64,000 nt of DNA, from assembly GCA_944321895.1 (NCBI GenBank), contig CALUNA010000016.1, positions 1 through 64,000 of the forward strand, in the 5' to 3' direction. Below the pieces are notes generated by a model. The model was not told where the DNA came from and made no database searches. It worked only from the letters and a program-made list of their open reading frames with translations. Shown here piece by piece: positions 1 to 64,000 of the stretch (position 1 is the first letter of the stretch; each line of letters begins with the position of its first letter). Made by a program: the position numbers and the translations under genes. Source of the stretch: an uncultured Bacteroidales bacterium (GTDB lineage: Bacteria > Bacteroidota > Bacteroidia > Bacteroidales > Paludibacteraceae).

Positions 1-408
1 TAGGAAACGCTGCATTTGCCAACTGCACATCACTCACGGGAATAACCCTGCCCGACGGCCTGACCACCATAGGAAACGAAGCGTTCTTTAATTGCACATC
101 ACTCACGGGAATAACCATCCCCAACACTGTGACCAGCATCGGAATCGCGGCATTCAGATACTCCGGGCTCACGACAGCAAACATAGGCAGCGGCCTGACC
201 ACCATAGGAAGCAGTGCGTTTTCCAACTGCACATCACTCACGGGAATAACCCTGCCCGACGGCCTGACCACCATAGGAAACAGTGCATTCTTTAATTGCA
301 CATCACTCACGGGAATAACCATCCCCAACACTGTGACCAGCATCGGAATTGCGGCATTCAGAAACTCCGGGCTCACGACAGCAAACATAGGCAACGGCGT
401 GACCACCA
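1..408 (+). repeat. 204-bp tandem duplication inside the LRR gene
   Basis: The blocks 1-204 and 205-408 are almost identical: for example TTCTTTAATTGCACATCACT occurs at 84 and again at 288. The unit is 68 codons, three LRRs, so the frame is kept. The first copy may extend upstream of the window. Confidence 0.85.
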
Positions 409-1187
409 TAGGAGAAGAGGCATTCAAAGATTGCTCCTCCCTTGCGACCGTGAGCATAGGCAGCGGCCTGACCACCATAGGAAACAATGCGTTTTACGCC
501 TGCTGGGCACTCACGCAATTCAATGTGGATGAAGCCAACGAAGCCTATTGCTCCGACGGCGGCGTGTTGTTCAATAAGGACAAGACCACACTGTTGCAAT
601 ATCCTGCCGGCAAAACGGAAACCACCTATGCCGTTCCCGCGAGCGTGACAAGCATTGCAAAATATGCCTTCGCCTGCAGCAACGCCCTCACGGAAGTGAC
701 CCTGCCCGAAGGACTGACCGACATTGCAGAATATGCCTTCGCCTGGTGCAGAAAGCTCACGAAAATAAGCCTGCCCAAAAGCCTGGACAACATCGGAAAT
801 ATGGCGTTCAATGAATGCACCGGCCTTACGGAAATGACCGTGCTTGCCACCACTCCGCCGACAGTGGGAACCGACGTATTCCTGAATGTCAGCCGCACCA
901 TCCCCGTATATGTGCCGGCCGCATCGCTGGCAGACTACCAGGCGGCCGACGTATGGAGAGAATTCACCAATCTGCAAGGCACAAGCACCACCGGCCTGCC
1001 AACGGCAGTTATGCCGGAGAGCATACGCATGCAGGGCGGCATGCTGCACAACCCGCAAGGGCTGCACCTGACCCTCTACGACATGCAGGGACGCCAGGTG
1101 TATAGCGGCACCGACGCCACCGTAAGCCAGCCCGCAGGCGTATATGTGCTGCGCTGCAACGGCGCCAGCGGCAAGGTGCTGTTCTAA
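3..1187 (+). CDS. BspA-like leucine-rich-repeat surface protein, 5' end outside window
   Basis: The reading frame is open from the first complete codon at base 3, so the N-terminus lies upstream of the window and the first internal ATG (129) is not the start. The protein is a run of LRR_5 (BspA/TpLRR) repeats of the pattern A-F-x-x-C-x-x-L-T-x-I-x-I-P. It then has the BspA island containing GVLFNKDKTTLLQYPAGK and a PPT...VYVPAASLADYQAA module. The last ~60 residues form a short beta-rich tail (LYDMQGRQVYSG...GVYVLRCNG) typical of T9SS sorting domains, so the protein is probably exported and surface-anchored. BspA proteins bind host matrix proteins in oral and gut Bacteroidales, but no ligand can be assigned here. 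It is the first of five adjacent paralogues. Confidence 0.85.
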   Translation, partial: GNAAFANCTSLTGITLPDGLTTIGNEAFFNCTSLTGITIPNTVTSIGIAAFRYSGLTTANIGSGLTTIGSSAFSNCTSLTGITLPDGLTTIGNSAFFNCTSLTGITIPNTVTSIGIAAFRNSGLTTANIGNGVTTIGEEAFKDCSSLATVSIGSGLTTIGNNAFYACWALTQFNVDEANEAYCSDGGVLFNKDKTTLLQYPAGKTETTYAVPASVTSIAKYAFACSNALTEVTLPEGLTDIAEYAFAWCRKLTKISLPKSLDNIGNMAFNECTGLTEMTVLATTPPTVGTDVFLNVSRTIPVYVPAASLADYQAADVWREFTNLQGTSTTGLPTAVMPESIRMQGGMLHNPQGLHLTLYDMQGRQVYSGTDATVSQPAGVYVLRCNGASGKVLF

Positions 1188-1210
1188 AACCTTTCGGAAA
1201 GGACACCCGC
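1017..1210 (+). repeat. Shared 3' block of the BspA array, copy 1
   Basis: About 190 bp covering the sorting tail, the stop codon and the start of the downstream hairpin. It recurs nearly base for base at 3650-3843 and more diverged at 7920-8110. Similarity continues past the stop codon (TAAAACC-TTCGGAAAGGACA), which coding constraint alone does not explain and which suggests gene conversion or recent duplication. Confidence 0.8.
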
Positions 1211-1237
1211 AACCGCCATCGGGTTGCGGGCATGTCC
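1201..1237 (+). terminator. GC-rich hairpin after the first BspA gene
   Basis: GGACACCCGCAACC pairs with GGTTGCGGGCATGTCC just after the stop codon. There is no T-run behind it, so it may stabilise or process mRNA rather than terminate. Confidence 0.5.
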
Positions 1238-1309
1238 TGACCCATTAAGACAAACAACCGCGGCAAAAGCCGCAAAAAACAAATTATAAACCACAAAAAT
1301 CAAAGAGTT

Positions 1310-3820
1310 ATGAAAAAGAATTTGTTAACATTAGCAGCAGCCCTGTTAGTCGCAACGAGCGCATGGGCACAAAGATTCCAGTTCGGTTCTTTGTACTTCA
1401 ACATCATTGACGACATAAATAAGCTCGTTGAAGTGACGTATGAAAATAATTCGGGCACCAATTACCCCGACCTTTCCGGCCATCTGGAAATTCCCGACAG
1501 AGTTTACCGTAAGGGTACATACTACATGGTTACACGGATAGGAGAAGATGCGTTTAGCGGCTGTACGGGAATAACCATAGTAAACACCTCCAGCAACAAT
1601 ATTGAGATTGGAGACAGGGCGTTCTGGGGTTGTGAGAATATCAACACCATGTTCATTGCCGATAACGTGGGCAGCATAGGACGCGAGGTATTCTCTTATT
1701 GTACCCGACTCAGCCAGGTAAGCATAGGCCGCGCCCTGTCAACCATTGGATATGGCGCCTTTAATAACTGCGAAAGTCTGAAAGAAATCAATGTGGATGC
1801 CGCCAACAGCACTTTCTGCTCCGAAAACGGCATCCTGTTCAACAAAGACAAGACTACGTTGTTCAAATATCCTGCCCGAAAGAGCGAAACGGCCTATCTC
1901 ATACCCGAAAGCGTGAAGGAACTTGAAACCAGCTCATTCGAGTTTTGCGCCAACCTCGAGAAAGTAATCATACCCAAAGGCATAACATATATTAGAGGAG
2001 GTGCGTTCTGGGACTGCGCTGTACTCAAGGAAATAATCATCCTGGCCACCACACCCCCCACACTGGGAGTTGAGGTATTCCAGAAAGGCAAAATATATGT
2101 ACCCAGTGAAGCCGTGAGCACATACAACAATCATGACTCGTGGAAATATATCACCGTATACCCGTTGGAAAGCACATTCACCGTGGACAACCTGACATAC
2201 GAGATTACAGACTATGCTGAAAACACGGTAAAATTAGTTAGCTGTAAACAGGAAGGCGTGGTGAACATCCCGGCTGTCGTAAATCATAACGGCACAAACT
2301 ACACCGTGACCGCCATTGCATCGGAAGCATTCTATAAAAATGAAACCGTCACGGAAATAACCATCTCCGAAGGCATAACATCCATTGGAAACAGTACGTT
2401 CGGCAGGTGTTTTGCACTCACCACTGTGAACATACCGGCCAGCCTAACCCAAATGGGCGATTGGGTATTCGACAATTGCTCCGCCCTGACAGCCATCCAT
2501 GTGGCCGAAGGCAACACCGCCTATAGTTCGGAGGACGGCGTCCTGTTCAATAAGGACAAGACTACGTTGATACAATATCCTATCGGCAAAACGGGAACTA
2601 CCTATACCGTTCCTGCCACAGTGACAAAGATTGCAACCTCGGCCTTTGAAAACTGCACCGCCCTTGCACAAATAAACCTTCCCAACAGCCTGACAATCAT
2701 AGTATACAGGGCGTTCTACGGCTGCAAGGCACTTACGGAAATGACCATACTCGCCACTGTGCCGCCAACATTGGGAGAGGATGTATTCAAAAATGTCAAC
2801 CGCGACATACCCGTATATGTACCCGCTGCATCGCTGGCAGCCTACCAGGCAGCCGAGGTTTGGAAGGACTTCAACCTGCAAGCCATCGCAGTGAATGAAT
2901 TTACCGTCGGTGGACTGACATACGAAGTAATTGACCAGACTGCCAAAACAGTGGAAGTGATAAACTTCACCAATGAACTGCCAAACACAGCAACGATTCC
3001 GGCTACCGTAAGCTACGAAGGCGAAAACTACACCGTAACCGCCATTGCATCGGACGCATTCTCTCAAAATGAAACCATCACGGAAATAACCATCTCCGAA
3101 GGCATAACATCCATTGGAGACTATACGTTCAACAAGTGTGTCGCACTCACCACCGTGAACATACCGGCCAGACTGACCTATATGGGAGAATATGTATTTG
3201 ATGGCTGTACCTCCCTCACTCAAATCAATGTGGACGAGGCAAACACCGCCTACTGCTCTGAAAACGGCGTACTCTTCAACAAGGAAAAGACCACATTGCT
3301 ATGCTATCCTGCCGGAAAGCCGGAAACCGACTATACCATTCCAAGTAGCGTGACCGTCATAGGAGTGAATGCCTTCTCCTATTGCGCCGCCCTCACCACA
3401 CTGACCATACCGGCCGGCGTAACGACCATTGAAAGTTATGCGTTCTACGACTGTCCCGGATTTACAAAAATGACGGTTCTTGCCACTGTGCCGCCTACAA
3501 TAGCAGACGAAGATGTATTCTACAACGTCAACCGCGACATACCCGTATATGTACCCGCCGCATCGCTGGAAGACTACCAGGCAGCCGCCGTTTGGAAGGA
3601 CTTCAACCTGCAAGCCATGAAGACTGCCCTGAACACGCCGGCCATGCCGGAGAGCATACGCATGCAGGGCGGCACGCTCCACAACCCGCAACAGCTGCAT
3701 CTGACCCTCTACGACATGCAGGGACGCCAGGTGTATAGCGGCACCGACGCCACCGTAAGCCAGCCCGCAGGCGTATATGTGCTGCGCTGCAACGGCGCAA
3801 GCGGCAAGGTGCTGTTCTAA
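1310..3820 (+). CDS. BspA-like LRR protein with three modules and T9SS tail
   Basis: An 836-residue protein that starts with a clear signal peptide (MKKNLLTLAAALLVATSAWAQ). It holds three successive modules. Each opens with a beta-rich YFNI/FTVDNLTYEI segment and continues with LRR_5 repeats. The cysteine-containing island (AYCSENGVLFNKEKTTLLCY) and the PPT...IPVYVPAASL closing element follow. The second and third modules are a 729-bp internal duplication. The final ~60 residues (LYDMQGRQVYSG to the C-terminal KVLF) are the sorting tail shared with its neighbours. The likely location is the outer surface through the Sec pathway and T9SS. Adhesion or matrix binding is known for BspA homologues and only inferred here. 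It lies 122 bp downstream of its paralogue, and I see no TAnnTTTG element in that gap. Confidence 0.88.
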   Translation: MKKNLLTLAAALLVATSAWAQRFQFGSLYFNIIDDINKLVEVTYENNSGTNYPDLSGHLEIPDRVYRKGTYYMVTRIGEDAFSGCTGITIVNTSSNNIEIGDRAFWGCENINTMFIADNVGSIGREVFSYCTRLSQVSIGRALSTIGYGAFNNCESLKEINVDAANSTFCSENGILFNKDKTTLFKYPARKSETAYLIPESVKELETSSFEFCANLEKVIIPKGITYIRGGAFWDCAVLKEIIILATTPPTLGVEVFQKGKIYVPSEAVSTYNNHDSWKYITVYPLESTFTVDNLTYEITDYAENTVKLVSCKQEGVVNIPAVVNHNGTNYTVTAIASEAFYKNETVTEITISEGITSIGNSTFGRCFALTTVNIPASLTQMGDWVFDNCSALTAIHVAEGNTAYSSEDGVLFNKDKTTLIQYPIGKTGTTYTVPATVTKIATSAFENCTALAQINLPNSLTIIVYRAFYGCKALTEMTILATVPPTLGEDVFKNVNRDIPVYVPAASLAAYQAAEVWKDFNLQAIAVNEFTVGGLTYEVIDQTAKTVEVINFTNELPNTATIPATVSYEGENYTVTAIASDAFSQNETITEITISEGITSIGDYTFNKCVALTTVNIPARLTYMGEYVFDGCTSLTQINVDEANTAYCSENGVLFNKEKTTLLCYPAGKPETDYTIPSSVTVIGVNAFSYCAALTTLTIPAGVTTIESYAFYDCPGFTKMTVLATVPPTIADEDVFYNVNRDIPVYVPAASLEDYQAAAVWKDFNLQAMKTALNTPAMPESIRMQGGTLHNPQQLHLTLYDMQGRQVYSGTDATVSQPAGVYVLRCNGASGKVLF
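2173..3620 (+). repeat. 729-bp internal module duplication
   Basis: The segment beginning FTVDNLTYEI (about 2176) and the one beginning FTVGGLTYEV (about 2905) align at an offset of 729 bp, 243 codons. Matching anchors are ACACCGTGACCGCCATTGCA at 2301 and ACACCGTAACCGCCATTGCA at 3030. Confidence 0.8.
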
Positions 3821-3843
3821 AACCATTCGGAAAGGACACCCGC
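3650..3843 (+). repeat. Shared 3' block of the BspA array, copy 2
   Basis: Nearly identical to 1017-1210, including the first bases after the stop codon. Confidence 0.8.
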
Positions 3844-3889
3844 CACCCCAAAGGGATGAATAGAATGGGGCAGTGGTGGCGGGAGGTCC
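3834..3889 (+). terminator. Long GC-rich hairpin between BspA genes
   Basis: GGACACCCGCCACCCC pairs with GGGG-GGTGGCGGGAGGTCC around a short loop. The stem ends 23 bp before the next start codon. A T-run is lacking, so termination is uncertain. Confidence 0.45.
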
Positions 3890-3912
3890 TTCCTCCAGCA
3901 AAAACGGACAAG

Positions 3913-5724
3913 ATGAAAAAAGCCTTATTCACATGGATATTTGCCCTGCTGGCATCAGCAAGCGCATGGACACAAACATTTATTACCGTCGATAACCTGA
4001 CCTACATGCAGATAGACCCGACGGCCAACACCGTGCTGCTGACCTACTACGAAACCGCCCCAACAGGTGCACTGGACATTCCTGCCACCGTTACGCACAA
4101 CGGCCGCACATACACCGTGACAAGCATCGGCGAACAGGCATTTGCCGGGTGCAACGCCCTCACGCAAGTTACCATCCCCCGCAGCGTGATACACATCGAA
4201 ACCAGGGCTTTCGACCAGTGCCCCGCACTCACGCACATCCAAGTGGACAGCGGCAACACGGCTTTCTGTTCCATGGACGGCGTATTGTTCAACAAAGACA
4301 AAACCATATTGTTATGCTATCCCGCCGGCAAGCCGGACACGGCCTATACTCCACCCGCCAGCGTAAGGGAGATTGGCAACTCGGCCTTCGAAGGCTGCAA
4401 CCGGCTGGCACAAGTAACCCTGCCCAACACGGTGAAAAGCACGGGAACCAGGGTGTTCTATGGCTGCTCCGCGCTCACACAGGTGAATATATGCAACGGC
4501 ATAACAAGGATTGAAGGCCATAGCTTTCACAACTGCACCGCACTCACGCAGGTAAACCTACCCGAAAGCCTGACCTTTATCGGCAGCAATGCGTTTACCA
4601 GTTGCACAGCACTCACACAACTGACACTGCCCAACGCAGTGAACAACATAGGAAGCTATGCGTTTGCCCATTGCACAGCACTCACGCAGGTAAACCTACC
4701 CGAAAGCCTGACAAAAGTCCAGTTCAACTGCTTCGAAGGATGCTCCGCACTCACAAAAGTCGATATACCCCAAAACGTGACCAACATAGAGAGCGACTGT
4801 TTCAAGAACTGCACAGCCCTCACGGAAATGACCATACGGGCCATTGTGCCACCCGCCATAAAAACGGATGCGTTCAGGGGCTGCCCCAGAATATCCGTGT
4901 ATGTGTTTGCCGAAGCCATAGCTGCCTATGAGAATAGCTACGAGCATACCGACATCTGGTTTCATTTCGACCTGCAAACCATCCTATGCACCGTCTATGG
5001 CCTGAAATATGAAATTACGGACACGAAAGCCAAAACGGCAAGGCTTGCCGGTTATGAGATCGAACCGGCAGGCAAGCTGGATATGGCCGATACCATCAAT
5101 ATCGAGGGCACGACCTATACCCTGACCATCATCGGGAAAACCGCGCTCGCTTTCTGTCCCGACCTTACGGAAGTGAGCATTCCCGCCAGCGTGACCAGCA
5201 TTGAAAACGCCGCATTTTACAAATGCATTTCCCTCCGGCAAGTGGACATACCCCACAGCGTAACTCATATAGAGGAGCAGCTGTTTACCTATTGCTACGC
5301 CCTCACACATATCCATGTGGACAGCGGCAACACGGCTTTCTGCTCTGTGGATGGCATATTGTTTAACAAAGGCCAGACCACATTGTTGCGCTATCCCGCC
5401 GGAAAGGCGGAAACGGCCTACACTCTGCCCGAGAGCGTTACGAGGATTGATATGGAGGCATTCGGCCATGTTGCCGCCCTTACGCAGGTGTGCATAGGCA
5501 GTTGCGTGACACACATAGGCAGATTCGCCTTTTCCGGCTGCACGGCACTCCGGCAACTTACCGTGCTGGCACCCGTGCCCCCCATGCTCGAAAAGGGCGT
5601 TTTCAACAAAGTGAACCGTGGCATACCCGTATATGTGCCGGCCACAGCATTGGAAGCCTATCGGGCAGCCGAGGGCTGGAAAGAATTTACCAACCTGCAA
5701 GCCATAAGCGACACAAGTGCGTGA
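3913..5724 (+). CDS. BspA-like LRR protein without sorting tail
   Basis: A 603-residue protein. The start at 3913 is chosen because it places a signal peptide (MKKALFTWIFALLASASAWT) at the N-terminus; the frame is open upstream to 3856, but that segment overlaps the hairpin behind the previous gene. Two modules follow, each with LRR_5 repeats, an AFCSMDGVLFNK / AFCSVDGILFNK island and a PP...VYV closing element. Unlike its three full or nearly full paralogues, it stops directly after the last VYVPATALEAYRAAEGW module (NLQAISDTSA) and has no T9SS-type tail. It may therefore be released, retained in the periplasm, or exported by another route. A ligand cannot be inferred. Confidence 0.85.
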   Translation: MKKALFTWIFALLASASAWTQTFITVDNLTYMQIDPTANTVLLTYYETAPTGALDIPATVTHNGRTYTVTSIGEQAFAGCNALTQVTIPRSVIHIETRAFDQCPALTHIQVDSGNTAFCSMDGVLFNKDKTILLCYPAGKPDTAYTPPASVREIGNSAFEGCNRLAQVTLPNTVKSTGTRVFYGCSALTQVNICNGITRIEGHSFHNCTALTQVNLPESLTFIGSNAFTSCTALTQLTLPNAVNNIGSYAFAHCTALTQVNLPESLTKVQFNCFEGCSALTKVDIPQNVTNIESDCFKNCTALTEMTIRAIVPPAIKTDAFRGCPRISVYVFAEAIAAYENSYEHTDIWFHFDLQTILCTVYGLKYEITDTKAKTARLAGYEIEPAGKLDMADTINIEGTTYTLTIIGKTALAFCPDLTEVSIPASVTSIENAAFYKCISLRQVDIPHSVTHIEEQLFTYCYALTHIHVDSGNTAFCSVDGILFNKGQTTLLRYPAGKAETAYTLPESVTRIDMEAFGHVAALTQVCIGSCVTHIGRFAFSGCTALRQLTVLAPVPPMLEKGVFNKVNRGIPVYVPATALEAYRAAEGWKEFTNLQAISDTSA

Positions 5725-5783
5725 AAAACCAAGCCCCGACCAAAAGTTCTCTTTCTGCTACAAATTATTTAGCAAAAAAGTCG

Positions 5784-5791
5784 TATTTTTG
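5784..5791 (+). promoter_or_regulatory. Candidate -7 promoter element (TATTTTTG)
   Basis: A perfect match to the Bacteroidales -7 consensus TAnnTTTG, 32 bp before the start at 5824. No good -33 TTTG is seen at 19-21 bp spacing. Confidence 0.5.
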
Positions 5792-5823
5792 AGGCCTTAT
5801 GAACAAACAAGATATGACTGAAC

Positions 5824-8091
5824 ATGAAGACAATAACGACAATCGATATGAGGAGAACCGTTTTTACCATCACTCTTGTCCTGCTCACGGTAGTGGGCGT
5901 GTGGGCACAACGCTTCCAGAGCGCAGACCTGTATTTCAACATTACCGATGAAACCGCCAAAACGGTAGAGGTGACCTATGAAGCAAAAACCTCCGGCAGC
6001 AATTACAGCTCCCTTCCGGGCGTGCTGGTCATTCCTGCTACCGTAACCTACAACGAAGTGGAATATAAGGTAACCGGCATAGGAAGGGAAGCCTTCCGCA
6101 AATGCCCCGCACTCACGCAAGTAACCCTTCCTAACAGCGTTACAAGCATAGGAGAGAGTGCTTTCCGCGAATGCTCCGCCCTTGCGCAGGCAAACATTCC
6201 CGGGAGCGTGACCGACATAGGGAACTGGGCGTTCAACGAATGTGCCGCCCTCACACATATCACTATTCCCGACGGGGTGACTGCCATTGGTTACGGAACG
6301 TTCCAAAACTGCTCCGCACTTGCACAAGTGACCATAGGTAGCGGCGTGACCACCATCGGCGAATATGCCTTCTACATCTGTTCCTCCCTTACGGAAATGA
6401 CCATTCCGGACAATGTGACGCACATTGGAAGCAATGCGTTCAAAAGCTGCTCCGCCCTGGCGCAGGTAAACATAGGCAAGGGCCTGGCGGGCATGGGAGA
6501 CGGTGCGTTCGCCAACTGCAAGAAGCTTGCCCGTTTCGAGGTGGCAAGCGGGAACACGGCCTTTTGCGCCGAAGACGGCGTGCTGTTCAGCAAGGACAAG
6601 AGCACGCTCGTGCAATATCCCGCCGGCAAGGCGGAAACCACCTACACCATCCCCGACGGCGTGACACGCCTGGGCACGGAGGCATTTTACGGCTGCTCCA
6701 GCCTACTTACGCTGCATTGCGGAACGGCAACACCGCCCGCCTTGGGAAGCAATTGCTTTAAAAACTCCGGCATCACCACCGTGTTCATTCCCGCCGGCAC
6801 GCTGGAAGCCTATACCAGCGCATGGGGCAACGGCTATACCTACATAGAAGAATGGGAACTGACCGTGCATGTGGAGACACCAGGAGGACTGGAGGCTGCC
6901 CTGGACGGCCACAGCCCGTCGATAATTACCAAACTGACCATTACCGGCACGCTCAACGAGACGGATTTCAACCTCATCAAAAACAACATGACACGTTTGT
7001 ATGCCTTGGACATTTCAGGTATTACCAACACCACACTGCCCGATGAAGTCTTTGCCGTAAATACCACCCTGTTGCAGGTTGATTTGCCTTCGCAACTTAC
7101 GGCCATACCCGTCTGGGCGTTCCTGCGTTGCTCCATTCCTGCCATCAGCATACCCGAAAGCGTGACCAGCATAGGCAAGGAAGCGTTCTACAAGTGCACT
7201 GCCCTCACGCAAGTGACCATTCCCGAGGGCGTGACCAGCATGGGAAGCAGGGCCTTTGCCAACTGCACGGCACTCACGCGGGTGAACTGGAACGCCATAC
7301 GTTGCGGGGACTTTGTATATGACAGCTCTACCATGACCTATCCGCCTTTTAACAACAGCCCTGTCAGCGAGTTCACCTGGGGCGACAAGGTGGAACATAT
7401 TCCCGCTTACAGCTGCTACGGCATGAGCAAGCTCATGCAAGTGACCATTCCCGAGGGCGTGACCAGCATGGGCGACATGGCCTTTGCCCACTGCACGGCA
7501 CTCACGCGGGTGAACTGGAACGCCATACATTGCAGGGACTTTGCAAACAACAGCTCCGGCAAGTTCTATCCTCCTTTTTACAACACGTCTGTCAGCGAGT
7601 TCACCTGGGGCGACAAGGTGGAACATATTCCCGCTTACAGCTGCTACGGCATGGACAAGCTCACGCAAGTGACCCTGCCCGAGGGCGTGGCCGGCCTGGG
7701 CGACATGGCCTTTGCCAACTGCACGTCACTAGCCAAAATGACCGTGCTGCCCACTACCCCGCCGGCCGTAACGGGGAATACGTTCGACGGCGTGACCCGC
7801 GACATACCGGTGCTCGTGCCCGCCGCATCGCTGGCAGACTACAAGGCGGCCGAGGTATGGAAAGAGTTCATCAAGCTGCAAGCCATAGGCACCACCGGCC
7901 TGCACGTGCCCTTCCTGCCGGAGAACATACGCATGGAGGGAGGCCTGCTCCATAATCCGCAACAGTTGCATGTAAGCCTCTACGACATACAGGGGCGACA
8001 GGTGTATAGCGGCACCGCCGCCACCATAAGCCAGCCCGCGGGCGTGTATGTGCTGCGCTGCAACGGCGCAAGCGGCAAGGTGGTGTTCTAA
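5824..8091 (+). CDS. BspA-like LRR protein with T9SS tail
   Basis: A 755-residue protein. Two starts are possible: ATG at 5824, or ATG at 5848, which gives a tighter signal peptide (MRRTVFTITLVLLTVVGVWAQ). After a YFNITDETAKTVEVTYE lead module come about eight LRR_5 repeats, an AFCAEDGVLFSKDKSTL island, and a second LRR stretch containing a 228-bp tandem duplication. The PPAVTGNTFDGV...VPAASLADYKAA closing element and the shared sorting tail end the protein. It is preceded by its own -7 promoter element, so it may be expressed independently of the upstream paralogues. Surface display through T9SS is inferred from the tail, and binding specificity is unknown. Confidence 0.87.
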   Translation: MKTITTIDMRRTVFTITLVLLTVVGVWAQRFQSADLYFNITDETAKTVEVTYEAKTSGSNYSSLPGVLVIPATVTYNEVEYKVTGIGREAFRKCPALTQVTLPNSVTSIGESAFRECSALAQANIPGSVTDIGNWAFNECAALTHITIPDGVTAIGYGTFQNCSALAQVTIGSGVTTIGEYAFYICSSLTEMTIPDNVTHIGSNAFKSCSALAQVNIGKGLAGMGDGAFANCKKLARFEVASGNTAFCAEDGVLFSKDKSTLVQYPAGKAETTYTIPDGVTRLGTEAFYGCSSLLTLHCGTATPPALGSNCFKNSGITTVFIPAGTLEAYTSAWGNGYTYIEEWELTVHVETPGGLEAALDGHSPSIITKLTITGTLNETDFNLIKNNMTRLYALDISGITNTTLPDEVFAVNTTLLQVDLPSQLTAIPVWAFLRCSIPAISIPESVTSIGKEAFYKCTALTQVTIPEGVTSMGSRAFANCTALTRVNWNAIRCGDFVYDSSTMTYPPFNNSPVSEFTWGDKVEHIPAYSCYGMSKLMQVTIPEGVTSMGDMAFAHCTALTRVNWNAIHCRDFANNSSGKFYPPFYNTSVSEFTWGDKVEHIPAYSCYGMDKLTQVTLPEGVAGLGDMAFANCTSLAKMTVLPTTPPAVTGNTFDGVTRDIPVLVPAASLADYKAAEVWKEFIKLQAIGTTGLHVPFLPENIRMEGGLLHNPQQLHVSLYDIQGRQVYSGTAATISQPAGVYVLRCNGASGKVVF
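7209..7664 (+). repeat. 228-bp tandem duplication in the fourth BspA gene
   Basis: 7209-7436 and 7437-7664 align at an offset of 228 bp (76 codons). Both carry CAAGTGACCATTCCCGAGGG or a near copy, and both carry GAGTTCACCTGGGGCGACAA (7370 and 7598). Confidence 0.85.
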
Positions 8092-8110
8092 AACCATTCG
8101 GAAAGGACAG
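7920..8110 (+). repeat. Shared 3' block of the BspA array, copy 3
   Basis: A more diverged copy of 1017-1210. The tail, the stop codon and the following AAAACCATTCGGAAAGGACA are conserved. Confidence 0.75.
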
Positions 8111-8145
8111 CCCGCAACCGCCATCTGGTGGCGGGCTGTTCTTTC
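8107..8145 (+). terminator. Hairpin after the fourth BspA gene
   Basis: ACAGCCCGC (8107-8115) pairs with GCGGGCTGT (8131-8139), followed by a T-rich TCTTTCTT. This is the best terminator-like hairpin of the BspA array. Confidence 0.6.
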
Positions 8146-8179
8146 TTAATAAATAGCAGCAACCAACAATCAAATCTGT

Positions 8180-8476
8180 ATGAAAAAGACATTACTTACT
8201 TTTATCATCGCTCTGCTGGTCACCACAGGCGCATGGGCACAAACCACCTTTACCGTCGATAACCTGACCTACGAGATTATTGACGCAACCACCCGCACAG
8301 TGGAACTGACCGGCTATGAAACCAAACCGGAAGGCGCGCTCACCATTCCCGCCACCGTCCATTTTGAAGGAACAGACTACAATGTGACTAACATCAGAGA
8401 CAATGCGTTTGCCGATTGCTCCGCCCTGACAGCCAGTTCTCCTGTCCGGATCAGTCATGCTTTTCATGCAGAATAG
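8180..8476 (+). pseudogene. Remnant of a fifth BspA-like gene, truncated
   Basis: It begins as a normal member of the array, with signal peptide MKKTLLTFIIALLVTTGAWAQ, an FTVDNLTYEI lead module and the first LRR ([12 protein letters not shown]). Similarity to its paralogues stops after base 8435. The sequence GATTGCTCCGCCCTGACAGC also occurs in the second BspA gene (2474-2500), where the repeat carries on. Here the next bases instead read into the tail of ftsH on the other strand, whose stop codon is at 8451. The last ~14 codons are therefore junk, and no sorting tail or hairpin remains. The most likely history is a deletion or recombination that removed the rest of this gene and the original ftsH downstream spacer. 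An assembly join is the alternative. Confidence 0.8.
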
Positions 8477-9359
8477 CCATAAATTCTTCTCCGGTTATTG
8501 TTTCTTTCTCAATCAGGTATTTGGATGCCTTATGCATAATGTCCATATTGGCAGCTATGATATTCCTGGCTTTTTCGTGCGTTTCCTTTACAATACGCAG
8601 TACTTCGCGGTCTATGTCGGCAGCCGTGTCCGCCGAACAGGCCAACGAGGAATCGCCGCCCAGATATGCGTTGTTCACCGTTTCCAACCCCATCATGTCG
8701 TATTTATCGCTCATCCCGAAACGGGTTACCATGGCACGTGCCAGCTTGGTGGCCTGTTCTATGTCGTTCGATGCTCCTGTCGTGACTGTATTGAACACGA
8801 TTTCTTCGGCCGACCTTCCCCCCGTAAGGGTCACAATTCGGTTGAACAGGTTTTCCTTGCTCAGCAATACCTGTTCGCCCTCATCCACCTGCATTGTATA
8901 TCCAAGCGCGCCGGATGTGCGCGGTATGATGGTAATCTTATGTACCGGTGCCGAATTGGTCTGCATGGCAGCCACCAGTGCATGCCCTATTTCGTGATAA
9001 GCCACTGTTTTCTTGTCTGTTTCCGACAAGACCTTGTTTTTCTTCTGTGCGCCGGCAATGACGGTTTCCACACTCTCTTCCAAATCAGCCGTGCTAACCT
9101 TTTTACGTCCCATCCGAACGGCACGCAAGGCCGCCTCATTGACGATATTGGCCAGTTCCGCACCGGAAGAACCGGCCGTGGCATTGGCTACAATGTCCAG
9201 GTCGATGTCTTCGTGCTTGACTTTTGCCAGATGTACTTTCAGAATAGCCTTGCGCCCTTCCAGGTCAGGCAGTTCCATTTGTATGCGGCGGTCGAAACGT
9301 CCGGGACGGAGCAATGCCTTGTCCAGACTTTCCGGCCGGTTGGTTGCAGCCAGAATCAC
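8451..9359 (-). CDS. ftsH: FtsH protease, C-terminal part (after frameshift)
   Basis: This frame encodes the second region of homology of the AAA domain ([20 protein letters not shown]) and the M41 zinc peptidase domain with HEIGH at residues 122-126 of this fragment. FtsH is the membrane-anchored ATP-dependent protease that degrades misassembled membrane proteins. The fragment is in a different frame from the N-terminal part. Adding one base to the AGGGAG stretch near 9364-9366 would restore a continuous [14 protein letters not shown] reading. As it stands, a GTG codon (9357-9359) overlaps the upstream TGA stop as GTGA, so coupled re-initiation is conceivable. A sequencing or assembly error is at least as likely, because FtsH is usually important for growth. 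Confidence 0.85.
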
Positions 9360-10309
9360 AACTCCCTTGCGCCGTCAAAGCCATCCATTTCGGTCAGCAA
9401 CTGGTTCAGGGTCTGTTCACGTTCATCGTTTCCTCCGAAACCTGTGTCACGCTTCTTGCCAATGGCATCAATCTCATCTATAAATATGATGCAAGGAGCC
9501 TTTTCGTTGGCTTGTTTGAACAGGTCGCGGACCTTGGCTGCTCCCATACCGACGAACATCTGCACAAACTCGGAACCCGATATGGCAAAGAACGGAACTC
9601 TCGCTTCTCCGGCAATGGCTCTTGCTATCAGCGTCTTGCCCGTTCCGGGAGGGCCAACCAGCAAAGCTCCCTTGGGTAACGAAGCTCCTATTTCCGTATA
9701 TTTTGCCGGACTGTGCAGGAAATCTACAATTTCGTTCAGGGCCTCTTTGGCCTCATCTTGTCCTGCCACATCGGCAAACGTTGTTTTTACATCTGACTCC
9801 GCGTAAATCTTGGCGCCGCTGTTGCCAAACGACATGAAGTTTCCGTTTGCGCCCATACGTGTACGGATTGTCTTGGTTGCCTGCCGCCAAATCAAGTAAA
9901 AAATCAGACCGGGCAAAATCCACATAAGAAGAAAATTCATAATCGGTGAATTTTCCTGCGGAACAATCTGGCTGAAAGATATTTTACCAGACTCATTGGG
10001 GCTTGCCGCATTCAGGAGTCTGTCCACCAGCTCCGGGTCGTTGATTGCTCCCGTCTGGTAGGTCTGCGTGTTGTCATCCTCGCCTGCTACAGAAAAATAA
10101 ATCTGCCCATTCTTTATGGCAACCTCCTTCACCTTGCCTTCGGTGACTTTTTCAATGAATGTGCCGTAGTCGGTTGGTATGACCTGACGGGGATTGAACA
10201 TCGGGAATATCAACCAGTTCAACAACAAGACTATCAAAAGTCCCCACAGAACGCCGGTGTATGGATTTCCCCGCCTGGCATTCCGATTATCTGAATCATT
10301 TTTTACCAT
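9356..10309 (-). CDS. ftsH: FtsH protease, N-terminal part (before frameshift)
   Basis: A 317-residue fragment. The ATG at 10309 is chosen because the longer frame to 10357 would need GTG and adds non-family sequence. It has the first membrane segment at about residues 18-38 and the periplasmic FtsH_ext domain. The second membrane segment is near 124-143, Walker A (GPPGTGKT) is at 219-226 and Walker B (IIFIDEID) at 274-281. The frame then ends after [13 protein letters not shown] at a TGA inside the AAA domain, just before the ILAATNR strand, so this part alone would lack the arginine finger and the protease domain. Together with 8451-9359 the gene would encode about 620 residues, near the usual size. 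Confidence 0.85.
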
Positions 10310-10435
10310 ATCTTCTGCGATATCTGAATTATGTGGCAAAATTCGACATTCCCCCACTATAACGGATTACCATATCTACAGAAAAGATGTGCAGAATGTC
10401 GGAATTCGACACGGCATCTTTCAGACAACACTTAC

Positions 10436-10475
10436 AAAAAAGGACGGGAACATGCTTTCCGGCACATTCCCGTCC
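10436..10475 (-). terminator. Rho-independent terminator of the gamma-CA gene
   Basis: Read on the - strand, GGACGGGAA (10475-10467) pairs with TTCCCGTCC (10450-10442) and is followed by six T (10441-10436). It separates the upstream metabolic operon from ftsH. Confidence 0.8.
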
Positions 10476-10502
10476 CAAACAGTTTCTCCTTCCAGACAAG
10501 AA

Positions 10503-11021
10503 TCATTCTTGTTCATACCAGGATGCATACATGGCATAATTGTGGGCAATTTTCCGGTTGATTTCGTTGGTCTGTTCCGGCTCCGCCTTTTTGATAAATT
10601 TGGCAGGCACGCCTCCCCACACTTCATAAGGCCCTATCCTGGTTTTGCCCAGCACGAGCGAACCGGCGGCTACAATGGCTCCCTCGCCGACTTCCGCATG
10701 ATCGAGCAAGGTTGCTCCCATGCCAATCAGCGCGTAATCGTGCACAATGGCCCCGTGAATGGTGACATTGTGCCCTACCGACACATAGTTTCCTATTTCC
10801 ACCGTACTTTTTTCATAGAGCGTGTGCAGCACGGACCCATCCTGAATGTTCACATGGTTCCCTATGCGGATGGAATTGACATCGCCACGCAACACGGCGT
10901 TGAACCACACGCTGCAACCTTCGCCCATGACAACATCGCCCACAATGGTAGCATTCTCGGCCAGGAAGCATCCGTCTCCTATTTTCGGGGTGAATCCCCT
11001 TACACTTTTTATAAGCGCCAT
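10503..11021 (-). CDS. Gamma-carbonic-anhydrase-like hexapeptide-repeat protein
   Basis: A 172-residue left-handed beta-helix protein built of hexapeptide repeats (for example the I-G-N-H-V-N-I-Q-D rung). Histidines at residues 66, 84 and 89 (GSVLH, SVGHNVTIH) match the three zinc ligands of the gamma-carbonic anhydrase/YrdA/PaaY family. The family converts CO2 and bicarbonate or has other, poorly known roles in the cytoplasm, and activity cannot be told from sequence alone. It lies 84 bp downstream of tpiA and is followed by a strong terminator, so it is probably the last gene of the operon running from 13646. Confidence 0.85.
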   Translation of the reverse strand: MALIKSVRGFTPKIGDGCFLAENATIVGDVVMGEGCSVWFNAVLRGDVNSIRIGNHVNIQDGSVLHTLYEKSTVEIGNYVSVGHNVTIHGAIVHDYALIGMGATLLDHAEVGEGAIVAAGSLVLGKTRIGPYEVWGGVPAKFIKKAEPEQTNEINRKIAHNYAMYASWYEQE

Positions 11022-11105
11022 AATTGTCTGAAATTAGTAATTTGATTGAAAAACGGCGGATTGCCCGAAAAGGTATCCGCCGCATGCCAGGCCACAAGGC
11101 AAGGC

Positions 11106-11861
11106 TTAAAAGGCATTGATAATGGCATTGAAATCTTCGGCTTTCAGGGATGCGCCGCCAATCAGACCGCCATCGATATCCGGATTTGCGAACAAACCGG
11201 CTGCGTTCTTGGCATTGCAACTGCCGCCGTACAGAATAGTGCAGTCGTCAGCCACCTGCTTGCCGTATTTTTCTGCTACCAGGCCGCGGATGTAAGCATG
11301 GATTTCCTGAGCCTGTTCCGGAGTTGCGGTCAGACCTGTTCCGATGGCCCATACCGGCTCATAAGCCAATACGATTTTGCCGAACTCTTCGGCCGACAGA
11401 TTAAATACGGAGCCTTCGAGCTGTGCCTTCACTACTTCGTTCTGCTTGTTGGCTTCGCGTTCTTCCTTCACTTCGCCTATGCAGAAAATAGGTTTCAGGC
11501 CGTTGGCCAAGGCCAGTTGTACTTTTTCGCGGAGTATTTCATAAGTCTCGCCATAATAGGTGCGGCGTTCGCTGTGTCCTATAATACAATAGGTTGCACC
11601 GGTAGAGGCTACCATTGCGGCCGAAACTTCACCCGTATATGCTCCGGATGGTTTGTCCGCGCAATTTTCTGCCGACACTTTGATGACGCTGTCTTTCAGC
11701 AGTTCAGCTACGGTTGCCAGATGAATAAAGGGCGTACCGATAATCACTTCGCAATTCGGCTGTTTGCCTGCCAATAATGTTTTCAGTTCCGTAGCCAGGG
11801 CTACACCTTCCTGCAGGGTTTTGTTCATTTTCCAGTTACCTGCTACAATGTTTTTTCTCAT
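11106..11861 (-). CDS. tpiA: Triosephosphate isomerase
   Basis: A 251-residue TIM-barrel enzyme that interconverts dihydroxyacetone phosphate and glyceraldehyde 3-phosphate in glycolysis and gluconeogenesis. The substrate-binding lysine is in GNWKMN (K11), the electrophilic histidine in IIGHSERR (H96) and the catalytic base in [11 protein letters not shown] (E168). Length and start ([11 protein letters not shown]) are standard. It follows the DoxX-like gene by 44 bp on the same strand, an arrangement that is common in Bacteroides. Confidence 0.97.
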
Positions 11862-11905
11862 ATTCTTGTTGTTTAATCAAAGTTTTCAACTGTCGGGACA
11901 GAGGC

Positions 11906-13078
11906 TTATAAGCCAAAATCCGTTACGGAATAATCGGTTTCTTTCAGGAAGCGTACATTCCATTTGTTCACAATCACGCCATTTTTGAGCAGCACAATTC
12001 CCGGATTCGCTCTGATAACGGTTTTCAATGTAATCGGGTCCGTAAAACAGAAAGGATAGGCAGCCCCCGTAATGTGGCGGAAATTTTCTATTTCCGCATT
12101 GCCGGAAGCAGTCAGGACATAAAAGTCCGCACCTCTTATCTGACTTTGCTCGTAAAAGTTATTCAGTTTGCGTGCCTGCCGCATGTTGGCCTTGTTCAAG
12201 TCGTACATAATCACCAGAACCGTATAGCCTGGATTGTCCAATATGTCATAAGTTATGTCTTCCATGGACTCGGTCACAATGGAAAAGTCATGAATGGGTG
12301 GTACATAACCCTGCTTGATCAGTTTTGTATTCTGGCGTACAAACACCCAGGTAGAATCATTTTTTGGATAGTTCTCCAAGGTAAATTCCTGTTCCTCGCC
12401 GTTCCGGGCATACACGAATGTTGTTTCGTAAACGTCTGGTTCCGCACCTTCCGGAATTTCCATGGCTTCCTTAATGTTCACACCGACTTTATAAGGGCGG
12501 AAGTCTATCACGGGCAATGACAACAGGCAATATGTAGCCAAACCAACAATCAGCACCGCAAACACTCCTATAACCGACCATTCCACCGGCGGCAGGAAAG
12601 TGGCATAGGAACGGCGGCCCAGTATCAGCACAATAACAGCCAACACCAGCAGCACGATGTTTTTATAGAAAGTGGTCCAGTTGTCAAGCACCAGTGCATC
12701 GCCGAAACATCCGCAGTCGGAAACAGGATTTTCCAACGCCACGTACAACGTCAGTCCCGTCATACAAAGCATGAAGACAAATGTAATCCAGGATGTGCTT
12801 TTGGGCATTATGTTGAATACCAGACAGACGCCAAGCATGAATTCCAGGGTAAAGAGTGCTATCGATGCAGGAAGGGCAATCCATGTCATGTCGGCAAAAA
12901 AGCCGCCGAAAGCGACCAGATAGTCCTCTATCTTATATGCTGTTCCGAGCGGATCGACGGCTTTCACAAAACCGGAAAATAAAAACACAATCCCCACCAA
13001 CAGGCGCGAAACCATCAAAACCGCATTTGCTGCCTTTCCATTCGTTTTTCTGTTTGTACTATAACTGCTGTATGACAT
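11906..13078 (-). CDS. DoxX/MauE-type membrane protein with thioredoxin-like C-terminus (BT_3928 family)
   Basis: A 390-residue protein. The N-terminal half has about four or five membrane segments of the DoxX/MauE type starting near residue 18, with the conserved DCGCFGD motif (C122, C124). The C-terminal half (about 220-390) is soluble and resembles the thioredoxin-like fold, with a strand-helix pattern and PGYTVLVIMYDL, but I see no CxxC pair in it. The ATG at 13078 (MSYSSYS) is preferred; 13102 is an upstream alternative. The gene overlaps the DUF1599 gene by 20 bp, which suggests translational coupling. A membrane redox role is suggested by the DoxX/MauE family, but the function is unproven. 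Confidence 0.8.
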   Translation of the reverse strand: MSYSSYSTNRKTNGKAANAVLMVSRLLVGIVFLFSGFVKAVDPLGTAYKIEDYLVAFGGFFADMTWIALPASIALFTLEFMLGVCLVFNIMPKSTSWITFVFMLCMTGLTLYVALENPVSDCGCFGDALVLDNWTTFYKNIVLLVLAVIVLILGRRSYATFLPPVEWSVIGVFAVLIVGLATYCLLSLPVIDFRPYKVGVNIKEAMEIPEGAEPDVYETTFVYARNGEEQEFTLENYPKNDSTWVFVRQNTKLIKQGYVPPIHDFSIVTESMEDITYDILDNPGYTVLVIMYDLNKANMRQARKLNNFYEQSQIRGADFYVLTASGNAEIENFRHITGAAYPFCFTDPITLKTVIRANPGIVLLKNGVIVNKWNVRFLKETDYSVTDFGL

Positions 13079-13646
13079 TCTGTTGTTCTGTTTTGGCCGC
13101 ACATCCGGCCGCTTCCTGCAATTTGATCAGGCCGAACATGGCATAATTAATCATATCAAAATAATTGGCATCCACTCCTTCTGAAATCAGGGTGTTTCCT
13201 TCATTGTCTTCTATCTGTTTGGTACGGCAAATTTTCTGCAGAATCAAATCCGTATAGGAGCTCGTACGCATATCGCGCCATGCTTCGCCGTAATCGTGGT
13301 TTTTGACCGACATCAAATTTCTGGCGGCATCAATATATTTGTCATACAAGGCCATTCCGCGCTCGTAATCAAGGTCATCGTTGTCTGCATATCCAAGCTC
13401 CAGCTGTATCAGTCCGATAACACCATAATTGACAATGGCTACAAACTCGCCGAAGATACCATCGCCGACCAGGGAAACGCCGGTAACCTCCAGACTACGA
13501 ATCCGTTTGGCCTTGATAAAAAGCTGGTCAGTCAGGCTCTGCGGACGCAAAATCCTCCATGAGGCCCCGTAATCCTTCAGTTTTTTACTGAAAATATCAC
13601 GGCACACAGCCACTGCCTGGTCATATTCCTCCAATGTTCTGCACAT
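13059..13646 (-). CDS. DUF1599 domain protein
   Basis: A 195-residue soluble protein with an internal repeat: the pairs FSKKLKDYGASWRILRPQSLTD and MSVKNHDYGEAWRDMRTSSYTD mark two copies of the DUF1599 module. The family is common in Bacteroidetes and lies beside the DoxX-like gene and tpiA, but its function is unknown to me. The start at 13646 (MCRTLEEY) is chosen over the open frame to 13694, because a -7 promoter element at 13675-13682 puts the transcription start between the two. Homologues also begin near the EEYDQAVAVCRD segment. It is the first gene of the operon DUF1599-DoxX-tpiA-gammaCA. Confidence 0.8.
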   Translation of the reverse strand: MCRTLEEYDQAVAVCRDIFSKKLKDYGASWRILRPQSLTDQLFIKAKRIRSLEVTGVSLVGDGIFGEFVAIVNYGVIGLIQLELGYADNDDLDYERGMALYDKYIDAARNLMSVKNHDYGEAWRDMRTSSYTDLILQKICRTKQIEDNEGNTLISEGVDANYFDMINYAMFGLIKLQEAAGCAAKTEQQNVIQQL

Positions 13647-13674
13647 ATATCGACAAGCTTGCCTTTTGAATGTG

Positions 13675-13682
13675 CAAAGATA
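13675..13682 (-). promoter_or_regulatory. Candidate -7 element of the DUF1599-tpiA operon
   Basis: TATCTTTG on the - strand matches TAnnTTTG and lies 28 bp before the ATG at 13646. It decides the start of the DUF1599 gene. Confidence 0.55.
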
Positions 13683-13753
13683 ATATTTTTTCAATTATAA
13701 CCGGAAAATATACAACGCTATTCATTCAGAATTAAAATTTGTTGTGATTTCGG

Positions 13754-13785
13754 TTTGCCGTTTCCGCCGAAAGCACTTATTTTTG
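13754..13785 (+). promoter_or_regulatory. Bacteroidales-type promoter of the C69 peptidase gene
   Basis: TTTG (13754-13757) and TATTTTTG (13778-13785) are separated by 20 bp, a near-ideal -33/-7 arrangement for the Bacteroidetes primary sigma factor. The start codon is at 13819. Confidence 0.75.
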
Positions 13786-13818
13786 CAGACAGATTCCAAA
13801 CAAACAAGACACGACACT

Positions 13819-15435
13819 ATGACAAAGAAACATTTTTCCACATTACTGGCCCTTTTTGGCGGCATGTGCACGACCTGGGCATGTACCAATTTCCTGGCCG
13901 GCAAGGGAGCCACCATTGACGGTTCCACGCTGATAAGCTATGCGGCAGACTCTTATTCGCTTTATGGCGCACTTTATTATCAGCCTGCCGCCAACCATGC
14001 AGACGGAGCCATGCGCGACATATATGAATGGGATACAGGCAAATATCTGGGACAAATTCCGGAAGTGCCGCACACCTACTCCGTTGTCGGCAACATGAAC
14101 GAACGACAGCTGACCATTGGCGAAACCACTTTCGGGGGGCGTCCTGAACTGGTCGACACGACCGGGCTCATCGATTACGGCAGCCTGATATACATTACCC
14201 TGCAACGTGCAGCCACCGCCCGCGAGGCCATTCAGATAATGACCGGCCTGGTGGAAAAATACGGTTACTGCAGTTCCGGCGAATCATTCTCCATCGGTGA
14301 CCCGAACGAGGTCTGGATAATGGAAATGATAGGCAAAGGTCCGGGAAACAAAGGAGCCGTATGGGTCGCACAACGCATGCCGGATGACTGTGTTTCGGCA
14401 CATGCCAACCAGGCACGCATCACGACCATCGACTTCAAGGACAAGGAAAACTGCCTGTATTCCGATGATGTCATATCGTTTGCACGCGAGCAAAAATACT
14501 TCAACGGCAAGGACAAGGATTTCAGTTTTTCGGACACCTACAACCCGCTTGAATACAGCAGTTTGCGGATATGCGAATCGCGCGTATGGAGCTTTTTCCG
14601 CCAACTTGACCCCGAAATGGACAAATATCTGAGCTACATAAAAGGCGAAACGACAGAACGGATGCCGCTTTACATAAAACCAGTCTGGAAAGTTTCCGCC
14701 CAGGACTTCAAAAGATTCATGCGCGACCAATACGAAGGGACCGAGCTGGACATTACCAAAGGGACAGCAGCCGGCCCATGGGGCAGCAAGTTGCGCTACG
14801 GACCGCTCGGCTTCGAATTGGACGGCAAGACATACTGGCACGAACGTCCCACGGCCACACAGCAGACAGGGTTCTCGTTCATAGCACAAATGCGCGGATA
14901 TGCACCCGACCACATCGGCGGTATTTTCTGGTTCGGTGTGGATGATGCCGCCACAAACCTGTATGTGCCCATGTATTGCACCATAAACCGCATACCGGAA
15001 TGCTACAGCATCGACAACGGTTCATTGCTTGAATACTCTCCTACATCGGCATTCTGGACATACAACTGGGTTGCCAACTTTGCCTATTCCAAATACAGCG
15101 CCATGTTGCCTGACATCCGAAAAGTACAGTCACAGTGGGAAGAGTACTTCAACCTGCTCGTGCCCGCAATGGACCGCGCCGCACTGGAACTCAGTCCGGC
15201 TGATGCACAAATCCAACTGACAAACTTCAGCTGCGAACAAGCAGAAGCATCAACGGCCGCATGGCGGAAACTGGGCGAGTACCTGCTCGTCAAATATCTG
15301 GACGGCCAGCAAAAAGCAGAAGAGAACGGCCGTTTTCTACAAAACGAGTTTCACATTCCGCCCACCGTATTGCGTCCCGGCTATCCGGAAGAATATCTGC
15401 GGAAAATAGCCCCGGAAACAGCTGTCGAAGAATAG
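13819..15435 (+). CDS. C69 family dipeptidase
   Basis: A 538-residue N-terminal-nucleophile hydrolase of the C69 (PepD-like) family, which cleaves dipeptides. The N-terminus is a signal-like segment ending in TTWACTNFLAGK. Cys22 is the expected nucleophile exposed by autocatalytic removal of the leader, as in other C69 enzymes. Further family features are GSTLISYAADS, the GESFSIGDPNEVWIMEMIGKG block and the FWFGVDDAATNLYVPMY block. The start at 13819 fits the promoter at 13754-13785 and gives a proper leader; the frame extends upstream only through the promoter. It is monocistronic and ends at a shared terminator facing ilvN. A periplasmic location is likely because of the leader. Confidence 0.88.
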   Translation: MTKKHFSTLLALFGGMCTTWACTNFLAGKGATIDGSTLISYAADSYSLYGALYYQPAANHADGAMRDIYEWDTGKYLGQIPEVPHTYSVVGNMNERQLTIGETTFGGRPELVDTTGLIDYGSLIYITLQRAATAREAIQIMTGLVEKYGYCSSGESFSIGDPNEVWIMEMIGKGPGNKGAVWVAQRMPDDCVSAHANQARITTIDFKDKENCLYSDDVISFAREQKYFNGKDKDFSFSDTYNPLEYSSLRICESRVWSFFRQLDPEMDKYLSYIKGETTERMPLYIKPVWKVSAQDFKRFMRDQYEGTELDITKGTAAGPWGSKLRYGPLGFELDGKTYWHERPTATQQTGFSFIAQMRGYAPDHIGGIFWFGVDDAATNLYVPMYCTINRIPECYSIDNGSLLEYSPTSAFWTYNWVANFAYSKYSAMLPDIRKVQSQWEEYFNLLVPAMDRAALELSPADAQIQLTNFSCEQAEASTAAWRKLGEYLLVKYLDGQQKAEENGRFLQNEFHIPPTVLRPGYPEEYLRKIAPETAVEE

Positions 15436-15462
15436 AGGAATAAAACGGAGTGTCAGAAACAC

Positions 15463-15502
15463 AAAAAGCCTGCCCATATTATTTCGTGGACAGGCTTTTT
15501 TT
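15463..15502. terminator. Bidirectional terminator between the C69 gene and ilvN
   Basis: AAAAAGCCTG (15463-15472) pairs with CAGGCTTTTT (15491-15500). There is a T-run on both strands, as expected between convergent genes. Confidence 0.85.
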
Positions 15503-15524
15503 AGTCATAAAAAGGGAAAGAACG

Positions 15525-16064
15525 CTACTCCGCTACTTGCCGTTTCCGTTCAATCTCGGCCAACATGTCACTCAGACGCTCGGTCTTACCCTTGATAATG
15601 GCCACACGCCCCGAGCGGATAAACTGCAAGACACCGATTGTATCACTCAATTCGTTGAACAGGCTCTGCGTTTCTTCATATTTCCCGGTCTTTTCCAACA
15701 CAATGCAATTCGTATCCATCTCCAACACACGCAGGTTATAGCGCCGTATCAGATTTTCTATGCTCCCCATGGAAAGAACCTTTTCCGTAGAAAGCTTATA
15801 CAAGGCTATTTCCTGCGACACAAGTTCATCATCAACGTTATAATAGGCCTTCAATATGTCAACCCGCTTGTCAATCTGCTTGACTACTTTTTCAATCATG
15901 TCCTGAGTCGTATCCACCGTTATGGTGAACTTGTGTATGCCTTTCAGTGCGGAAGGCGACACGGACAAGGTCTCGATATTGATTTGCCGGCGCGTGAAGA
16001 TAATGGTAATCTGGTTCAACAGACCCGGCGTATTTTCCGAAAAAATGGTAATCGTATACAACAT
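15525..16064 (-). CDS. ilvN: Acetolactate synthase small (regulatory) subunit
   Basis: A 179-residue protein with an N-terminal ACT domain (LYTITIFSENTPGLLNQI, about residues 2-75) and the C-terminal IlvN/IlvH half (ALYKLSTEKV...LQFIRSGRVAI). This subunit binds valine and controls acetolactate synthase, the first common enzyme of branched-chain amino acid synthesis. ATG at 16064 is the start; an upstream in-frame TTG at 16085 would overlap the recA stop and is less likely. It follows recA by 17 bp. No catalytic ilvB or other ilv gene is in the window, so this copy is separated from its partner. Confidence 0.88.
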   Translation of the reverse strand: MLYTITIFSENTPGLLNQITIIFTRRQINIETLSVSPSALKGIHKFTITVDTTQDMIEKVVKQIDKRVDILKAYYNVDDELVSQEIALYKLSTEKVLSMGSIENLIRRYNLRVLEMDTNCIVLEKTGKYEETQSLFNELSDTIGVLQFIRSGRVAIIKGKTERLSDMLAEIERKRQVAE

Positions 16065-16094
16065 AGTCAATCCGCTTGAAGTCAATCCGCTTGA
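16065..16094 (-). repeat. Perfect 15-bp tandem repeat at the recA/ilvN junction
   Basis: AGTCAATCCGCTTGA occurs twice head to tail (16065-16079 and 16080-16094). One copy contains the recA stop codon and the other fills the gap to the ilvN start codon. Confidence 0.95.
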
Positions 16095-17095
16095 ACAGCC
16101 TCCATGATTTTGGTTTCCAGTTCGGCGGCAAGTTCCGGATTATCGCGCAACACGTTCTTGGCGGCATCACGTCCTTGCGCCAGCTTCGTGTCACCGTAGC
16201 TGAACCATGAACCGCTTTTTTTGACGATTCCATATTCCACACCCAGGTCTATTATTTCGCCCGTACGGGAAATTCCTTCACCATACATGATGTCGAATTC
16301 GGCCTTGCGGAACGGGGGAGCCACTTTGTTCTTGACCACCTTGACGCGTGTCTGGCTGCCTATGATTTCATCGCCATCCTTCAGTTGGCCTATACGGCGT
16401 ATGTCCAACCGGACAGAAGCGTAGAATTTCAGCGCATTACCGCCGGTTGTCGTTTCCGGATTGCCGAACATGACCCCTATTTTCTCGCGCAACTGGTTGA
16501 TGAAAATGCAGGTTGTATTGGTTTTGCTTATGGTTGCGGTCAGTTTGCGCAATGCCTGCGACATGAGCCTCGCCTGCAGACCTACTTTGTTGTCGCCCAT
16601 ATCGCCCTCCAGTTCCGCCTTTGGCGTAAGCGCTGCCACGGAATCGACCACCACGATGTCCACGGCCGAGGAGCGGATCAACTGGTCCGCTATTTCAAGG
16701 GCCTGTTCGCCGCTGTCCGGCTGAGAAATGAGCAGGTTGTCAATGTCTACGCCCAATTTTTCGGCGTAGAAACGGTCAAATGCATGCTCAGCATCAATGA
16801 TGGCCGCAATGCCGCCCTGCTTCTGGGCCTCGGCAACAGCATGAATGGCCAGGGTCGTTTTACCGGATGATTCCGGACCGAAGATTTCAATGACACGCCC
16901 GCGCGGGTAACCGCCTACGCCGAGCGCGATATTCAGCCCGACCGAACCGGTCGGAATGACCTGAACCTCTTCCACACGGTGGTCGCCCATTTTCATAATG
17001 GTGCCTTTGCCGTGGTCTTTTTCTATTTTGTCCATTGCAAGCTGCAAGGCTTTGAGTTTCTCCAACGATGGTTTCTTTACGTCTTGTTCTGCCAT
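16082..17095 (-). CDS. recA: Recombinase A
   Basis: A 337-residue RecA, the ATP-dependent strand-exchange protein of homologous recombination and the co-protease of the SOS response. Visible features are Walker A GPESSGKT (residues 73-80), the VVVDSVAAL Walker B strand, the loop-2 region [20 protein letters not shown] and a normal C-terminal domain. It has its own -7 element (17148-17155), is 122 bp from the upstream HIT gene, and ilvN follows by 17 bp. I see no clear SOS box. Confidence 0.98.
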
Positions 17096-17147
17096 AAATT
17101 TCTATAAATTAGGATTATTATTATTTCACTGTTGCCCTGAGAGCAGA

Positions 17148-17155
17148 CAAAAGTA
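17148..17155 (-). promoter_or_regulatory. Candidate -7 element of recA
   Basis: TACTTTTG on the - strand, about 50 bp before the recA ATG. The -33 element is weak. Confidence 0.5.
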
Positions 17156-17217
17156 ATGAAAAAAAAGCAATCGGGACTTGTATTGTTGAAAAATCCTGCT
17201 TTTTCCGCAACCGTTGC

Positions 17218-17643
17218 CTAAAGAGCGGCTTTGATACGTGCAATCATGGACTCGTAGCCATCGGGAGTCAGGTAAGTCTTTTTCGGATTCATTTCAAACG
17301 TTCCGCCGAAACCGTAGCCATTTTTGTATTTTGGCACAATGTGCATGTGCAAATGCGTCAACGTATCGGCATAAGCACCGTAATTTATTTTGTCCGGCCG
17401 GAAAGCCTTGTCCAATGCTTTCCCGACACGTGCCACATCTGCCATGAAAGCATTCCGCTGCGTTTCGTCCAGTTCGTGAAATTCCACACCGTGTTTGTTA
17501 TAAACCACATTGCAACGTCCCATGCACGACTGTTCCTTGAACAGGAACAACTGCGATACGCCCAAATCGCAAATTTTAATCATTAACTCGTCCAGTGCCG
17601 GCAAATGCTGGCAATACAGGCATTCTGATGATGGTGAAGCCAT
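17218..17643 (-). CDS. HIT family nucleotide-binding hydrolase
   Basis: A 141-residue protein with the histidine-triad signature HLHMHIVPK (H97, H99, H101) near the C-terminus and an N-terminal CLYC pair that may help bind zinc. HIT proteins hydrolyse or transfer nucleoside monophosphates (for example from dinucleoside polyphosphates or AMP conjugates) in the cytoplasm; the exact substrate cannot be read from the sequence. It starts 21 bp after nth on the same strand and probably shares its transcript. Confidence 0.88.
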   Translation of the reverse strand: MASPSSECLYCQHLPALDELMIKICDLGVSQLFLFKEQSCMGRCNVVYNKHGVEFHELDETQRNAFMADVARVGKALDKAFRPDKINYGAYADTLTHLHMHIVPKYKNGYGFGGTFEMNPKKTYLTPDGYESMIARIKAAL

Positions 17644-17664
17644 ATTTTTTTTGATTTTAAAAGT

Positions 17665-18360
17665 TTAAGATTTCTGTTTTGGAGCGGCCGCATCACTGTC
17701 TGCCGCAATCAGCGGATTCCGATGCTGCTCAAAATATCGGCACCAGGGCTGCAATCCGCATTGCCCGCACTTGGGTTTGCGTGCCACGCACACATAACGT
17801 CCGTGCAGAATCAGCCAGTGATGTGCTTTCGGAATCAGGGTCGGCGGTATGTATTTTACCAGTTCCTTTTCGGTTTGCAGCGGGTTTTTGCTGCCGGTTG
17901 TCAGCCCGAGGCGTTCCGATATGCGGAATACATGCGTATCGACCGCCATGGCCGGACGGTTGAATACAACCGAAGCCACCACATTGGCTGTTTTGCGCCC
18001 TACGCCAGGCAGGGTCTGCAACTGTTCCACCGTGTCCGGCACTTCACCATGAAAATCGGACACAAGTTTCCGGGCCATTGCCACCAAATGTTTGGCTTTG
18101 TTGTTCGGATAGGAAATGCTGCGTATGTATTCAAACACAGTTTCCGGCTGTGCCGCCGCCAGGGCTTCCGGGGTCGGAAAATCCGCAAACAGTTTCGGAG
18201 TTGTCATATTCACACGCTTGTCCGTGCATTGCGCCGACAGAATGACTGCAATCAGCAGTTGAAAGGCATTCCCATAATGCAATTCACTTTCTGCAACCGG
18301 CATGTTTTCCTGGAACCATGCAATTATATTTTCATACCTTTGTTTTTTATTCATAACCAT
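17665..18360 (-). CDS. nth: Endonuclease III (DNA glycosylase/AP lyase)
   Basis: A 231-residue enzyme of base-excision repair that removes oxidised pyrimidines and cuts the abasic site. It has the helix-hairpin-helix LPGVGRKTANVV with the catalytic lysine K123 and the catalytic aspartate D141 (AVDTHVFR). The [4Fe-4S] cluster ligands are C191, C198, C201 and C207 in the spacing C-x6-C-x2-C-x5-C. The start may be 18360 (MVMNKK) or 18354 (MNKK). A divergent promoter region with ftsK lies upstream, and the HIT gene lies downstream in the same unit. Confidence 0.95.
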   Translation of the reverse strand: MVMNKKQRYENIIAWFQENMPVAESELHYGNAFQLLIAVILSAQCTDKRVNMTTPKLFADFPTPEALAAAQPETVFEYIRSISYPNNKAKHLVAMARKLVSDFHGEVPDTVEQLQTLPGVGRKTANVVASVVFNRPAMAVDTHVFRISERLGLTTGSKNPLQTEKELVKYIPPTLIPKAHHWLILHGRYVCVARKPKCGQCGLQPWCRYFEQHRNPLIAADSDAAAPKQKS

Positions 18361-18376
18361 TCAAAAAAACAATGTG

Positions 18377-18384
18377 CAAATGTA
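18377..18384 (-). promoter_or_regulatory. Candidate -7 element of nth
   Basis: TACATTTG on the - strand, 16 bp before the start at 18360 and 22 bp before 18354. It is back to back with the ftsK element. Confidence 0.45.
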
Positions 18385-18396
18385 GGTATTTTTTTG

Positions 18397-18404
18397 TACT
18401 TTTG
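18397..18404 (+). promoter_or_regulatory. Candidate -7 element of ftsK
   Basis: TACTTTTG on the + strand, 52 bp before the ftsK start. It forms a compact divergent promoter with the nth element, only 12 bp apart. Confidence 0.5.
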
Positions 18405-18456
18405 CAGTTGAAAAAATATGAAATATCCGGATTCGTTATAAATTCATTATCTGCAT

Positions 18457-20994
18457 ATGCCTTCCAAGCCTCCAAGCAAACCAAGCAAACCATCGGTTTC
18501 AAATACGAACAACAAAAAAAAGGCGGATGAACGCCCCCGCATTTCCTATTGGAAACAAATCAGTTCATTTTGCAATGATGAACGCTTCCGTTTCATTTTG
18601 GGATTGCTGCTTATCATTGTCGTTTTGTATACGCTGCTGGCCTTCATATCGTTTTTCTTCACAGGTGCGGCCGATGCCAGCATTTTGGAGAACCAGTGGG
18701 ACGACCAAAGTGCCATGCGCAAGAACATAACCAACTGGACCGGTATTCTGGGAGCAATCCTGGCCAATGCCTTTCTGGACAAATGGTTCGGCGTCTCATC
18801 GTTTGTCATTTTGTTCGCCGCCGCTGTTCTGGCATTCCGCCTTATGGGTGTCAAACGTTTCTCGCTCTGGCGGACATTTTTCCACTCGGCTTTCTGGCTC
18901 ATCTGGGGCTCCATCGCCATCGGATTTGTATGCAAACCTTTTTATATGGATTCCTTTTTCCGCTGGGGAGGCGGACACGGACTGGGCATAAGCGACTGGC
19001 TCGTGTCATACGTCCAGATATACGGCACCATACTGATTCTGCTTGCCTTATTGCTGATTTTCCTGATTTTTTCCAACAAGAGTACCATTCCTTTCCTGAA
19101 AAAAACAGGTCGGGCTATCCTGAATGCACTGAAACGCAAGCCGAAACAGCCGGCAACCGGCGAGGCCGGACAAGAAACGGAGGAAACGGAAAAGAATGTC
19201 GCTGTCGGCACGGAAATAGTTCCCGAAGAATGGATAGAAGAACCGATAAACGACGAAACGGATGATAAAGAAATAGAATTCCAAGTGCAACCGGCTGAAG
19301 AAGAAAAAGGTGATGATGAAGACAAAAGTCATGATGAAACAGAAACCGATTTCGTTGTAGAAACGGGGAAAACCGACGAGCCGGAAGAAGCCGCGGAAGG
19401 AAATATCACATTGGAAGTCGATACGCCACAAGACACGGAAGAAGCCGACCCGTATTACAACCTGAAAAATTTAGGAAAATACGACCCGACCCTTGATTTG
19501 TCGCACTATGAGTTTCCTACGCTCGACTTGCTCAAAACCTATCCGAACGAGAACGCGCCTGTCATTGACATGAACGAGCAGAACGCCAACAAGAACCGCA
19601 TCATCACTGCCCTGCGCAACTACGGCATCGAAATAGAAAGCATCAAAGCCACCATCGGCCCGACCATCACGCTGTACGAAATCGTGCCGCGGGCGGGCGT
19701 GCGCATCTCAAAAATCCGCAACTTGGAAAGCGACATCATGATGAGCCTGGCCGCAACCGGCATACGTATCATAGCGCCGATTCCCGGCAAAGGGACCATC
19801 GGTATTGAAGTGCCGAACGAGAACCCGCAAATCGTGTCCATGCATTCGGTCATAGCGTCCAAAAAATTCCAGGAAGAAAGCAAATACCAACTGCCGGTAG
19901 CCTTGGGACGCACCATCACCAACGAGGTGTTCATGTTCGACCTGGCCAAAACACCGCATCTGCTCGTGGCCGGCGCTACCGGACAAGGAAAATCCGTCGG
20001 TCTGAATGCCATCATCACTTCCCTGCTCTACAAAAAGCATCCGTCGGAGTTGAAGCTCGTGCTGGTAGACCCGAAAATGGTGGAATTCAACATTTACGCC
20101 GCGTTGGAAAAGCACTACATGGCCAAAATGCCCGACGAAGACAACGTCATCATCACGGACTCCACCAAGGTAATCCAGACGCTCAACTCACTGGTAATCG
20201 AGATGGAGAACCGCTACAAGTTGCTTATGGAGGCACATTGCCGGAACATAGTGGAATACAACGAAAAATTCATCAACCGGCAACTGAACCCCGAAAAAGG
20301 ACACCGTTACCTGCCTTATATAGTTATTGTCATCGATGAGTTCGGCGATTTCATTATGGTGGCGGGCAAGGAAGTGGAAATGCCGATTTCGCGTATCACG
20401 CAAAAAGCGCGCGCCGTGGGCATGCACATGATTCTGGCCACACAACGTCCTTCATCCAATATCATTACCGGTATCATCAAGGCCAACGTACCGAGCCGCA
20501 TTGCCTTCCGTGTGGATTCAAGCCTCAACTCACGCATCATACTCGATGCGACCGGCGCGGAACAGCTTGTCGGCCGCGGCGACCTACTCTATTCCGGCGG
20601 TAATGATGTTGTCCGCGTGCAATGCGCTTTCGTCGATACGCCCGAAGTGGAAGAAATCGTCCACCACATCAGCAAGCAACAGGCCTATCCGAGCGCATAC
20701 GAACTGCCGGAATATGTGCCCGGCGAAAATGACGGCACGCCCATGCCCGGCAGCGTCGATTTGAGCAAACGCGACCCGCTGTTCACTGATGTGGCACGTT
20801 TCGTCGTTGCGCAGCAACAAGGCTCCACTTCCGTGATACAAAGGCACTTCCAAATAGGATACAACCGTGCAGGACGCATTACCGACCAACTGGAAGCCGC
20901 CGGAATCGTAAGCGGCAACAATGGCAGCAAAGGGCGTCAGGTATTGGTGCAGGACGATTTCACGCTGACACAAATACTGGAAGGATTACTATAA
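18457..20994 (+). CDS. ftsK: DNA translocase FtsK/SpoIIIE
   Basis: An 845-residue protein with an N-terminal membrane domain of about four segments (roughly residues 45-215). A Glu/Asp-rich linker follows at about 240-330, then the RecA-like motor with Walker A GATGQGKS (K512) and the DEFGDF Walker B region. The C-terminal winged-helix gamma domain (SVIQRHFQIGYNRAGRITDQLE) binds KOPS-type sequences in known FtsKs. FtsK anchors at the septum and pumps chromosome termini during division. The frame, length and start (MPSKPPSKPSKPS) are normal. lolA follows after 15 bp and trxB after that, an order seen in related genomes. Confidence 0.95.
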   Translation: MPSKPPSKPSKPSVSNTNNKKKADERPRISYWKQISSFCNDERFRFILGLLLIIVVLYTLLAFISFFFTGAADASILENQWDDQSAMRKNITNWTGILGAILANAFLDKWFGVSSFVILFAAAVLAFRLMGVKRFSLWRTFFHSAFWLIWGSIAIGFVCKPFYMDSFFRWGGGHGLGISDWLVSYVQIYGTILILLALLLIFLIFSNKSTIPFLKKTGRAILNALKRKPKQPATGEAGQETEETEKNVAVGTEIVPEEWIEEPINDETDDKEIEFQVQPAEEEKGDDEDKSHDETETDFVVETGKTDEPEEAAEGNITLEVDTPQDTEEADPYYNLKNLGKYDPTLDLSHYEFPTLDLLKTYPNENAPVIDMNEQNANKNRIITALRNYGIEIESIKATIGPTITLYEIVPRAGVRISKIRNLESDIMMSLAATGIRIIAPIPGKGTIGIEVPNENPQIVSMHSVIASKKFQEESKYQLPVALGRTITNEVFMFDLAKTPHLLVAGATGQGKSVGLNAIITSLLYKKHPSELKLVLVDPKMVEFNIYAALEKHYMAKMPDEDNVIITDSTKVIQTLNSLVIEMENRYKLLMEAHCRNIVEYNEKFINRQLNPEKGHRYLPYIVIVIDEFGDFIMVAGKEVEMPISRITQKARAVGMHMILATQRPSSNIITGIIKANVPSRIAFRVDSSLNSRIILDATGAEQLVGRGDLLYSGGNDVVRVQCAFVDTPEVEEIVHHISKQQAYPSAYELPEYVPGENDGTPMPGSVDLSKRDPLFTDVARFVVAQQQGSTSVIQRHFQIGYNRAGRITDQLEAAGIVSGNNGSKGRQVLVQDDFTLTQILEGLL

Positions 20995-21009
20995 CAAACC
21001 AACACTGCC

Positions 21010-21645
21010 ATGAACAGATTTCTGAAAACCATTTGCCTTTTATGGCTTTGCCTGCCGTGGATAGCCTTGCAAGCCCAGCAACCCGAAGAGCTTGTAAAAC
21101 AACTGATCCGGAAGACGGAAACCGGCGCATTGAAAGCCGACTACACCATAGCCGTAACGGAAAAAGATGCCAACGCGCCCATTATTTACCGCGGCAGCAT
21201 CCTGATGAAAGGCAACAAATTCAATTTGCAAGCCGATGGGCTGGAAATTGCCTATGACGGCAAAACACAATGGGCATATGTGGAAGATACGGAAGAAATC
21301 AACATTTCCGAACCGACCCGGGAAGAAGTGGCGGAAATAAACCCGATTCTGCTGGCAAGAAACATGGCCGGGACATGCAAGCTGCAATTCTCTTCCACAC
21401 AAAAGGCAAACGACAAATACATCATCGACTTTTTCCCAGACGCGGCACAGACAGGCATAAAAAAACTGAGCCTGACCCTGCGCAAAACCGACCTGGCACC
21501 GCTGTCTGTCACCATGAGAAGTGCCGACGGCATGCTAACGGAAATAACACTCAACGCGCAGCAATTCAATGCGCCGGCTGCCGACAAGGATTTCCAACTG
21601 AATCCAGGCGATTATCCGGACGCGCTTGTCAATGACTTACGATAA
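21010..21645 (+). CDS. lolA: LolA-like outer-membrane lipoprotein carrier
   Basis: A 211-residue protein with a signal peptide (MNRFLKTICLLWLCLPWIALQA) and the LolA-type beta-sheet domain (LKADYTIAVTEKD, GSILMKGNKFNL, YDGKTQWAY, LTLRKTDLAPLSV). LolA shuttles lipoproteins across the periplasm, which fits an organism with many surface lipoproteins. It starts 15 bp after ftsK and so probably shares its transcript. Family-level assignment is firm; that it is the main LolA of the cell is inferred. Confidence 0.85.
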   Translation: MNRFLKTICLLWLCLPWIALQAQQPEELVKQLIRKTETGALKADYTIAVTEKDANAPIIYRGSILMKGNKFNLQADGLEIAYDGKTQWAYVEDTEEINISEPTREEVAEINPILLARNMAGTCKLQFSSTQKANDKYIIDFFPDAAQTGIKKLSLTLRKTDLAPLSVTMRSADGMLTEITLNAQQFNAPAADKDFQLNPGDYPDALVNDLR

Positions 21646-21694
21646 ACAACAAAATAAACAAAACGGCATATAAGCCAATAAAACAATTATCAAT

Positions 21695-22633
21695 ATGGAA
21701 AAAACACGCTGTTTAATCATAGGTTCCGGCCCGGCCGGATTCACCGCCGCCATTTATGCATCGCGCGCCAATCTGCAACCCATCCTATACGAAGGCATGC
21801 AACCCGGCGGCCAACTGACCACAACAACCGAAATAGAAAACTTCCCGGGCTATCCGAATGGCATTGATGGCAACCAGTTGATGGATGATCTGCGCAAACA
21901 GGCCAAGAATTTCGGAGCAGACGTCCGCTGGGGTGTTGTTACCTCCGTGGACTTTTCCATTTCACCCAAAAAGATAGTTATCGATGAAACACAAACCATT
22001 GAAGCCGATACCGTAATCATAGCCACCGGTGCATCCGCCATGTATCTCGGTTTGCCCGACGAGCAGAAATATGCCGGACAAGGCGTTTCGGCATGCGCTA
22101 CCTGCGACGGATTTTTCTACCGGAAAAAAGATGTCGCTGTTGTCGGCGGAGGCGACACGGCCTGCGAAGAAGCCATCTACCTGGCCGGATTGTGCAACAA
22201 GGTGTACATGATTGTACGTAAAAACTACCTGCGCGCATCCACCATCATGCAAAAACGTGTCATGGAAACACCTAACATCGAAATCCTGTTCGAGCACAAT
22301 ACAGTCGGCCTGACCGGCGAGAACGGCGTGGATGGTGCCGACCTCATCAAACGCAAAGGCGAGCCCGATGAAGAGCGTGTCCATATTGCCATTGACGGTT
22401 TTTTCCTGGCTATCGGGCACAAACCGAATTCGGATATTTTCAAGCCCTATCTGGAAACAGACCAAACAGGCTACATAAAAACCATTCCCGGAACACCATG
22501 CACATCCATTCCGGGCGTTTTCGCGGCCGGCGATGTGGCTGACCCCGTTTACCGGCAGGCCATCACTGCCGCCGGAAGCGGTTGCAAAGCCGCCATCGAA
22601 GCCGAACGCTATTTAAGCCAGAACGGGCTGTAG
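21695..22633 (+). CDS. trxB: Thioredoxin-disulfide reductase
   Basis: A 312-residue NADPH-dependent flavoprotein that reduces thioredoxin. It has the N-terminal FAD site IIGSGPAGFTAAIYA, the redox pair C134-A-T-C137 and the NADPH site VVGGGDTACEEA near residues 149-160. The C-terminal FAD segment GVFAAGDVADPVYRQAITAAG is also present. The length is standard for the low-molecular-weight bacterial type. It sits 49 bp behind lolA, and the HTCS gene of the polysaccharide locus follows after 28 bp. Confidence 0.96.
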   Translation: MEKTRCLIIGSGPAGFTAAIYASRANLQPILYEGMQPGGQLTTTTEIENFPGYPNGIDGNQLMDDLRKQAKNFGADVRWGVVTSVDFSISPKKIVIDETQTIEADTVIIATGASAMYLGLPDEQKYAGQGVSACATCDGFFYRKKDVAVVGGGDTACEEAIYLAGLCNKVYMIVRKNYLRASTIMQKRVMETPNIEILFEHNTVGLTGENGVDGADLIKRKGEPDEERVHIAIDGFFLAIGHKPNSDIFKPYLETDQTGYIKTIPGTPCTSIPGVFAAGDVADPVYRQAITAAGSGCKAAIEAERYLSQNGL

Positions 22634-22661
22634 GTCATACATTATACAATGTTCCGCTTAC

Positions 22662-25600
22662 ATGAAAAGACAATTCCGACATATTGCGGTTTACCTAATG
22701 TGCGGGCTGTTGTTCCATGCCGCCCATGCCGAGAATATTTATTTCTCAAAAATCGGCATTGAACAGGGTTTGTCACAATTGTCCGTCATGACCATCTATC
22801 AGGATGAACAAGGCGCCATGTGGTTCGGCACCCGCGAAGGAGTGAACCGTTATACAGGCGGCGGAATGGAGACCATGCAACCGCAATCGAACGATTCCAA
22901 TTCGCTGAGCGGGAATATTGTAAAAAAAATATGTGGTGATGGCCAGGGAAAGGTTTTTATTCACACACAAAGCGGCGTAAACCAATATGAATTACGCCAC
23001 GCGCGCCTGAGTATCATTGAATCCGACCCTGTGGACGCCATCTGCTACGGGAGCAGACTTTGGATTGCCGTTGGAAAAGATCTGTTCGTATATCAGGACG
23101 GAGAAAAAACGGCCTATGCACACATAAAGGAAATGGATTCGGAAATAACCGTCATTACCGAACTGTCCAACGGACGCCTCATTGCAGGTACGGTATCCGA
23201 TGGTGTGTTTATCATAGACCAGAACCGCAAAATAAGATGCATTCTAAAGCCAGGAAGCCAGATTTCTGACATTTTTGAGGATTCAAAGAAAAATATCTGG
23301 ATAGGCACATGGGAACACGGGCTGTTCCGTATAGGCCGCGATGGCAGCCAGAAACAATACCTGCCGGACAAGAAAAAGCCGGACAATTCCATATCATCGG
23401 CTTTCGTCAGAACCATATGCGAAGACAACAACGACAACCTGTGGATAGGAACCCGCAAAGGGCTGGATTGCCTGTATATCGAAAATGACAGATTCCTGCA
23501 TTATGATGCCAACGAATCCAACTCACGGATGCTGACAAATGAATCGGTATGGTCGCTGTATAGAGACAAACAAGGAACTATCTGGGTCGGCACCTATTTC
23601 GGAGGAGTCAACTATTTCAATTCGGAATCCGAATTCTGCATCATGCATGACCTGCAAAAAGGAATATTCAGCAATCGTCCGTTCCCTGTCATTGCCGACA
23701 TATTGGAAGATGAAAAACACAACCTTTTCCTCATAACGGAAGGCGAAGGACTGATCTATTACCGCCCACAGGAAAAGACATACGATGTCTACAAATCAGA
23801 CCACAACAACCCGAACAGTCTGGTGAACGACAACATAAAAACAGCATGGCTCGACCGGCAGGACAAGAAACTATGGCTCGGCACCCATCTGGGAGGACTG
23901 TGCTGTCTGGATCTGAAAACCATGCGTTTCAGGCAATTCCGCCACATCAAACCCGAGTGGGACCAATCAAACATAATACGCTCCATCGTCCCATACACAG
24001 ACAACAAACTGTTGATAGCCACCTACAACGGTCTGTTTCTGTTCGACCGGAACACGGAAAAATTCAGTTTGTTCTCGGAAGAATTGCATAAACAGGTAAG
24101 CTATCATGTCGATTTGAAAATCGACAGTGGAGGCTGTTTCTGGATAGCAAGTCGCGGAGTTTTCCGGTATGACCCGTCAACAGGACAGCTGGACCGCTTC
24201 TTTCATGACCCGAACGACAGCACCAGCCTGAGCAGCAACAACGCCAACAAAATATTGATTGACAGCAAAGGCCGCATATGGATTGCCACGAACGGAGGCG
24301 GCCTGAATCTGTATGCCGGTGAAAACCGGTTCATACACTACAACAGCCACACCTGCAACCTGCAGAACGACTACGTAAGCAACTGCATTGAATCACGATA
24401 CGGCTACATAGTTATCAGCACGACCCACGGATTATCCATGCTGGACCCTGAAAACGGACAGCTCAGGAATTTCAACGCCTCCAACGGACTGCGACTCAAT
24501 TCGCTCTATAACGGCGGAATGAGCCTGACCCAGAACGGCGAACTGTATATAGCAGGCATGAACGGTATGATATCATTCCACGAAGAAGACCTGTACAGCA
24601 CACATCGTTCATGCAAACTCTACTTGTCCGACCTGTGGGTAAACAACCAGCGGGTTTTTCCGGGAGACCGGCATAATATACTGCAACAGACACTTCCCTA
24701 CACGGAAAAAATCAGGTTGACCTACCAACAGCGCATGCTACTCATAAAATTTGCCACGGACAATTACATTTCCATACACGAACCATCGTTCCGCTACCGG
24801 ATGGAAGGTTTGTCCGACATATGGATAAACATGCCGCAACAAGTACACCAGTTGAACTTCATTAACCTGCGCCCTGGAAAATACAGACTTTCCATTGAAG
24901 GTATTTCACCCACAGACGGATCCATAGTAGCCACGACCGGTATTGACATACAGGTCACGCCACCATGGTATGCCACCTGGTACGCATACCTTCTATATGC
25001 CGCCATCATCGCCTTCTTCCTATGGCGCTATATCGTTTTCAGCCGCTCCAGGTTCGCACTGAAGACATCCTTGGAATACGAGAAAAAAGAACGAGAACAA
25101 CTGGAAGCCGTGAACCAGTCGAAACTTCGCTTTTTCACCAACATATCCCATGAATTCAGGACACCGCTCACCCTGATTATCGGGCAACTGGACATGCTTT
25201 TGCAAACCCAGGACATACGTCCCGGCGCCTACAACCGGCTGCTGAACATAAAACGCAATGCAAACACCATGCTCCACCTGATAAGCGAATTGCTGGAATT
25301 CAGAAAAAGCGAACAAGGATACCTGCAAATAAAGGTGGCCCAGTTGGACTTTGTCGCGTTCATTTATGAGATATACCTTTCGTTTGCGGAATTTGCGACC
25401 TACCGCAACATCAAACTTGATTTCGTATGCAATGATGAAAAAATCATGCTGTGGTTTGACCCGGTACAAATGCAAAAGGTATTCTACAACCTCATTTCCA
25501 ATGCATTCAAATATACACCCAAAGGCGGGATAATCCGCATAACGGTGGAACAACTGGCAGAAACGGTAGCCGTTTCCGTTACCGACAGCGGTATTGGCAT

Positions 25601-26753
25601 ATCAGCCGATGCCCTAAACAAAATATTCGACCGGTTCTACCAGGCCGAAAACGGACTGCACATGGACAAGACCGGTCCGGGAACCGGCATAGGACTGGCA
25701 CTGACCAAAAACATAGTGGAAGCACACTCGGCCACCATCACGGTAAACAGCCAGGTGGAAGCAGGAAGCACATTCACCGTGACACTGAAAAAAGGTTCGG
25801 CACATTTCACCGAAGCACAAAAAACACATATCCAGACAGTGGAAACAAACTGCGCCCAACAGTTGAAAGACCTTGAACCTGAATTCATATCAGAAATCAT
25901 CAACACGCAAACCACTGATGGATCGCCGGCCTGCACCATGCTCATTGTGGAAGACAGTAAAGAACTGCAAGCCATGCTGAAAAGCATCTTCGAGCCTATC
26001 TACAGAATAATCACCGCCTCCGATGGCGAAGAAGGCCTGCAAATGACCATTGAACACCAGCCAGACATTGTCCTAAGCGACCTCATGATGCCAAAAATGT
26101 CAGGCAGCGAAATGTGCCAGAAAATAAAGAACAATATCAATATCTGCCACATACCAGTCGTATTGCTCACGGCACAGACTGCCATCGAGTACAACATAGA
26201 AAGCCTCCGACTCGGAGCCGACGACTATGTTACCAAACCTTTCAACCTGAAAGTGCTCATAACACGATGCAACAACCTGGTGAACGGACGCAAGTTACTG
26301 CAAGACAAATACATGCACCAGACCGAATTTCCCATGCACCAGATTGCCACCAACAAACTGGACCTGGAATTCATGGAAAAAGCATACAAACTGATTGAAG
26401 ACAATCTGGACAATCCGGATTTTGACATCGCCTGTTTTTCACGTGAAATGGCCATGGGGCGCACCCGGCTCTTCCGGAAAATAAAAGGAATATGCGGGCA
26501 GACGCCCAATGACTTCATACAAACCGTCCGGCTGAAAAAAGCCGCATTCTACCTGAAAAACAATCCGGAATACAACATTGCCGACATCACATACATGACC
26601 GGATTCGGCTCGCCAAAATACTTTGCCAAATGTTTTAAGGAACAATTCGGTATGCCCCCTACCGCTTACAGAAAGGAAGGAAACAACAGCGAAGAAGAAA
26701 ACGTCGATGAAAATGACAATAAAAAAGATACGGAACAGGCTCCCAAAAGCTGA
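22662..26753 (+). CDS. Hybrid two-component system sensor-regulator (HTCS) of the GAG locus
   Basis: A 1363-residue protein combining all parts of a two-component system. In order these are a signal peptide (ending near HAAHA), a periplasmic double beta-propeller of Reg_prop repeats (for example KNIWIGTWEHGLFRI, GTIWVGTYFGGVNYF) and a Y_Y_Y domain to about residue 765. One membrane segment (about 770-795) leads to the histidine kinase with H830 in ISHEFRTPL, an N-box FYNLISNAFKYTP and GTGIGLALTK. A receiver domain with D1140 (DLMMPKMSG) and an AraC-type HTH (about 1235-1345) complete it. HTCS proteins sense the breakdown oligosaccharide of their own PUL and activate it. It stands at the head of the chondroitin/hyaluronan locus, only 28 bp after trxB, and ends at its own terminator. 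Confidence 0.95.
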   Translation: MKRQFRHIAVYLMCGLLFHAAHAENIYFSKIGIEQGLSQLSVMTIYQDEQGAMWFGTREGVNRYTGGGMETMQPQSNDSNSLSGNIVKKICGDGQGKVFIHTQSGVNQYELRHARLSIIESDPVDAICYGSRLWIAVGKDLFVYQDGEKTAYAHIKEMDSEITVITELSNGRLIAGTVSDGVFIIDQNRKIRCILKPGSQISDIFEDSKKNIWIGTWEHGLFRIGRDGSQKQYLPDKKKPDNSISSAFVRTICEDNNDNLWIGTRKGLDCLYIENDRFLHYDANESNSRMLTNESVWSLYRDKQGTIWVGTYFGGVNYFNSESEFCIMHDLQKGIFSNRPFPVIADILEDEKHNLFLITEGEGLIYYRPQEKTYDVYKSDHNNPNSLVNDNIKTAWLDRQDKKLWLGTHLGGLCCLDLKTMRFRQFRHIKPEWDQSNIIRSIVPYTDNKLLIATYNGLFLFDRNTEKFSLFSEELHKQVSYHVDLKIDSGGCFWIASRGVFRYDPSTGQLDRFFHDPNDSTSLSSNNANKILIDSKGRIWIATNGGGLNLYAGENRFIHYNSHTCNLQNDYVSNCIESRYGYIVISTTHGLSMLDPENGQLRNFNASNGLRLNSLYNGGMSLTQNGELYIAGMNGMISFHEEDLYSTHRSCKLYLSDLWVNNQRVFPGDRHNILQQTLPYTEKIRLTYQQRMLLIKFATDNYISIHEPSFRYRMEGLSDIWINMPQQVHQLNFINLRPGKYRLSIEGISPTDGSIVATTGIDIQVTPPWYATWYAYLLYAAIIAFFLWRYIVFSRSRFALKTSLEYEKKEREQLEAVNQSKLRFFTNISHEFRTPLTLIIGQLDMLLQTQDIRPGAYNRLLNIKRNANTMLHLISELLEFRKSEQGYLQIKVAQLDFVAFIYEIYLSFAEFATYRNIKLDFVCNDEKIMLWFDPVQMQKVFYNLISNAFKYTPKGGIIRITVEQLAETVAVSVTDSGIGISADALNKIFDRFYQAENGLHMDKTGPGTGIGLALTKNIVEAHSATITVNSQVEAGSTFTVTLKKGSAHFTEAQKTHIQTVETNCAQQLKDLEPEFISEIINTQTTDGSPACTMLIVEDSKELQAMLKSIFEPIYRIITASDGEEGLQMTIEHQPDIVLSDLMMPKMSGSEMCQKIKNNINICHIPVVLLTAQTAIEYNIESLRLGADDYVTKPFNLKVLITRCNNLVNGRKLLQDKYMHQTEFPMHQIATNKLDLEFMEKAYKLIEDNLDNPDFDIACFSREMAMGRTRLFRKIKGICGQTPNDFIQTVRLKKAAFYLKNNPEYNIADITYMTGFGSPKYFAKCFKEQFGMPPTAYRKEGNNSEEENVDENDNKKDTEQAPKS

Positions 26754-26768
26754 CAAACAACCTGTTTG

Positions 26769-26806
26769 AAAACTGCAAGAAACATGTGTGCCCTTGCAGT
26801 TTTTTT
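26769..26806 (+). terminator. Terminator after the HTCS gene
   Basis: AAAACTGCAAG (26769-26779) pairs with CTTGCAGTTTT (26793-26803), inside a run of T. It separates the regulator from the structural genes. Confidence 0.85.
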
Positions 26807-26893
26807 CACCCACCTGCACGCACCCGAAAGCATAAACACTTAATAGTCAGCAAGAAACAAACGCAACGGCACATAAGTGCCATCCTAAAATAC

Positions 26894-26925
26894 GGACTAT
26901 TTTATACCTTTTGCGTCCTATTTTA
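26894..26925 (+). promoter_or_regulatory. Candidate HTCS operator upstream of the sulfatase gene
   Basis: Two direct repeats, GGACTATTTTA (26894-26904) and GTCCTATTTTA (26915-26925), are spaced 21 bp start to start, two turns of the helix. The second ends exactly 25 bp before the -7 element at 26951. The flanks also form the inverted pair TCCTAAAAT/ATTTTAGGA. A related box lies at 28592-28624 with the same 25-bp spacing. Confidence 0.6.
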
Positions 26926-26950
26926 GGAAATCCCGGCATCGGATTCAGCT

Positions 26951-26958
26951 TAACTTTG
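26951..26958 (+). promoter_or_regulatory. -7 element of the sulfatase promoter
   Basis: TAACTTTG matches TAnnTTTG, 23 bp before the start codon. No -33 element is seen, in keeping with activator dependence. Confidence 0.55.
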
Positions 26959-26981
26959 TCATCGTAACCAAACAAGAAACC

Positions 26982-28541
26982 ATGACAAACAAAAGCAACG
27001 CATTTGCAAATAAAATCCAGCATATCCAGCTTGCAGGAATGACCGGCTTGATATCGGCATTGGCTTTGTCGGGATGCACCAGGCAACAAGAAACACCCCC
27101 CAATATATTATATGTATTTCCGGACCAGTTCAGGAACCACGCCCTGGAATTCTGGGGCGACGCCCCGTTTGACACGGTCGGGATTCTGAACGACCCCGTC
27201 CATACTCCAAACCTGAACCGCTTTGCCACGGAAGCAGTTACACTCACATCCGCACAGAGCAACTGTCCGTTAAGCAGTCCCCACCGCGGCATCATGCTCA
27301 CCGGCATGTATCCCGACGGCAGCGGCGTCCCGCTTAACTGCAACGCGACACGCCCCATCAGCAGCCTGCGCACCGATGTTACGACCATAAGCGATGTCCT
27401 CAGCCGGAACGGCTATGACTGCGCCTACATAGGAAAACTGCATGTCGATTTTCCGACACCGAACGACCCTGAAAATCCGGGTCATTATGTGGAAAGCCAA
27501 GTGCCGGCATGGGATGCCTACACACCTCCCGAACGACGGCATGGATTCAACTACTGGTATTCGTACGGAACATTCGATGTACACAAATCACCACACTACT
27601 GGGACACGGAAGGCAAACGCCACGAAATCAGGCAATGGTCGCCGGAGCACGAAGCAGACAAAGCCATAGACTACCTGAAAAACCGGCGCGACCTCGGCAA
27701 ACCGTTTTTCCTGATGGTAGCCATGAACCCGCCACACAGCCCGTACCGCACGTTGGATGACGTAATGGAACAGGATTACAACCTATATAAAGACAAACCG
27801 CTCGACAGTTTGCTTGTACGTCCCAACGTAAACCCGGAACTGACAGACAAACAGGCATGTGCGCCCTACTATTTTGCTTCCGTAACAGGCGTGGACCGCG
27901 CGTTCGGACGCATATTGCAGGCCCTGAAAGAACTTGGCCTGGACAAAAACACGATTGTCGTATTCACATCCGACCACGGCGAAACCATGGCAAGCCATGT
28001 GACCGACCCGAAAAATTCACCTTACACGGAATCCATGAACGTACCTTTCATGATACGTTATCCGGACAAGTTGAAACCCCATATCAACGATGTGCTGCTA
28101 TCCAGCCCCGACATTATGCCGACCATCCTGTCGTTGGCCGGCCTGAAAGGACACATCCCCGCCAGCGTGCAAGGACAAGACCTTGCGGACTGCCTGCGCG
28201 GCACTGCCGACCCTGCCACATTGCCGACAGGCGTGCTTTACCTGCGGAATTTGGACGGGAACAAAGACGAGCAAGGACTCGTTACCGACTATTTTGCCGA
28301 AACACGCGGCATAAAGACAGAACGCTACACGCTTGCGCTGACACTGGACCGCAAAGGCAAACTGAAAAGTACCCTGTTTTTCGACGAACAGAATGACCCC
28401 TTCCAGATGAATAACATAAACCCCGAAGAACAACCGGAGGTTTTTGCGGATTTGTGCCGGCAAATGGCCGGCTTATTGAAAAAAGCCAATGACCCATGGT
28501 ATAGAAACCGAACGCTGAACGACATAATCCCCTACGAATAG
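26982..28541 (+). CDS. Lipoprotein sulfatase (S1 family, serine-type)
   Basis: A 519-residue alkaline-phosphatase-fold sulfatase with a lipoprotein signal (LISALALSGC, acylated Cys32). The maturation motif is S98-S-P-H-R102 (consensus C/S-x-P/A-x-R), so Ser98 would be converted to formylglycine by an anSME enzyme encoded elsewhere. Metal-site elements NILYVFPDQFRNHAL and FTSDHGETMASH are present. In this locus the natural substrate is a sulfated glycosaminoglycan unit, most likely N-acetylgalactosamine sulfate of chondroitin sulfate, but the position (4-O, 6-O or 2-O) cannot be read from sequence. It is the first structural gene after the HTCS terminator and carries a candidate HTCS operator. 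Confidence 0.9.
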   Translation: MTNKSNAFANKIQHIQLAGMTGLISALALSGCTRQQETPPNILYVFPDQFRNHALEFWGDAPFDTVGILNDPVHTPNLNRFATEAVTLTSAQSNCPLSSPHRGIMLTGMYPDGSGVPLNCNATRPISSLRTDVTTISDVLSRNGYDCAYIGKLHVDFPTPNDPENPGHYVESQVPAWDAYTPPERRHGFNYWYSYGTFDVHKSPHYWDTEGKRHEIRQWSPEHEADKAIDYLKNRRDLGKPFFLMVAMNPPHSPYRTLDDVMEQDYNLYKDKPLDSLLVRPNVNPELTDKQACAPYYFASVTGVDRAFGRILQALKELGLDKNTIVVFTSDHGETMASHVTDPKNSPYTESMNVPFMIRYPDKLKPHINDVLLSSPDIMPTILSLAGLKGHIPASVQGQDLADCLRGTADPATLPTGVLYLRNLDGNKDEQGLVTDYFAETRGIKTERYTLALTLDRKGKLKSTLFFDEQNDPFQMNNINPEEQPEVFADLCRQMAGLLKKANDPWYRNRTLNDIIPYE

Positions 28542-28591
28542 GACTGTAAGGAAAACAAGACAAACACAAAACGGACTGATTAACGTATCAA

Positions 28592-28624
28592 GTACGATTT
28601 TAGACTTCTTTACGGACTATTTTA
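28592..28624 (+). promoter_or_regulatory. Candidate HTCS operator upstream of the beta-helix genes
   Basis: GTACGATTTTA (28592-28602) and GGACTATTTTA (28614-28624) are direct repeats 22 bp apart. The second lies within TACGGACTATTTTAT, identical over 15 bp to the sulfatase-promoter copy at 26891-26905, and ends exactly 25 bp before the -7 element at 28650. A third partial copy, ACGGACT, is at 28571. Confidence 0.6.
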
Positions 28625-28649
28625 TCCCATTCCGAAACCAGGATCAAGA

Positions 28650-28657
28650 TATTTTTG
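28650..28657 (+). promoter_or_regulatory. -7 element of the beta-helix gene promoter
   Basis: TATTTTTG, a perfect TAnnTTTG match, 39 bp before the start at 28697. Confidence 0.6.
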
Positions 28658-28696
28658 CAACGAAATTTCATTTTTAAACTTAAAAACAAACGTATT

Positions 28697-30469
28697 ATGA
28701 TGAAAAACATTACTCTTTTAGCTGCTGCTTGCCTTTGCAGCATTTCAGCTTTTTCCACGCGCTACCTGGTGCAAACCGGCTTGGATAGCGATGCTAAATG
28801 GACACGCACTCTTCAAGAAGGAGAAGAACTTATTGACTTGACCGAAAAAGGCAAAAAACTGAACGAAGTATATAAACAAGGCGAACATGAATGGTGGTTG
28901 GCTGCCGGCGATTATGAAATTACAGCATCCATGAATTTCGTAAACGGAGTGAAAATTTATGGCGGCTTTGCCGGAACGGAAACAAGTTTGGCTACACGCG
29001 CGCAGGCAGATAATGCACAACCATGGGAATTTGAAAACATAACAAGCATAACAGGAAACAACACATTTCCTATTTTTACATGTACAGCAAACCTCCCCAT
29101 TGAAACAATCTTAGATGGTGTAACCGTTCAAAATGGAGTTACCAGCGGCAATGGCGGTGGCATGACAATTCGTCCTAACGGCTATGTACGCAATTGCCGT
29201 TTCCTATACAACACAGCAAGTGGCCAAGGCGGTGCAATTCTTTTCAATGGAGGCGGCACAGTAGAAGATTCGTATTTTTTCAATAATAATGCAAAGTTGG
29301 GTGGCGCTTGCCATATCGCAAAAATATCAAGTATAACCGGCTGTCTTTTTGAAAACAATATTGCTGAACAAGGAGGAGCCATTCGCAGTCAGGCTACCGA
29401 TGGTACTATTGCCAATTGTATTATCCGCAACAACACAGCGACAACCAATGGTTCCGGCATATACACACAAACAGCAACTACCAGTGCAACCAAGATCATT
29501 AACTGCTTGATTTATGGGAACAAAACCAACGTTGCTATTTATATGTACGGCGCAGACATCATAAATTGCACTGTTGATGGAGGAAACTTAAACTCTGTAT
29601 ATGTTACAACAGCTGGCGGTAAAATTATCAACAGCGTATTTACATCAGACATTCAAAGTAATTTGGCTACTGGCGTTGAATTCACAAATAATGCATATAA
29701 AGCCATAACAGCAACAGAAACAATTGGGAATGTCGAGTGGACGACCTCCAACAACATCCAAATCACCGATGGCAACTTCGGTTTCACAAATGCCGCCAAT
29801 GGCGATTACACGTTGGCAAGCACTTCCCCGCTTATTAATGCAGGCACCGATGTTTCCGAAGATTACGCATTGGCAGCTACCGACCTTATCGGCACGACCC
29901 GCCCGCAAGGCGCAGCCTATGACCTCGGAGCATACGAATGTCCGTATTACACCATAAGTGTAACAATCGAAGGAAGTGAATACGGTACTATTTATGATGA
30001 TAAAGGCACAGCAATTCCATCCGAGACTTCGACAAGCATCAGAAAAGGCTCTACACTCAGTGGATACATCACAACTAATACAGGTTACGAAATAGCTGAA
30101 GCATATTATACAAATGCGGAAGGAACTAAAACAGACCTAAAAAACCAGATAATCGAAGATGCTGGAACAGGAAGATGGAACTACACATTGACCATAACAG
30201 AAGACATGGACATAACAGTTGTCTTCAAAGCAAAAGGCAGCACTACAAACTTGCAAGCAAACAATATCAATGCATTCCGTTGCACGGTTAACAACGGCAT
30301 GTTGCAAGTGAGTGGACTCCAGCTCGGTGAAACCATAAGCATATACAACATAACCGGCAGCAAAGTAGCCGAACTCACAGCATCTGATTCAAATACATCT
30401 GTTACACTGCAACAAGGCATTTACCTCGTGCGCGCAGCAGGACAGACAAAGAAAATAATTCTCAACTAA
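28697..30469 (+). CDS. Secreted parallel beta-helix protein with T9SS tail, first copy
   Basis: A 590-residue protein. The start at 28697 (MMKNITLLAAACLCSISAFS, signal peptide) lies downstream of the promoter; the frame upstream overlaps it. Residues ~65-390 form a right-handed beta-helix with repeated rungs (GGAILFNGGGTVEDSYFFNN, GGAIRSQATDGTIANCIIRN). It closes with PQGAAYDLGAYE, a choice-of-anchor-Q type end. A beta-rich repeat domain (GTIYDDKG...IRKGSTLSGYI) and a T9SS sorting tail (ISIYNITGSKVAEL...GIYLVRAAGQTKKIILN) follow. No known lyase family can be assigned. Its place behind an HTCS box in a glycosaminoglycan locus suggests binding or cleaving the polymer at the surface, which is inference. 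Its codons look more AT-rich than those of the neighbours. Confidence 0.8.
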   Translation: MMKNITLLAAACLCSISAFSTRYLVQTGLDSDAKWTRTLQEGEELIDLTEKGKKLNEVYKQGEHEWWLAAGDYEITASMNFVNGVKIYGGFAGTETSLATRAQADNAQPWEFENITSITGNNTFPIFTCTANLPIETILDGVTVQNGVTSGNGGGMTIRPNGYVRNCRFLYNTASGQGGAILFNGGGTVEDSYFFNNNAKLGGACHIAKISSITGCLFENNIAEQGGAIRSQATDGTIANCIIRNNTATTNGSGIYTQTATTSATKIINCLIYGNKTNVAIYMYGADIINCTVDGGNLNSVYVTTAGGKIINSVFTSDIQSNLATGVEFTNNAYKAITATETIGNVEWTTSNNIQITDGNFGFTNAANGDYTLASTSPLINAGTDVSEDYALAATDLIGTTRPQGAAYDLGAYECPYYTISVTIEGSEYGTIYDDKGTAIPSETSTSIRKGSTLSGYITTNTGYEIAEAYYTNAEGTKTDLKNQIIEDAGTGRWNYTLTITEDMDITVVFKAKGSTTNLQANNINAFRCTVNNGMLQVSGLQLGETISIYNITGSKVAELTASDSNTSVTLQQGIYLVRAAGQTKKIILN

Positions 30470-30488
30470 TCCATTAAAACCACCAACC

Positions 30489-30519
30489 GCCGGTACGTCG
30501 GAATATCCGATGTGCCGGC
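30489..30519 (+). other. Strong intergenic hairpin between the beta-helix genes
   Basis: GCCGGTACGTCGGA pairs with TCCGATGTGCCGGC (14 pairs, two of them G-U) around a 3-base loop. No T-run follows, so mRNA processing or stability is more likely than termination. Confidence 0.6.
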
Positions 30520-30548
30520 AAATTTCTTAATCAAAAAAAAGTACAACT

Positions 30549-32510
30549 ATGAAGAAACTGACATTCATCATGCTGACTTTGGTATGCTCCATGAGTTTAT
30601 GGGCATTACCGGAAAACGGAGTAGTTTATGTAACCCCCGACGGAGCAGGTTCCAAAGACGGTTCATCGTGGGACAACGCCATGAGCGACATTACGGAAGC
30701 ACTGACCGAAGCCGTACGTACAGCAGGCAATAAAAAGGATGTATGGGTAGCGGGCGGAACATATGAACTATCCGGACCAGTAAACCTGAAAGACTCCGTA
30801 AACATGTACGGCAGCTTTGCCGGTACGGAAACAAGCGTTTCAGAGCGCCCCCAGGCAGAAGGTGCACAACCTTGGGAATTCGAGAATCCGACCATTCTGC
30901 AAGCAGATGGCACAAACCGCGTTATCCAGGCACGCGGACACATGGCTTTGGATATCGTCATTGACGGTTTCGTGTTCACCAACGGAGGCGACAGCGACAA
31001 TGGCGAGAATCCGGTACTTAACGGAAAAGCAGGCGCAGTAGTCTGCCGCGGAGGAACTATCTGGCAAAACTGCATTATACGCGGCAACAAAAGTGTTGTA
31101 GAAGGCAACGGAGCCGGCATAAACATGACCGGAGGAGTCGTACGCTATTGCCTCATTGAAAACAATGCCCAAAGCATAGGAGCCAACGGCGGAGGCGGCA
31201 TTTTCTCCAACCCGGCATCCGGTTATACATCGACCATTGAAAACTGCGTTGTACGTGGCAACACAAGTACAGTACGCGGTGCAGGTATCGGATTGCAAGG
31301 CGGACAAATGACCTACATACGCAACTGCGTAATTTACGGCAACAGCGCAATAAATGGAACTGCACTGCAACCCGGCGGAGGCATTCGCGCACAAGGAACA
31401 TCCAACAATGAAATCAACAACTGCGTAATATACAACAACTCAGGTTCGAGCGCGGTATATTATCAAAGCGGCAATTTCTACAACAACACCATAGTTGCCA
31501 ACATAGGCGGCATGTATATAGGCGGAATCACGGCCAATATTATCAACAACGTTATTTGGAACTGCACAACCGAAGACCAGACCACTCCAACCAGCATAAC
31601 CGGTGCAAGTGGAGGTCCTACCTGCCGTGTACTAAACAACTACACACGTAATCCGGTTTCAGGAGAAAACGGTTGGACCATATCTGAAACGGCAGGGGTA
31701 ACCAATTCCAACCTGCAATTTCCTGACAATGCAACCAATGACACGGTATGGAATCTGGAAACCAATGAATTTACCGGTGTTGGTCCATGCTTTGTTAATC
31801 CGAACACATTCTCTGTCGGAGCAGGAGAAGCGGCCGACCTGGAAGAAAATATTGAATACTGGGCCAGCCTTGACTGGAATCTGAAACCAGGTTCCCCACT
31901 TATTGACAAAGGTATGGCACTTACCGATATTCTTACGGAAGACATAACCGGTCTGGAACGTCCGCAAGGAAACAGCTGGGATATTGGCGCATACGAGCAT
32001 CCATTCTTCACCGTTACAGTTGTCACCATCAAAGGAAATGAAAACGGCGTTGTTTTCGACGCAAACGATGAAATAACCGAAGGCGACACCTTCTTATTCC
32101 AAAAAGGCTCTTCATTGAATTGGTATTTCCTGCCCAACGAAGGTTATGAAGCCTATGTTACCTACACAAATGCGAATGGCGAAGAAACAAATATTTCCGA
32201 AAGCATCGATGCTGCAAACGAAGGCTTGTGTTCCTGGGTAATTACCGAAGAAATGAACATTAATATTGATTTCCGGGAAATCGGTAGCGGCCTGCACAGC
32301 CTGACAGCCGACAACATCCAGTTGAGCGCACAAAACAACCTGCTGACCATTAAGGGATTGAACATCAACGATGCCATATCCGTATATAGCGTAACCGGAG
32401 CCCTGGTATATCGTGCATCGGCTTCGCAGGCAGAGGTGTCCATTCCGTTGTCCAACGGCATTTACGTAGTCCGTATCAACAACGCGGTTCAGAAAGCCAT
32501 TATGAAATAA
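30549..32510 (+). CDS. Secreted parallel beta-helix protein with T9SS tail, second copy
   Basis: A 653-residue paralogue of the preceding protein. It has the signal peptide MKKLTFIMLTLVCSMSLWA, an opening VVYVTPDGAGSKDGSSWDNA motif, and a beta-helix of rungs such as GAGINMTGGVVRYCLIENNA and GGGIFSNP...IENCVVRGN. The same PQGNSWDIGAYE end, a beta-rich domain (NGVVFDANDEITEGDTFLFQ) and a sorting tail (ISVYSVTGALVYR...GIYVVRINNAVQKAIMK) follow. The segment MYGSFAGTETS...GAQPWEFEN is shared with the first copy. Function is unknown. The chondroitinase B (PL6) fold is also a beta-helix, but I cannot identify its catalytic Lys/Arg here. It is probably co-transcribed with the first copy. Confidence 0.8.
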   Translation: MKKLTFIMLTLVCSMSLWALPENGVVYVTPDGAGSKDGSSWDNAMSDITEALTEAVRTAGNKKDVWVAGGTYELSGPVNLKDSVNMYGSFAGTETSVSERPQAEGAQPWEFENPTILQADGTNRVIQARGHMALDIVIDGFVFTNGGDSDNGENPVLNGKAGAVVCRGGTIWQNCIIRGNKSVVEGNGAGINMTGGVVRYCLIENNAQSIGANGGGGIFSNPASGYTSTIENCVVRGNTSTVRGAGIGLQGGQMTYIRNCVIYGNSAINGTALQPGGGIRAQGTSNNEINNCVIYNNSGSSAVYYQSGNFYNNTIVANIGGMYIGGITANIINNVIWNCTTEDQTTPTSITGASGGPTCRVLNNYTRNPVSGENGWTISETAGVTNSNLQFPDNATNDTVWNLETNEFTGVGPCFVNPNTFSVGAGEAADLEENIEYWASLDWNLKPGSPLIDKGMALTDILTEDITGLERPQGNSWDIGAYEHPFFTVTVVTIKGNENGVVFDANDEITEGDTFLFQKGSSLNWYFLPNEGYEAYVTYTNANGEETNISESIDAANEGLCSWVITEEMNINIDFREIGSGLHSLTADNIQLSAQNNLLTIKGLNINDAISVYSVTGALVYRASASQAEVSIPLSNGIYVVRINNAVQKAIMK

Positions 32511-32530
32511 TCCCCCAACGGATAAACTCA

Positions 32531-32568
32531 AGACATTCCGGACGGTAACCGTCCGGATGTCTGTTTTT
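32531..32568 (+). terminator. Terminator-like hairpin just upstream of susC
   Basis: AGACATTCCGGACGG (32531-32545) pairs with CCGTCCGGATGTCT (32549-32562) with one bulge, followed by GTTTTT. It lies 27 bp before the susC start, and no TAnnTTTG is seen between the two, so partial read-through is possible. Confidence 0.8.
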
Positions 32569-32595
32569 AAACAATTTCACAAAACCCGACATAAT

Positions 32596-35500
32596 ATGAA
32601 GAACACTTGCATCAAATATTTACTGCCTCTTTTATGTTTCCTGTACATATCGGCGGCATCATGGTCGCAGACTACGGTAAGCGGTGTCGTTCTGGACGAG
32701 ACAGACATGACGCTTATCGGTGTCAATGTCATGGAAAAGGGAACGACCAACGGCACAATTACCGACTTTGACGGCAATTTCAGTTTGTCCGTAAAAAACA
32801 AGGAAGCTGTTCTTGTATTTTCATATATCGGCTACCAGACCGTAGAAATGCAGGCAAGCACCTCTCCGATGAAAATTATCATGAAAGAAGACAGCAAAGC
32901 CCTGGATGAAGTTGTTGTCATCGGTTACCAGGATGTACGGCAAAAAGACCTGACCGGTTCCGTATCCAAGGCTAACGTAGAAGATATTTTGAAAGCTCCT
33001 GTTGCCAGCTTCGACCAGGCACTGGCCGGACGTATAGCCGGTGTGAACGTTTCATCGGGTGAAGGAATGCCAGGTGGAACCATGAATATCGTAATCCGCG
33101 GTGCGAACTCCGTAACCCAGGACAACTCCCCATTGTATATCGTGGATGGTTTTCCGGTTGAAGACCCGACCGTGGCGGCCTCCATCAACTCAAATGACAT
33201 TGAATCCATTAACGTACTGAAAGATGCATCCGCAGCAGCCATTTACGGGTCACGCGGCGCCAACGGCGTTATCATCATCACCACCAAAACGGGAACAGTA
33301 GGCAAGCCAACCGTTTCATACGATGGTTCGGTTGGCGTGCAACGTATCACACACACCATTCCGATGATGGACGCCTACGAGTTCGTACGACTGCAATCAG
33401 AAATATACACCGCTTCGGAAATGAGCGGTTCCAGCGGCTATTTCCAGACTTATGAAGGCAAGAAATGGACATTGGAAGACTATCGGGACATAGCCCAGTA
33501 CAACTGGCAGGACCTGATTTTCCGCAACGCCATGCAGCAGAACCACAGCCTCTCGGTAGTTGGCGGTACGGAAGGCATACGCTATAACGCCTCCATGTCC
33601 TACTATGACCAGGATGGTATCGTACTCGGTTCCAACTACAACCGACTGCAAGGCCGTCTGAATACAACCCTGACCAAAAACAAACTGAAAATAAATCTTT
33701 CGACCAACTACTCGCGCAGTATTCAGAACGGTTCATCCCCATCGCAGTCGGAATACAGCGGCATGAACAACCTGTTCTACAGCGTATGGGGCTACCGTCC
33801 GGTGACACAACCTGACGTTCCACTGGAAACCCTGCTCGAGAATGCATACGATGCCAGCGTGGACCAGACAAACGACTACCGTTTCAACCCCTACATGTCA
33901 TTGCTCAATGAGTACAAGAAAAACACCATCTCCTATACACAATACAACGGCTACCTGGAATATGAATTCATAAAAGGACTGAAACTGAAAGTATCGGGAG
34001 GCTACACTGTGGACAACCGCCGCAACGAGACATTCAACAACTCCAAGACACGTTACGGCTCCCCCATTTCCACCGACAAGGTGAACGCGACCATGGCCAA
34101 TTCGGAACGCCGCACCTGGTTGAACGAAAACGTGCTGACTTATCAGACAATGATCAAGAAAAACCATTCGCTGAACGTTCTGGCCGGTGTGACCTTGCAA
34201 GGTTCAAGCTATGGCTACTACAGTTTCAAAACCATCAATATCCCGAACGAATCTCTGGGTATGGCCGGCATGAGCGAAGGTACGCCAAGTACGACGAGCT
34301 CGGAAGAAACGGAATGGAGCATGCTTTCCTATCTGGCACGTTTGAACTATAATTACAAATCGCGCTACTACCTGACCGCATCGTTCCGTGCCGATGGTTC
34401 CTCCAAATTTCCCCAAAACAACCGCTTCGGATATTTCCCATCCGCATCCGTAGCATGGAACTTTACGGAAGAAGATTTCTGGGCACCGGCATCATCGGTC
34501 ATGAACGAAGGTAAAATACGTCTGAGCTGGGGAGCCACCGGCAACAACCGTATCGACGAATATGCCTACTATTCCCAGATCAAACTGATGCAAACCGCCC
34601 AAGGCAACTACACCAACATAACAGACCTGGCACACGGAAACTACCCGTTCAACAACGAAGTATCAAGTACCGGCGCTGTTCCGTTGAACCTTGCCAACGA
34701 AGAAGTGAAATGGGAAACCACCACACAAACCAACCTGGGTTTCGACCTGGCCTTTCTGAAAGACCGCATAGCCGTAACCATCGACCTGTATGACAAATAT
34801 ACCACCGACTTGTTGCTGACGGCAGCTACACCACCATCTACCGGTTACCGGAGCACCGTGAAAAACATCGGGTCGGTACGCAACCAGGGACTGGAGTTTA
34901 CGCTGAACACGACCAACATAGAACGGCCGCACTTCCGCTGGACAACCAACTTCAACATAGCATTCAACAAAAATCGCGTAGTAGAACTGGCCGAAGGACA
35001 GACAGCCTTGCAGACAAATGCCTATTTTGACCAGAGTTTCACCTCACCGAACTACATTGCCAAGGTGGGCTATCCCATCGGCATGATGTACGGCTATGTG
35101 TATTTGGGCACCTACAAATATGATGATTGTATCCTAACCGGTTATGACACCAATAATAACCCCATATATAAATTAAAAGACGGCATAGCACCGCACGTAA
35201 ACGACATGAACCCACAACCCGGTTATGCCCGTTATGCCGACCTGAACGGTGACGGTATTGTCAATTCGGAAGACCAGACCTTTATCGGCCGCGGCGATCC
35301 TATCCACACGGGCGGATTCACGAACAACTTTGAATTCTACGGCTTTGACGTCAGCATATTCTTCCAATGGTCCTACGGGAACGACATTCTGAACGCCAAC
35401 AAACTCATGTTTGAAAGCGGCTACCAGAAACGCAAAGACTTGAACAAATTCGCATCCTACATAGACCGCTGGACACCGGAAAATCCGAACAGCGATATTC

Positions 35501-35799
35501 CAAGCGTAGCATCCTACGCATCAGACAACGTGTTCTCCACCCGGCTTATCGAAGATGGTTCATTCCTGCGCCTGAAAACCGTATCCATAGGCTACTCATT
35601 CAGTCAGGCAATCTGCACACGTCTGAAAATCAACAAGCTGCGCATATACTTATCCGGACAGAACCTGTACACGTTCACCAAATACACCGGTTACGACCCG
35701 GAAGTGTCCATACGTAACAGCGCCCTGACACCCGGACTTGATTTCTCGGCTTATCCGCGTGCAGCATCCATTAATGCAGGCCTAAACATTACTTTCTAA
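32596..35799 (+). CDS. SusC-family TonB-dependent outer-membrane transporter
   Basis: A 1067-residue transporter. The signal peptide (MKNTCIKYLLPLLCFLYISA) fixes the start at 32596; the longer frame begins within the terminator hairpin. Next are the N-terminal carboxypeptidase-regulatory-like domain (VSGVVLDETDMTLIGVNV... ending VFSYIGYQTVEM), the TonB box (LDEVVVIGY) and the plug (IVIRGANSVTQDNSPLYIVD, SAAAIYGSRGANGVIIITTK). A 22-strand barrel ends in the typical aromatic NAGLNITF. SusC imports oligosaccharides captured by its SusD partner, which starts 18 bp downstream. In this locus the cargo is expected to be chondroitin or hyaluronan fragments (inference from the flanking lyases). Confidence 0.95.
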   Translation: MKNTCIKYLLPLLCFLYISAASWSQTTVSGVVLDETDMTLIGVNVMEKGTTNGTITDFDGNFSLSVKNKEAVLVFSYIGYQTVEMQASTSPMKIIMKEDSKALDEVVVIGYQDVRQKDLTGSVSKANVEDILKAPVASFDQALAGRIAGVNVSSGEGMPGGTMNIVIRGANSVTQDNSPLYIVDGFPVEDPTVAASINSNDIESINVLKDASAAAIYGSRGANGVIIITTKTGTVGKPTVSYDGSVGVQRITHTIPMMDAYEFVRLQSEIYTASEMSGSSGYFQTYEGKKWTLEDYRDIAQYNWQDLIFRNAMQQNHSLSVVGGTEGIRYNASMSYYDQDGIVLGSNYNRLQGRLNTTLTKNKLKINLSTNYSRSIQNGSSPSQSEYSGMNNLFYSVWGYRPVTQPDVPLETLLENAYDASVDQTNDYRFNPYMSLLNEYKKNTISYTQYNGYLEYEFIKGLKLKVSGGYTVDNRRNETFNNSKTRYGSPISTDKVNATMANSERRTWLNENVLTYQTMIKKNHSLNVLAGVTLQGSSYGYYSFKTINIPNESLGMAGMSEGTPSTTSSEETEWSMLSYLARLNYNYKSRYYLTASFRADGSSKFPQNNRFGYFPSASVAWNFTEEDFWAPASSVMNEGKIRLSWGATGNNRIDEYAYYSQIKLMQTAQGNYTNITDLAHGNYPFNNEVSSTGAVPLNLANEEVKWETTTQTNLGFDLAFLKDRIAVTIDLYDKYTTDLLLTAATPPSTGYRSTVKNIGSVRNQGLEFTLNTTNIERPHFRWTTNFNIAFNKNRVVELAEGQTALQTNAYFDQSFTSPNYIAKVGYPIGMMYGYVYLGTYKYDDCILTGYDTNNNPIYKLKDGIAPHVNDMNPQPGYARYADLNGDGIVNSEDQTFIGRGDPIHTGGFTNNFEFYGFDVSIFFQWSYGNDILNANKLMFESGYQKRKDLNKFASYIDRWTPENPNSDIPSVASYASDNVFSTRLIEDGSFLRLKTVSIGYSFSQAICTRLKINKLRIYLSGQNLYTFTKYTGYDPEVSIRNSALTPGLDFSAYPRAASINAGLNITF

Positions 35800-35817
35800 A
35801 CGTAAAAAACACAGATT

Positions 35818-37524
35818 ATGAAACTGAAACACATCAAATATATTTCCCTTGCCGCCTGCACTGCGATAATGGGGACGGCATGTTCCGACTTTCTGGAAAA
35901 AGAACCACGCCTTTCGACCACGGAAACCTACTTCAAATCGGAAAGCGAACTCAATACCTTCCTCACGGGCGTTTACAGTCCCATCATGCAGGAACACTTC
36001 TACGGGAACAACTACCCGCTCTATCTGGCCGGAGGCGATGACCTGACATTCTACCAACGTTCCAATCCGGCCGCGGAAACCATGATTTGCGGAAACGCAA
36101 ACAGCAGCGGCACGGAAATCCAGAAATTCTGGGCCATCCTCTACGATGGTATCAACCGTGCAAACCTGTTGCTCGAAAACGTCAACAGGAACGAAGAAAT
36201 AACCCTGTCCACACGGCAGCGGATTGAAGCGGAAGCCCTGTTCCTGCGCGCATTCTACTATTTCCACCTCGTGCAATGCTGGGGCGATGTGCCCATGCGA
36301 CTGGAATCCGTAAAAAGCGCATACGGGCTCGATATTGAACGTACAGACAAGCAGGTTGTTTACGACCAGCTCATTTCCGACATGCAAACGGCAATTCCGA
36401 AGCTGTACAGCCTTGCCGACCTGGACTATACGGGACGCATTACGCGAGAAGCCGCCAAAGGTATTCTGGCACGCGTCTATATGTTCCGTGCCGGTGCACG
36501 CGATACCGATGGCAATTCACGGGAATACTACGAAGCTGCACTCAAATGGGCAAAAGAAGTAAAAGACAGTGCCAGTGTTGCCAACCTGGGATTGGTAAAA
36601 CCCTACAACCGCGTTTTCAAGGATTTGTGCGAAGACCTGTACAACAGCACCGGCGTAAAAGAAAGCCTGTGGGAAGCTGAAGAAGCCGGCAACCGTACCT
36701 CCGTGGAACAGGCTGCCGGACGTCTGGGCAACACACTCGGCTTCGGAGGGCCCGACCTGTCATCGTCGGAAGAATACATGAATCTGGGTGGACTCACCAA
36801 TCCGGGATACAGCTATAAATTCGCGTATGCTTCCCTGAAACTGTATGAAATGTACGAAGCCGAAGGAGATACGGCACGCGGTGACTGGAACATAACCCCG
36901 TTTGAATACATCGTGAGCAGTACAACAGGCGCTGTAACCGGCAGACGCTATTATTACGGCAAACTGCCGGAAGGTTCCGTTATCCAAACCGGAATTCTGG
37001 AAGAGCAGACCGAAGCCACCAGCAAAAACAACAAGACACGCTGTGCTGCAAAATACCGCCGCGAATACGAAAAAGTATTGCCGAAACACAAGAATTACAC
37101 TCCTATCAACTTCCCTATTTTGCGATACAGCGACATTCTGCTCATGATTGCCGAAGCAGAAAACGAATTGAACGGAGCTCCTACCGCACTGGCATACGAA
37201 TGTATCAACGCCGTGCGCGAACGTGCCGACCTTGAGGCGTTGCCGGCAGGTTTGTCGAAGGACGAATTTCTGGCAAAACTGAAAAATGAACGAGCCATGG
37301 AATTTGCCTTTGAGGCTCTGCGCAGATGGGATTTAATCCGCTGGGGTGAATTCTATACAACCATTAAGGGCATGAACGAATACATCTACAAAGAAGGCTG
37401 GGGCAGCAACTACACCTATGCAGCCGATTATTATAACGGAGTATCAGAAGCCTATGTCTACTTCCCGATACCAACATCGGAATTGTCTGTCAACAACAAA
37501 ATAACACAAAACCCCGGTTGGTAA
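35818..37524 (+). CDS. SusD-family surface glycan-binding lipoprotein
   Basis: A 568-residue SusD/RagB protein with the lipoprotein signal ending MGTACSDFLE (acylated Cys). It shows typical family features: FLEKEPRLSTTETYF near the N-terminus, EALFLRAFYYFHLVQCWGDVP, the TPR-like helical region, FPILRYSDILLMIAEAENEL and the C-terminal ERAMEFAFEALRRWDLIRWG. It forms the lid of the SusC barrel and binds the oligosaccharide. It follows susC by 18 bp and shares its operon. Glycosaminoglycan specificity is inferred from context only. Confidence 0.95.
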   Translation: MKLKHIKYISLAACTAIMGTACSDFLEKEPRLSTTETYFKSESELNTFLTGVYSPIMQEHFYGNNYPLYLAGGDDLTFYQRSNPAAETMICGNANSSGTEIQKFWAILYDGINRANLLLENVNRNEEITLSTRQRIEAEALFLRAFYYFHLVQCWGDVPMRLESVKSAYGLDIERTDKQVVYDQLISDMQTAIPKLYSLADLDYTGRITREAAKGILARVYMFRAGARDTDGNSREYYEAALKWAKEVKDSASVANLGLVKPYNRVFKDLCEDLYNSTGVKESLWEAEEAGNRTSVEQAAGRLGNTLGFGGPDLSSSEEYMNLGGLTNPGYSYKFAYASLKLYEMYEAEGDTARGDWNITPFEYIVSSTTGAVTGRRYYYGKLPEGSVIQTGILEEQTEATSKNNKTRCAAKYRREYEKVLPKHKNYTPINFPILRYSDILLMIAEAENELNGAPTALAYECINAVRERADLEALPAGLSKDEFLAKLKNERAMEFAFEALRRWDLIRWGEFYTTIKGMNEYIYKEGWGSNYTYAADYYNGVSEAYVYFPIPTSELSVNNKITQNPGW

Positions 37525-37558
37525 TGTATATCATTTAACAGCAAGAAAACTCGAAAAT

Positions 37559-38539
37559 ATGAAAAAGAATATTGCAATACTGCTCGGCTGCGTACTGTTG
37601 GCCAGTTGTAATCAAGATATGAAACGGGAACTGGAGTTTTCCGTTGATGTGGACATGTCAAAACCCTACATTTCTTACGATGGGACAGCATATACTTTGC
37701 CCAAGAACCAAGCTATTACATTCCTGTTTTCCGGCGATCCGGATTTTATATCCATGCGCTATGACTGCTTCGAGGAAACTACCTCATCATTGATTTTTTC
37801 AACCAATCTTTCAAATAGCAGTGCAAATCCAACCAACTCGCTGGAAGTCCTGCTTGCCAACAGTTTGCCCGAACTCACACAGAATACTGAAAGCGCGGCA
37901 ACAGATTCGGCAGCCATCCGCGACCATGACTGGAACAACGTGACCGGACTTTGCAAAAATCTGCCGCTGAACACCCCGGGAGGCAACGGAACCGACACCG
38001 TTTCATTGGAAGCATACCGGGGCGGAAATGTAGTAATTGCATTCCGTTACAAACCGGAGAACAAGGATGAAAACCAACCCGGGTGGGACATCAACGACCT
38101 GCGCATTGAAACCAACCTGAAAACGTCCGGAGAAAAAATAACCGAATACGGCGTCGATTCCATAGCTGCCATCACATTTGACATGCTCAATTTGGCAAAT
38201 CCATACAATGCACAAGATGCCGCATCCAACCACATATGGCGAGAATCCATTACGGAACATAAATGGTACATATCGTTTAGCCTATCACGATACGACCTGA
38301 ATGAAGACTGGCTGATCCTAGGTCCTGTTGCCATTCCGACCGGCAGAAGCAGCAGTTTCTATGACACGGACAACAGCACATACGCAGTTTCCATCAAAGA
38401 CATGACGGAAACAGTCACATCATACGACTACACATTCACGACAGCTGGAGTTTACGACGTTACCTTCCGTGCAAGCAACAGCAACTACATCATGGATGAA
38501 AGCATGGAAATAAAACTGACAATTAACGTTACAGAATAA
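37559..38539 (+). CDS. Probable surface glycan-binding lipoprotein (DUF5017-like)
   Basis: A 326-residue lipoprotein (MKKNIAILLGCVLLASC) with a beta-sandwich-like, aromatic-rich body and no enzyme motif. The N-terminal MKRELEFSVDVD and the C-terminal PKD-like segment (TFTTAGVYDVTFRASN) resemble the DUF5017 lipoproteins that follow SusD genes in Bacteroides. Position directly after susD is where surface glycan-binding proteins (SusE/F analogues) normally lie. It probably helps hold the polymer at the cell surface. The family call is tentative; the lipoprotein signal and position are clear. Confidence 0.65.
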   Translation: MKKNIAILLGCVLLASCNQDMKRELEFSVDVDMSKPYISYDGTAYTLPKNQAITFLFSGDPDFISMRYDCFEETTSSLIFSTNLSNSSANPTNSLEVLLANSLPELTQNTESAATDSAAIRDHDWNNVTGLCKNLPLNTPGGNGTDTVSLEAYRGGNVVIAFRYKPENKDENQPGWDINDLRIETNLKTSGEKITEYGVDSIAAITFDMLNLANPYNAQDAASNHIWRESITEHKWYISFSLSRYDLNEDWLILGPVAIPTGRSSSFYDTDNSTYAVSIKDMTETVTSYDYTFTTAGVYDVTFRASNSNYIMDESMEIKLTINVTE

Positions 38540-38551
38540 ATCCCGGAAACT

Positions 38552-41500
38552 ATGAAATATAAACTGGTTTTTCTTTTAAGCCTGCTCCCTTGGTGGGGAT
38601 TTGCTGCGGATGTCGCATTCAACTTCGAGACAGAAACCGCACCTGCCACACTGGTAAATAATGGTAGCGGCACACTTCAACTGGTTACAGCCCCCTATAA
38701 GGACGGCTCACACAGCCTGCAATGGAACTGGACACAGACTTCAACCGAACTGCTAATTGATGAAGCACGTACACTGCAAGTTTGGCGCGACGGCGTGATT
38801 TTCTGGGTCTATAACCCGACACCATGCGAAAATCCGTTACGCTGCGAATTCCGCGACACGGACGGAAACGTACAGTACTATTTCGACTTTAATCTGAACT
38901 TCAAGGGATGGCGCATATGCCGTATCGGTTCCAAATACATGAAAGGCGATAAAAAAGTACGTTCCAACCTGAAACTGTACCTGACATCACCGGAAGGAAT
39001 GGCGGAAGGCACACTTTACATAGACCGCATGTCTTTCGTGTCGGACGTAAACTATCAGAATGCACCCGATGCACAACAGCCGGAAAACACGGACCTGACA
39101 GAATACAACAACCATTGGGCATATCTGTGGGAATGGGAAAAACAGGAATACGACATACCGTTGCCTGATGCACTGACCGAAGAAAACAAGGCCAGCCTGG
39201 AACAAGTCAAAGCAGGAATAGATGCACAATTGTCAAAAAACTCCAGAATCAATACTGCTAAGACTTATTTTGAGAACGCGGGCATAAAAAGAGAAGGCGA
39301 CTTCATCGTAGGTACACCTCTTGTCATGAACGATGATGTAACGGATGGCGACATGAGTTTGGCAACCTTGGAGGTTATGCTATATGGCCTGGCACAGGAT
39401 GCCTATTTCAACAACTCGGAAGAATCAAAGGAAAAATTCCTGTTGGCGTGGGACTTTGCACATGACCAAGGACTTGCTTGGGGCAGTTCCATGGGGAGCA
39501 ACCACCACTATGGTTATAGCATCCGTGAAGTATTTTTAGGCATGTACCTGATGCGCGATGTGCTGCAAGAAACCGGCCGTCTGGATGAAGCGGCTGCCAC
39601 ATTATCCTATTGGAGCGGACTACCGGAATCGCGGGTGCCATTCAACAATACGCGCGACGGATTAGTGGATTGCTGGAACACCTTGCTGAACGGACGTGTC
39701 ATAGCTGCCATCATGATGGACAATGAGCTTGAAAGCTACCGTGCCATGCAAGCCCTGACACGCTGGGTGGAAGGCTCGCTATTCCCGACCCCGGGAAATG
39801 TCGGCGGCATAAAGCCCGATGGTTGCGTATTCCATCACGGCGGCCATTATCCGGCTTATGCCATCGGCGGATTAGCCACTTTGGGTGACTTCTTCGCATG
39901 TATCAACGGCACGGAGTTCAATGTATCTTCCGATGCACGCATGAATCTTGCCAACGCCCTGTTCGCCATGAGCGAGTATTGCAATTTCAAGGATTGGCCG
40001 AACGGCATCAGCGGACGCCACCCGCTGGATGGCAGCATTAGCGCAGATGTAGTGGAAACCTTCGGACAACTAAGCCTGGCCGGCGGACTCTATCATGCAG
40101 AAGAAAGCATCGACTCCAAACTCGGTGCCGAATACCTGCGTTTGGGCGGCACTGCACTCAAAGACACATTAGGAAAAGCGGGCATTACCAAAGGAGAAAC
40201 GCCGCAAGGATTTTACGTATTCAACCACGCATGCCTGGGCATACACCGCTATCAGGAAAGCATGGTCAGCATGAAAGGTTACAACAGTGACGTATGGGGC
40301 TCCGAGATTTATACCTCGGAAAACCGATACGGACGCTACCAGAGCTATGGCGCCGTGGAGATATTCAATGGCGGCGGAACAGAAGCATCCAACATTTCAC
40401 GCTCCGGCAGCTGCTTCGTGGAAGCCGGCTGGGACTGGAACCGGATTCCGGGAACCACAACCATACACCTGCCTTGGAACAGACTGGTTTGCCCGCAAAG
40501 CAGCACATTAATGGCACGCTCCAACGAAGATTTTGCAGGAGCATCAGCCCTGTCAGGCGAATACGGCATCTTCGGCATGAAACTGTGGGAAGAAAATGCA
40601 ATCAACAACACCTATTATACAACCGACTTCAAGGCACGTAAATCCGTATTCGCATTCGGGAAACGACTGGTGTGCATAGGCAGCAACATCAGAAATTCGG
40701 AAGACACGTACAATACGGAAACCACCCTGTTCCAGAACCGTATTTCAGCACCGAGCAAAACAATAACCGTAAACGGCGAATCTGTTACGGCCATAAGTTA
40801 CAGCAATACACTCCAATCAGCCGAGCCGGTCATAATAAGCGACATTATCGGCAATTATTACCGCCTTGCGCCCAATATGGATTTACATATTGCCGGCGGT
40901 TCACAAAGTTCCATACAGAATAATGGCAAAACCGCAAGCTCAGGCAACTTCATAGCTGCATGGCTTAACCATGGAACTGCACCACAAAATGCCGCATACG
41001 AATACATGATCATGCTGAAACCCACGGAAGATGAAATTGCCGCATGGACAGAGAATCCGCAATACGAGGTTTTGCAATGCGACAGCAATGCACATATCGT
41101 CCACGACATGGAAAGCGACACATACGGCTATGTGATTTATGAATCGTCCGAATCCTTGCCGGGCTATCTGCTGGGATGCACGGAAGAAACACTGGTACTG
41201 ATGCATCTGATAGATGACAACAGCATGGCCATCAGCGTATGTGATCCATCCATTAACCTGCCGGAAAAAGTCAAGAACAGCGACCAGGCTGTCCTGCCAG
41301 GCGAACCCAAAACAAAAACATTAGTACTCCCCGGAACCACATGGGCCAGCGCTGACGATGGTTCATCACCGGAACTCCGGCAAGAAAACGGCAACACGGT
41401 GTTGGACGTAACATGCCTGCTCGGTGAACCGGTAGAATTCACACTGAAAAATCCGAGTGTCAATCTCACGGAGCACCTGAACGATGTTTCCGGAATCAGA

Positions 41501-41698
41501 TACTACCGGCTCGATGAGAACCAGATATGCATAGACGGAACAACGGATGCCGTGTCCGTCTATACGATAGATGGCCGACTCATGATCACCCAGACCGGCA
41601 AAACCGGGAAACGCATACTTCAATTGCCAAAATCGCAGGTATATCTGCTCAAGGCAAACCTGCCAGACCAGAAAACCGTTTATCAGTTAATCCTGTAG
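38552..41698 (+). CDS. Polysaccharide lyase family 8, chondroitinase ABC-like, with sorting-type tail
   Basis: A 1048-residue lyase with a signal peptide (MKYKLVFLLSLLPWWGFA), an N-terminal lyase_N beta-sandwich, an alpha/alpha toroid and C-terminal beta domains. The catalytic residues match Proteus chondroitinase ABC: H429 and Y436 in FHHGGHYPAY, R489 in ISGRHP and E585 in WGSEIYTSENRYGRY. Spacing is close to that of the enzyme (501/508/560/653). It eliminates across the hexosamine-uronate bond of chondroitin sulfate, dermatan and often hyaluronan, giving unsaturated disaccharides. The last ~60 residues (VSVYTIDGRLMI...QVYLLKANL) look like a T9SS sorting tail, suggesting surface action. It starts 12 bp after the lipoprotein gene. 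Confidence 0.93.
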   Translation: MKYKLVFLLSLLPWWGFAADVAFNFETETAPATLVNNGSGTLQLVTAPYKDGSHSLQWNWTQTSTELLIDEARTLQVWRDGVIFWVYNPTPCENPLRCEFRDTDGNVQYYFDFNLNFKGWRICRIGSKYMKGDKKVRSNLKLYLTSPEGMAEGTLYIDRMSFVSDVNYQNAPDAQQPENTDLTEYNNHWAYLWEWEKQEYDIPLPDALTEENKASLEQVKAGIDAQLSKNSRINTAKTYFENAGIKREGDFIVGTPLVMNDDVTDGDMSLATLEVMLYGLAQDAYFNNSEESKEKFLLAWDFAHDQGLAWGSSMGSNHHYGYSIREVFLGMYLMRDVLQETGRLDEAAATLSYWSGLPESRVPFNNTRDGLVDCWNTLLNGRVIAAIMMDNELESYRAMQALTRWVEGSLFPTPGNVGGIKPDGCVFHHGGHYPAYAIGGLATLGDFFACINGTEFNVSSDARMNLANALFAMSEYCNFKDWPNGISGRHPLDGSISADVVETFGQLSLAGGLYHAEESIDSKLGAEYLRLGGTALKDTLGKAGITKGETPQGFYVFNHACLGIHRYQESMVSMKGYNSDVWGSEIYTSENRYGRYQSYGAVEIFNGGGTEASNISRSGSCFVEAGWDWNRIPGTTTIHLPWNRLVCPQSSTLMARSNEDFAGASALSGEYGIFGMKLWEENAINNTYYTTDFKARKSVFAFGKRLVCIGSNIRNSEDTYNTETTLFQNRISAPSKTITVNGESVTAISYSNTLQSAEPVIISDIIGNYYRLAPNMDLHIAGGSQSSIQNNGKTASSGNFIAAWLNHGTAPQNAAYEYMIMLKPTEDEIAAWTENPQYEVLQCDSNAHIVHDMESDTYGYVIYESSESLPGYLLGCTEETLVLMHLIDDNSMAISVCDPSINLPEKVKNSDQAVLPGEPKTKTLVLPGTTWASADDGSSPELRQENGNTVLDVTCLLGEPVEFTLKNPSVNLTEHLNDVSGIRYYRLDENQICIDGTTDAVSVYTIDGRLMITQTGKTGKRILQLPKSQVYLLKANLPDQKTVYQLIL

Positions 41699-41732
41699 AC
41701 ACACTTAACTACAACACACAAAAAATGAAAAT

Positions 41733-42941
41733 ATGAAACTCAGCAACTTGTACATGCCTCTATTGGCAACCATAATGCTTGCTTCATGCGGGCCAACGCA
41801 ACAACAGAAAGAACAGACATGTTGCGACCTACAAAAAACCATCGACTTCGCCTCCAAACAGATAGGAAGGCAGGTACAGATCATTGAAGAATCCGGAAAA
41901 ATACTGAATCCGCGTACCGTGTACAACGGAAAAATCGAATATATCCCGAAAGACGACTGGACAAGCGGTTTTTTCCCCGGAACCATGTGGTACATGTATG
42001 ACCTGACCCACGACAAGAAATGGATTGATTACGGCATCAAATATACCGAAGACCTGGATTCCATCAAATATTTGAAATGGCATCATGATGTAGGCTTCAT
42101 GATTTATTGCAGTTACGGAAACGCTTATCGCATAACCCAAAATCCTGCATACAAAGATGTCATTGTTGAAGCAGCCAGGTCACTCTCCACCCGTTTCCGT
42201 CCTGTTCCGGGCGTTATCCAATCATGGGATGAGGACCGCGGATGGCAAGGAACACGCGGCTGGATGTGTCCGGTTATCATAGACAATATGATGAATCTGG
42301 AACTCATGTTCGAAGCCACCAGATTTTCCGGTGATTCCACATTCCGCAACATCGCCATAAGCCATGCCAACGCTACATTGGAAAACCACTTCCGCGATGA
42401 CTACAGCACATACCATGTTATCGACTACGACAAGGTAAAGGGCGGTGTACGGCACAAACAGACGGCCCAGGGCTATGCAGACGAATCCGCATGGGCACGC
42501 GGACAAGCATGGGCATTGTATGGTTTCACGGTATGCTACCGCGAAACCAAAGACCCGCGCTACCTGGCACAGACAGACAGCATATACCACTATCTGTTTA
42601 CACACAAGAACATGCCCGAAGATTTGGTCCCCTATTGGGATTTCGATGCACCTGATATTCCGTATGAACCGCGCGATGCCTCTGCTGCAGCTGTCATTGC
42701 ATCGGCCTTGTATGAGCTGAGTACCTACGGCAGACCGGAATACAAAAAAACGGCGGACAAAATCATCGCATCTTTGTGCAGCTGCCGCTATCTGGCTATC
42801 CTGGGCACAAACGGAAACTTCCTGCTGATGCATTCAGTTGGCAGCATCCCGCATGACAGCGAAATAGACGTACCGCTGAACTATGCCGACTATTATTTTC
42901 TGGAAGCATTGACACGCAAAATAAATCTGGAACAATCGTAA
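41733..42941 (+). CDS. GH88 unsaturated glucuronyl hydrolase
   Basis: A 402-residue (alpha/alpha)6 enzyme with a lipoprotein signal ending IMLASCGPT. It hydrolyses the 4,5-unsaturated uronic acid from the disaccharides made by PL8 lyases, freeing the amino sugar. The two conserved aspartates are D119 (WHHDVGF) and D184 (IIDNMMNLE), matching the Asp pair of Bacillus UGL in spacing. Other family motifs are DDWTSGFFPGTMWYMY near the N-terminus and ADESAWARGQAWALYGF. It lies between the two lyase genes in the operon. The lipobox places it on a membrane, probably facing the periplasm. Confidence 0.94.
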   Translation: MKLSNLYMPLLATIMLASCGPTQQQKEQTCCDLQKTIDFASKQIGRQVQIIEESGKILNPRTVYNGKIEYIPKDDWTSGFFPGTMWYMYDLTHDKKWIDYGIKYTEDLDSIKYLKWHHDVGFMIYCSYGNAYRITQNPAYKDVIVEAARSLSTRFRPVPGVIQSWDEDRGWQGTRGWMCPVIIDNMMNLELMFEATRFSGDSTFRNIAISHANATLENHFRDDYSTYHVIDYDKVKGGVRHKQTAQGYADESAWARGQAWALYGFTVCYRETKDPRYLAQTDSIYHYLFTHKNMPEDLVPYWDFDAPDIPYEPRDASAAAVIASALYELSTYGRPEYKKTADKIIASLCSCRYLAILGTNGNFLLMHSVGSIPHDSEIDVPLNYADYYFLEALTRKINLEQS

Positions 42942-42994
42942 CGGGAAACAGCCGTTTTCCGTACCTTTGTCAATATCATGAAAAACACAAAAAA

Positions 42995-45900
42995 ATGGGC
43001 AAGAAAAAAATAATCCTATATTGTTTCTTGACGTTAGGATGGCTGGGGGGAGCTTCCGGGTTGCACGCCACAACCATGGAAGAATTTACCCACCCGGCCA
43101 TTTTATCCTTTGAAAAGGGCATTGCACCGGCAGAAGCCGACAGCAATTCCACACTTTCCATCAGCACAAAACACTACAAACACCTGAAAAACAGCCTTGA
43201 ATGGGAATGGAATGCCCCCAATGCACAATGGTTCATACACATGCCTGTTAAATACAGCAACAAAAACACCTACGCAGACAACAACGCAATAGCAACTTTC
43301 GTATTCTGGATATATGCGGAAAAAGCCATTCCGAATGACAAAATCAGAGTGGAATTTCTGAAAAACGGGCAAACATGCTGTTTCTTCGACTACGGTACAG
43401 ACTTTACCGGCTGGCGTGGCGCATGGATTGCATTCGACAGGGACATGGAAGGGAAACCGCAACCCGACATGGACGAAATCCGGATTACAGCACCCAAAAC
43501 GCCACACGGCAAATTCTACTTTGACCACATTATTCCGGTCTCTTTCCAGGATGTCCGCCATCACACGGCCGATTTCCAGGCTCCCTATGTCAATCAGGAA
43601 ACCAACAGCCACTGGCTGGTGCTGTTATCATCATGGCAAAACAATTTTGAAACGGAAATAGCAACCGGACTTTCTACCGACGAAAAAAACGGCATGCTCA
43701 CCATTGAAAACAGGCTGGATGACCTATTGCTGGGAAACCGCAAGGCACAAAGCCTGAAACAACTGAAACAAAGCCTCGGGACATATCAGATCAAGCAAAA
43801 CAACGATGGCAGTCTTAACGGATTACCCATCTTTTTTGAACGCTACGGTGAAACATATTCCTATCTGGGAGCAGCTCCCTACAACGTCATTTACAACAAC
43901 GCGATGGGGCTTGTACAGGCCAATAAATTGTTGGACGACCTGGCTGTAGCCTACCACCGTGCCGACAACCCACAAGAACGGCAAGAGATTGCACAAATGT
44001 ACGTACTCTTCATGCGGCACATGCTCGACCAGGGATTCCAGGCCGGAAGCGCAATGGGCACCCTACACCATCTGGGCTACAGCATGCGGAATTTTTACGT
44101 CGCATCATTCCTGATGCGCGATGTGCTGGCTGAAGCAGGACTGAAAAAACAAGTGCAGCAAGCCATGGAATGGTTCTCGGGAGCAGGTGAAGTAAAAAAG
44201 ATGCCGCACGTTCCCGGAATGGACATAGATGCGTTCAACACAAGCCTCGTTCCACGGCTAAGCAGCATACTCATGCTGGACGACACACCGGAAAAAGCAG
44301 CTTATCTGCATTGCTTTGCACGCTGGATTGACAACGGCATGGCATTCTCGGACGGCACTGCAGGTTCTTTCAAGATAGATGGAACCATATTTCATCACAG
44401 GCATAATTATCCGGCCTACGCCGTAGGCGGACTGGAGGGAGCGGTCAATGCCGTTTCATTGCTGCACAAAACAGCATTTGCCTTGCAACAGACAAGCCAC
44501 GAACATTTGAAAAACGCCCTGCTGACCATGCGGATATACTGCAACCTGCAAACATGGCCACTGTCACTCTCAGGAAGACATCCGGACGGCAAAGGACACT
44601 TGATTCCCGAACAGTTCGCACGCCTGGCCGCCTGCGGTTCACCTGATGGCACACAGGAAATAGACAGGGAGCTGGCTGCCGCCTACTTACGTTTGGTGCA
44701 GGACAAGCCCACCGGAACTGCGCGCAAATTCATTCAAACCGGCATAGAACCGGAAACATCGCCCAACGGCAATTGGGCATACAACTATTCTTGCCTTGCC
44801 GTACACCGGCGCGGTACGTGGTCGGCTACAGCCATGGGACACAGCCGGTATTTATGGGCCACGGAATCCTATGTCGGAGCAAACCTTTACGGCCGTTACC
44901 TGAACCACGGGAATCTGCAGATTCTGTCAAAAGGAAACCCTGTTTCCAATTTCGGCTCAGGTTTCCGGCAGGAAGGCTGGGACTGGAACCACTTCCCCGG
45001 CACGACAGCCACTGAAATATCCATGCAGGATTTGAAAGCCGATATCAAAAACGTGGATGAAAATTCCGGCTATGAAGAAATGCTATTGTCCGATGAAACC
45101 TTTGCCGGAGCCGTCACCATTGGACAACAAAACGGAGCATTCGGCATGAAACTGCACGAACACGACAAATACAACGGTTCGCTCCGCGCACGGAAATCAT
45201 ATTTCTTTTTCGACAACCGCATTGTCGCGCTCGGAAGCGGAATAGTATCCACCCTACCGGAAAGTCCGCTACACACCACCCTGTTCCAGGTTTTTCTGGA
45301 ACAACCGGAACAAAGCATTGGCATAGCCAATGAAAAAATTACGGATTTTCCATTTGAAACCACACTCAGCAACACATTGACCCAGCTGTCGGACGGCATG
45401 GACAATTATTTTTTCATCCGCAACGGGCAAGTACATGTGCAGAAAACATTGCAGCATTCCATGCACGAAGAAACCGGCCAGCCAACGGCAAACAACTTTG
45501 CCTTGGCATATATCGACCACGGCAATGCACCGGAAAACGGGCAATACGAATACATGATTCTGATACAACCAGGACCAGAAGAGCTGGCAACAACCGCCGC
45601 GCAGATGATTTCACCCAAAAAAGCCCCATACACCGTGCTGCAACATAACACACATGCACATATTGTTCGCGACAATCAAACGCAGACCACCGGATACATC
45701 CTGTTCGAAGCCGGTGAAATTGGCGCAAAGACAACCATCAAGTCCGTTGATACGCCCTGCATGGCCATGACGACCGAATCCGGAAAGGAGATGACACTCA
45801 GCATATGCGATCCGGACCTGCATTTTTATGAAGGACCGGCCGATGATGTTTACGATGAACAAGGCAAACGCATTGAACGAAGTGTCTATTCACGCACATG

Positions 45901-46072
45901 GATTGACAATCCTTCCGGCATGTCACAAATCAAAATAACACTGCGCGGACAATGGACACCAGCCGAAGAATCGGAATTCTTCCAACTCATAAAATCAGAC
46001 AGAAACTGCACAATATTTGCTGTCAGCTGCCAGCATGGTTTTTCACGCGAAATCAAATTACATAAAAAATAG
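42995..46072 (+). CDS. Polysaccharide lyase family 8, second chondroitinase-like enzyme
   Basis: A 1025-residue lyase with a signal peptide (MGKKKIILYCFLTLGWLGGASG). It has the same domain order as the lyase at 38552 and the full catalytic set: H468 and Y475 in FHHRHNYPAY, R528 in SLSGRHPDG and E624 in WATESYVGANLYGRY. The gaps H-R (60) and R-E (96) are identical to the first lyase. It differs in lacking a sorting tail (it ends GFSREIKLHKK), so it probably works in the periplasm on imported fragments, while the tailed copy may work outside. Different preference (exo/endo, sulfation or hyaluronan) is plausible but not visible. The kinase gene starts 3 bp after its stop. Confidence 0.93.
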   Translation: MGKKKIILYCFLTLGWLGGASGLHATTMEEFTHPAILSFEKGIAPAEADSNSTLSISTKHYKHLKNSLEWEWNAPNAQWFIHMPVKYSNKNTYADNNAIATFVFWIYAEKAIPNDKIRVEFLKNGQTCCFFDYGTDFTGWRGAWIAFDRDMEGKPQPDMDEIRITAPKTPHGKFYFDHIIPVSFQDVRHHTADFQAPYVNQETNSHWLVLLSSWQNNFETEIATGLSTDEKNGMLTIENRLDDLLLGNRKAQSLKQLKQSLGTYQIKQNNDGSLNGLPIFFERYGETYSYLGAAPYNVIYNNAMGLVQANKLLDDLAVAYHRADNPQERQEIAQMYVLFMRHMLDQGFQAGSAMGTLHHLGYSMRNFYVASFLMRDVLAEAGLKKQVQQAMEWFSGAGEVKKMPHVPGMDIDAFNTSLVPRLSSILMLDDTPEKAAYLHCFARWIDNGMAFSDGTAGSFKIDGTIFHHRHNYPAYAVGGLEGAVNAVSLLHKTAFALQQTSHEHLKNALLTMRIYCNLQTWPLSLSGRHPDGKGHLIPEQFARLAACGSPDGTQEIDRELAAAYLRLVQDKPTGTARKFIQTGIEPETSPNGNWAYNYSCLAVHRRGTWSATAMGHSRYLWATESYVGANLYGRYLNHGNLQILSKGNPVSNFGSGFRQEGWDWNHFPGTTATEISMQDLKADIKNVDENSGYEEMLLSDETFAGAVTIGQQNGAFGMKLHEHDKYNGSLRARKSYFFFDNRIVALGSGIVSTLPESPLHTTLFQVFLEQPEQSIGIANEKITDFPFETTLSNTLTQLSDGMDNYFFIRNGQVHVQKTLQHSMHEETGQPTANNFALAYIDHGNAPENGQYEYMILIQPGPEELATTAAQMISPKKAPYTVLQHNTHAHIVRDNQTQTTGYILFEAGEIGAKTTIKSVDTPCMAMTTESGKEMTLSICDPDLHFYEGPADDVYDEQGKRIERSVYSRTWIDNPSGMSQIKITLRGQWTPAEESEFFQLIKSDRNCTIFAVSCQHGFSREIKLHKK

Positions 46073-46075
46073 ATC

Positions 46076-47164
46076 ATGAAACATATTGCAGAACAATTTG
46101 CCATCACAACCGAAATCGGCGAAATCAGACCGCTGAAAATAGGCCACATCAATGACTCTTTTATCATTGACAGCAAGAATCCGGAAGATACGTCATACTT
46201 CCTCCAGAAAATCAACCATAATATCTTCAAGGACGTTGCCGGACTCCAACGCAATATCCAACTGGTAACCGACCATCTGCGCAAAAAACTGCGTGAACGT
46301 GGCGAAACCGATTTGGACAGGAAAGTGTTGCGCCTGATTCCGACAAAAGACGGACAACTTTTCTACAAAGACGACAACGGGGAATATTGGCGCATCTACA
46401 TAAACCTGCGGAATACGCACAGCTACGACATCATTACCCCCGGACTGGCCGAGAAAGCCGGTGAAGCATTCGGTGACTTCCAGTGCATGCTCTCCGACAT
46501 TGACACCGACCAGCTGATTGAGACCATACCCGATTTTCACAACATGGAATTCCGACTGCAACAATTCAGGGAAGCAGTACAAGCCGACATTGCCGGACGC
46601 GTAGCCGAAACGCAATGGATGATTGATGAAATAGAAAAACGTGCCGAAGAAATGTGCACACCGCAACGCATGTGCCGTGAGGGACTGTTGCCCAAACGCA
46701 TCAATCATTGCGACACCAAGGTGAACAACATGCTTTTCGACGAGCAGGGAAACGTAACCTGCATTGTCGATTTGGACACGGTCATGCCGGGACTGGTTCT
46801 TTCCGATTTCGGTGACTTCATGCGCACGGCCGCCAACACCGGCGCCGAAGACGACCCGAATCTGGACAATGTGGAAGTCAATCTGGACATATTCCAAGCC
46901 TATACAAAAGGCTACTTGCGGAAAGCCACTTTCCTGAGCCCAGTAGAGCTGGAATGGCTGCCTTTCGGTGCCAAGCTGTTGAGCTACATGCAGACCGTCC
47001 GTTTCCTGACCGACTACCTGAACGGTGACACCTACTACAAAATAGCATCACCCAAGCACAACTGGCAACGCAGCAAAGCACAGTTCAAACTGCTGCAAAG
47101 CCAGGAAAAACATTTCGAAGAAATGAAACAGATTGTACACACTTGTGCACAAAAGCAGGCTTGA
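46076..47164 (+). CDS. N-acetylhexosamine 1-kinase-like phosphotransferase
   Basis: A 362-residue cytoplasmic member of the aminoglycoside phosphotransferase/choline kinase fold, with no signal peptide. The catalytic loop is RINHCDTKVNNMLF (D213) and the metal-binding segment is IVDLDTVMPGLV. The sequence resembles NahK/LnpB, the kinase that makes GlcNAc-1-P and GalNAc-1-P in bifidobacteria. It starts 3 bp after the second PL8 gene, so translation is probably coupled. The expected role is to trap the GalNAc (chondroitin) or GlcNAc (hyaluronan) freed by the GH88 enzyme. Substrate is inferred from context; homoserine- or fructosamine-kinase-like alternatives are less likely. Confidence 0.85.
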   Translation: MKHIAEQFAITTEIGEIRPLKIGHINDSFIIDSKNPEDTSYFLQKINHNIFKDVAGLQRNIQLVTDHLRKKLRERGETDLDRKVLRLIPTKDGQLFYKDDNGEYWRIYINLRNTHSYDIITPGLAEKAGEAFGDFQCMLSDIDTDQLIETIPDFHNMEFRLQQFREAVQADIAGRVAETQWMIDEIEKRAEEMCTPQRMCREGLLPKRINHCDTKVNNMLFDEQGNVTCIVDLDTVMPGLVLSDFGDFMRTAANTGAEDDPNLDNVEVNLDIFQAYTKGYLRKATFLSPVELEWLPFGAKLLSYMQTVRFLTDYLNGDTYYKIASPKHNWQRSKAQFKLLQSQEKHFEEMKQIVHTCAQKQA

Positions 47165-47190
47165 CCACAAAAGCGGTATGTAAAAAAATA

Positions 47191-47215
47191 TCCCGGCCAA
47201 AACGGTCGGGATTTT
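47191..47215 (+). terminator. Terminator at the end of the GAG locus
   Basis: TCCCGGCC (47191-47198) pairs with GGTCGGGA (47204-47211), followed by TTTT. Confidence 0.75.
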
Positions 47216-47237
47216 CCATATCCGGCATAAATACAAT

Positions 47238-47272
47238 AAAAGAAACTGCCCGACACATAGCCAGGCAGTTTC
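47238..47272 (-). terminator. Terminator of the convergent secreted-protein gene
   Basis: On the - strand GAAACTGCC (47272-47264) pairs with GGCAGTTTC (47250-47242), followed by TTTTAT. Confidence 0.7.
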
Positions 47273-47298
47273 CTCATAAATTATGCTTAACTACTATT

Positions 47299-48111
47299 TT
47301 ATTTTCTGATTTTCAGAGCACTCTTAATACCTTCGGCACGAACCAGATAAACACCGGACTGGAAAGAATCCATGTTGATGTTGCCATTGCCCTGTGCAAC
47401 CTGTTTACCCAAAACATTGTAAACAACAATTTTCTTTGCCTGCGGATTCAGAATTTCACGACCGTTATAGGATATACCGGCATCGGCTATCGTATTGGAA
47501 AGAGCGGTACCTTGCAAATTCTCTATATTCACACCAAATATGTTGCAAGTATTGGACATTACCTTGATAACGATATCACCTGCATAATATTCACCGGCTT
47601 CAAGTTCCATTTCAGCGCAATAACAATTTTTATCAGCATCAGCTTTTGTTTGAGTCACAGGGTCATATCCCAAAGCATCACATGAAATTGTAAGACCACG
47701 ATCACTAGAACCATTAGGCTGCCAATAAACCTGAACTTTTCCATTTGCCGTCATTGTAAAATCACCCAATTCTATTGAAGAGCCTGAAGCTGCGCGAAAC
47801 ATAGTACCTGTATATAGTGTATCCAACACTCCTGCTGCCGATAAATCTGGAGTATAACGAGCATCTGAATATCCACTTTTTTGATTCCAAGTATTTGCAG
47901 CCTCAGTTCCATCAGATTTTTCATATCCCTTAAACACCGTACCATTACTTGCCGTTGCCCAAGTTGTAGAAGTTACAGTAACATCTACAAGATTAGCCTT
48001 TTCTGCCTCAATATCAAGATAATTACACACCTCCGGCAATGTTTTTACAATCTGTGCATTCATTGTCATTGCAGCCAAAATCGCTGCTCCAAAAAGTAAT
48101 GTCTTTTTCAT
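47299..48111 (-). CDS. Secreted protein of unknown function with T9SS sorting tail
   Basis: A 270-residue protein. The start at 48111 gives a signal peptide (MKKTLLFGAAILAAMTMNAQ); the frame upstream (to 48237) crosses the promoter and is not used. The body has no motif I recognise, with a beta-sandwich-like pattern (SSIELGDFTMTANGKVQVYW, CYCAEMELEAGEYYAGDI) that could be a carbohydrate-binding fold. The C-terminal ~60 residues (IVVYNVLGKQVAQGNGNI...GVYLVRAEGIKSALKIRK) are a classic type A sorting tail. Base composition looks more AT-rich than the neighbours. It converges on the GAG locus and has its own -7 element, so it is not part of that operon. Confidence 0.75.
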   Translation of the reverse strand: MKKTLLFGAAILAAMTMNAQIVKTLPEVCNYLDIEAEKANLVDVTVTSTTWATASNGTVFKGYEKSDGTEAANTWNQKSGYSDARYTPDLSAAGVLDTLYTGTMFRAASGSSIELGDFTMTANGKVQVYWQPNGSSDRGLTISCDALGYDPVTQTKADADKNCYCAEMELEAGEYYAGDIVIKVMSNTCNIFGVNIENLQGTALSNTIADAGISYNGREILNPQAKKIVVYNVLGKQVAQGNGNINMDSFQSGVYLVRAEGIKSALKIRK

Positions 48112-48162
48112 AATAAATTTGTTTTTAAAAATTGAGTAATTGGTTTGTTTAATCTTCTGCGG

Positions 48163-48170
48163 CAAAGATA
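48163..48170 (-). promoter_or_regulatory. Candidate -7 element of the secreted-protein gene
   Basis: TATCTTTG on the - strand, 51 bp before the ATG at 48111. Confidence 0.45.
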
Positions 48171-48310
48171 TAGGATAGCAAAATGGCAGACGTGGATTTA
48201 TCGCCGCAAAATGTGCACAAATTGACAATAAGTCCACATTAAAAAAAAACGGAACCGCCCGGTTTCAAATCCGGATGATTCCGACAAAACGATAATCACA
48301 AAACATGTGT

Positions 48311-49624
48311 TTATTTCGGACGTATGAAAATCTGTATCGGCGTTCCACAAAAATCCCACCAACTGCGTATTTTGTTTTCCAGAAAACGGCGGTACGGTTC
48401 TTTCACGTATTGGGGCAAATTGGCAAAAAACACGAATGTGGGCACTTGCGTGTTTGGCAACTGCGTTACATATTTTATTTTGATATACTTGCCTTTGGTT
48501 GCGGGAGGCGGATAACTCTGGATAAGCGGCAACAAACGTTCGTTCAGCTGTGCGGTCGGAATTTTACGGAATTTGTTTTCATAAACATGCACGGCCGTTT
48601 CCAATACCTTGAGAATCCGTTGCTTGGTCAATGCGGAAGCAAAAATAATCGGGAAATCCACAAAAGGTGCCAGACGTTCACGAATCGTCTGCTCAAAATG
48701 TTTGATGTTGCTGATTTGCTTGTCCTCTACCAGATCCCACTTGTTCACACAGACAACCAGTCCCTTACGGTTTTTCTGAATCAACGAAAAGATGTTCAGG
48801 TCCTGACTCTCGATGCCGCGCGTAGCATCCAGCATCAAAATACATACATCCGAATTCTCGATTGCGCGAATGGAGCGCACAACCGAATAATACTCCAGAT
48901 CTTCGCTCACTTTTGCCTTCTTGCGGATACCTGCCGTATCAACCAGATAAAAATCATGGCCGAACTTGTTGTAACGCGTATAAATGGAATCGCGGGTCGT
49001 ACCGGCAATGTCGGTAACAATGGTACGCTCCTCGCCTATGAAAGCATTGACAATGGACGACTTGCCTGCATTCGGGCGACCAACCACGGCAAAACGCGGC
49101 AATTCTTCTTCCGTCTCATTTTTCGCATCAGATTTAAAACAGGTCAGTATCTTGTCCAGCAACTCACCCGTACCAAGCCCGTTCATGGCCGACAAAATAA
49201 ACGGTTCGCCAAGCCCCAGCTTGTAAAATTCAGCCGACTGGTATTGCAGGTCGAAAGTATCTATTTTGTTGGCAGTCAGGATAACCGGTTTGGAACATTG
49301 GCGCAGAATCTGCGCAACCTCCATATCCAAATCCGTAATTCCGTTCTGTGCATCCAGCACAAAAAGGACGACATCCGCTTCCTCTATGGCCAGCGCGACC
49401 TGCCGTTTGATTTCATCTTCAAACACATCGCCCGACTTGACCACCCAGCCGCCCGTATCGATAACTGAAAATTCGCGGCCGTTCCATTCGCTTTTGCCAT
49501 ACTGGCGGTCGCGCGTCGTGCCGGCCTGTTCGTTCACTATGGCCCTGCGTGTCCTGGTGAGCCGGTTAAACAAGGTTGATTTGCCCACATTCGGGCGTCC
49601 TACAATTGCGACAATATTTCCCAT
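48311..49624 (-). CDS. der: Ribosome-assembly GTPase Der (EngA)
   Basis: A 437-residue protein with two tandem GTPase domains, each with its own P-loop ([11 protein letters not shown] at the N-terminus and [11 protein letters not shown] near residue 180). Matching DTGG/DTAG and NKxD motifs (TANKID, CVNKWD) are present, and a C-terminal KH-like domain follows. Der is needed for 50S subunit maturation. ATG at 49624 (MGNIVAIVG) is the start; the frame extends to 49654 but adds only non-family residues. It shares a divergent promoter region with mtgA. Confidence 0.97.
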
Positions 49625-49738
49625 AAAGTTTCTTTTATAAATTTGGTTCAACATGCGTCCGGCAAGAACATGGTCCTCCGTCCGGACTTTCGGCCGCTAC
49701 TTTCACAAGCAACGGCTGTGGGTAAAAATATTCGGCTG

Positions 49739-49746
49739 CAAAAGTA
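49739..49746 (-). promoter_or_regulatory. Candidate -7 element of der
   Basis: TACTTTTG on the - strand, 114 bp before the der start. Confidence 0.45.
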
Positions 49747-49798
49747 CGGCATTTTCGGGAAAAAATAAAAAAGGCTCACACAAAACCGTCTTTTTGCG

Positions 49799-49806
49799 TA
49801 TTTTTG
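49799..49806 (+). promoter_or_regulatory. Candidate -7 element of mtgA-lipB-glycosylase operon
   Basis: TATTTTTG on the + strand, 24 bp before the mtgA ATG. It also argues against the upstream TTG at 49804 as start. Confidence 0.55.
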
Positions 49807-49830
49807 CCATCGTTTTCGGATAAAAAAACA

Positions 49831-50529
49831 ATGAAACTTGTCGGAAAAATACTTGCCTGGATTTTTGGTCTGTTTTTCGGGATTACTTTGTTTCTGGTGA
49901 TACTATACAAATATGTGCCCGTCCATGTAACGCCACTCATGCTTATCCGTTCGTGCGAGGCTATTGCCAAACATGAAAAACCGCATATTGAACGCACATG
50001 GGTTGCGTTGGAAGATATTTCGCCCGACATGGTGCGTGCCGTCATTGCCTCGGAAGACAATCTGTTCCTGAAACATCACGGCTTTTCATGGGAACAAATG
50101 AAAATAGCGCGCCGTGAGGCCCTGCAAGGCAAACGTGTGCGCGGTGCAAGCACCATAAGCCAGCAAACTGCCAAGAACGTATTTTTGCCGCATCACAAAT
50201 CCTATGTCCGCAAAGCCGTAGAAGCCTACCTGACCGTGCTTATCGAGTGGATATGGGGCAAGGAACGCATCATGGAAGTCTATCTGAACGTCATTGAAAC
50301 CGGCGATGGCATTTACGGCGTCGAAGCCGCCGCACAAACCTATTTCCACAAGCCGGCCAAACGGCTGAATGCCGCGGAATGTGCCCGCATTGCTGCCTGT
50401 CTGCCCAACCCGCGCCGTTACCATGTCGCAAATCCGACACCATACATATTGAAACGACAGCAACAGATACTCAATCTAATGCCCAAAATGGGACGTATCG
50501 ACCTTCCTGCGTCAAGAAAAAACAAATGA
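49831..50529 (+). CDS. mtgA: Monofunctional peptidoglycan glycosyltransferase
   Basis: A 232-residue GT51 enzyme that polymerises lipid II into glycan strands at the inner membrane. It has one N-terminal membrane segment (about residues 6-28). The catalytic E75 is in IASEDNLFLKHHGF, with RGASTISQQTAKN at 104-116 and EVYLNVIETGDGIYGVEAAA further on. There is no transpeptidase domain, so it is the monofunctional type. It starts the three-gene unit mtgA-lipB-glycosylase; lipB begins 7 bp after its stop. Confidence 0.95.
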   Translation: MKLVGKILAWIFGLFFGITLFLVILYKYVPVHVTPLMLIRSCEAIAKHEKPHIERTWVALEDISPDMVRAVIASEDNLFLKHHGFSWEQMKIARREALQGKRVRGASTISQQTAKNVFLPHHKSYVRKAVEAYLTVLIEWIWGKERIMEVYLNVIETGDGIYGVEAAAQTYFHKPAKRLNAAECARIAACLPNPRRYHVANPTPYILKRQQQILNLMPKMGRIDLPASRKNK

Positions 50530-50536
50530 CATCATT

Positions 50537-51196
50537 ATGAAAATTGAAAATTGGGGACTTATCGACTACCGGACAGCCTGGGAACGGCAGGAACAGCTGT
50601 TCCGGGAAACCATCAGCCGGAAAATGGCCGGATTGCCTACCGAAAACAGGCTGGTTTTCTGCGAACATCCGCATGTCTACACATTGGGCATGCACGGGAA
50701 TCCGCAAAACATGCTGTTGTCGGCGGCAAACCTGCAAAAATCCGGCGCCACATTCGTACAGACCAACCGGGGCGGCGACATTACCTATCACGGGCCCGGC
50801 CAGATTGTCGGCTACCCGATTTTCGACCTGGCATCATTCGGCATCGGACTGAAGCAATACATTTGCAATGTAGAGGAAGCCATCATACAGACCCTGCTCA
50901 CTTACGATATCCGGGCAGAACGCCTGCACGGCGCGACCGGCGTATGGCTTGACACCGGCAAACCAAATTGCCGGAAAATCGCCGCCATCGGCGTACGCAG
51001 CTCACACTTCGTAACCATGCACGGATTCGCACTGAACGTCAACACGGATTTACGGTATTTCTCCGCCATCAATCCATGCGGTTTCACCGACAAGGGAGTG
51101 ACTTCCATGCAACTGGAAAAAGGCAAGCACATTGACATGGAAGAAGTACGCGCCAGGCTGGCAGATGCTTTCACGAACATCTTTCAAAACAATTAA
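50537..51196 (+). CDS. lipB: Octanoyl-[acyl-carrier-protein]:protein octanoyltransferase
   Basis: A 219-residue enzyme that moves octanoate from ACP to the lipoyl domains of 2-oxoacid dehydrogenases and GcvH, the first step of lipoate synthesis. It has the signature RGGDITYHGPGQ (78-89), the catalytic lysine K147 (RKIAAIGV) and the catalytic cysteine C181 (INPCGFTDKGVTS). No lipA is in the window. It lies 7 bp after mtgA and 4 bp before the glycosylase gene. Confidence 0.97.
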   Translation: MKIENWGLIDYRTAWERQEQLFRETISRKMAGLPTENRLVFCEHPHVYTLGMHGNPQNMLLSAANLQKSGATFVQTNRGGDITYHGPGQIVGYPIFDLASFGIGLKQYICNVEEAIIQTLLTYDIRAERLHGATGVWLDTGKPNCRKIAAIGVRSSHFVTMHGFALNVNTDLRYFSAINPCGFTDKGVTSMQLEKGKHIDMEEVRARLADAFTNIFQNN

Positions 51197-51200
51197 AATC

Positions 51201-51773
51201 ATGCCCAAATCATCGTTCGCACCCATAGAAGACAGCGAAATCAGCATACTGATTTTAGGCTCCATTCCCGGCGACCGTTCCATTGCCATGCAGCAATATT
51301 ACGCCCATCCGCAAAACCGGTTCTGGAAAATGCTGGCACGCATAACCGGCAAGCCCGAACCGACGGACTATGCAGAAAAAAAAGCTTTGCTGCTGCAATC
51401 GGGCATCGGTCTGTGGGACGTAGCCCGTACCGCCGACCGTGAAGGCAGCATGGACAGCGCCATCAGAAACGAGACGCCCAACAACATAGATGCGTTTCTG
51501 GATTGCCATCCACACATCAGCACCATTGTATTCAACGGCCGGAAAGCAGAAAACATGTTCCGCAAATTCTTCAGCGAACGCCCCTGCATCACCTATTGCA
51601 TCATGCCAAGCACCAGCCCGGCAAACGCGGCATATTCCCTTGATGAACTATGCCGGATATGGTCCGGAATTTTTCCGAAAACAGAAACAACCCTCCATAA
51701 ATTGCCTGCAAGACAAGGCCACACAAAAACAAAATGCAATGAACTCATTGCCAAGGACAGACAAAAAAAATGA
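51201..51773 (+). CDS. Hypoxanthine-DNA glycosylase (UDG superfamily)
   Basis: A 190-residue DNA repair protein. The family signature LGSIPGDRSIAMQQYYAHPQ is followed by NRFWKMLA, a GIGLWDV segment and a C-terminal CIMPSTSPANA segment in place of the usual H-P-S motif. This pattern fits the DNA-deoxyinosine (hypoxanthine) glycosylase subgroup, which removes deaminated adenine. ATG at 51201 is chosen; the frame upstream overlaps lipB. The Lys-rich end (GHTKTKCNELIAKDRQKK) is unlike the core domain. Mug-like activity on G:U is an alternative. Confidence 0.85.
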   Translation: MPKSSFAPIEDSEISILILGSIPGDRSIAMQQYYAHPQNRFWKMLARITGKPEPTDYAEKKALLLQSGIGLWDVARTADREGSMDSAIRNETPNNIDAFLDCHPHISTIVFNGRKAENMFRKFFSERPCITYCIMPSTSPANAAYSLDELCRIWSGIFPKTETTLHKLPARQGHTKTKCNELIAKDRQKK

Positions 51774-51921
51774 CAATTTGCATTTTTTGTAAATTAAATC
51801 ATTATTTTTCATGCAAGATATTGCCACATTGCAGAAAAAACCATATATTAGCAGTCGCTTTTCCAGAGCATTGATTTCATGAAACAACAATTGCAAATGC
51901 TAATGAAAACACACATCGCCT

Positions 51922-53865
51922 ATGAGTTATTTAAATTTTGACAAAACACTTTTAATCAATCTGGAACGTTCCCTGCCAAAGGAAATGATTCGTACAAACC
52001 GTGCCGGAGCCTACAACAGCACCACACTGGTTGACTGCAACACAAGAAAATATCACGGACAGTTGGTGCTCCCCATTCCGGAACTGAGCGATGACAATTA
52101 CGTATTGCTCTCATCGCTTGATGAAACCGTTATCCAACACGGCGCCGAGTTCAATCTGGGCATTCACAAATACAACGGGAACAATTACAGTCCGCAAGGA
52201 CACAAATACATCCGTCAGTTCGACTGTGAAGTCGTGTCACGCACGATTTACCGCGTGGGTGGTGTCATTCTGTCCAAAGAGCGTATGCTCGTATCTTTTG
52301 AGCCGCGCGTGCTGATAAAATACACGCTGTTGGAAGCTCATTCACCCACGACACTCCGTTTCAAACCGTTTTTGGCATTCCGCAGCGTAAATGAACTGAC
52401 CCATCAGAACAACAGGGCGGATACGGGCTATCAGACCGTAGCCAACGGCATTGCCATGAGAATGTATCCGGAATTCCCGCAACTGTTCATGCAATTTTCC
52501 AAGACAAACACCTATCACCACAATCCCGACTGGTACAAGGACATTGAATACTACAAGGAACAAGAACGCGGCTTCGAATATCAGGAAGACCTGCTGGTGC
52601 CCGGCTATTTTGAAATGCCGATGAAAAAAGGCGAGGAAATCATTTTCTCCGCAGGAATTTCCGAAGTGTCCACACGTTCGCTGAAATCCACATGGAACTA
52701 TGAACTGACCCGCCGCATAGCACGTACGGACATGTTTGCCTGCCTGAAAAACTCAGCCGGACAGTTCTACAAACGCGAAGGCAGCAAATGCTACCTGCTT
52801 GCAGGCTATCCGTGGTTCAAAGCCGTGGCACGTGACGAATTCATAGCCGTACCGGACTGCACATTCGGCATCGGGCGCATGGAATACTGGAAACTCATCA
52901 TGGATGACACCGCCGTACCCGAAGTAAAAGCATTCCTGGAAGGCAAACCCGAAAAAATCAAGCTCAAAGGAATGGAGCAGCCCGATGTGTTGCTGTGGTT
53001 CATCTGGGCGATACAACGCTACGCGGCCCACACAAGCATTCAGGATGCCGCCACACAATATGGAGACCTGGTCACGGAAATCGTAACCTACATCCGCAAC
53101 CAGCAACATCCGGAACTGTTCATGCACACAAACGGGCTGTTATTCGTTAACGGGACGGAAAAACCCGCCACATGGATGAATGCCGTAGAAAACGGACGTC
53201 CTATCACACCGCGCACGGGATATGTTGTAGAAATCAACGCCTTGTGGTACGATGTGCTGAAATTCGCTGCAGAACTGGCACGCTGCAAAGACAACAACCA
53301 TCTGGCCGACTTGTTCGACTATCAGGCCGAAATCACACGGGAATCGTTCGTACAGACATTCTGGAACGGCACTTACCTCTACGACTACGTCATAGACAAC
53401 TACAAAGACTGGGAAGTACGCCCCAATATGATTCTGGCCGTATCATTGCCCTACTCTCCGCTTGACAGGAAACAGCAGAAAGCCATCGTGGACATCTGCA
53501 CCAAAGAACTGCTGACCCCCAAAGGATTGCGCACACTGAGTCCGAAAAGCGGCTCCTACCGCCCGGAATATATCGGCGGGCAACAAGAACGCGACCGGAA
53601 CTACCACAACGGTCCGGTATGGACCTGTACATTCGGGGAATATACGGAAGCATACCTGAAAATATACAAGGCAAGCGGAACATCATTTATCGAACGTCTG
53701 CTACTCGGTTTTGACGCTGAAATGATGGAACTATGCATAGGCACCCTCAACGAACTGTACGACGGCAATCCCCCGTTCAAGGGTCATGGAGGCATGTCGT
53801 TCGCACGGAGCGTGGCAGCAGTAATCAGCGCATATGAAACCTTGCAAAGATATAAAAAACAGTAA
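51922..53865 (+). CDS. Glycogen debranching enzyme (amylo-alpha-1,6-glucosidase, GH133)
   Basis: A 647-residue enzyme with an N-terminal all-beta domain (RTNRAGAYNSTTLVDCNTRK, LSSLDETVIQHG) and a C-terminal (alpha/alpha)6 GDE_C domain. Typical elements are YPWFKAVARDEFIAVPD, VLLWFIWAIQRYAAHT, ALWYDVLKFAAELA and YHNGPVWTCTFGEYTEAYL. It hydrolyses alpha-1,6 branches of glycogen. There is no signal peptide, so it is cytoplasmic. It heads an operon with a glycosyltransferase and a GH57-like protein, a set conserved in Bacteroides. The 148-bp upstream gap holds only a weak promoter match (TATTTTTC at 51803). Confidence 0.93.
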   Translation: MSYLNFDKTLLINLERSLPKEMIRTNRAGAYNSTTLVDCNTRKYHGQLVLPIPELSDDNYVLLSSLDETVIQHGAEFNLGIHKYNGNNYSPQGHKYIRQFDCEVVSRTIYRVGGVILSKERMLVSFEPRVLIKYTLLEAHSPTTLRFKPFLAFRSVNELTHQNNRADTGYQTVANGIAMRMYPEFPQLFMQFSKTNTYHHNPDWYKDIEYYKEQERGFEYQEDLLVPGYFEMPMKKGEEIIFSAGISEVSTRSLKSTWNYELTRRIARTDMFACLKNSAGQFYKREGSKCYLLAGYPWFKAVARDEFIAVPDCTFGIGRMEYWKLIMDDTAVPEVKAFLEGKPEKIKLKGMEQPDVLLWFIWAIQRYAAHTSIQDAATQYGDLVTEIVTYIRNQQHPELFMHTNGLLFVNGTEKPATWMNAVENGRPITPRTGYVVEINALWYDVLKFAAELARCKDNNHLADLFDYQAEITRESFVQTFWNGTYLYDYVIDNYKDWEVRPNMILAVSLPYSPLDRKQQKAIVDICTKELLTPKGLRTLSPKSGSYRPEYIGGQQERDRNYHNGPVWTCTFGEYTEAYLKIYKASGTSFIERLLLGFDAEMMELCIGTLNELYDGNPPFKGHGGMSFARSVAAVISAYETLQRYKKQ

Positions 53866-53887
53866 CCATAATCTATAATTACTCTAT

Positions 53888-55150
53888 ATGAAAGCACTAA
53901 TGTTCGGCTGGGAATTTCCGCCCCACATTCTGGGAGGATTGGGAACCGCAAGCTACGGACTCACGCGGGGAATGGCCCAGCAACCCGATATGGAAATTAC
54001 GTTCGTAATTCCCAAACCATGGGGCGACGAAGACCAGTCGTTCCTGAAAATAATAGGCGCATGCAATGTCCCTATCGTATGGAAAGAGAATGACTGGAAT
54101 TATGTGAACCAGCGTATTGGAAGCCAGATGAATCCCGATGAATACTTCTGGCTGCGCAACGGCATCAAATATGATTTCCGCCGCATCGGCACCAATGATC
54201 TGGGCTGCGTGGAATTTTCCGGACGTTATCCGGACAACCTGGTCGAGGAAATAGGCAACTATGAGGCCGTTGCCAGTGTATTGGCCCACCAGCTTGACTT
54301 TGACATCATACATTCACATGACTGGCTTACTTATCCGGCAGGAGTATTTGCCAAACAGATATCCGGCAAACCGCTGGTCATCCACGTACACGCAACCGAT
54401 TTCGACCGCTCACGCGGCAACGTGAACCCGACAGTGTACAGCATTGAACGTCGGGGCATGGATATGGCCGACCATATTATTTGTGTCAGCAACCTGACCC
54501 GCAACACCGTCATTGAAAAATACGGACAGCATCCCGACAAGGTAAGCACCGTACACAATGCCGTGGAACCCCTGCCAGATGCAGATTCCTACAAGAAAAC
54601 ACCCCGCAAAGACAAGATTGTGACATTCCTGGGGCGTATCACAATGCAGAAAGGTCCGGAATATTTTGTCGAAGCAGCAGCACGCGTATTGCAGAAAACC
54701 AACGGAGTCCGCTTCGTCATGGCCGGCAGCGGCGACATGATGAATGCCATGATTGACTTGGTTGCCAAACGCGGTATTGCCGACAAATTCCACTTCACCG
54801 GCTTCCTGCGCGGACGCCAGGTACATGAAATGCTGGCAGAAAGCGATGTGTACATCATGCCGTCCGTATCCGAACCGTTCGGCATATCGCCGCTTGAAGC
54901 CATGCAGGTTGGCACACCAAGCATCATTTCGCACCAGTCCGGTTGCGCCGAAATCCTGACACATGCCATAAAAACAGACTATTGGGACATCGATGCCATG
55001 GCCGATGCAATTTATGCCATAGTCAAATATCCGGCCATGTACAAAAGCCTGCACGAACTCGGACGCAAAGAAGTCAACAACATCAAATGGTACGATGCCG
55101 GCCTGAAAGTACGGGCCATATATGACAAAGTAATCAAAGAAAGACAATAA
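53888..55150 (+). CDS. GT4-like glycosyltransferase (probable glycogen synthase)
   Basis: A 420-residue GT-B fold enzyme. The N-terminal GWEFPPHILGGLGTASYGLTRG is the nucleotide-sugar-handling loop of glycogen/starch synthase relatives. The C-terminal E-x7-E motif is E329-PFGISPL-E337. DIIHSHDWLTYPAG and VTFLGRITMQKGPEYFVEAA are also typical of GT4/GT5-like enzymes. Between a debranching enzyme and a GH57-like gene (22 bp and 39 bp gaps), glycogen synthesis is the natural role. The sugar donor is not readable from the sequence. Confidence 0.88.
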   Translation: MKALMFGWEFPPHILGGLGTASYGLTRGMAQQPDMEITFVIPKPWGDEDQSFLKIIGACNVPIVWKENDWNYVNQRIGSQMNPDEYFWLRNGIKYDFRRIGTNDLGCVEFSGRYPDNLVEEIGNYEAVASVLAHQLDFDIIHSHDWLTYPAGVFAKQISGKPLVIHVHATDFDRSRGNVNPTVYSIERRGMDMADHIICVSNLTRNTVIEKYGQHPDKVSTVHNAVEPLPDADSYKKTPRKDKIVTFLGRITMQKGPEYFVEAAARVLQKTNGVRFVMAGSGDMMNAMIDLVAKRGIADKFHFTGFLRGRQVHEMLAESDVYIMPSVSEPFGISPLEAMQVGTPSIISHQSGCAEILTHAIKTDYWDIDAMADAIYAIVKYPAMYKSLHELGRKEVNNIKWYDAGLKVRAIYDKVIKERQ

Positions 55151-55189
55151 ACAGAACCAATTTCCAAAGACTTTTATACAAAACATGTT

Positions 55190-56479
55190 ATGAAAAACAT
55201 TTGCTTATATTTTACGCTTCATGCACCCTACCGGCTGAAACGCTATCGCTTTTTTGAAATAGGCCAGGATCACTATTATTATGATGATTTCCAGACCGAA
55301 GACAAAATAACGCATGTTGCCCAACAATCCTACCTGCCGGCCAACCGGACGATTCTGGACATGATACGCAGCAGCAACGGAAAATTCAAGTGTGCTTATG
55401 CCGTTTCCGGTATCATTCTGGAACAATTGGAGCAATACGCCCCTGAAGTAATCGACAGCTTTAAGGAACTGGCCCAAACCGGTTGCATTGAATTTCTGGC
55501 CGAGCCCTATGCACACTCGCTGGCCTCCATCTTCAATGCAAACGAGTGGGAAAACCAACTCAAGCTACACGCTGACAAAGTAGAATCCCTGTTTGGAATC
55601 CGCCCAACCACTCTGTGCAATTCCGACCTGATCTATTCCGATGACATTGGCGACAAAGCCTATAAAATGGGCTTCAAGGCCATGCTGGTTGAAGGTGCCA
55701 AACACACTATGGGCTGGAAGAGTTCCAACTACATCTACCGCTCAGCTCCCGCACCCAAACTGAAACTGCTGGTGCGCAACACCAAACTGAGTGATGACAT
55801 TGCCTTCCGCTTTTCTGACTACACATGGCAAGACTTCCCGCTGGATGCCGGAAAATACATGAGCTGGATACATTCCACACCGGAAGAAGAACCCATTGTC
55901 AATATCGGTTTCGGCTATGATGCCTTGGGCATAAACAACAATGCACAAAGCGGCATATTTGATTTTATCAAGGCACTTCCCTATTTTGCCATGGAAAACG
56001 GCATCGGATTCATGTTGCCTACGGAAGCTGCCAAAAAAATAGCAGCCGTCGATGACTTTATCAGCTGTCCATATCCCATGTCATGGTCTGGCGAAGCCAA
56101 AGACCTGAGCGCATGGTGCGGAAACGACCTGCAACATGAAGCATTGAACAAATTGTACAGTGTTGCGGAAAGAGTACGCCTGTGCTCCGACAAATCCCTG
56201 AAACATGACTGGGAAATCCTGCAGGCATCCGATAATTTCCGCTACATGAGCCACTCCGATGCCTGGGGAACAAACTACGAATCTGCTTATGAAGCATTTA
56301 TGAACTACATGAACGTGTTGGCCGATTTTCTGCAACGTGTAGAGGAGCAGTATCCGACCACTATCGAAAATGAAGAATTGAATGCTTTGCTGAAAACAAT
56401 CAACAATCAGGAAAAGGAAATCGAAAAACTGGAAAAGGAACTGAAAGCTGCGCATTCGCGCAAATCAACAGCCAAATAA
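55190..56479 (+). CDS. GH57 alpha-amylase-like protein with substituted catalytic residues
   Basis: A 429-residue cytoplasmic protein of family GH57 (N-terminal ICLYFTLHAPYRLKRYRFFEI, (beta/alpha)7 barrel), ending in a Lys/Glu-rich coiled-coil (about 395-425). The family nucleophile is Glu in the region-3 motif N-T-E-L-I-Y; here it reads C-N-S-D146-L-I-Y. The region-4 motif F-M-D-Y-E-T-F-G is replaced by F-G242-Y-D244-A-L-G, so the acid/base Asp seems missing too (my alignment by eye). Such alpha-amylase-like GH57 proteins are known from Bacteroidetes. It may be a non-catalytic glycogen-binding or scaffolding protein. It is the last gene of the glycogen operon and is followed by a strong terminator. 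Confidence 0.85.
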   Translation: MKNICLYFTLHAPYRLKRYRFFEIGQDHYYYDDFQTEDKITHVAQQSYLPANRTILDMIRSSNGKFKCAYAVSGIILEQLEQYAPEVIDSFKELAQTGCIEFLAEPYAHSLASIFNANEWENQLKLHADKVESLFGIRPTTLCNSDLIYSDDIGDKAYKMGFKAMLVEGAKHTMGWKSSNYIYRSAPAPKLKLLVRNTKLSDDIAFRFSDYTWQDFPLDAGKYMSWIHSTPEEEPIVNIGFGYDALGINNNAQSGIFDFIKALPYFAMENGIGFMLPTEAAKKIAAVDDFISCPYPMSWSGEAKDLSAWCGNDLQHEALNKLYSVAERVRLCSDKSLKHDWEILQASDNFRYMSHSDAWGTNYESAYEAFMNYMNVLADFLQRVEEQYPTTIENEELNALLKTINNQEKEIEKLEKELKAAHSRKSTAK

Positions 56480-56491
56480 ATCTCCTTTATC

Positions 56492-56528
56492 AATGAGGGC
56501 GGCTCTCACGGGTCGCCCTCATTTTTTT
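56492..56528 (+). terminator. Terminator of the glycogen operon
   Basis: AATGAGGGCG (56492-56501) pairs with CGCCCTCATT (56514-56523), followed by a T-run. Confidence 0.9.
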
Positions 56529-56776
56529 ATATCTGCCGGTGATTTTCCAAAAGGAAAATTTACTTCTGGACACCTTCACGCATACCCATGAACGGCAGAC
56601 AAGCCGTAAAAAAACACCTTGTCCTGCGATACCGGCTTGATACCCGCCATGACACTCAGAATCCATCTCACAATACTCTGAAACGCGATTTCAGACAAAT
56701 GAACCATATGACATGACACACACAATCTGATACCGGTTTGCACACCGGACAAACCATCGCTCTTACAAATACATAA
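56529..56776. other. Gene-free stretch between glycogen operon and truncated susC
   Basis: No credible gene is visible on either strand; a 70-codon frame on the - strand has no family features. It holds one small palindrome (ATTTTCC-AAAA-GGAAAAT, 56542-56559) and the pair GGTTTG/CAAACC around 56730-56755. I see no TAnnTTTG promoter and no trace of the missing susC 5' end in any frame. Confidence 0.5.
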
Positions 56777-56839
56777 CAACCAGCACATTACAAAAATTCA
56801 CCAAGTAGCTCCAATACTCTGGTAATTTCCTTTATCGGA

Positions 56840-59770
56840 ATGAAAACAGTTGAGGCAGAAGCCATAGATGGCATGGTTGTGGAAATGGCCGACAACACAT
56901 CCGAACTGGACGAAGTCATGGTTGTTGCCTTCGGTACGACGACCAAGAAATCTTTCACAGGTTCTGCAGCTGTAGTTAAAGGAGAAGAAATCAGCAAAAA
57001 CCAATCTTCCAACGTAACCAATAATCTGGCCGGTAAGGTAGCCGGTGTGCAAGGACTCTCAAGCAACGGACAGCCCGGAACCGGCAGCACAATCCGAATT
57101 CGCGGTATCGGTTCCATGTATGCCAGCAATTCCCCGTTATATGTTGTGGACGGTGTCCCTTACGACAGTGATATTTCTGCTATCAACAATGCCGATATAG
57201 AATCAGTAACTGTCTTGAAAGATGCCGCCTCCAATGCCTTGTATGGTGCACGTGGTGCAAACGGTGTAATCATCATCACGACCAAGCGCGGTAAAAGCAA
57301 AGGCGCAACCGTCAATATTGATGCCAAATGGGGAAACAACACGCGTGCGGTTCCTGCATACAACGTAATGACTGACCCCGGCATGTATTATGAAACATTT
57401 TACCGGGCCTTGTACAACAGCCAGGCAAGCAAGGGCAGTGATTATGCCCACGAATACGCCAACGCATATCTGTTGGATGCCGCCAACGGAGGTCTTGGCT
57501 ATCAGGTTTATACATTGCCGGACGGACAGCGTCTGGTCGGCAGGAACTTCAAGCTGAACCCGAATGCCGTTCCAGGATACAGCGATGGCAAAAATTATTA
57601 CCTGGCCGACAACTGGTATGACGAGCTGTTCAAATCAAACAATCTGCGCCAGGAATACAATGTTAACGTAAGCGGTTCCAACAACGACCTGACCTATTAC
57701 GCATCCATCAGCAAACTGGATGACACAGGTATCATTGAGAATTCTGATTTTTCACGTCTTTCAGCACGTGTCAATGCCGACTATCAGGCAAAGAAATGGC
57801 TGAAAATAGGCACAAACATGACTTATGTAAACTCAACCAGCCGCTCACCGAGCGACCAAACAACGACAAACTCTTCCGGCAACCTGTTCTTCCTGACTTC
57901 TTCCATCGCCCCGATTTATCCATTGTATATCAGGGATGCCAATGGCAATAAAATGCAGGATGCACGCGGTTATACCATCTACGATTACGGTGATGGAACA
58001 ATAGCCAATGCAAAACGTCCGTTCATGAGCCAGTCCAACCCGGCCGGCATGTTGGAGCAGAACATTGAGCAGTATGTGAGCGACTACTTCGTCGGGAAAT
58101 GGTATGCCGTAGCTGAAATCTACAAGGGTCTGAAACTGAATGCAAACATAGGTATCACATCTGCAAATAGCCGATATAACATGTTGATGAATCCATACTA
58201 CGGTCAGTTTGCAAGTTCAGGAGGATATGTGTCCGTTCAGAACGGCCGCTTTTTCAGCAAGAACCAGCAATATCTGGTAACCTACGTGAACAAGTTCGGT
58301 GTCCACAACATTGATGTCCTGGCCGGTTTTGAGGCATATGATTACGTGTCATCTTCATTGTCTGGTTTCCAGCAGAAAGTATTCCAGGACAATGTGGCCG
58401 AAATAGGGAACACGATTGTGCAGCCCTCCACAAGCTCCGCGAGTTCATCGTATGCCACAATGGGTATTCTGGCCCAGGTAAAGTATGATTACGATTCAAA
58501 GTATTATATCTCGGCTTCCTATCGCCGCGATGCTTCTTCATGTTTTGCCCCGGAGAACCGCTGGGGTAATTTCTGGTCAGCCGGCGCAGCTTGGGACATC
58601 AACCAAGAAGGCTTTATGGAAGGTGCGGACTGGATTAACTTGTTAAAGTTGAAAGCAAGTTACGGTGCGCAAGGTAATGACAACTTGAATAACTTATATC
58701 CGTACATAGACCAATATACCATTTCTGAAAACAACGGTGAATTTGCAACGGCCTTGTCCTATAAAGGAAACCGTGACATAACATGGGAAACATCCTACAA
58801 CATGAACTTCGGTGTGGATTTCTCGCTTTTCGATGAGCGTCTGAGCGGAACAGTTGAAGGTTTCTCGCGCCGTACGGAAGACATGCTGTACTTCAAGCCG
58901 GTTTCACCTTCAAACGGTTACGATGCGTTGCCTATGAACGTGGGGTCCATGCGCAATGCCGGTGTGGAGATTGACCTTCATGCCGACATCATCCGCACAA
59001 AATCATTCACCTGGAACATGTATGCCAATGCCACGCACGTCAAAAACAAAATTCTGGAATTGGATGAATCCCTGAACGGACAATGGATCAGCGGCAGCTA
59101 CATGTACCGTGAAGGCGAATCCATGTACAATTTCTACATGCGTGAATATGCCGGCGTAGACCCTGTAACGGGCAGTTCATTGTGGTATGTTGACATTACC
59201 GACGCGGCCGGCAATGTTACGGGACGCACCACAACCGACAACTGGTCAAACGCAACACGCTATGAGCAAGGCGACATATTGCCCAAACTTTATGGCGGTT
59301 TCGGCACCTCTTTTGAATTTTACGGCGTGGACTTGTCGGTCGATTTTGCCTACCAGCTGGGAGGCCGCATCTACGACAACTTCTATTCAGCAAGCATGCA
59401 TGCCGGTTACGGCGGTGATGCCGGACGAAACTGGCACATGGATATCCTGAATGCATGGACACCGGAAAACCCATACACGGATGTACCAAAGGTAAATTCC
59501 AACGACACCTACACCAATGCCATGTCTACCCGATTCCTGACAAGCTCCGACTACCTGTCGTTGCAAAACGTAACAATCGGCTACTCGCTGCCGAGCAAAT
59601 GGCTGAAGAAAATCAAGGTGGAAAAAGTGCGTGTCTACGGCGTGGCCGACAACGTATGGCTATGGTCCGCCCGCAAAGGTTTGGATCCACGTCAAAGTTA
59701 CTCAGCTGCCGATGCGGCCGTCTATACGCCGATCCGCTCCATTTCCGGGGGTATCAGTATCACTTTCTAA
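56840..59770 (+). CDS. SusC-family transporter lacking its N-terminus (broken or silent)
   Basis: The 976 residues read from ATG 56840 cover the TonB box (SELDEVMVVAFG), the plug (GSTIRIRGIGSMYASNSPLYVVD, SNALYGARGANGVIIITTK) and a full barrel ending ISGGISITF. No signal peptide precedes it, and the carboxypeptidase-like domain is reduced to its last strand. The frame is open back to a TAA at 56774-56776, and family similarity continues upstream of the ATG (SSSNTLVISFIG), so ATG 56840 lies inside the original gene. About 90 N-terminal residues are missing. Without a signal peptide the protein cannot reach the outer membrane. It is either a deletion product, a silent cassette of a recombining SusC locus, or an assembly join. 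Its SusD partner follows by 30 bp and is intact. Confidence 0.85.
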   Translation: MKTVEAEAIDGMVVEMADNTSELDEVMVVAFGTTTKKSFTGSAAVVKGEEISKNQSSNVTNNLAGKVAGVQGLSSNGQPGTGSTIRIRGIGSMYASNSPLYVVDGVPYDSDISAINNADIESVTVLKDAASNALYGARGANGVIIITTKRGKSKGATVNIDAKWGNNTRAVPAYNVMTDPGMYYETFYRALYNSQASKGSDYAHEYANAYLLDAANGGLGYQVYTLPDGQRLVGRNFKLNPNAVPGYSDGKNYYLADNWYDELFKSNNLRQEYNVNVSGSNNDLTYYASISKLDDTGIIENSDFSRLSARVNADYQAKKWLKIGTNMTYVNSTSRSPSDQTTTNSSGNLFFLTSSIAPIYPLYIRDANGNKMQDARGYTIYDYGDGTIANAKRPFMSQSNPAGMLEQNIEQYVSDYFVGKWYAVAEIYKGLKLNANIGITSANSRYNMLMNPYYGQFASSGGYVSVQNGRFFSKNQQYLVTYVNKFGVHNIDVLAGFEAYDYVSSSLSGFQQKVFQDNVAEIGNTIVQPSTSSASSSYATMGILAQVKYDYDSKYYISASYRRDASSCFAPENRWGNFWSAGAAWDINQEGFMEGADWINLLKLKASYGAQGNDNLNNLYPYIDQYTISENNGEFATALSYKGNRDITWETSYNMNFGVDFSLFDERLSGTVEGFSRRTEDMLYFKPVSPSNGYDALPMNVGSMRNAGVEIDLHADIIRTKSFTWNMYANATHVKNKILELDESLNGQWISGSYMYREGESMYNFYMREYAGVDPVTGSSLWYVDITDAAGNVTGRTTTDNWSNATRYEQGDILPKLYGGFGTSFEFYGVDLSVDFAYQLGGRIYDNFYSASMHAGYGGDAGRNWHMDILNAWTPENPYTDVPKVNSNDTYTNAMSTRFLTSSDYLSLQNVTIGYSLPSKWLKKIKVEKVRVYGVADNVWLWSARKGLDPRQSYSAADAAVYTPIRSISGGISITF

Positions 59771-59800
59771 CATGTCAAACCGAATAAAAACAATCAGAAT

Positions 59801-61390
59801 ATGAAAACTATCAATAAATATTTATCCGTCTTTCTGTGCGCATTGACGCTGGCCGGTTGCGAAGACATGCTGAACAAAGTGCCGGAAGGTTCTCTCATAA
59901 CCCAAGACCAGAAAGACCAGGCTATAGCAAACAACCCTGCGTTGCTGGCTGCAGATGTGGCCGCCATGAATGCCAACATGATTGGCGCCATGGCCATCTT
60001 GGGTACTGACTATCATAACGATTTCGGCTATGCGGCAGCATGCATGTATATGGACTGCAACGGTTCCGACATGACTTGTGCCAATATCGGCTACAACTGG
60101 TTCTCGCCAAATTCAGATTACACGGACAGGACATATACATCGAGTGCCACCTACTTCATGTGGAGTTTGTTCTATACCCAGATTTATTCCGCCAACAATG
60201 TAATTGCTTCCGTTTCGGAGGACACGGAGGATGCCACCTTGAAAGCATATCGCGGACAGGCATTGGCAATCCGTGCATTTGATTATCTGGCTTTGGCACA
60301 ATTGCACCAATTCACCTACCTCGGACACGAGAACGAACCTTGCGTACCGATTATCACGGAAGAAACAACGGCGGAACAGACATCCAACAACCCGCGCGCA
60401 ACGGTCAAAGCCGTTTATGAGCTGATCATGAATGACCTGAACGAAGCCGTAAACCTGCTGAAAGGTTACAAACGCCAGGATAAGGGTTACGTGGACCAGG
60501 CTGTGGCCTATGGGTTGCGCGCAAGAGCCAACATGCTGATTGGCAACTATGCACAAGCCTATAACGATGCAGACAGTGCATTAGTCATTTCGGGTGCCAC
60601 ACCTTATACCATCGAAGATTTGGCTGAACCAAAATTCTGGGATGCCAACGACAAGACTGTCATGTGGGCAAATATTATAACAGAAACAAACGACATTGTC
60701 ACAACCGGTATCGTGAACATGCCGTCACATTTGTGTTCTTTCTACACGGATGGTTATGTCGGCGTTGGTGCCTGGAAGAAAATCAACAAACCGTTGTTTG
60801 AAAAAATTGCTTCCACCGACGTGCGCAAAGGTTGGTGGCTGGACGAAAACGCGTCTTCACCTGTCGTTGCCGATGCAAAATATACGGACTGGTTTGCAAC
60901 AGCTTCCGCCGATAGTGAATTCGGTGCTTACACCAACGTGAAGTTCGGCCCGGACAACAATGATTTGGCCAATCTGGTTCCCGCACAAGACTGGTTCCTG
61001 ATGCGTTCGGAAGAGATGTATCTTATCAAAGCAGAAGCTCTGGCACAACAAAACAAAACAGCGGAAGCCCAAAAGGAATTGGAAGATTTTGTAAAAACCT
61101 ATCGCAATCCTGTATATACGGCACCGACAAGCAACCTGATTGATGAAATTTACCTGCAACGACGCATCGAACTATGGGGCGAAGGCTTCATCTTCTACGA
61201 CATCATGCGTTTGAAAAAGCCCGTTACCCGTGTAGAAGATGGCAACACATCGTTCCCTGCCGCATGGCAGTTCAATATCAACGCCGAAGACCCGATTTTG
61301 TTGTGGCTCGTACCGCAATCTGAAATAGAAGCCAACGATGGTATCAGCGAATCAGACAATAACGAAGCTGTTCCTGCGCCAAAGGCCTAA
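59801..61390 (+). CDS. SusD-family lipoprotein of the second locus
   Basis: A 529-residue SusD/RagB protein with the lipoprotein signal MKTINKYLSVFLCALTLAGC. Family features are NKVPEGSLITQDQKDQA near the N-terminus, LKAYRGQALAIRAFDYLALAQ, the helical TPR-like core, WFLMRSEEMYLIKAEALAQ and RRIELWGEGFIFYDIMRLKK at the C-terminus. It pairs with the truncated SusC at 56840. No degradative enzyme is near it in the window, so the glycan or peptide it binds is unknown. Confidence 0.93.
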   Translation: MKTINKYLSVFLCALTLAGCEDMLNKVPEGSLITQDQKDQAIANNPALLAADVAAMNANMIGAMAILGTDYHNDFGYAAACMYMDCNGSDMTCANIGYNWFSPNSDYTDRTYTSSATYFMWSLFYTQIYSANNVIASVSEDTEDATLKAYRGQALAIRAFDYLALAQLHQFTYLGHENEPCVPIITEETTAEQTSNNPRATVKAVYELIMNDLNEAVNLLKGYKRQDKGYVDQAVAYGLRARANMLIGNYAQAYNDADSALVISGATPYTIEDLAEPKFWDANDKTVMWANIITETNDIVTTGIVNMPSHLCSFYTDGYVGVGAWKKINKPLFEKIASTDVRKGWWLDENASSPVVADAKYTDWFATASADSEFGAYTNVKFGPDNNDLANLVPAQDWFLMRSEEMYLIKAEALAQQNKTAEAQKELEDFVKTYRNPVYTAPTSNLIDEIYLQRRIELWGEGFIFYDIMRLKKPVTRVEDGNTSFPAAWQFNINAEDPILLWLVPQSEIEANDGISESDNNEAVPAPKA

Positions 61391-61419
61391 TATGTTGAAC
61401 TTTATAATTTATTTTCAAT

Positions 61420-62886
61420 ATGAAACCAGTAAATAGAATATTGCTCGCTTTTGGAGCGGTGGCTTTGGCTTTCGCTTCATGCGAAGAAATTGTTGAACGC
61501 GAAATTGCGCCCAAGGAAACCAGCGGCGTATATTTTCTGGAAACCAATGTTACGTCACACACTTTCCTGCCTGATTCAACCGTTGCTTTTGACGTGTTGG
61601 TCGGACGTGTCAATGCAGACAAGCAGGAAACCGTAAAATATACGGTCGAAGACGAATACGGAGTATTTGTCTTGCCGGACTCCATCGTTTTTGAAAAAGG
61701 AGTTACGGTGGACACCATCCACGTTACCGCTCCGAACATGACGCTGGGTATGAACGCGGAACTCAGTTTGGCCATGGACATGGAGAACGTTTCCATTTAC
61801 GGCGCCGCTTCCGTAACAATCTCTGTTTTGAGGGACTATGAATGGATAAACAGGGGAACAGCCACGTTTACCGACCCATTCGGATTGGGTGCCGCTTCAT
61901 GTTCGGTACAACAGGCCAAAGGAACCAATCTGTTCTGCCTGCGCGACCCATACAAAGGCTTAGAATCCGTTTTGCAGGATTATATGGGCAGTGACTGGAC
62001 TATGCCAACCGGATACTCCCTGCAGTTTACCATGGATACTACAAATTGGGCTGTTGAATACCTGCCTCAAGTCCAGGATATTGGAGTTTCCGCCTTTTCC
62101 GAAATTGTATTGGGAATTGCAGGCCTGACAATTCTATACGAAGAAGCGCAGTTAGGTTGCTATCATGAATCCAATGGAAACCAATACACCATTGTCGCAT
62201 ACTTATACGACGGCAATTACTATTACACTCCGGAAATATATATTTCCTTTGTTTGGGACGAAGCCAATTTCCCGAATCCGGATCTGATTATTGACCCGGC
62301 AGAAGGCGACGGAAAGCTGGAACTGGATTTAGAGTTGTCGGATGGTATGGGAGCCTGGTACGGCAATTTAGGATATACCGACAAATACGGCCGTCCCCTG
62401 TTCTCCAATTACTACCTGATATTATGTGACTCCATCTACAATGATTCTTTCGCAGGAAACCAAATGATACTCGACATCTATGCAACTCCTTCGGAAGGAC
62501 CGGCTTCATTTGAGGGAGAATATACAATTGGCAGCAGCATGGAGGCAGGAAACGTATTGGCCGGTTACAAGAGCGCAAGTGGCATTATGGGTTCATACAT
62601 ATACTATGCACCGACCAAAACTGTTCTCTACCTGTCTGAGGGCACGGTTACCGTAAAGGATGAAACAGATGGAAGCACCAGCATCCGGGTTGCCGCCCAA
62701 AACCTGACAGGAGATACAATCAATATTTCCTATAAAGGCGAGTTGCAAATCATGGACGCGACCCAAACCCGTAACATGGACACAAAAAACAAAAGCGAAT
62801 TTGTTTCATCGTTTCATGCAGCATCTTTGCCCACAGTCCGGAAACCGGTAATCAACCTTAAACCGGCAGCTAACATAAAATTCTAA
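61420..62886 (+). CDS. Lipoprotein of unknown function in the second SusCD locus
   Basis: A 488-residue lipoprotein (MKPVNRILLAFGAVALAFASC). The N-terminal ~130 residues form an immunoglobulin-like beta domain (GVYFLETNVTSHTFLPDSTV...FEKGVTVDTIHV) of the kind found in SusE/F-position proteins. The rest is aromatic-rich beta structure (EYEWINRG-type opening, YYTPEIYISFVW) without enzyme motifs. It starts 29 bp after susD and is probably a surface substrate-binding protein of this locus. I do not recognise a named family with confidence. Confidence 0.7.
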   Translation: MKPVNRILLAFGAVALAFASCEEIVEREIAPKETSGVYFLETNVTSHTFLPDSTVAFDVLVGRVNADKQETVKYTVEDEYGVFVLPDSIVFEKGVTVDTIHVTAPNMTLGMNAELSLAMDMENVSIYGAASVTISVLRDYEWINRGTATFTDPFGLGAASCSVQQAKGTNLFCLRDPYKGLESVLQDYMGSDWTMPTGYSLQFTMDTTNWAVEYLPQVQDIGVSAFSEIVLGIAGLTILYEEAQLGCYHESNGNQYTIVAYLYDGNYYYTPEIYISFVWDEANFPNPDLIIDPAEGDGKLELDLELSDGMGAWYGNLGYTDKYGRPLFSNYYLILCDSIYNDSFAGNQMILDIYATPSEGPASFEGEYTIGSSMEAGNVLAGYKSASGIMGSYIYYAPTKTVLYLSEGTVTVKDETDGSTSIRVAAQNLTGDTINISYKGELQIMDATQTRNMDTKNKSEFVSSFHAASLPTVRKPVINLKPAANIKF

Positions 62887-62911
62887 TTTGTAACAAAAGA
62901 ACAAAGAAGAT

Positions 62912-63991
62912 ATGAACAAGATCATAAATAAAACAGTTTTACTGGCAGCTTTGGCCGTCAGCGGCTTTGCATGCCAGTCACCGGAGTTGGACACATCTGC
63001 TCTGGATACGGTTGTTTCCGAACGTGAAGCACTTACCATCAACCGCGTACAATATGTCGGAGACAATTTGATTTCCGAAACATTTGCCATCAGCCTGGCA
63101 TCGGAAGGTGTCAGCGTCAGTTATAACGACACATGGCAACCCACCTACTACGGACACGGATATTTCATTCAGTTTGAAGCTACTGCACCCGTACTCACGG
63201 AAGAAGGCGGAATTCCTGCTGCCGGCATGTACAATTTGTCCGATACGGCCATATACATGATTAGCCGCGCATACGTTACCATCATACACGATGGAGCCAG
63301 CTCCAGCACAGCGCAAACACTTGCCCTGACAGACGGTACGGTAAAAATATCGGAAGATGCCGGAAACTATACCTTTGATGTGGAATTCACTACAGTGCTT
63401 GGCACAAAAATACAGGGCCATTCGGCCAAGGCTGAAAAAATCCACGTGGAAAAAAGCAGCTATTGGTTTGAACCGACAGCAGAAGACAAGGTGCTGAAAG
63501 ATACCGAATGGAATGTAAGCGAATTCTCTTTTAAATATTCCGAAGATGCGTCAGGAAGATATTCCGAGAACGTACTCACCTTGCCCACCAGTGCCGGAAC
63601 AGCTGTTATCTCATACTACGACTATGCATGGGACTATGCTACTCAAGGGATTATACAGAATCCAACAGAGCCTTTCCCAGATTCCTTTTATGAATCCCTC
63701 GGCGTAAAATCTCCATACAATGCTCTCTCGGCCGGCATCTATGAACCCGAAACCGATGGTCCGTGGGGCGGTTCATTTGGCTCACCGGATGGAGGCGATA
63801 TCAGCAGCTACATTCTGATGAACTCCACGGAAACCTCCGGATATTCAGACGTTTACTGGATTACAGGCGGAAAGTTGGATGTTACAACTTCCGTGGTAGA
63901 GAACAAAGAATGCCTGAAAATCGTGGCCGACCTGGAAACATCAAATGGTTCCACCATTAAAATCACCTATGATGAAGCAGCCGCAAAATAA
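62912..63991 (+). CDS. Second lipoprotein of unknown function in the SusCD locus
   Basis: A 359-residue protein with a lipoprotein signal (MNKIINKTVLLAALAVSGFAC). The body is beta-rich (YFIQFEATAPVLTEEGGIPA, GTKIQGHSAKAEKIHVEKSS, YILMNSTETSGYSDVYWITG) with no catalytic motif. It follows the preceding lipoprotein gene by 25 bp and is complete, with its stop at 63989-63991. Position suggests an accessory surface-binding lipoprotein of the SusC/SusD system. The operon may continue beyond the window. Confidence 0.7.
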   Translation: MNKIINKTVLLAALAVSGFACQSPELDTSALDTVVSEREALTINRVQYVGDNLISETFAISLASEGVSVSYNDTWQPTYYGHGYFIQFEATAPVLTEEGGIPAAGMYNLSDTAIYMISRAYVTIIHDGASSSTAQTLALTDGTVKISEDAGNYTFDVEFTTVLGTKIQGHSAKAEKIHVEKSSYWFEPTAEDKVLKDTEWNVSEFSFKYSEDASGRYSENVLTLPTSAGTAVISYYDYAWDYATQGIIQNPTEPFPDSFYESLGVKSPYNALSAGIYEPETDGPWGGSFGSPDGGDISSYILMNSTETSGYSDVYWITGGKLDVTTSVVENKECLKIVADLETSNGSTIKITYDEAAAK

Positions 63992-64000
63992 ACCGGTTAT

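Follow-up and report, generated by a model that had tools for sequence, protein, structure and literature searches.

The window, i.e. the whole stretch of 64,000 nucleotides analysed here (positions 1 to 64,000 of contig CALUNA010000016.1 from an uncultured bacterium of the Paludibacteraceae), contains a gene cluster with the composition of a chondroitin/dermatan sulfate PUL. PL8 lyases, GH88, a GAG sulfatase, a SusCD pair and a hybrid two-component sensor-regulator (HTCS) are all present, which agrees with the chondroitin-type locus recognized in an earlier sequence-only reading. The gene order is HTCS, S1_27-like sulfatase, BH1, BH2, SusC, SusD, SGBP, PL8a, GH88 and PL8b, with BH1 and BH2, two secreted right-handed beta-helix proteins, lying between the sulfatase and susC:

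22662..26753, + strand: HTCS, the likely locus regulator (Reg_prop, Y_Y_Y, HisKA, HATPase, Response_reg and HTH_18 domains)
26892..26925, + strand: candidate HTCS box in the sulfatase promoter, direct half-sites ACGGACTATTTTAT and GCGTCCTATTTTAG, 21 nt apart
26951..26958, + strand: candidate Bacteroidota -7 element TAACTTTG in the sulfatase promoter (pattern TAnnTTTG)
26982..28541, + strand: S1_27-like sulfatase, probable chondroitin/dermatan 4-O-endosulfatase (PF00884; best solved relative the endo-4-O-sulfatase 6s21, E 4.5e-219)
28594..28625, + strand: candidate HTCS box before BH1, half-sites ACGATTTTA and ACGGACTATTTTAT, 22 nt apart
28650..28657, + strand: candidate -7 element TATTTTTG in the promoter of the BH1-led operon
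28697..30469, + strand: BH1; signal peptide, beta-helix with choice_anch_Q cap (about aa 21-415), Ig-like beta-sandwich (aa 417-512), T9SS type A CTD (aa 528-590)
30549..32510, + strand: BH2; signal peptide, beta-helix with choice_anch_Q cap (about aa 25-484), Ig-like beta-sandwich (aa 486-577), T9SS type A CTD (aa 591-653)
32557..35799, + strand: SusC/RagA TonB-dependent transporter (TIGR04056, 979 bits), directly 3' of BH2
35818..37524, + strand: SusD-like lipoprotein (NCBIfam profile)
37559..38539, + strand: DUF5017/choice_anch_J lipoprotein in SGBP position (Pfam and NCBIfam profile matches)
38552..41698, + strand: PL8a, chondroitinase ABC-like, probable surface lyase (PL8 domains; nearest solved relative chondroitin ABC lyase I)
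41733..42941, + strand: GH88 unsaturated glucuronyl hydrolase (Pfam and nearest solved structure)
42995..46072, + strand: PL8b, chondroitinase (nearest solved relative the chondroitinase 2q1f, E 1e-240)

Both BH reading frames are intact (BH1 starts with the ATG at 28697 and its stop codon ends at 30469), and the two proteins are paralogues with 28% identity (E 9e-65) over an alignment of nearly full length. Pfam finds Beta_helix (PF13229) in BH2 and POMP repeats in BH1. Like other choice-of-anchor Q proteins, both exceed the NCBIfam cut-off of 25 bits for NF041518 choice_anch_Q (39.9 and 39.2 bits), a domain label that carries no function; for these abundant beta-helix proteins the literature searched held neither a role nor the phrase itself. 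In the AlphaFold2 models (pLDDT 86.8 for BH1 and 75.3 for BH2), a beta-helix is followed by an Ig-like domain and, at the C-terminus, a small beta-sandwich. For both, the top fold match is Rhombotarget A (PDB 9cdu, 9cdv; E 4e-7 to 8e-6, TM ~0.5 on the target), which differs from them in sequence (about 15% identity), uses a different sorting system and has no known link to GAGs; phage tailspikes are also among the matches, with the adhesin PfbA lower in the ranking. Sequence searches of the PDB with BH1 and BH2 gave chance matches only, and a weak virion structural match of BH1 in PHROGs (36.9 bits) was taken to reflect the common fold.

Predicted surface export and candidate promoter boxes

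With signal peptides judged by eye, BH1 and BH2 combine a Sec signal peptide and a C-terminal Por_Secre_tail and are thus borderline T9SS type A cargo. Against a TIGR04183 cut-off of 23 bits, full-length scans gave 22.9 bits for BH1 and 23.6 for BH2, and scans of the last 120 aa only gave 27.6 and 26.5 bits, whereas the PF18962 tail scores (18.6 and 19.4) are under the Pfam cut-off of 27. Modest fold matches to the CTDs of T9SS cargo were found as well (5hfs for BH2, RgpB 7pq4 for BH1). The tails are weak but consistent, and together with the paralogy and the modelled helix they bear out the pair of T9SS-tailed beta-helix paralogues that had been described. The genome encodes SprA (2754 bits) and has 40 T9SS tail matches, and a T9SS is therefore present. 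Tails, CTD folds and SprA thus all point to surface export of BH1 and BH2. Their genes occupy an SGBP-like position next to SusCD, but the lipoprotein anchor of a classical SGBP is replaced by a T9SS CTD without a lipobox, i.e. they may work in an SGBP-like manner without being classical SGBPs. PL8a carries a weak T9SS-like tail (20.1 bits against the cut-off of 23, E 4.6e-4), and the locus therefore probably has a surface lyase already; the T9SS tail profile search of PL8b gave no match, and this enzyme is probably periplasmic.

Within the genome (2.6 Mb), the exact 14-mer ACGGACTATTTTAT is limited to two sites, 26892 before the sulfatase and 28612 before BH1, which strengthens the earlier proposal of an HTCS box. 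In the sulfatase promoter, ATTTT is found 52 and 31 nt 5' of the -7 element, and the box is kept with one mismatch in another genome (G001). Upstream of BH genes in five genomes, half-site and -7 element are 30-31 nt apart, and the box at this fixed spacing is found in two genera. An HTCS with 46-59% identity adjoins the BH genes in three other genomes. Direct repeats ahead of the genes they would control, as expected for an HTCS regulon, make this a credible candidate box. The HTCS would regulate these genes, and the BH1-led operon would be transcribed as one unit.

Distribution with PL8 loci

In a family sample of 250 genomes, PL8 is found in 22 and a strong BH homologue in 14, all of which (14/14) fall within the 22 (p 1e-17); the overlap also holds within single genera, at 8/8 (p 0.002) in one and 3/3 (p 0.0009) in another. 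For most close BH homologues, susC is the next gene downstream and PL8, GH88 or an S1_27-like sulfatase is encoded nearby, and in eleven genomes the SusC directly 3' of the BH genes is 53-67% identical. BH–SusCD–PL8 clusters recur in two other families, once in a genome of the first (G038) and twice in one of the second (G200). BH1-type and BH2-type proteins form two separate old paralogue clades, which are both present in at least five genomes and are almost entirely confined to PL8 loci (the BH1-like sequence G522C9 is an exception), and the GAG-locus label requires 2 changes on the BH tree as against 8.9 in shuffles. An association with GAG loci, which the sequence-only reading would have given up had homologues lain mostly elsewhere, therefore stands, close homologues being almost all in PL8 loci.

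Eight PL8 loci have no BH genes, and GAG use can therefore do without BH proteins. More distant BH relatives are found in other SusCD loci without PL8. In a contig scan of genomes with BH2, the sister genome alone was close, the five other matches being short or weak and from unrelated phyla; a class-wide search gave three weaker BH matches outside the order.

Capture, catalysis or adhesion

Since many related genomes carry the BH pair next to the same transporter and enzymes, BH1 and BH2 are probably surface catchers rather than enzymes, and we favour, with moderate confidence, the reading that they are T9SS-exported, surface-displayed, non-catalytic capture proteins of this chondroitin/dermatan sulfate locus. 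Periplasmic GAG oligosaccharides would activate the HTCS, which would bind direct repeats of CGnnCTATTTTA and switch on the sulfatase and the BH1-led operon. Sec would carry BH1 and BH2 across the inner membrane and the T9SS across the outer one; they would shed their C-terminal domain and remain on the cell surface, where the beta-helix rods could keep GAG chains or proteoglycan near SusCD, the lipoprotein SGBP and T9SS-tailed PL8a. The latter would make the first cuts, with SusCD importing the fragments and PL8b, GH88 and the 4-O-sulfatase finishing them in the periplasm. The low pI of BH1 and BH2 (4.6 and 4.3) is unusual for GAG binders and counts against capture; however, PL8a and the SGBP encoded alongside them are equally acidic, which makes net charge a non-discriminating test. 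Outward coil residues are 32% aromatic and 11% basic in the GAG-locus BH proteins as against 22-25% and 7-13% in non-GAG relatives, which is no clear enrichment, and an aromatic/basic ladder on this face is unconvincing.

Enzymes of PL1, PL3, PL6, PL9 and GH28 and some uronate epimerases fold as right-handed beta-helices. One or both BH proteins, and BH2 rather than BH1, could cleave or modify GAGs at the surface as a polysaccharide lyase or uronosyl epimerase of a new beta-helix kind, which we consider rather improbable. The fold of BH2 does match the PL9 enzyme Pel9A (E 1e-5) and PL6 (E 5e-4), BH2-type proteins keep E231 and R243 in 10/10 sequences and R167 and R178 in 8/10, and the equivalent locus of Bacteroides thetaiotaomicron has a surface PL29 lyase (PMC6994673). 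Yet Rhombotarget A outranks the lyases as a fold match, the locus already has a probable surface lyase in PL8a, and Pfam PL families including PL1, PL3 and PL9, searched up to E 10, gave no match to BH1 or BH2. The PL6 profile PF14592 had no match in either protein or anywhere in the genome, and hhalign against PL6 gave probabilities of 2% and 23%. Four PL6 proteins with 35-38% identity share invariant E229/E234/E236/K241/R262/H263, whereas a counterpart of the PL6 Lys/Arg and acidic metal-site residues, sought in the BH alignments, is absent; the BH1-type helix body has no conserved Lys, Arg or His at all. The PL6-like lyase with a conserved catalytic cluster that had been envisaged earlier thus finds no support: on profiles, hhalign and residue conservation, membership of PL6 or another beta-helix lyase family is rejected, although these proteins share the helix with PL6 chondroitinase B and the alginate lyases. 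The lyase idea is weak, and BH1 and BH2 appear to be non-catalytic. More doubtful still is a specific version in which BH2 is the first member of a novel T9SS-displayed group of GAG lyases or uronosyl epimerases, its active site made up of E231/R243 and neighbouring Arg/Tyr, with BH1 as a partner that lacks catalysis.

BH1 and BH2 could also be general T9SS adhesins or structural spacers that are merely co-expressed with the locus and have a non-GAG target such as a host protein, mucin or the cell's own surface. Beta-helix T9SS proteins are indeed common in these genomes, where they also form arrays of several thousand residues and stand beside other SusCD pairs, and the acidity of both proteins and the tailspike and PfbA matches would fit. 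We regard this as unlikely, however, as the near confinement of both clades to PL8 loci is not expected of a general adhesin. That they are T9SS-delivered protein partners of SusC, i.e. transporter accessories rather than glycan binders, seems very improbable. In nearly all loci susC directly follows the BH genes, even where SusC identity is only ~31% (G200, G421), and surface enzymes and SGBPs of other systems assemble into complexes at SusCD, as described in PMC7618045 and seen by co-IP in PMC6994673, but gene order alone does not demonstrate contact.

Relation to known surface layers

In the B. thetaiotaomicron model, SGBPs and a surface lyase act at SusCD, and these parts diverge fastest (PMC6994673, PMC12877422). 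Its PUL for CS/DS/HA (BT3324-BT3334, BT3348-BT3350; PMC6994673) resembles the present locus in having an HTCS, SusC/SusD, two PL8 enzymes, GH88, an endo-4-O-type sulfatase and a lipoprotein in SGBP position after SusD. Where B. thetaiotaomicron has a surface layer of PL29 BT3328 plus the SGBPs BT3329 and BT3330 (PMC6994673), the present locus adds or substitutes a pair of beta-helix proteins with T9SS tails and a PL8 whose tail is T9SS-like. Within the pathway of known Bacteroides GAG loci the surface capture layer changes fastest, and here an uncharacterized beta-helix pair with predicted T9SS export holds that position. Travelling with PL8 across genera and families, and sharing a promoter box with the sulfatase, this pair is a concrete candidate for an alternative mode of host-proteoglycan capture and gives the choice-of-anchor Q beta-helix proteins their first functional lead.

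The earlier suggestion that coupling a T9SS surface layer to SusCD would make the design unusual is too strong. T9SS cargo is already known from PULs, i.e. the chitin locus ChiUL of F. johnsoniae (PMC5127042) and a fungal cell-wall locus of C. pinensis (PMC10449523). The cargo there consists of enzymes such as GH18 chitinases acting on other substrates, whereas that of the present locus appears to be non-catalytic beta-helices, and the new part is most likely this T9SS-displayed beta-helix variant of the GAG PUL surface layer.

Gene content and candidate promoter box

On the + strand of the window lies a complete GAG-type PUL, in which the two secreted beta-helix proteins BH1 and BH2 stand between sulfatase and SusC.

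Genes of the locus
22662-26753, +, HTCS
26982-28541, +, sulfatase
28697-30469, +, BH1
30549-32510, +, BH2
after BH2, +, SusC, then SusD
after SusD, +, DUF5017 lipoprotein in the position of the surface glycan-binding protein (SGBP)
38552-41698, +, PL8 chondroitinase PL8a
between PL8a and PL8b, +, GH88
42995-46072, +, PL8 chondroitinase PL8b

The nearest solved relative of the sulfatase is the endo-4-O-sulfatase 6s21 (E 4.5e-219), an entry that we equate with B. theta BT3349 S1_27. This relationship points to chondroitin/dermatan 4-sulfate as the predicted substrate, with hyaluronan as a possible further one. BT3349 S1_27 is a sulfatase of B. theta (PMC6994673). Directly 3' of PL8b, an APH-family phosphotransferase (PF01636, 46076-47164) may be a pathway kinase for a sugar or an amino sugar, and at 51922-56479 there is a gene cluster for glycogen or starch (GDE_N/GDE_C debranching enzyme, glycosyltransferase, GH57).

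The genome contains exactly two copies of ACGGACTATTTTAT, 5' of the sulfatase and 5' of BH1, each forming one half of a direct repeat with a period of 21-22 nt; one half-site lies 31 nt before the -7 element TAnnTTTG. A half-site at 30-31 nt also precedes BH genes of G001, G447, G522 and G582, i.e. in two genera, and was not seen before those of G038, G200, G421 and G542. The repeat copies and the spacing kept in two genera support a candidate HTCS box common to sulfatase and BH1; the sequence-only reading had proposed such a box for the BH pair.

Capture pair or lyases

BH1 and BH2 are 28% identical along almost their whole length, and both have the choice_anch_Q motif. AlphaFold2, with input alignments of 13-14 sequences, models each as a beta-helix followed by an Ig-like beta-sandwich and, at the end, a further beta-sandwich, with good quality for BH1 (pLDDT 86.8) and moderate quality with poor loops for BH2 (75.3). 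Their T9SS tails score near the curated cut-off of 23 bits in full-length scans (22.9 and 23.6) and above it when the C-terminus is scanned alone (27.6 and 26.5); fold comparison matches the C-terminal domains to those of T9SS cargo with modest E-values of 0.015 and 0.0085, and the genome encodes SprA. The description as two paralogous T9SS-tailed beta-helix proteins thus holds.

Two roles had been suggested for them, a new surface lyase family or a T9SS-anchored GAG-binding pair. PL profiles, however, did not match BH1 or BH2, PF14592 found nothing in this genome, and profile-profile comparison with genuine PL6 proteins gave probabilities of 2% and 23%. Those PL6 proteins, at 35-38% identity, have an invariant acid/Lys/Arg/His set; the conserved residues of BH1-type proteins are E95, R101, D140 and D318 plus those of choice_anch_Q, to which BH2-type proteins add, among others, E231 and R243. 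By fold, Rhombotarget A is the top match of both proteins, with PL9, GH87 and PL6 next for BH2 and phage tailspikes next for BH1. A new PL6-like lyase finds no backing here, and BH1 and BH2 are probably not lyases, although there is a small probability that BH2 is an enzyme. Moreover, a surface lyase is probably already present in the locus, since PL8a carries a weak T9SS-like tail (41500-41698; 20.1 bits, below cut-off) and the PL8 of G038 a clear one (27.6 bits); PL8b is without such a tail, and the two sequences suggest a split into one surface and one periplasmic PL8.

In the favoured reading, BH1 and BH2 are a T9SS-displayed capture pair that would concentrate GAG at SusCD and would join or replace a surface layer like that of B. 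theta. The B. theta layer (BT3328-BT3330) is reported to diverge faster than the rest of the pathway and has been lost from some species (PMC6994673, PMC12877422), consistent with its replacement by a different surface system. A T9SS layer coupled to SusCD, which had been thought an unusual design, is not new as a principle, because ChiUL (PMC5127042) and a fungal-wall locus of C. pinensis (PMC10449523) also encode T9SS cargo within a PUL. What differs, and appears new, is the kind of cargo and the GAG setting; searches of an open-access library yielded no BH-like T9SS-tailed proteins in GAG loci.

Linkage to PL8 and variants

The whole PUL recurs in the sister genome G001 (uncultured Bacteroidales, BH contig CASDOZ010000006.1), where the proteins compared are between 69% (SGBP) and 98% (PL8b) identical, BH1 at 86% and BH2 at 84%. 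With BH1 alone as query, and hence no profile bias, strong matches among 60 relatives were confined to G001, G026 and G038, in all three adjoining a SusC of 60-93% identity. Across 250 genomes of the family, BH (E up to 1e-85) occurs in 14 and PL8 in 22, and all 14 BH genomes carry PL8; the p of 1e-17 is an overstatement, because the cut-off was chosen after the list had been seen, profile A2 included sequences from GAG loci, and the genomes share ancestry. Within the genera g2 (p 0.002) and g21 (p 0.0009), where the count covers the genomes listed by name, the association persists. Close homologues do not lie mostly outside GAG loci.

In the loci read, with those of G624, G582, G580, G026 and G421 truncated at contig ends, the order is BH, SusC (53-67% identical), SusD, SGBP, PL8. 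Outside the family, G038 (family f3) has BH, BH, SusC, SusD, SGBP, PL8 and GH88, and G200 (family f60) has two BH-SusCD-PL8 loci, one with three BH genes. Since many PL8 loci lack it, BH is, judged by gene content, an optional surface part of such loci.

BH1-type and BH2-type proteins form separate clades in a 40-row tree whose deeper forks are supported at 81-92 only; the GAG label, our own reading of the loci, changes twice on it against a shuffled mean of 8.9. Both types occur in G000, G001, G447, G624, G626 and probably G026. In G026 (L044:2-2815, L043, L045) one 5'-open frame of 937 aa joins a BH1-like end with two repeat domains to a BH2-like helix, and on another contig the same BH1-like segment terminates in a tail; across the contig breaks, this may be either a duplication or a fusion.

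Between HTCS and sulfatase, G447 encodes a secreted 637-aa protein (L184:4364-6277) absent from the window, and a similar C-terminal piece lies 5' of the sulfatase in G582. In G542 (L193, C129), a SusC of 53% identity is preceded by three BH genes, of which one encodes 1649 aa, with a PL8 match ~4 kb past susC. More distant BH proteins lie in loci that lack PL8, beside other SusCD pairs and proteins with T9SS tails (L088, G066; L198, G542 C135; L200, G465; L202, G614), and T9SS-positive Bacteroidales may use beta-helix cargo as a PUL accessory more generally. The same broad family includes open frames of ~4700 codons with many tandem BH domains (L017, G019 C18; L018, G027 C4).
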